21,336 bases of DNA from the IMG/VR virus record IMGVR_UViG_3300044491_001695, positions 1 through 21,336 of that record, one strand, 5' to 3'. The translations under genes were made by a program, and so were the position numbers. The notes beneath the pieces were generated by a model. That model saw only the letters and a list, made by a program, of their open reading frames with translations. It did no database searches and was not told the DNA's origin. The stretch is from a virus. Of this stretch, positions 1-21,336 are shown one piece after another (position 1 is the stretch's first letter; each line of letters opens with the position of its first letter).

Positions 1-3000
1 GCGGTATGCTAATACTGATGTCAGGCAGCGGATTGCTGTTTTTATCGTAACCCACTAAACTGTCGATCCACTTGTCAACTACGTCTTGTGTAGGTTTACT
101 AGTTTCAACTCCTTCGGTTAATAGTTGGTACTCAAAATGAACGTTATTATCTGTTTCTATTAAATCCCATTCAATATGCAAGATAGTATCTTTGTTTTTT
201 ATAAAGTTACGAACGTTATGTAAACCAAATTTATTTGAATCATAAAATGCAACAAATCTATAACCCTGTCCTGCTGGATCAGCAATTAACTGAGTTACAT
301 CGTATGAGCTTATTTTTCTATTTTCTATTTCAGGAATAGAACGTTTGTTTTTAACCCAATAATAATACTTGTTTGCAAACGTTCCAGTAATAGGATCGTA
401 AACTTCTGCTGCAACGTATGTATTATCGCCGTACTTGCTTGTACCACTAACACCTTCTGCTTCGCCTTCAACTGTGTCAGCAATATCGTTCCATTCGCTA
501 GGAAGTAAATCAGTTTCTACCCATTCGTAGACATCGACTTCAAAACTTGGTATTACTTTGTTCCAATTGTTGGTCTTGTATTCTAGGTTTCTTTGTCTTG
601 TATTAAACCATTTAACTGTGCTTAAATCCCACCATAGTTTTCCTACATAATTACTATCCCAAGGAGTTTTATTTCCGGTGTTTGTATAACCAACGTTATA
701 TACCGCAGGATCATAATATAACTTATATGTTAATTCTTGTTCGGCTGGGCCAGCAATTTTTCCTTGTATAGGATCAATAAAATCAAGATATGTTACTAAA
801 TCGCCTGTGGTTTTGTCATATAAAAATACATTTTTAATTTTACTAGTATCAACATAACTTTGTGTTAAGCTGTTGCTTATCCAAGAATTTGCATTTTTAA
901 TCGATCTAAAATCGATCATAAATCCTACATTTGTAAAGGCACCAGTATTATCAATATAATTTGCACTAGGCATTCCTACAAGTATGTGATTGTCTTGTAT
1001 TATCAGTGTAGGATTTATTGCTTTGTTTGTGTCTCTAGTATAACGCATTTTTTCTGCGTAGACCCATGTATCGTTGATATTTTGATAGACGTATACTTGT
1101 CCGTTGTCTTTTATTATATCAACAAGTTCTGTACTACCATTATCAAAGAATGTGTCATTGCTGTCAAACTCTGTTGTTACTTCGTTATCTCCGTTAATAC
1201 TAAGAACTGCAAGTTTGTTTTTTGAAAAATCTATATGCCATCCAAATAACTCATTTTTCTGTCCGGCTGGTGAATACAATTCTTGTGACAAATCAAACAG
1301 CGGATTTTCAGAGTTAAAGTTGTATTGATACAGATATACTTTACCGTTGTCAACTCCAGTATCATCTGCTGTTACCGCAGATACTGCTAGTGTATTTCCA
1401 TCATCTGATAGTGCAACACTATAACCAAAGTCTTCACCTAATGTAGTTGCATCAATATTAGATTCATAAATGTATCTTTGATTATTGTCAATTCTGTAGA
1501 TACTAACTCTGTTTTCACTGTTTGAATCTAGTATACCGGCAATTGCAATTATGTTTCCGTTTTGACTAACATCAAAACTTCTACCAATGTTAATAGCATT
1601 ACCTAGTCCAACGCTGTCACTGTCAACCTCGACTACATCTCCTAAGTTAGGTATAAACCCTACGTAATCGATATATTGATCTAATACCTGCCATTCGGTG
1701 TCAGTGCCAGGAATAATTCCACTACTTCCAAAAATATTTGTGTTTGCTTTATAAAGTATGTTTCCTGCAAAAACAATTTCGTCTGTATAATATGTTTTTA
1801 AAGGATCAAACGTTCCTTTGTAGTTTCTGTCTTTACTATACACAAAAGTATCTGTGTTGTCAAGTGGACTATTAATAAAATAAATTCTACCATTATCAGC
1901 AAAACTACGTACAAACAATCTGTGTACATTTTCTGTACTAAACGCACTCTTGATTGCAATACCAAACTGTTCGTTATTTTGTGGAACCGGTGAAAGTATT
2001 GTAGTTAACGGTCTGTATGCATTAACTACCTTTTTATAAACATGGATAACACCTTGGCTTTCAAGGTTGCTGATAGTTCCGTTTTCGTCGGTTTCTAAAA
2101 TGTCAATAGATTCCCAATCTTGTGCCAAAGAACTAATTGTGCTATCTGCTACACCTGCAGGTATATCTTGTATTGCACGCCATAATGTTCCTCTGTCGCT
2201 TACAATGTCACCTTGATTGTATGCACTAGTTCCGTCAAACTCGCCAATGTATCTGCTCTTAACGTCAGATGCATACGGTGCACCAACTAATAGATATTGT
2301 CCATTTTCAGTGATGCAAACACTAGTACCAAATCCTGCGCCTTCTCTGTAAAGAATGCCAGTTGAAATAAAGCCCGATGCAAATGTATGAGCACTAAATC
2401 CTGTACCGTTAAGCGATGTAGTTAATGCTTTATCAATATATACTTCAAATTCAAAATCATTTAACACATTGATGTAATAAAGATTGTCATTTAAATCAGT
2501 TAATCCAGTAGCGCCAGAAACTTTAATTTGCTGTCCTGTTTCCAACCCGTGTTCTACAGGAGTAGTAATTGCTACTGGATCTGTTTGAGAAATAGTTTCA
2601 ATTGCTTGAGTAGCAATATCTTCAGGTGTTATTGTTTGTATTAAGCTGTATTCTTGAGATTCACTTATTCTCGAATACACTGCTACCGACCCGTTTATTC
2701 CGTTATCCGGTAAACCAACAGCTAGTGTTTGATTTGATCCATTAACGCTAAATGCAGTAGCATAGCCTTCATCAACTAATCCCGATTCGTTAGGCAATTC
2801 CTGCTGTAAATTAAACACAGGGTTGTTATCAAACACTTCGCTAATTCCATTGCCATTGTTGTCAACCCATATTCTTTCGTTAGAGTCTAAATCGTAATTT
2901 ACAAAGACATCGTTTGCATCAGTTATTGCTGGCAAACGTCTACTATTAAGTTGACTGATAATACCAAGTGTGCTATCTGATAAATCTATACTATCGTCTG

Positions 3001-6000
3001 TAATAGGAGTATTTGAATAAAATTCAACAGTATTTAGATTTACTTTTCTTGCAACCCAAAAACCGTTAACGTCTTCGTTTACATTATTAATTCCAACAAT
3101 TTCTCCAATACCAAACGGCACTGCTTTGTTAAATGTTGCAACAAATCCTATTTCAGTTTTATCAATTTGTACTATTCTCACAGGCGAAAGTATGTGTTTA
3201 TAAACATTCCACGATTGCTGCGCTTCTGGTACCCAAATAAAACTATTAACATTTACTTGATTAATATCTAACGATAATACATCTTTTAAAGTTCTTGTAA
3301 AGAAGTTAATTTGATCTAGTGCTACGTATCCACCTGTTTTTGTATACTCTGAAAAATCGTTGCTTGTAATAAACGGATTATGAGTATATGTTTCAGTTTT
3401 TAAGTATACATCTTTTAATGGGTATTGATAAACAAGATCTGTTCTTGTTGAATCTACGGTGTTAACTAATTCGACTGTTTGAGGTTCTAGTCTAAACTGT
3501 CTTTCGTCAAGTTGATATTCAACTTCGCTGAAGCTGTCTGTTGCACCGTACATACCAGTTCTGATAGCCCATTCTTCGTAGAAGTTTAAACTGTCTTGAT
3601 TTGCACTTCCAAGTTTATCAAATAGCTTAGTTAAAACGTTGTTTGTGCCTTTATCTTGTATCATACCTTGATAGAATTTATATTGGCTCACATCGTCATT
3701 TATAATATTTTCAAGGTATTGACGTTTTTGATATCCAATCAAGTGTTGTGCTAAACGCTGCTGTTCAGTATCAAAATTATCGGTGTCTAGATCATAAAAA
3801 TCTGTAAACTGATTAGTTTTGTAATCCCAGTTTGGTTTAAGACTGCTAGTTGGACGTTCTGGAAGAACTGTCCATAACTCGTTTTCAAAGTTTTCTGTTC
3901 CAGCATGTGTAAATCTAGCACTGTAGTAAAACTCTTTGTATTTTATTAATTCGCCAATGTAATAATCTTTGTACGATTCCCATTCAGTAACTGTTGCCTG
4001 GTCGTAAACAAATCCAGGAATATTTAATCCACCATTCCAGTTATCAGTTCTGTAACCTACAACTTTAATACGCTCTTGTCTATACCCCGGTTCTGGGTCA
4101 TAAATTGTATCGTTAAAAACAGTACTATTATCAATTATTACTACATGTTCTTTTTGTATAATAGGAAGTTTAGCAAAGTAAATTCCTTCTTGGGTTCGTG
4201 CAGGTGATATACTAAACACGTTGCTTGCATCTCTGCTAACGTTTGTATTTGTAGCGTTTAATTTACTAGTGTCTGCTTTTAAGACATCATACCCATAAAA
4301 ATTATCAAATACATTATCGACAACGTGATAGTCAGCTGCAAATTCTAAATAGTTAGCAGCAGGACTTAATACTATAACACTATTTGTTGCCCAGTTCTGT
4401 GTTGTCCAAAACAAGAATTCTTTAGTTACAAGTTTAAAATCTTCTAGTGCTTCAGTTTGTTTGTTGAAAAATTCAAATTTAAATCCTTTTTCGATTAGTA
4501 GTTTTTCATATCCTAAAAGAAAGTCTACTACTGCCTGAGTGCTAGACAGTATAGATCCGTAGTTTATTGTTAATATTTTGTTTTCAAATCTTTTTCTAAT
4601 TAGTGCAGTTGCGCCGCCTGATATAGGCAGTTCAGAAAGCTGACTAAAATTAGATGACTCAAACTCTGCGCCTGTTGTATGCCCGGTGTTAACTCTATAA
4701 TAACGATTGTCATATTTTACAATTTTACCAGCAACTAAAACTTTGTTTTCATTCCACTCAATAAAACTTTCGCTAATTCCGCCGACATTAATAGAAGCAT
4801 CGTTGCTTGAAGCTAATGGAGGGTAGTATTCAAAGAACGGATCTTCTTGATTGTAGCCGTTAACTTTATAGCCTTTTGCTGTTTTTTCAAGTATAATACC
4901 ACTGTAATTTAATACGTTTCTTGGACTACTAGTGTTCAAGAATATTTGATAATTTTCATATGGTATGAATACATTTCCTTGATTTAAAGGTGTACGACTA
5001 TCTAACACTAAACGCAATTTATTAATATCAGCAAATCCGCCTAATTTAAATGCAATTTGATTGTTTATATTTGTTAAGTCAGACATATATGTTTCAAACT
5101 TTGAAGTTAAGTTGCTGGTCATATAATCTGCAACATAATTAACAAGGCCCGATGTTTGATTGTATCCAGTACTAGTTTTTACATTAGGAAATACTATATC
5201 TTGCAATCTAATTGATTTTTTATTATTGTAAATTAAATTTCCGCATAGATTTCTTGAAATTCTACTTCTATCAAATCCTTTTGCAAATACTTCATTTGGA
5301 CGATTTAGTATAATAGCTACTAGTAAACTAAATGCATAATCGCTACTACGTCTCCATGCAGTTTCTACAGGTGCTTCGTCTCCAAATTCAAACGGCACAT
5401 CTTTGCTCACATTAAAACTAAATTCTTTTGCATAACCGCTTTTTAAAGGATCGATTAATTGTCCGCTTTCGTCAACTGGCAGATGACTTAATAAATTTGG
5501 TCTGATAAACTTTTTGTTTCTTAAAACAGGTTTGTTTGGTTCTCTAGTAATGCCCTGTTCTATGTCCTGCCAAAGTATTAAGTTGTTACTAGTGTACGGT
5601 GCTGGGCCATATACACTTTCCCACCATGTAGGCTGGTCACTAAACCCAAGCATTTCCCAAGGATGTGTATGAGGTCTATCAGTGTCATACGCATTTTTAT
5701 ATACTGCTCTCCAAAATCCAGGTAGAGGAGTTCCAGTAGGTCCAGAACTTCTACTGTAGTTGTACGAAAACGGAACACCTTGAGTTACAAAATCATTAGA
5801 AGCATAATCCTCGTTTCCTACAAGAGTTAACCAGTTTACAAAATCTGTAATCATTACTTTGTCAAGCTGCTGTTTAGTCAGATTTGTGTTTCTGTAATCG
5901 CCTTGAACAAAATTGTAAATATCAAAAATGTTGCTATCGTAGCTAACTTTTAAATTGTTATAAATTCTTTTTTCTAATTCGATTAATAAATCATCTCTAT

Positions 6001-9000
6001 AATCGTTATATGCAACACTAATACTGCCGTCGTGTCCTCTAATAACATTTGTATTTTGAGTATATGACGAATCTACAAACTTCTTAGGTTCAAACTTTGG
6101 ATAAAGTCCAAGTTTGGTAGGAGTTTGTGGAATAAAGCTACCTTCGGTATTTTCATATTCATATATTTCAACTACATCGCCATTGGCTAATGTTGCAGAT
6201 ATATTTACAAACCCTTCAGTTGTAAAAGTGTAATCGTGTTCATATGATAACTGCAAATTGTTAACATATACATAAACTGCTTTTGTACTTAATTTAGTAA
6301 TATCAAAAGCAGTTGACAATGCATAAAAAGTGTTTCTATAATCAAGTACAGTATATTCTAATTTTTTTGCACCACCAAATGCTAACATGTCGGTGCTATA
6401 AAACGGCATAGACTGTGTTTTGTTTTTTGTTAATTCAAGTAGTATTGCATCAACGTGATCTTTTACATTGCCAACATAACCACTGTTTTTAGCTTCTGCT
6501 AAAAATTCTCTTTTAAATTTGCCATATTCGTTTTTTGCAAAACGTACTGCTTTTATTATATTTGCATCTTTGTTTGTTAAATGATAAAGAGCTAAGTTAA
6601 TTGGACCGCTATGTTGTACAAATTTTTGTCCATACCTATTAACACTACCAAGATCTCTTAAATTTCCAATGCCGGGCTGTGTACCAACATAATCGTCTAA
6701 TTCAGCTACCAGCCCTTCAACGTGATCGTTTACTTGACCTAGTGTAAATTCTGTAATATTGTTGTTTAACGGATTGCGTTCTAAGTTGTGAGGTATTTCG
6801 TAATAGCCGTTTGCATTTTTTGGGCTATTGCTAAAACATTTTAAAACTACAATATCAGTACTTGCAATATCATTTACAAACTGAACATATCTAACTGCAT
6901 TAACATTAACATAATTCCAGTCAACTGACTCAAGTAGATATTTGTTGTTTAAATAAACATTAACTTTTAAATCTTGTAAATTAGCACTGTTGTTGAATAC
7001 ATCAACAGGGAATAAATTAAGGCTATCTTCGCCTGTGAATTTTCTAATTACATATTGTTTACTTTTTTGTGGTGCTTTTGTCCACGCATTTGCATACAGA
7101 AGATTTCCATTGTTATATTTTCTTAAAAACAATTCGTCGCTGTTAACGTTTAAAATTACATTGTTTTCTTCATACTCGTATTTTTTTAATAACAGATCAA
7201 AATCAAATACAATATCGCCAACGTTATTAATGTTTTTATAACTTAATGGAAATCCTAATTCTGTGTCATTAGATCCCGATCCTACTCTGTATGAAAAAAC
7301 TCTATTTCCACTAAAGTTGTTTGAAGGATAATATGTTTCGTCGCCTATAGAATATCCATTGCTATCGTAAAGATCAAACTTTGGTGCTTGGTTTAGTCCT
7401 GTTTTATCTTGTGCAATTTTCCATTCGGTGCCATTGTACCAATACATTCTTCCTGCATTTTTTACACCAGATTTTACTAAAACAGTGTCATCTTCTGTTG
7501 GAGTAGAATCTGTTGTTTCAATTAAACTAATTTGATAATTGTTATTGTGTGTAATAAAAGATACTTGAAAAATCTTGCCATTAACAAAGCTGTCGGAATC
7601 AGCAGTAAATAGAACACGCATACCTTGTACAAGATCTACGCCATCAACATTGTATCCACTTGATCCTTCAATTGTACTGAAAACGTCTGCTGTAAATGTG
7701 TCAACTAAGTCAACATTGTCTTTAGCGTTTACTCCGTGATTGTACAAACGTAAACCGGCATCAAATTCAATGATAGGACGCTTTGCTCTAGCACTTTCGT
7801 CAATTTCAACAGGCTGATTATTAATAGCTGCACTTGTTTCAATAATGTCTTTGTGGAACCAACGATTATATCTTGCCCAAGCATTTCTGCTTGAATCAGC
7901 TCTATTGATGCACATATAATCTTTTGATCCTGCAAAACTTAGTGCATCACCAAACGGAACTCTATCAAATCCATACTGATCAAACGGAACTAGTGTATCT
8001 TGTGTAAAGATAGCAGGAACTTCTAAATTATTAACTGGAACAAGAGTTATTCCTTCTCCTACTCCTTCAACATAATACAATCCTTCTGCATATGTTGCTG
8101 GTGTTACAAATCCTTGGAAATAAACTTTTAATCCGTTGGTAAATTTCCAACCGGCACTAGTGGTGTACGTTTTCTTTCCTAAGATTTCATTTTCTACATC
8201 AATTTCAGATGCTTCTTCAATATCATATACATTAAATGCACCACTTGTATTAATATCGTATTGGCTAATATAATATAATGTATCTGGAGCATTTTCCGGA
8301 ATTGTAAATTCAAGAACACCGTTTTCAACAAATCCGTCTGCAATGAAATCGCTTCTATTAACTAGTGTTTCTGTATCGTCTGAAATAATAGTAATACCGT
8401 CTTCGTATAATGTAGTAATTAAACTACTGTCAATATTATCAACAGCTGGCTGGAATGCTCTACTAGTTGCAATGCTAATAGGATGACCCGGAGTATTAAC
8501 TTCAAATCTGTATGTTTGTCCTCTGTACAGTTTTAAACTAGGGTTTCTAGTTAAACCATTTGGTGTAAACAAATATGCAAAGTTGTCGTCATCTTCAACT
8601 AATGTAACTTGATATGTGCTAACAATTTCTTTGCTTTGTCCTTTAACAGGAACTTCTTGCGGTCCGTTTGGCAACCAATAATATTCACGGAAATTTGTGA
8701 ATTTATCAAAATTAATATGAGGGTTCCATGCATAATATTCTTGACTGTTTAACAAACTGTGATTACTAGTGGTACTTCTAAATGCATTTAGTTGTCCAAT
8801 GTAATCATTGTAATCTTTGTAAAAAGTAACATTGCCGATATTATCTTTGACAACCAATGATGGCTCCAACTGATAGTTTTCTCTATCAGCAGATACATCC
8901 GGTAGATATGTATCATCTACTGTTGTTGCTTTTGATTCTCTACGACCAACAAATGCATTAATTTTTTCTACAACACCAGGTGTAGTATATTGATCAAGAG

Positions 9001-9124
9001 TACTTCCTAAGAACTTTTTATTAGAATCTGATCTAAAATATCTTGGTAAAAGTTCTGCACTACTACGATTATTGTCTTTTCCTGCTGGCAACGGATACTC
9101 GTTCTGATCGTTGTTATATGCCAT
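1..9124 (-). CDS. Giant virion structural protein in the gp7 position of the baseplate wedge (partial, C-terminus outside window)
   Basis: One open frame of 3041 codons with no stop runs off the left edge, so the protein is longer still. The ATG overlaps the gp6 stop by one base (TAATG) and follows GGAGG nine bases upstream. It occupies the place of T4 gene 7 (baseplate wedge, about 1030 residues) but is at least three times longer. Conserved-looking stretches such as EYYWLPNGP, PHTHPWEMLGF, NLRDLGSVNRYGQKF and KWIDSLVGYD match my memory of giant structural proteins of marine T4-like phages. Visible pieces are a cupredoxin-like domain (about 190-306), an FCCH-like segment (about 1980-2040), a calcium-loop motif (D2088-D2099), and a run of seven FG-GAP/WD-like repeats (about 2115-2745) interrupted by another FCCH-like module and two carbohydrate-binding-like modules. 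No transmembrane segment or signal peptide was noticed. A structural role is well supported by context and family resemblance. Equivalence to gp7 rests on position only. Confidence 0.82.
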   Translation of the reverse strand, partial: MAYNNDQNEYPLPAGKDNNRSSAELLPRYFRSDSNKKFLGSTLDQYTTPGVVEKINAFVGRRESKATTVDDTYLPDVSADRENYQLEPSLVVKDNIGNVTFYKDYNDYIGQLNAFRSTTSNHSLLNSQEYYAWNPHINFDKFTNFREYYWLPNGPQEVPVKGQSKEIVSTYQVTLVEDDDNFAYLFTPNGLTRNPSLKLYRGQTYRFEVNTPGHPISIATSRAFQPAVDNIDSSLITTLYEDGITIISDDTETLVNRSDFIADGFVENGVLEFTIPENAPDTLYYISQYDINTSGAFNVYDIEEASEIDVENEILGKKTYTTSAGWKFTNGLKVYFQGFVTPATYAEGLYYVEGVGEGITLVPVNNLEVPAIFTQDTLVPFDQYGFDRVPFGDALSFAGSKDYMCINRADSSRNAWARYNRWFHKDIIETSAAINNQPVEIDESARAKRPIIEFDAGLRLYNHGVNAKDNVDLVDTFTADVFSTIEGSSGYNVDGVDLVQGMRVLFTADSDSFVNGKIFQVSFITHNNNYQISLIETTDSTPTEDDTVLVKSGVKNAGRMYWYNGTEWKIAQDKTGLNQAPKFDLYDSNGYSIGDETYYPSNNFSGNRVFSYRVGSGSNDTELGFPLSYKNINNVGDIVFDFDLLLKKYEYEENNVILNVNSDELFLRKYNNGNLLYANAWTKAPQKSKQYVIRKFTGEDSLNLFPVDVFNNSANLQDLKVNVYLNNKYLLESVDWNYVNVNAVRYVQFVNDIASTDIVVLKCFSNSPKNANGYYEIPHNLERNPLNNNITEFTLGQVNDHVEGLVAELDDYVGTQPGIGNLRDLGSVNRYGQKFVQHSGPINLALYHLTNKDANIIKAVRFAKNEYGKFKREFLAEAKNSGYVGNVKDHVDAILLELTKNKTQSMPFYSTDMLAFGGAKKLEYTVLDYRNTFYALSTAFDITKLSTKAVYVYVNNLQLSYEHDYTFTTEGFVNISATLANGDVVEIYEYENTEGSFIPQTPTKLGLYPKFEPKKFVDSSYTQNTNVIRGHDGSISVAYNDYRDDLLIELEKRIYNNLKVSYDSNIFDIYNFVQGDYRNTNLTKQQLDKVMITDFVNWLTLVGNEDYASNDFVTQGVPFSYNYSRSSGPTGTPLPGFWRAVYKNAYDTDRPHTHPWEMLGFSDQPTWWESVYGPAPYTSNNLILWQDIEQGITREPNKPVLRNKKFIRPNLLSHLPVDESGQLIDPLKSGYAKEFSFNVSKDVPFEFGDEAPVETAWRRSSDYAFSLLVAIILNRPNEVFAKGFDRSRISRNLCGNLIYNNKKSIRLQDIVFPNVKTSTGYNQTSGLVNYVADYMTSNLTSKFETYMSDLTNINNQIAFKLGGFADINKLRLVLDSRTPLNQGNVFIPYENYQIFLNTSSPRNVLNYSGIILEKTAKGYKVNGYNQEDPFFEYYPPLASSNDASINVGGISESFIEWNENKVLVAGKIVKYDNRYYRVNTGHTTGAEFESSNFSQLSELPISGGATALIRKRFENKILTINYGSILSSTQAVVDFLLGYEKLLIEKGFKFEFFNKQTEALEDFKLVTKEFLFWTTQNWATNSVIVLSPAANYLEFAADYHVVDNVFDNFYGYDVLKADTSKLNATNTNVSRDASNVFSISPARTQEGIYFAKLPIIQKEHVVIIDNSTVFNDTIYDPEPGYRQERIKVVGYRTDNWNGGLNIPGFVYDQATVTEWESYKDYYIGELIKYKEFYYSARFTHAGTENFENELWTVLPERPTSSLKPNWDYKTNQFTDFYDLDTDNFDTEQQRLAQHLIGYQKRQYLENIINDDVSQYKFYQGMIQDKGTNNVLTKLFDKLGSANQDSLNFYEEWAIRTGMYGATDSFSEVEYQLDERQFRLEPQTVELVNTVDSTRTDLVYQYPLKDVYLKTETYTHNPFITSNDFSEYTKTGGYVALDQINFFTRTLKDVLSLDINQVNVNSFIWVPEAQQSWNVYKHILSPVRIVQIDKTEIGFVATFNKAVPFGIGEIVGINNVNEDVNGFWVARKVNLNTVEFYSNTPITDDSIDLSDSTLGIISQLNSRRLPAITDANDVFVNYDLDSNERIWVDNNGNGISEVFDNNPVFNLQQELPNESGLVDEGYATAFSVNGSNQTLAVGLPDNGINGSVAVYSRISESQEYSLIQTITPEDIATQAIETISQTDPVAITTPVEHGLETGQQIKVSGATGLTDLNDNLYYINVLNDFEFEVYIDKALTTSLNGTGFSAHTFASGFISTGILYREGAGFGTSVCITENGQYLLVGAPYASDVKSRYIGEFDGTSAYNQGDIVSDRGTLWRAIQDIPAGVADSTISSLAQDWESIDILETDENGTISNLESQGVIHVYKKVVNAYRPLTTILSPVPQNNEQFGIAIKSAFSTENVHRLFVRSFADNGRIYFINSPLDNTDTFVYSKDRNYKGTFDPLKTYYTDEIVFAGNILYKANTNIFGSSGIIPGTDTEWQVLDQYIDYVGFIPNLGDVVEVDSDSVGLGNAINIGRSFDVSQNGNIIAIAGILDSNSENRVSIYRIDNNQRYIYESNIDATTLGEDFGYSVALSDDGNTLAVSAVTADDTGVDNGKVYLYQYNFNSENPLFDLSQELYSPAGQKNELFGWHIDFSKNKLAVLSINGDNEVTTEFDSNDTFFDNGSTELVDIIKDNGQVYVYQNINDTWVYAEKMRYTRDTNKAINPTLIIQDNHILVGMPSANYIDNTGAFTNVGFMIDFRSIKNANSWISNSLTQSYVDTSKIKNVFLYDKTTGDLVTYLDFIDPIQGKIAGPAEQELTYKLYYDPAVYNVGYTNTGNKTPWDSNYVGKLWWDLSTVKWFNTRQRNLEYKTNNWNKVIPSFEVDVYEWVETDLLPSEWNDIADTVEGEAEGVSGTSKYGDNTYVAAEVYDPITGTFANKYYYWVKNKRSIPEIENRKISSYDVTQLIADPAGQGYRFVAFYDSNKFGLHNVRNFIKNKDTILHIEWDLIETDNNVHFEYQLLTEGVETSKPTQDVVDKWIDSLVGYDKNSNPLPDISISIP
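1660..2255 (-). other. Two carbohydrate-binding-like (CBM5/12-type) modules between propeller repeats
   Basis: Two stretches have the pattern Y-x-x-G/D-(D/E)-I-V-x-x-x-G-x-L-(W/Y)-(R/K)-A, then a Trp about 20-25 residues later. The first is AYNQGDIVSDRGTLWRAIQD with W in DWESID (about 2095-2255). The second is YYTDEIVFAGNILYKANTN with W in TEWQVL (about 1660-1825). This is the signature of the small CBM5/12 (chitin-binding type 3) fold found in many phage tail proteins. Whether either binds sugar is not shown by the sequence. Confidence 0.45.
2385..2590 (-). other. FCCH-like module inserted between propeller repeats 1 and 2
   Basis: Residues about 2180-2247 of the giant protein read DPVAITTPVEHGLETGQQIK, followed by a VSGATGLTDLN turn and an aromatic-rich strand ending near GTGFSA. 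This matches the marine phage module often annotated as ubiquitin-activating E1 FCCH-like: 'I-T-T-x-x-HGL-x-TGQ-x-(I/V)-x-(V/I)-SG' then 'LN-x-N-x-Y'. It is a small beta domain found in tail proteins and has no enzymatic implication here. A weaker relative lies at about 3010-3180, with PFGIGEIVGINNVNEDVNGF. Confidence 0.5.
8207..8557 (-). other. Cupredoxin-like domain with altered ligand positions, N-terminal part of the giant protein
   Basis: Residues about 190-306 read NPSLKLYRGQTYRFEVNTPG, then H214-P, and near the end ENAPDTLYYISQYDINTSGA. Marine phage and bacterial proteins with a cupredoxin-like domain usually show L-x-x-x-RGQTY-x-F, GHP, and a C-terminal 'PDTLYYxCxxHxxM' that supplies Cys, His and Met to copper. 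Here the early His in GHP is kept but the Cys, His and Met positions are occupied by other residues (Y284-Y285-I-S-Q). The fold is inferred. Loss of metal binding follows if the alignment is right. Confidence 0.55.
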
Positions 9125-12100
9125 TAATTATTGCCTCCAATAATGAGAGTGGTTGAAGTGTCACTGCTCTGAACTCCTGTGTTTAATATGTCGTCGCTGG
9201 TTACAACTGTTCCGGTTGCTTTTAGCCTACTTGCTGTAATTGCATCAATTATTTCTACATCTTCTACAGTTGCAGAACTAATGAAAATTTCGTCGTTTTC
9301 GCTTTTAATTTCATACAAGCTGCCAAAACTTTGACTTTCTTGTCTTGGTACAAGTACAATGCTACTTAAATCTGGTGAAAGTTTTTGAATAATATATGCA
9401 GCTAATTCGCTAAAATAAAATGTCTCTCCAAAATCCCAATTTTCTAGTGCAAAGAATTCGTCTACTGCGCCAATGACTCTACTTTTAATATCGTTGTCAT
9501 TTACAACTCTATTAGAATTTTTTACTATTTTAAAAATTGCTTGCAAATTGTTACTCGCTTTACTTCCAAACAACGGTTTGTATTTTACCGGATGGTAGAT
9601 TATTTCGTCGCTGATACTCTTTATTTTGTTAACTTCTGATCCATAACTTTGATATAAACTATCAGAACTCGGAGGAAGGATTGTAGTTGTAATTTCTCCA
9701 CTAAGATATTTTCTGTAATTTGTATCGTATGATTTTGTTAACATATACACATCCATAATGTTTGAACTGCTTGGATCAATTCTACGATTTTCATTAGCTG
9801 CATGTTTATATGCAAAACGTATTTTATCTCTTCCGGTGTAAACTTTATAATCAGTGTTTAGAACAAATCTATTGTTTGTTACATCAGCAGTATAAAATAA
9901 ATCTTTTTTCCAACTATAAACTATAGTACCGTTTGCATACGAACTAATTGCAGCAGGATCGCCTAGTGCAGGAACAACTATATTTTCAACTTCAGCATCT
10001 ACATAATCATAAACTTCTGTGCCGTTGCGAGTATATTTCTTTGCAAAAATATATTTGGTTGTAGGCAACACTGTTGGTGCTACAATGTGAGAAAATAAAT
10101 CTGGATCATCAACAACACCGTCGTCGTCGCTATCAAAAAAACTAACTTCTAATTTTTTATTATCAACATATCCATCTGCATCACGATAGGATTTTACAAC
10201 TTGCCATGTCCAATCTTGTGTAAAAGAATCAAAACTATCAGGTTGATTGTTGTTGCTTAAAACTGTAATCGAATCTTTTATAATCTTGCCTGTTTGACTA
10301 TCGTAAATTTTATCAGATCCATCATGATAAAAACGAATTTCGTTGTCGCTTTCAAAAACGTATCTTAAACTACGAGTTGTTACAGTGTACTTTTCGCCAT
10401 TTGTTTCAAACAGCATTATCCAGCTACTATCCAACTGCTGGTTAGTAGCATCGCCTGTTTTTCCTAAACTAAATTCAGCATTTGCATTTAGATTATTATT
10501 AATAATAACTTTCCACTGTCTAGCATTTACATCATATCTTAAACCAAAAGTTTTAAATGCAAATATCTGATCAACAAGTTGAATTATTACATCACTTGTT
10601 AATGCTCCAACAATCGGAGAAATTATTTCAACTAACTGAACACTATCGGGTACAAAGTCATTTAGTATAACAGGTCCTAGTCCTGTATCTGCATTTATTT
10701 CGGTGCCATCTTCTACAACACTAACAACCTTTGTCCAAATGTATAATTTGTCTCCTTTAACACTTGGAGATCCTACTTTAATTTGATTGTTTTTATCAAA
10801 GTACGAACCACTAGGTGCTAAAAACTTTAATAACGATTCTGGTTCAATGTATTTAGGCAAACTTTGTGTATAACTTGATATACTAACTGGAATATCATAC
10901 TGGTCTTCAAAATAACCAGAGCTCAAGTTAGTTTCGCTAGTAACTAATTTCCAATTGATATTTAAATCTTGTATTTCAGTATTTCTAGGATATTTTGTTT
11001 GATAAAAGTTCTTTACAGAACTTGTTTTAATTTTTGGAATTATTAAGTTATTAATAACTGCTTCGATATCTGTTTTGGTACTAAATTCAAAACTGTCTAA
11101 TTGATCATATTCTTCTCTAAATATTATACCATCACTACCGTACATTAGTGTATTACTGTATTTTCCTGTAGCATCACGAAGATCGTAATATCTACTAATA
11201 CCACTGCTAGTTCTGTTTATTGCTTTTGTTTTAATAATCTGTTGACTAATTCCTAGTGTACCAATATTATAATCTTCACCAGTAATTAACCTATTTTGAG
11301 TGTAATATGTTGCAGGAGCATTTGTTTTGATACTTGCATTATCTTCACTAACACTTGAATTTTCAACTACTGTTTTTAATTCAAGTATGATGTTTAGTGT
11401 TTCTTGTTTTCCATTACGACTAATATACGGAATCTGTACGTTGATACCGATTAAATCTGCAGGATTTATCCTAAAGTTTTTATTATTACTTGTTCTGTAA
11501 TAAACTCTAAATTTTCCTTTTGGTAATGAACCAAATACACCATCGCTAAAAATTAAACTAATACGATCGTTTATACGAGTCAATACACTGTAGATATCTC
11601 GTACACCTTTAGAGACACTGTTATAGATAATATTGTTACCTTCTATAGCATCAACTTTTGTCCATAATGTATCTTCGTTGCTAGAACTATCTAACTTGTA
11701 AAGCCACACATCGCTGTTATTAACATTATCGGTATCTATGTTTACAACTGTGTTAGGTGCATTGTTAGCTATTTCAAAAACGTTACTTTTTAACGAACCT
11801 TGACGGAAGTGCATAAAGAACCCTGTGTTGCTCGATCCTGCACCTTGTCCACTGTCTCTATAAACAAAAGCCATTTTGTTTCCTGGTAGCGGTTCTTCTT
11901 CGTAAATTTCGTTGTTATTCGAATCAATGCCAGTACTAACAATTTCAAATTGAGTACCTACACTGTTAATTGTTTTATTAAAACTAAAACTTGGAATGTC
12001 TGTATTAATACCATTAAATCTATATTGTTCTGTAGAGATTCCGTTTATTGTTGATTTTTTAATAGGACGACCAAATGTAGCATTTACAGGCAACGATGCA

Positions 12101-12582
12101 TTTAAAACTTTAATAAATTGTTCATACCAATTAGGGTTAGTACCGTCGTTCCAAATAATACTTTGATTGCTTAAATTGTTTCCATTACTATCAAATATGT
12201 CTTCAGTGGTATTAACACTTTCAATTTTTAGCAAACCGTTTGCAGATTGGTTACGCTTAGGGTTATAACTAATTAAACGTGCTAAACGGAGAATACTTTC
12301 TCTACGTTCAGCAGTTTCGATAAAGTTTTCACGAGCATTTAAGTCAGTACGATATGCAAGGTTTTGTCCAAGGAATGCAATGAGATCAATTAGTGCAAGA
12401 TATTCGCTGCTTTCAATGTAGTCATTGAAATCTTCGGGATAATTCTGACGAATATAATTTATCATTGTTCGACGTAGATTATCAAAGTCGTAACTTTGAA
12501 AATCAGCGTACTTGAAACTCTGATATACTGTTTTCCAATCTTCTGCTAGAAGAAGTCTATTTTGACGTTCTGTACTTGACAT
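9124..12582 (-). CDS. 6: Baseplate wedge protein gp6-like
   Basis: In T4, gp6 forms the ring of the baseplate wedge that holds gp25 and gp53 and joins neighbouring wedges. This product is 1152 residues, against 660 in T4, so it is an enlarged form. The N-terminus (about residues 20-120) has the pattern seen in marine gp6 proteins: NYPEDFNDYIESSEYLALID, then AFLGQNLAYRTDLNARE and RLARLISYNPKRN. The C-terminal part (about 1020-1110) contains a folded-looking segment with KSRVIGAVDEFFALENWDFG. A DxDxDG calcium-loop motif lies at residues 817-828. The ATG follows AGG about six bases upstream, in a 52-base gap that carries a late promoter box. The gene sits directly after gp25, its known partner, and overlaps the giant gene by one base. 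Identity as gp6 is strong. The added middle region has no assigned role. Confidence 0.88.
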   Translation of the reverse strand: MSSTERQNRLLLAEDWKTVYQSFKYADFQSYDFDNLRRTMINYIRQNYPEDFNDYIESSEYLALIDLIAFLGQNLAYRTDLNARENFIETAERRESILRLARLISYNPKRNQSANGLLKIESVNTTEDIFDSNGNNLSNQSIIWNDGTNPNWYEQFIKVLNASLPVNATFGRPIKKSTINGISTEQYRFNGINTDIPSFSFNKTINSVGTQFEIVSTGIDSNNNEIYEEEPLPGNKMAFVYRDSGQGAGSSNTGFFMHFRQGSLKSNVFEIANNAPNTVVNIDTDNVNNSDVWLYKLDSSSNEDTLWTKVDAIEGNNIIYNSVSKGVRDIYSVLTRINDRISLIFSDGVFGSLPKGKFRVYYRTSNNKNFRINPADLIGINVQIPYISRNGKQETLNIILELKTVVENSSVSEDNASIKTNAPATYYTQNRLITGEDYNIGTLGISQQIIKTKAINRTSSGISRYYDLRDATGKYSNTLMYGSDGIIFREEYDQLDSFEFSTKTDIEAVINNLIIPKIKTSSVKNFYQTKYPRNTEIQDLNINWKLVTSETNLSSGYFEDQYDIPVSISSYTQSLPKYIEPESLLKFLAPSGSYFDKNNQIKVGSPSVKGDKLYIWTKVVSVVEDGTEINADTGLGPVILNDFVPDSVQLVEIISPIVGALTSDVIIQLVDQIFAFKTFGLRYDVNARQWKVIINNNLNANAEFSLGKTGDATNQQLDSSWIMLFETNGEKYTVTTRSLRYVFESDNEIRFYHDGSDKIYDSQTGKIIKDSITVLSNNNQPDSFDSFTQDWTWQVVKSYRDADGYVDNKKLEVSFFDSDDDGVVDDPDLFSHIVAPTVLPTTKYIFAKKYTRNGTEVYDYVDAEVENIVVPALGDPAAISSYANGTIVYSWKKDLFYTADVTNNRFVLNTDYKVYTGRDKIRFAYKHAANENRRIDPSSSNIMDVYMLTKSYDTNYRKYLSGEITTTILPPSSDSLYQSYGSEVNKIKSISDEIIYHPVKYKPLFGSKASNNLQAIFKIVKNSNRVVNDNDIKSRVIGAVDEFFALENWDFGETFYFSELAAYIIQKLSPDLSSIVLVPRQESQSFGSLYEIKSENDEIFISSATVEDVEIIDAITASRLKATGTVVTSDDILNTGVQSSDTSTTLIIGGNN

Positions 12583-12606
12583 GGTGCACCTGTCCTCACT
12601 TTGTAA

Positions 12607-12614
12607 TATTTATG
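12607..12614 (-). promoter_or_regulatory. T4-type late promoter box CATAAATA before gp6
   Basis: Read on the minus strand, CATAAATA ends 24 bases before the gp6 ATG, inside the 52-base gap between gp25 and gp6. It differs from the T4 late consensus TATAAATA at the first base only. In T4, gp55 on the sliding clamp recognises this element at about -10. Transcription would start roughly six bases downstream and leave a leader of under 20 bases carrying the ribosome site. Confidence 0.6.
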
Positions 12615-12634
12615 TGATTTCATAAAGTGCGTAC

Positions 12635-13075
12635 TTAAATTAAACCTGCACTTTGATCAAACTTTAATCTCATTGTTTCGCTAATGCTGTATGGCAAATA
12701 TGTCAATGAACAGTCAATTTGTATACCACTTTCATATGTATCAACAGTGATACTATCTACACTAACACGCGGGTCATAATTAACAATTTCAGTTACGTTT
12801 TGAATAATAGCATCACGTAAACTATCTGTTAACGGTTCAAACAGAATATCCCAAACAATAGTACCAAATGTAGGATTTTCAAGTTTTTCACCTTGGCGTA
12901 TATGAAAATGATTTATAATATCCTGCTTGATTAAATTAATGTCGTATAGGTTAAAACTACTTTTATCAGGATCAACAGTACTGATACCTCTGTACTGTTT
13001 ACTAGTCACAGGCGTTTGCGAGTTTTGAGCACTCACTGTGATATTTTTATATAAAGATTTGTCATTTGTAGCCAT
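12635..13075 (-). CDS. 25: Baseplate wedge protein gp25 (gpW/gp25 family)
   Basis: In T4, gp25 is a small wedge protein at the sheath-baseplate interface. It starts sheath assembly and binds gp6. The product is 146 residues, close to the 132 of T4. Family hallmarks are IRQGEKLENPTFGT (residues 59-72) and WDILFEPLTDSLRD (75-88), with the conserved FEP motif, followed by IVNYDPRVSV and a closing beta strand. The first 40 residues look disordered and may be an added tail. The ATG is 12 bases after the stop of the upstream 533-residue gene. AAGG, overlapping that stop, is the only visible ribosome site, so translation is probably coupled. The neighbour downstream is gp6. Confidence 0.92.
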   Translation of the reverse strand: MATNDKSLYKNITVSAQNSQTPVTSKQYRGISTVDPDKSSFNLYDINLIKQDIINHFHIRQGEKLENPTFGTIVWDILFEPLTDSLRDAIIQNVTEIVNYDPRVSVDSITVDTYESGIQIDCSLTYLPYSISETMRLKFDQSAGLI

Positions 13076-13087
13076 AACGTATTTACC

Positions 13088-14689
13088 TTAGAGGTTTGAC
13101 AGGGTGTATCGACTTTTACTACTACGATAAAATGTTAAAAATCTATCTGCCAATTGTTTAATTAAATTAGCATCTTTAATTTCTATAACGTTAATAAAGT
13201 TTTTAGTTTCAGGCGTTCTTAAACTATTAAATTCAATGTATTCGCTGTATGCTTGTACTGCAAGAGCCGGTGCCGGTGCATCATAAGATAAAAATTTATT
13301 TCTTAAAATTCTTTCATATGTTTGATAACTCTGTAATTGAATATCATTTAAACTGTCAACAAATGTATTCGAAGTAGGCTGTATTTCTCCGTTTGAAATA
13401 ACACCTGTTTTTGTAACACTTGCTTTTGCATCATCCGGGTCTTTGATTAATTGATAGTTTCCATCTTCTGTTCTTTGAACGTTTTGTTGCATTTCTTGTG
13501 CCGCACGTGATGCAGCACTTGCAAGATTTGCAAACGCCGGATCTCTTGTTTCTTTAAAAGTTCTTTTATCTAGATTTCTAGCGGCAGTTGCAATATCATT
13601 TAATTGTGTTACTGGATTGCTTGAAAAACTAACTGCGGCTGTTGCAGCACCAGCTATTGCAGGATTAATTCTTGGTACACCTGGAATATCTAGTCTATTA
13701 ACAACATTTGCGCCAACGGCTGCAATTGCACCGTCTACTCCTGCTTTTAATCCTGGACTTAATCCATTGTATGCGCTGCTCAAGTTACCAGCAAAATCGC
13801 CTATTGCAGTTGTCATGCCTGTTATTACTGGACCCACTCCTGGAATACTTTGTATAGCATTTCCTAACCCTTGCATTAATCCGGTTGCAGCCTGTCCTAG
13901 TGCATTAGTTAATCCTCCGAGTGCATTACTTAAACCTTCGCTTAGTCCAGAAACTAAACCGCCTAATGCGCCAGATAACCCTGTAGAACTTAACAGCTGA
14001 TTCAACATGCCGCCTAGTGCAGCACCCAGATCTCCGCCTGTAGAACTCAAACTACCTTGTAGTCCTTGTAAGAAACTATCAACAGTTATAGTAACATCTT
14101 GTGTTGAAGCATCTTGAATACTAGACCTCGCCGGAGCAGGTGCATTAGTTGGCGCTGTTCCTGATCTAGTAATGCCTCCTCTAGCACTTGCAGCGGCTCC
14201 TCCGCTTGCACCACTAACACTAAATCCGCCGCCTAGTGCAGGCAATCCAGGAACAGCAGGCAATGCAACACCGAGCTGCGATGCAGCATTGTTTAAAGCA
14301 TCTCCTATTCCAGAAGTAGCAATAGCATTATTTAATGCACCAGAAACTGCTCCTTGAAGTGCTCCTTGTATGCTGCTTCCGCTCAAAGCTGCCTGTAGTC
14401 CTCCAGCAATAGCGCCTGATGCAATAGAATTAAACCCTGTTGCTGCGCTAATTACGCTACTAGCATCTCTAATAGCCGGTGCTACCTGTCCTGATGCTAT
14501 ACCCGAAACAAATCGTTCAGCTGCGCCGGGTGCATCAAATGCGCCATTTGTTACACTAAACGTTCTATTGCTATCGCCAGCAAAGCTCAAAGGAGTTTGA
14601 AGAAGTTGTTGCCCGGTTTGTGCTAGAGATCGCTGAGCTCTTAACGCACGTTCTTCTAAATCTCCGAAATTTATAGTAGCATTAGTCAT
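13088..14689 (-). CDS. Gly/Ala-rich baseplate or hub protein of unknown function
   Basis: I do not recognise a named family. The 533-residue product has a very Gly/Ala/Ser-rich body from about residue 60 to 370, with many small-residue repeats such as GALGGLVSGLSEGLSNALGG (241-260), and a charged, ordinary C-terminal region (375-533) with YQTYERILRNKFLSYD. The pattern of small residues every three or four positions suggests packed helices or glycine zippers that could touch a membrane, but no classical transmembrane segment with a hydrophobic core is clear. The gene has its own late promoter box and a strong ribosome site (GGGAGGG) with a short leader, suggesting high late expression. It lies between gp5 and gp25, where T4 has gp5.4 (PAAR tip) near gp5. 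No PAAR motif was seen. Hub component, tape-measure-like protein or membrane-active protein are all possible. Confidence 0.8.
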   Translation of the reverse strand: MTNATINFGDLEERALRAQRSLAQTGQQLLQTPLSFAGDSNRTFSVTNGAFDAPGAAERFVSGIASGQVAPAIRDASSVISAATGFNSIASGAIAGGLQAALSGSSIQGALQGAVSGALNNAIATSGIGDALNNAASQLGVALPAVPGLPALGGGFSVSGASGGAAASARGGITRSGTAPTNAPAPARSSIQDASTQDVTITVDSFLQGLQGSLSSTGGDLGAALGGMLNQLLSSTGLSGALGGLVSGLSEGLSNALGGLTNALGQAATGLMQGLGNAIQSIPGVGPVITGMTTAIGDFAGNLSSAYNGLSPGLKAGVDGAIAAVGANVVNRLDIPGVPRINPAIAGAATAAVSFSSNPVTQLNDIATAARNLDKRTFKETRDPAFANLASAASRAAQEMQQNVQRTEDGNYQLIKDPDDAKASVTKTGVISNGEIQPTSNTFVDSLNDIQLQSYQTYERILRNKFLSYDAPAPALAVQAYSEYIEFNSLRTPETKNFINVIEIKDANLIKQLADRFLTFYRSSKSRYTLSNL

Positions 14690-14707
14690 GGAGCCCTCCC
14701 TATACAG

Positions 14708-14715
14708 TATTTATA
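14708..14715 (-). promoter_or_regulatory. T4-type late promoter box TATAAATA overlapping the gp5 stop codon
   Basis: A perfect TATAAATA on the minus strand ends 18 bases before the ATG of the 533-residue gene. The gp5 stop TAA (14711-14713) lies inside it, so the box and the last codons of gp5 share bases. It matches the T4 late consensus at all eight positions. The leader would be about 12 bases and carry GGGAGGG. Confidence 0.75.
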
Positions 14716-16207
14716 GTTCGTTCATAGTAGTTCTATCTGTCTGCACAGTTCTGTCTTCAAGGTGTACATCCTGGCTTTCGGTTTCAACTGCTTCGGTTTT
14801 TTCTGGTTCTGTCTCGGCCGGGTTCCAGTTTTCGTGTCCGTTCCAAGGTTCGTGTTGTGGAACACGTTGCGGAAACTTGGCTTTTATTGCTTCTGCTGCT
14901 TCTGGTGCATCGGGTCCGTTAAGATGTATATCGCCGCCTTTGATTGTTGTATTTGTTGCGCCAATAGAGAAGTTGCCGCCAGCAGTATTTTTAAATGTAC
15001 TACCACTTTTAATGTTTATTTCGGCACCAGTTGTAATATTGCCATTTGCACCAACTTTTATTTCTAAATTTGCGCCTGCTGCTTGATAAATTGATTCATT
15101 TACAATCATATTGATATTTCTACCAGCTTCAAAGTTAATATCTCTATCTGCTGTAAAATTCATATCTACTTCGGTGTGAAAACTAATACTATCTTGTGCA
15201 TAAACATCTAACTTTCCGTTGCTGCTCATTTCAATCCAACAAGTTCCTCGACTGTTATTAATATAAATCAAGTCTTCGCTAGTATGCATAACAATTTGAG
15301 CGCCAGTTCTTGTACGCAAACGTATCATTTCGTTGTGCGGTCTTGTTACATCGCCGCCCTTGCCGCTGGCTTCTTTGTTAATGTATTCATAAGGAGTATC
15401 TTTAGGTGATCCTTTACGAATTAATTTGTCATCACCATCGTCGATTACAAAGCTACTGCTACCTAAACGACTTGTATGAACAGTAGCTTTAGATTCTTTT
15501 AAGCCTATTTCGCCTTGTGGCGATCCTCCTCGTTTGTCAACAGGTCCTGGACTGCTAATACCAATTACAGCACTAGGAAATTCTCGTTGAGCACTACTGC
15601 TAGTAATGCCTCTAATATCGTCTTCGACTAATCCTTGTTCTTTGAGTTGATTTACAAAGTCTTCGTTTACAGGTCTTTTATATTTAATAACATTATTAGT
15701 TTGCGGTTTGGTAATAACTTTATTGTATTCACCTGCAGGTAGTCTTTTTCCTTTTAATTCGCTAGGAACTGGTCCACTTAATTGTTCAGTTGCAGGTTGT
15801 CCAGCAGGCAACATATATGTCATGCCTTTTTCTGGAACACAGGCAAACCAATAACCAAATTCTCTACTACCTTCAACAAATGTACAAAGAACTAAGCTGC
15901 CCGGATCTGGAGGAATAGCCCAAAACCCATAGCTTTTTTGTGTTGAACTGTATGTATCGTTTTTTCCAATACTAGTACTCTGTGTAATACCGTAAAACGG
16001 ACTAGCATAATAAACAATAGCAGTTTGTCCTAGTGTTTCGCCAACGTTGCCTGCTTCTGTTGTTTTAAGTAATTCAACTTCGAGTCCTCCGAGATAGTAA
16101 GGATCGGCATGTTTTAGTACTCTAGCAATATACGGCCCAGGATTTCTTTCTTGGGCGCCGCTGTCTGCTGTACGTTGATGTTCTGTTTGTCCTGTTGTAT
16201 CTACCAT
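14711..16207 (-). CDS. 5: Baseplate hub spike protein gp5-like, without a lysozyme domain
   Basis: In T4, gp5 is the trimeric spike that pierces the outer membrane. It has an OB-fold domain, a lysozyme domain and a C-terminal beta-helix. This 498-residue product shows an OB-fold-like N-terminus (about 25-125, with YIARVLKHADPYYLGGLEVE and PPDPGSLVLCTFVEG) and a beta-helix-like C-terminus (about 290-432) of short repeating strands, for example SISFHTEVDMNFTADRDINF. Then come RVPQHEPWNGHENW and an acidic tail. Residues 135-285 are a Gly/Pro/charged linker with SRLGSSSFVIDDGDD and show no lysozyme catalytic pattern (Glu, then Asp and Thr in the T4 arrangement). Peptidoglycan cleavage must come from elsewhere or be unnecessary. 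The gene starts six bases after the 778-residue gene with only a weak ribosome site (GGAT), suggesting coupling. Confidence 0.85.
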   Translation of the reverse strand: MVDTTGQTEHQRTADSGAQERNPGPYIARVLKHADPYYLGGLEVELLKTTEAGNVGETLGQTAIVYYASPFYGITQSTSIGKNDTYSSTQKSYGFWAIPPDPGSLVLCTFVEGSREFGYWFACVPEKGMTYMLPAGQPATEQLSGPVPSELKGKRLPAGEYNKVITKPQTNNVIKYKRPVNEDFVNQLKEQGLVEDDIRGITSSSAQREFPSAVIGISSPGPVDKRGGSPQGEIGLKESKATVHTSRLGSSSFVIDDGDDKLIRKGSPKDTPYEYINKEASGKGGDVTRPHNEMIRLRTRTGAQIVMHTSEDLIYINNSRGTCWIEMSSNGKLDVYAQDSISFHTEVDMNFTADRDINFEAGRNINMIVNESIYQAAGANLEIKVGANGNITTGAEINIKSGSTFKNTAGGNFSIGATNTTIKGGDIHLNGPDAPEAAEAIKAKFPQRVPQHEPWNGHENWNPAETEPEKTEAVETESQDVHLEDRTVQTDRTTMNEL

Positions 16208-16213
16208 GTTTTA

Positions 16214-18550
16214 TTATCCATAAGGGGTGTATGCCGTTCCTTGAGGAGACGCATCTTTGATCTTAATTGCTTTGTCATCACTTGCAGGAACTTTAGTATC
16301 AATCTCTTGGTTGCGCCTACGTAGTAATGTTAATCGTTGTGTAAATTTACCGCCTCTAAATTGGTTTACAAGATTTGTTACTCTGTATAATCCACTAAAT
16401 GCATCAACCGGTACTGTATCTTCTGGAAAATCCATTGTTCCTGTTTCGTCATTATAGTCTACCGGTGTTCTAAAGTTAACAACTATATCAACTTCGCCTC
16501 TCTGATATTCAATGTCGCCATTTTCTGTTTCATTAGCGTCAATATCCTTTGCAGTATAATTTCCCATACCACTATCAAATATAAAATAAGGATCTCCTAA
16601 TATTTCAAGCTCGAGAGAGACAAGATCAACATTACTATTGATAATAATATCATGGAACATACGTGCTGTACGTATTTTACTGTTATCTATACCAGCGCCG
16701 CCACCGCCTTGAGTACTTAATTTAACTTGATCAACTTGTAATATCTGTCCTGTACTACTAATAGCACTCGAAGGATCATTTAAAGTTAGTTGCCCGTCTT
16801 TTTCTTGTATTGCTTTCATTTGTGTGCCGCCAGTTTTAAAACTCATATTGTTTTGACCAGCGTCTGTCATTGCTGCGGTAAAAAATGCAGCATTAATATT
16901 AATATCAAAGTTTATAATATCATTATTTTCGCCTGTGTAGATATAATTGTATTCTTTTAATGCAGTTTCTTTTAAATTTTCATATTTTAAACCAGGATCT
17001 GTTGGCTTTTGTAAATGACTAGTATGCACTAGATAAGGAACTATTTTATAATGATATGTTTTTGAAGGTTCACCGTTTAATTGTTCTGCTTGTGCCCCGG
17101 GTTTAACAAAAACTTCACTAATTATTTTAAACCATTCGATCATTCCGTTTTCATCAGGTGCTCGATCTTTTACAGTTTTTGCCCATTCGCTAGTTAAGAT
17201 TACTTCTTCGATAATTCTAGTAACTTTTGTACTAGCGCCAAAACTAAACACACGTTCGTCATTGCTAATAACATTTTTACCACGAGTCATAACTTTGTTT
17301 TTACTATCGTAAACTTGTCCTGTTTGGGCCATTGGTGCTTGACCCATGTCAGTAAAACTATCAATGATACTTGCGCCGCCTAATCCGTTTAAACTAGCAG
17401 GATCTTGCGACAACTGACTTAGTCCTTCGCCTATGCTGCTACGAGTAAACACCTGTCCAGTAATCATACTAATAAATGCTTCAAAGTCTTGTGGGGCTTG
17501 AGCTCCTAAGAATCCTGTAATGCCTTGAAACAGTCCGTTAATGTCACCTTCTTTAAAAGATGTAAGCAAACTGCCTATTCCTGCTCCGCCGAGCAACCCT
17601 CCAGCAAGGCCGCCGCCGAAGGCACCTCCTAATGCGCCGCCTAATGCAGCCTGTCCGATATTTTTATTTCCGTTTAAAGCACCGCCAATAATGCCTCCAA
17701 CTGCTCCAGCAACAACTTTACCTAAAAGGCCGCCGCCTTTTTTCTTTTTTCCAGGTGTAGTTGCACCTTGATCAGTATTACCAGGCTTTTGTGCTTGTTG
17801 AAGAGATGTTGCAAACTCTTTAGGAAAACTAATAACAATTTCATCTGCTGATTGCAAACTATTTTGTTTTCTTAGTTCTTCAAATCGTCCATTCATAACA
17901 GTTGTAAGACTTTGTTCGCCATTTTGAAGCAAACTAACAACTGTATTTCCTTTAATTGCAATATCTGTCTTTACTGCTTCTACATTATCTAAAAATGCTT
18001 GTTCGTTCCACGGTATAGCTTCAATTGCATACGAAGTTCCTTGTTCGTTTACTTGAAATTCAATATTTGTAAACTTTAAAGGAAACATTCTTTTAAGATT
18101 GCGTCCATCTTCGACAACTAATATGTCTCCGTCGTCATCATAGCCTATAAATTCAACTGTTAATAGATAAGGTGCCTGAATATAGTTTGTATACCCAGCT
18201 GTAGTAGCAGCAATTTGCAATGTTTGTAAAAACAACCCCATGCTATATGGTTCTGTAACTTCAAATTCTAAAAATGTAGCATTTGTTGTTCTAGTTTTAC
18301 TGTTAGGAACCATAATACCTTCAACGGTTACATTATCTATAAAATATTCTAACTTTTTACCAATAGCATCTTCATATGCTGTTGTTACTTTGTTCTCTGC
18401 ACCACCGCCACTACGGAAAATTTGTAAAAGAGGCTCTTGAACACGATATGTTTCGTCAGGCATGTTGACTTCGTCAACTGTTAGTACCGACAAGGTAAAA
18501 ATACAGTTGTACGAAGCAAACTGATGTAGCATATTTGGTTTGATTGCCAT
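16214..18550 (-). CDS. Probable baseplate hub protein, gp27 analogue by position
   Basis: The product is 778 residues and I cannot name its family with certainty. The N-terminal part (about 8-250) begins HQFASYNCIFTLSVLTVDEV and contains TNATFLEFEVTEPYSMGLFL, resembling hub-type tail proteins of marine T4-like phages. A lysine run (269-271) leads into a Gly-rich stretch (272-328) with GALGGAFGGGLAGGLLGG. The C-terminus (about 650-750) has RGEVDIVVNFRTPVDY and SGLYRVTNLVNQFRGGKF, typical of tail hub domains (gp27/VgrG-like). It sits between gp53 and gp5. In T4, gp27 binds gp5 to form the hub, so a hub role fits. T4 gp27 is 391 residues, so about half of this protein is extra. Its ATG overlaps the gp53 stop by one base, with AGGA five bases upstream. 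Identity as gp27 is inferred from context only. Confidence 0.72.
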   Translation of the reverse strand: MAIKPNMLHQFASYNCIFTLSVLTVDEVNMPDETYRVQEPLLQIFRSGGGAENKVTTAYEDAIGKKLEYFIDNVTVEGIMVPNSKTRTTNATFLEFEVTEPYSMGLFLQTLQIAATTAGYTNYIQAPYLLTVEFIGYDDDGDILVVEDGRNLKRMFPLKFTNIEFQVNEQGTSYAIEAIPWNEQAFLDNVEAVKTDIAIKGNTVVSLLQNGEQSLTTVMNGRFEELRKQNSLQSADEIVISFPKEFATSLQQAQKPGNTDQGATTPGKKKKGGGLLGKVVAGAVGGIIGGALNGNKNIGQAALGGALGGAFGGGLAGGLLGGAGIGSLLTSFKEGDINGLFQGITGFLGAQAPQDFEAFISMITGQVFTRSSIGEGLSQLSQDPASLNGLGGASIIDSFTDMGQAPMAQTGQVYDSKNKVMTRGKNVISNDERVFSFGASTKVTRIIEEVILTSEWAKTVKDRAPDENGMIEWFKIISEVFVKPGAQAEQLNGEPSKTYHYKIVPYLVHTSHLQKPTDPGLKYENLKETALKEYNYIYTGENNDIINFDININAAFFTAAMTDAGQNNMSFKTGGTQMKAIQEKDGQLTLNDPSSAISSTGQILQVDQVKLSTQGGGGAGIDNSKIRTARMFHDIIINSNVDLVSLELEILGDPYFIFDSGMGNYTAKDIDANETENGDIEYQRGEVDIVVNFRTPVDYNDETGTMDFPEDTVPVDAFSGLYRVTNLVNQFRGGKFTQRLTLLRRRNQEIDTKVPASDDKAIKIKDASPQGTAYTPYG

Positions 18551-18852
18551 TATAATCCTAACGTTTTTTTCAATTCACTGCTTTTAGGCAAGAAAATTTT
18601 TACTCCGGCTTTCATATCAAAAACTGGATCTTTTAGTATATCCATATTACGTTGTGCAAACACCCACCAAAGTTTACTTGAACCGTAAACATCAAATGCT
18701 AATAGATCGGGGCGATGAGTATATTGCGGTTCAATTTCATAAAGGTAATCGTCATCATCTGCAGGTACAGGGCGTATTTTGAGAAGTTCAAGCTCGCCGC
18801 TTGTGCTAATTACCGTGTTTGCATACGGACTTGTCTTAACATATGTTGCCAT
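18550..18852 (-). CDS. 53: Baseplate wedge protein gp53-like
   Basis: In T4, gp53 joins neighbouring wedges around the hub. This product is 100 residues, against 196 in T4, so it is a shortened form. The C-terminal half reads YGSSKLWWVFAQRNMDILKD, then PVFDMKAGVKIFLPK. This is the LysM-like core seen in gp53 proteins: a Trp pair, an 'A-x-x-N' turn, and a 'G-x-x-(I/L)-x-(I/L/V)-P' ending. The N-terminal half is mostly beta-prone. It overlaps the genes on both sides by one base (TAATG at each junction). AAGGA lies about eight bases before its ATG. The close packing with gp48/54 upstream and the hub gene downstream suits co-translation of parts that assemble together. The core signature and position support the call. 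Confidence 0.75.
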   Translation of the reverse strand: MATYVKTSPYANTVISTSGELELLKIRPVPADDDDYLYEIEPQYTHRPDLLAFDVYGSSKLWWVFAQRNMDILKDPVFDMKAGVKIFLPKSSELKKTLGL

Positions 18853-19685
18853 TAGATAAATCCTTTGTCTGATAATTCGCCGTTTATATATTTGTCCAAG
18901 CTAAATGTTGAAATTTTGCTTCTGCTATATGCTGGGCGTACTGTAATTGCTATTGTGCTGTTGGTAGGAACCATTTGATACTGCTGTTCATACTGTCCTG
19001 TTACACTTGTATATATAGGAACACGTATATAATCTACATTATTTGGTAAATCACTAGCAAAACTAGTTACTACAACAGGAACATTGTTAAAAACGTAGTC
19101 TCCATATCCGTTTAACTTCACTAAAGGCGGTGGAGCCCCTTTGTTACTGCTATCTCCATAGAACATTTTTGTTAAACTGCGGAAAAAGTGTGTTGCTGCT
19201 AACCAATACCTACCGTCTTCTTCGTTTTGTACCGGAAACTCGCCAGTAATTGCAATCTCGTTTATCGAACTATTAATATATTGAGGATAAGTATAATTAG
19301 TATGAACTGGTTCAACACTGCCGTAATTTGCAAGGTACTGAACCATAATGGTAGGAACAATTGGAAACACACATTGGTTTCCAGTATCAATTAGAGGAGA
19401 CAGCAAAGGACTTGATCTAAAGGTTGATAGATTAGGAACACTAATTTTTACACGCCAATCGTCGCCTGCGTTCGAAGCATTTGGTGCTATGCTTGCAATA
19501 GCAAACTCTCTTTTTTGTATTTCAGCACCTGGAGGAATATTTCTTGATCGTTGATTACTCATAAGCATACGAGCATTAGATCCTGTCAAATCAGACAAGT
19601 TTTGTTTTTTATTTCCTGGGTTAGCAATTCTGTTTAGATCGCTTCCTTGTGATATCGGACTTGTTTGTCGAGGATCGTTTACCAT
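18852..19685 (-). CDS. Tail-tube cap protein, gp48/gp54 type
   Basis: In T4, gp48 and gp54 cap the baseplate and start tail-tube polymerisation. This 277-residue product has a variable, disordered-looking N-terminus (1-55), then WRVKISVPN (77-85) and RYWLAATHFFRSLTKMFYG (159-177), then PPLVKLNGYGDYVFNNVPVV (186-205), and closes with PTNSTIAITVRPAYSR (240-255). The combination of 'RYWL.A..FF.S.TKM' and 'LNGYG...FNNVPVVV' fits the tube-cap proteins of marine T4-like phages. I cannot decide between gp48 and gp54, which are related to each other. It is the first gene of the minus-strand group, 17 bases downstream of a late box and with AGGAGA six bases before ATG. Its stop overlaps the gp53 start. 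Confidence 0.65.
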   Translation of the reverse strand: MVNDPRQTSPISQGSDLNRIANPGNKKQNLSDLTGSNARMLMSNQRSRNIPPGAEIQKREFAIASIAPNASNAGDDWRVKISVPNLSTFRSSPLLSPLIDTGNQCVFPIVPTIMVQYLANYGSVEPVHTNYTYPQYINSSINEIAITGEFPVQNEEDGRYWLAATHFFRSLTKMFYGDSSNKGAPPPLVKLNGYGDYVFNNVPVVVTSFASDLPNNVDYIRVPIYTSVTGQYEQQYQMVPTNSTIAITVRPAYSRSKISTFSLDKYINGELSDKGFI

Positions 19686-19702
19686 TGAGTTCTCCTATAC
19701 AT

Positions 19703-19710
19703 TATTTAGT
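19703..19710 (-). promoter_or_regulatory. Late-type promoter box ACTAAATA before the baseplate gene group
   Basis: Read on the minus strand, ACTAAATA ends 17 bases before the gp48/54 ATG. It fits the relaxed late box (NHTAAATA) together with TATAAATA and CATAAATA found elsewhere in this window, and has two changes from the T4 consensus. It would give a leader of about 12 bases that begins near AGGAGA. It touches the -35 element of the opposite gp55 promoter. Confidence 0.55.
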
Positions 19711-19738
19711 TGACAAAATTAAGTGTGTAGTTTATTAT
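19710..19738 (+). promoter_or_regulatory. Host sigma70-type promoter for gp55
   Basis: TTGACA (19710-19715, perfect -35) is followed after exactly 17 bases by TATTAT (19733-19738, five of six for the -10). Transcription would start near 19745 and leave a leader of about 14 bases that opens with the ribosome site. This arrangement means host RNA polymerase can read the late sigma gene without phage factors. Confidence 0.75.
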
Positions 19739-19745
19739 AAGTTAA

Positions 19746-19751
19746 AAGGAG
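19746..19751 (+). promoter_or_regulatory. Ribosome binding site that fixes the gp55 TTG start
   Basis: AAGGAG lies seven bases before TTG at 19759. The next in-frame ATG is at codon 13 and has no comparable site, so TTG is the likely start. Confidence 0.75.
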
Positions 19752-19758
19752 TCAAAAA

Positions 19759-20583
19759 TTGGCTAGAAAAGTAAATTATTTAAATAACAAAGACATGCTA
19801 ATAGAAATACACAAGTCAAAAAGTACATTCTGTAGTTATGTTGCAAAAGAATATGCTGACTATGATATAATATTACCAAGTGTTGATAAAATAAACATTA
19901 GAACAACAGCAGAAGCTAAAAAGAACAAAGCAAAAAAACAAGGCCAACTAGCATACGAAGCTGCTAAAGCTGCTGGACAAAAGGTTAAGATGGCAGAGTT
20001 TGAAGTAGATTATAAAAAGATTGAAAAAACAGACATTATATTTAGAGTTATGATGTTTGATCACATTCCAGACGAGCCTGGTCGTAAAAAGAATCCAAAA
20101 ACAGTTGCAGACCATAAAGTAAAACTTAATTTTCCTCCATTCCAGCATTACAAGTTCGACGACGACGACAATCTTGTTTGTGTAGGCAAAAGTCATTGGG
20201 AAGGCGGCATGGAAAATGGTCACTTTAACAAAGACCATGGCAAAGCAACTAACAAACTTGCAATGATGTGGCTTAAACTTGTAGATCGATATTCAACTCG
20301 TGGCAATGTACGTGGATACACCTATAAAGACGAGATGAAAGGCCAAGCAATACTCCAACTTGCGCAGATTGGACTGCAATTTGATGAATCAAAGTCCAAT
20401 AATCCATTTGCATATTATACTGCGGCAGTTACCAATAGCTTTGTGCGTGTTATCAACTTAGAGAAACGCAATCAAAACATACGTGACGACATACTCGAAA
20501 TGAATGATTTAAATCCAAGTTACACAAGATTGCACGAAGGCGAGTGGGAAGCTGCACTAAAACGCAACGAAGAAGCAAAATAG
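19759..20583 (+). CDS. 55: Late-transcription sigma factor gp55
   Basis: In T4, gp55 is a small sigma70-family factor that directs host RNA polymerase to TATAAATA late promoters. It acts with gp33 and the gp45 clamp. The product is 274 residues, against 185 in T4. The sigma region 2-like core is at about 168-245, with KLVDRYSTRGNVRGYTYKDE, FDESKSNNPFAYYTAAVTNS and INLEKRNQNIRDD. Before it come a Lys/Ala-rich helix (about 50-90) and FPPFQHYKF with KSHWEGGMENGHFNKDHGK (144-162), familiar from gp55 of large T4-like phages. No region 4 helix-turn-helix is visible, which is normal for gp55. It starts at TTG with a strong AAGGAG and its own host-type promoter, divergent from the baseplate genes. 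gp47 follows, as in the replication/transcription clusters of related phages. Assignment is strong. Confidence 0.9.
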   Translation: MARKVNYLNNKDMLIEIHKSKSTFCSYVAKEYADYDIILPSVDKINIRTTAEAKKNKAKKQGQLAYEAAKAAGQKVKMAEFEVDYKKIEKTDIIFRVMMFDHIPDEPGRKKNPKTVADHKVKLNFPPFQHYKFDDDDNLVCVGKSHWEGGMENGHFNKDHGKATNKLAMMWLKLVDRYSTRGNVRGYTYKDEMKGQAILQLAQIGLQFDESKSNNPFAYYTAAVTNSFVRVINLEKRNQNIRDDILEMNDLNPSYTRLHEGEWEAALKRNEEAK

Positions 20584-20584
20584 G

Positions 20585-20613
20585 TTGCTTTTAAAAAGTT
20601 TTGTTGTTATACT
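20585..20613 (+). promoter_or_regulatory. Possible host-type promoter for gp47
   Basis: TTGCTT (20585-20590) and TATACT (20608-20613) are 17 bases apart. The -10 matches five of six and the -35 only three of six. It starts two bases after the gp55 stop and lies within the 53-base gap to gp47, so it could raise gp47 above read-through from the gp55 promoter. Confidence 0.45.
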
Positions 20614-20625
20614 TGTAGTTGAAAT

Positions 20626-20629
20626 GGAG
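20626..20629 (+). promoter_or_regulatory. Ribosome binding site that fixes the gp47 TTG start
   Basis: GGAG lies seven bases before TTG at 20637. An in-frame stop (TAG, 20616-20618) limits the start upstream, and the first in-frame ATG falls after the first catalytic motif, so a non-ATG start is required. TTG at 20619 has no site. Confidence 0.7.
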
Positions 20630-20636
20630 ATCTATA

Positions 20637-21336
20637 TTGTTTAAAAAGGCAGCAGTGTTTACCGACATACACTTAGGTATGAAAGGTAACAGTCGTGTTC
20701 ATAATCAGGACTGTGAAGAATTTATCGATTGGTATATTGAACAGTCAAAGGAACACGGATGCGAAACAGGCATCTTTTGCGGCGACTGGCACCATAATCG
20801 CAACAGTCTTAACTTAACAACTATGGATACAACCATACGACTACTAGAAAAACTAGGTGCATCCTTTGAAAACTTCTATATGTTTGCTGGTAACCACGAC
20901 TTGTACTACAAAGACAAACGTGATGTTAGTTCAACTGAGTTTGCAAGACATATTCCTGGTATAACTGTTGTCGAAGATATGCAAGTTGTTGACGATGTAG
21001 CATTAGTTCCGTGGTTGGTTGGCGATGAGTGGAAGAAGATCGAAAAGTTAAAAGCAAAATACCTGTTTGGTCACTTTGAACTTCCATCTTTCTATATGAA
21101 CGCTATGGTACAAATGCCCGACCATGGTGAGCTTAAAGCCGAACACTTCAAGAATCAAGAGTATGTGTTCTCAGGTCACTTCCACAAGCGGCAGAAACAA
21201 GGCAAGGTACACTACATTGGTAATGCTTTTCCGCACAACTATGCCGATGCGTGGGATGACGATCGTGGTATGATGATACTGGACCGTGAAAACGATAAAG
21301 AACCTGAGTACATCAACTGGTCAGACTGTCCTAAGT
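20637..21336 (+). CDS. 47: Recombination endonuclease subunit gp47, SbcD/Mre11-like (partial, C-terminus outside window)
   Basis: In T4, gp47 with the ATPase gp46 processes DNA ends for recombination-dependent replication and helps degrade host DNA. It is the phage counterpart of Mre11/SbcD. The 233 codons in the window show the metallophosphoesterase motifs in order: D10-I-H12 (TDIHLG), G49-D50-W-H-H-N54, G85-N-H-D88, G145-H146-F-E, and G180-H181-F-H183. These are the residues that bind two metal ions and carry out phosphodiester cleavage. All key residues are present, so the enzyme looks active. T4 gp47 is 339 residues, so roughly a third is missing to the right. It starts at TTG with GGAG upstream and lies 53 bases after gp55. 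gp46 would be expected next, outside the window. Confidence 0.93.
   Translation, partial: MFKKAAVFTDIHLGMKGNSRVHNQDCEEFIDWYIEQSKEHGCETGIFCGDWHHNRNSLNLTTMDTTIRLLEKLGASFENFYMFAGNHDLYYKDKRDVSSTEFARHIPGITVVEDMQVVDDVALVPWLVGDEWKKIEKLKAKYLFGHFELPSFYMNAMVQMPDHGELKAEHFKNQEYVFSGHFHKRQKQGKVHYIGNAFPHNYADAWDDDRGMMILDRENDKEPEYINWSDCPK

Follow-up and report, generated by a model that had tools for sequence, protein, structure and literature searches.

The window, by which we mean the whole stretch of DNA analysed, is a 21,336-base IMG/VR virus record. Its minus strand carries a T4-like baseplate cluster, in which gp53-like, gp5-like hub/lysozyme, gp25-like, and gp6-like genes precede a giant open reading frame located directly after the gp6-like gene; a late sigma factor and an SbcD-like nuclease are encoded on the opposite strand. 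The baseplate genes and the conserved parts of the giant protein are:

18550–18852, minus strand: gp53-like baseplate wedge (phrog_7145, E = 1e-23; Pfam gp53, 14.5 bits, below the cut-off)
14711–16207, minus strand: gp5-like protein resembling baseplate hub/tail lysozyme (phrog_13211, E = 1.1e-41)
12635–13075, minus strand: gp25-like baseplate wedge (Pfam and PHROG profile matches)
9124–12582, minus strand: gp6-like baseplate wedge (phrog_10646, E = 9.5e-301)
2–9124, minus strand: giant baseplate-adjacent protein, 3041 residues shown, 3' end past the window (phrog_10938, E = 3.6e-300)
3425–9124, minus strand: conserved N-terminal body, residues 1–1900, common to cultured jumbo phages
2–832, minus strand: conserved part after the propeller, residues 2765–3041 (52.9% identity)

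Between the gp5-like and gp25-like genes (13088–14689) lies the gene of a 533-residue Ala/Gly-rich protein that weakly matches a tape-measure profile (phrog_1272, E = 2.9e-4), around which GC content is raised (45.5% in the 13501–15000 bin).

In relative L009 the giant protein is 4559 residues long, counted from the first Met. Its first 1660 residues matched 60 phage records, each at less than 60% identity; all but two (58/60) exceed 200 kb, and PA5oct, RaK2, 121Q, and Atu_ph07 are among them. Relatives are also numerous in viral metagenomes, with at least about 600 stretches in each of two scans. The window's own clade consists of uncultured T4-like phages that are probably jumbo, a qualification made because the longest of its contigs examined measures 199,328 bases (L168). 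The label of phrog_10938 is "virion structural protein" only, and the PHROG category of the family is "head and packaging"; the baseplate neighbourhood argues for the tail. Homologues of gp6 and gp25 are encoded alongside, and the record of the PA5oct homologue carries an "ESI-MS/MS" note, in agreement with the proposal of the initial annotation that a propeller is built into a giant baseplate protein. The giant gene has the position of T4 gp7, next after gp6. When its product was compared by hhalign with a single T4 gp7 sequence, the probabilities were 0.2% for the N-terminal part and 0.3% for the long insert in blade 2 that is described below.

The initial annotation had reported seven repeats of a common form that starts with FG. 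The seven stretches are all found where stated there, to within 18 bases, with FG-equivalent codons at 2767, 2332, 1966, 1588, 1429, 1246, and 1018 (minus strand). They are degenerate FG-GAP stretches, and since just four of them (blades 2, 3, 5, and 6) contain the literal FG dipeptide, the repeats are less uniform than first described. The predicted propeller is laid out as follows:

905–2812, minus strand: seven-bladed FG-GAP propeller, residues 2105–2740 (Pfam, profiles, AlphaFold2, Foldseek, VIA)
2792–2812, minus strand: strand before blade 1, residues 2105–2111, interpreted as blade 7's outer strand D (Velcro closure)
2630–2767, minus strand: blade 1 (profiles and AlphaFold2 strands)
1997–2332, minus strand: blade 2, its B-C loop holding a CBM5/12-like module (profiles and AlphaFold2 strands)
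1643–1966, minus strand: blade 3, its C-D loop holding a CBM5/12-like module (profiles and AlphaFold2 strands)
1451–1588, minus strand: blade 4 (profiles and AlphaFold2 strands)
1277–1429, minus strand: blade 5, best Pfam FG-GAP_2 match (Pfam, profiles, AlphaFold2 strands)
1049–1246, minus strand: blade 6, B-C loop variable in length (profiles, AlphaFold2 strands, loop comparison)
905–1018, minus strand: blade 7, strands A–C, weakest by sequence (profiles and AlphaFold2 strands)

Pfam FG-GAP_2 (PF14312) matched the giant protein at 42.9 bits, above the cut-off of 23 (E = 5.6e-11); as a single stretch, only blade 5 passed. When the repeats were compared with each other by profile-profile search, using profiles built from 67 non-redundant sequences, 14 of the 21 blade pairs gave probabilities of 72–99%. 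The weak pairs were blade 3 with blade 4 (2.8%) and six that all involve blade 7 (57.7, 32.7, 18.0, 9.1, 0.7, and 0.4% with blades 2, 5, 6, 1, 3, and 4, respectively). Control probabilities were at most 2.3% for blades against inserted modules (21 comparisons) and at most 11.6% for blades against slices of the body (210 comparisons). In a stricter test, short leave-one-out models of the A-B hairpin were set against 500 shuffles. Blades 2 and 5 were recovered, with 0/500 shuffles as good; blades 1 and 4 were marginal (20/500 and 34/500), and blades 3, 6, and 7 were not recovered by these models.

The hairpin misses and the weak profile of blade 7 would fit a reading in which the repeats form no propeller, or the slot they occupy is neutral filler, which we find hardly credible in the face of the structural model. 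AlphaFold2 modelled residues 2086–2772 confidently (67 aligned sequences; mean pLDDT 88.3, pTM 0.84), and strands A–D can be read in each of the blades; in blade 3, strand D has just two residues. Judging by strand order rather than coordinates, the strand at 2105–2111 would serve as strand D of blade 7 and close the ring in Velcro fashion. Integrin alpha came first in the Foldseek search (best PDB match integrin alpha5, E = 2.5e-10, TM by target 0.62), and VIA aligned the model to integrin alphaM with Z = 25.4 over 361 residues; WD40 proteins gave similar Z. The best 50 matches among viral models included giant-virus FG-GAP proteins, an uncultured phage FG-GAP protein, an Atu_ph07 "hemagglutinin", and an S-TIM5 protein. 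The fold proposed in the initial annotation is thus reproduced by the model, and a seven-bladed integrin-type FG-GAP beta-propeller is strongly predicted.

A WD40 propeller was considered in place of FG-GAP and rejected. Because VIA scores both chain types equally (Z = 24.5–26.1 among the matches listed), the fold alone cannot decide between them; the sequence favours FG-GAP.

The extra modules announced in the initial annotation are present, although only one of them lies between blades, as had been described: an E1_FCCH-like module separates blades 1 and 2, and two CBM5/12-like modules are inserted inside blades 2 and 3. Pfam CBM_5_12 scored 41.8 bits on the whole giant protein (cut-off 26.2), with two stretches, the better at residues 1456–1487. 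The modules are:

4637–4759, minus strand: CBM5/12-like module 1, residues 1456–1496, in the body (contains the best Pfam stretch)
3857–3985, minus strand: CBM5/12-like module 2, residues 1714–1756, in the body (weak; 10.2 bits with a home-made model)
2357–2620, minus strand: E1_FCCH-like module, residues 2169–2256, between blades 1 and 2 (Pfam 23.9 bits, below the cut-off of 29.5)
2102–2245, minus strand: CBM5/12-like module 3, residues 2294–2341, in blade 2 (profiles, home-made model)
1673–1819, minus strand: CBM5/12-like module 4, residues 2436–2484, in blade 3 (profiles)

The home-made search model was built from module 4 (2436–2484). Modules 3 and 4 are related to each other (97.8% profile-profile probability), and by profile the CBM-like modules matched phage tail fibre or tailspike chains (E = 7.7e-6 and 1.4e-5) and a chitinase (E = 0.0021). 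Chitin-binding modules of this kind typically have aromatic residues; the aromatic residues of chitin binders were looked for in the sequence of the blade 3 module and were not seen. At the place of module 1, PA5oct, Atu_ph07, Phosso, and SCTP-2 have weaker Pfam matches below the cut-off. The E1_FCCH-like module is filled in 12 of the 67 aligned rows, as judged from sampled columns.

We gathered 231 loci, some from the same contigs, of which 185 cover both the body's end and the region that follows the propeller. A propeller core (score threshold 20) was found in 59/59 spanning loci from the search for closest relatives (80 fetched), a conservation that argues further against absence of a propeller or neutral filler. 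It was also found in 60/60 spanning loci of the propeller-based searches, which are not independent, having been found by the propeller itself, and in 50/61 of a distant search. L218 (score 16.4) was counted as lacking the propeller; by eye, its sequence has FG-GAP-like repeats. Cultured jumbo phages PA5oct, 121Q, Atu_ph07, Phosso, and SCTP-2 share the N- and C-terminal parts of the giant protein, and the propeller is absent there (0/5). A quick tree of 130 non-redundant body sequences, rooted at the midpoint and containing some long branches, was divided by a well-supported branch into 115 propeller rows plus L218 and the 14 remaining rows; L215 is the IMG/VR copy of Atu_ph07. We conclude that the propeller is restricted to one clade of those examined.

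Where the propeller is lacking, the slot holds only a short stretch in 121Q (225 residues) and PA5oct (336 residues). By eye, long glycine-rich repeats of GxGYxxxPxVxI type fill it in Atu_ph07, Phosso, L158, L162, and L193. The SCTP-2 slot (residues ~2110–2330 of the L007 giant protein) has by eye the look of a LamG/concanavalin-type lectin; no such Pfam match was obtained.

Searching cultured phage records by tblastn with the propeller sequence of the window or of L062 gave no match, and with that of L083 gave two weak places, of which one belongs to an uncultured phage record and the other to a different Phosso gene. Two stretches of prokaryote genome contigs matched a single peptide pattern, and none was confirmed as a propeller; neither was any of 11 stretches from a scan of viral contigs based on SCTP-2. 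The complete records of PA5oct, SCTP-2, and 121Q contain no FG-GAP_2 match, and in Atu_ph07 and Phosso FG-GAP_2 occurs in separate proteins. One of these, Atu_ph07 gp320 (L243 9019–10200), is a free-standing FG-GAP protein annotated as "hemagglutinin protein" whose gene adjoins tail sheath genes. Phosso has two adjacent giant open reading frames of 3182 and 3702 residues with many FG-GAP_2 repeats (48338–57826 and 57900–68978; L244 4339–13827 and 13901–24979), further FG-GAP frames of ~400 residues near 92–94 kb, and 42 FG-GAP_2 matches in total.

The slot changes faster than its two flanks. Across 20 sequences, pairwise identity averages 57.2% for the body and 52.9% for the part behind the propeller, against 39.0% for the propeller itself and 35.1% for residues 1901–2095, just ahead of it. 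A second faster-changing stretch, past the end of the window, is seen at residues 3890–4089 of the L009 giant protein (38.0% mean identity).

Variation in loop length is unevenly distributed within the propeller. The length ranges are 0–1 residues for A-B loops (7/7), 2–20 for C-D, 5–758 for B-C, and 1–96 for D-A, with medians of 0, 5, 16, and 13 residues, respectively; B-C and D-A loops vary more than A-B and C-D loops (one-sided Mann-Whitney p = 2.4e-4, 14 versus 13 loops). Extra blade 1 B-C residues in two rows may be misaligned FCCH-like modules. In standard propeller topology, B-C and D-A loops lie on one face, opposite the attachment point, and we presume from that topology, rather than from coordinates, that these are the top loops. 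Only length variation is one-sided, because residue entropy is as high in C-D loops as in B-C loops (2.36 versus 2.35).

The largest length change is due to an insert in blade 2. Among 116 loci with a complete propeller, delimited in relatives with a score threshold since CBM matches elsewhere pollute, 80 are short and 36 long. After removal of near-copies, 31/31 long rows carry an insert of 456–758 residues after residue 2321 (window position 2162), inside the blade 2 CBM-like module. In the 171 records measured, inserts are small or have 454 residues or more, with a single exception of 153; the largest has 1168. In the tree, inserts of 400 residues or more occur in 44 of the 115 propeller rows, and at least three changes are required. 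AlphaFold2 modelled the L083 insert confidently (pLDDT 89.4, pTM 0.85). It had no PDB match at E ≤ 0.001 and no PHROG match; the best VIA Z was 7.1 over 79 residues, and one part resembles a domain of translation factors. When long inserts were compared with Pfam, each family was matched by 1 of the 31 members (best E = 0.016). In the contig of L168 (G001; 153573–154058 and 158791–159765), open reading frames of 1846 and 2786 residues repeatedly match the CBM-like part of the propeller profile.

On balance, we lean toward a host-facing role, in which the propeller, set in a variable slot of the giant baseplate protein, would be a platform that binds a glycan or protein of the host surface during adsorption. 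The chain would enter and leave the propeller by its bottom face, through strands D and C of blade 7, and, because it is attached there, the opposite face would point away from the baseplate body. That face would bear the B-C and D-A loops, most of the length variation, and all the inserted modules but one. Together with the CBM5/12-like module and, in many relatives, the large extra domain, it may bind host-surface glycan or protein and help the baseplate hold to the cell. Host contact is made more likely by the faster-changing slot, the CBM-like modules, and the length change in the presumed top loops. Phi11 Gp45 and the Vp4 wedge Gp119, compared below, are precedents for host binding, and phiKZ gp131 is a speculative one. 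Counter to host contact, the CBM-like module of blade 3 interrupts a C-D loop and would therefore sit on the bottom face, residue entropy does not separate the faces, and faster change of the slot could reflect relaxed constraint.

The main rival, a real possibility though one we would not bet on, is that the propeller is a structural dock for tail fibres or neighbouring wedges, its modules contacting parts of the virion and not the host. The SU10 nozzle provides a precedent, its seven-bladed propeller docking a short tail fibre through a blade 1 loop (PMC9509320). The gene order is compatible with such a role: the giant gene follows gp6, and in L003 the second gene after it, one gene further on, encodes a tail-collar domain (E = 3.2e-10). 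In the long insert, residues 130–199 of the L083 model resemble T4 and T4-like baseplate chains with VIA Z = 6.7–7.0 over 69–70 residues, below the level that the tool considers meaningful. However, baseplate assembly as such does not require the propeller, since five cultured relatives that share the body do without it, and the CBM-like modules and faster change fit an external contact better.

That the propeller is instead an enzyme acting on glycans, for instance one of sialidase type, appears very unlikely. Some phage propellers are indeed endosialidases (PMC4901313), and a weak profile match to serum paraoxonase was obtained (E = 0.0087 and worse), but the giant protein matched no Pfam enzyme family at E = 1, and integrins and WD40 scaffolds are better matches in both sequence and fold.

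Host binding by the propeller may be part of a more elaborate arrangement, which we put forward tentatively and with considerable doubt. The slot could be an exchangeable receptor-binding site at two levels, whole platforms being swapped in a conserved wedge body and a large domain being gained or lost in the CBM-like module on top of blade 2. The alternative platforms at this one place would be an integrin-type propeller, glycine-rich repeats, or a short stretch. If true, this would be an independent phage counterpart of the integrin I domain on its propeller. A propeller fixed in the baseplate body, and not on a fibre, would be a host-contact device readable from metagenomes; the slot and the top-face inserts offer a concrete place to seek host-range determinants of uncultured phages.

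Propellers in phage tails are already known, and the one described here is a new version of these. Judged by their titles and abstract openings, the papers listed in full-text searches (15 of 39 and 6 of 8 in two of these), with subscription papers largely uncovered, describe no FG-GAP propeller in a phage baseplate protein. The term "beta-propeller" occurs five times in a paper on gut phages (PMC10607447); the main text of the Atu_ph07 paper (PMC6102473) contains neither "propeller" nor "FG-GAP", and a 2026 review of jumbo phages (PMC13282480) does not contain "propeller".

The integrin alpha propeller resembles the phage domain in its seven blades and FG-GAP-type repeats and is its best Foldseek match. 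In I-domain integrins, a large insert is carried on the top face of the propeller near blades 2–3, and the A-B turns of integrin alpha hold calcium loops of DxDxDG type. The A-B loops of the phage propeller (NGSNQ, TENGQ, STENV, SQNGN, SDDGN, KN, and DN) do not fit DxDxDG. The phage domain differs further in its degenerate motif, in being part of a baseplate protein, and in sequence (8–14% identity to the integrin rows among the Foldseek matches listed). Atu_ph07 gp320 and the Phosso FG-GAP proteins come from jumbo phages with the same giant-protein body, but there FG-GAP repeats are encoded by separate genes and the gp6-adjacent giant proteins have no propeller.

Among propellers of known phage tails, the C-terminal domain of phiKZ gp131 (PDB 4GBF) also has seven blades and is located at the periphery of the phiKZ baseplate; its binding to a receptor is given as speculation only where PMC4901313 discusses it. 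A sequence-profile search matched 28 PDB sequences at E ≤ 1, and 4GBF was not one of them. Gp45, the phi11 receptor-binding protein, likewise uses a propeller as a platform in a baseplate, with a platform cavity that could hold GlcNAc; unlike the propeller described here, it has five blades and forms a homotrimer with a coiled-coil stem (PMC4901313). The SU10 nozzle is a tail protein with a seven-bladed propeller and with domains inserted between blades 2 and 3, but it belongs to a short tail, whose channel is lined by its blades (PMC9509320). Vp4 Gp119 differs in having CBM16-like and xylanase-CBM-like folds, with no propeller mentioned in the main text of its description, and resembles the giant protein as a baseplate wedge with carbohydrate-binding module folds that binds cells (PMC11406892).
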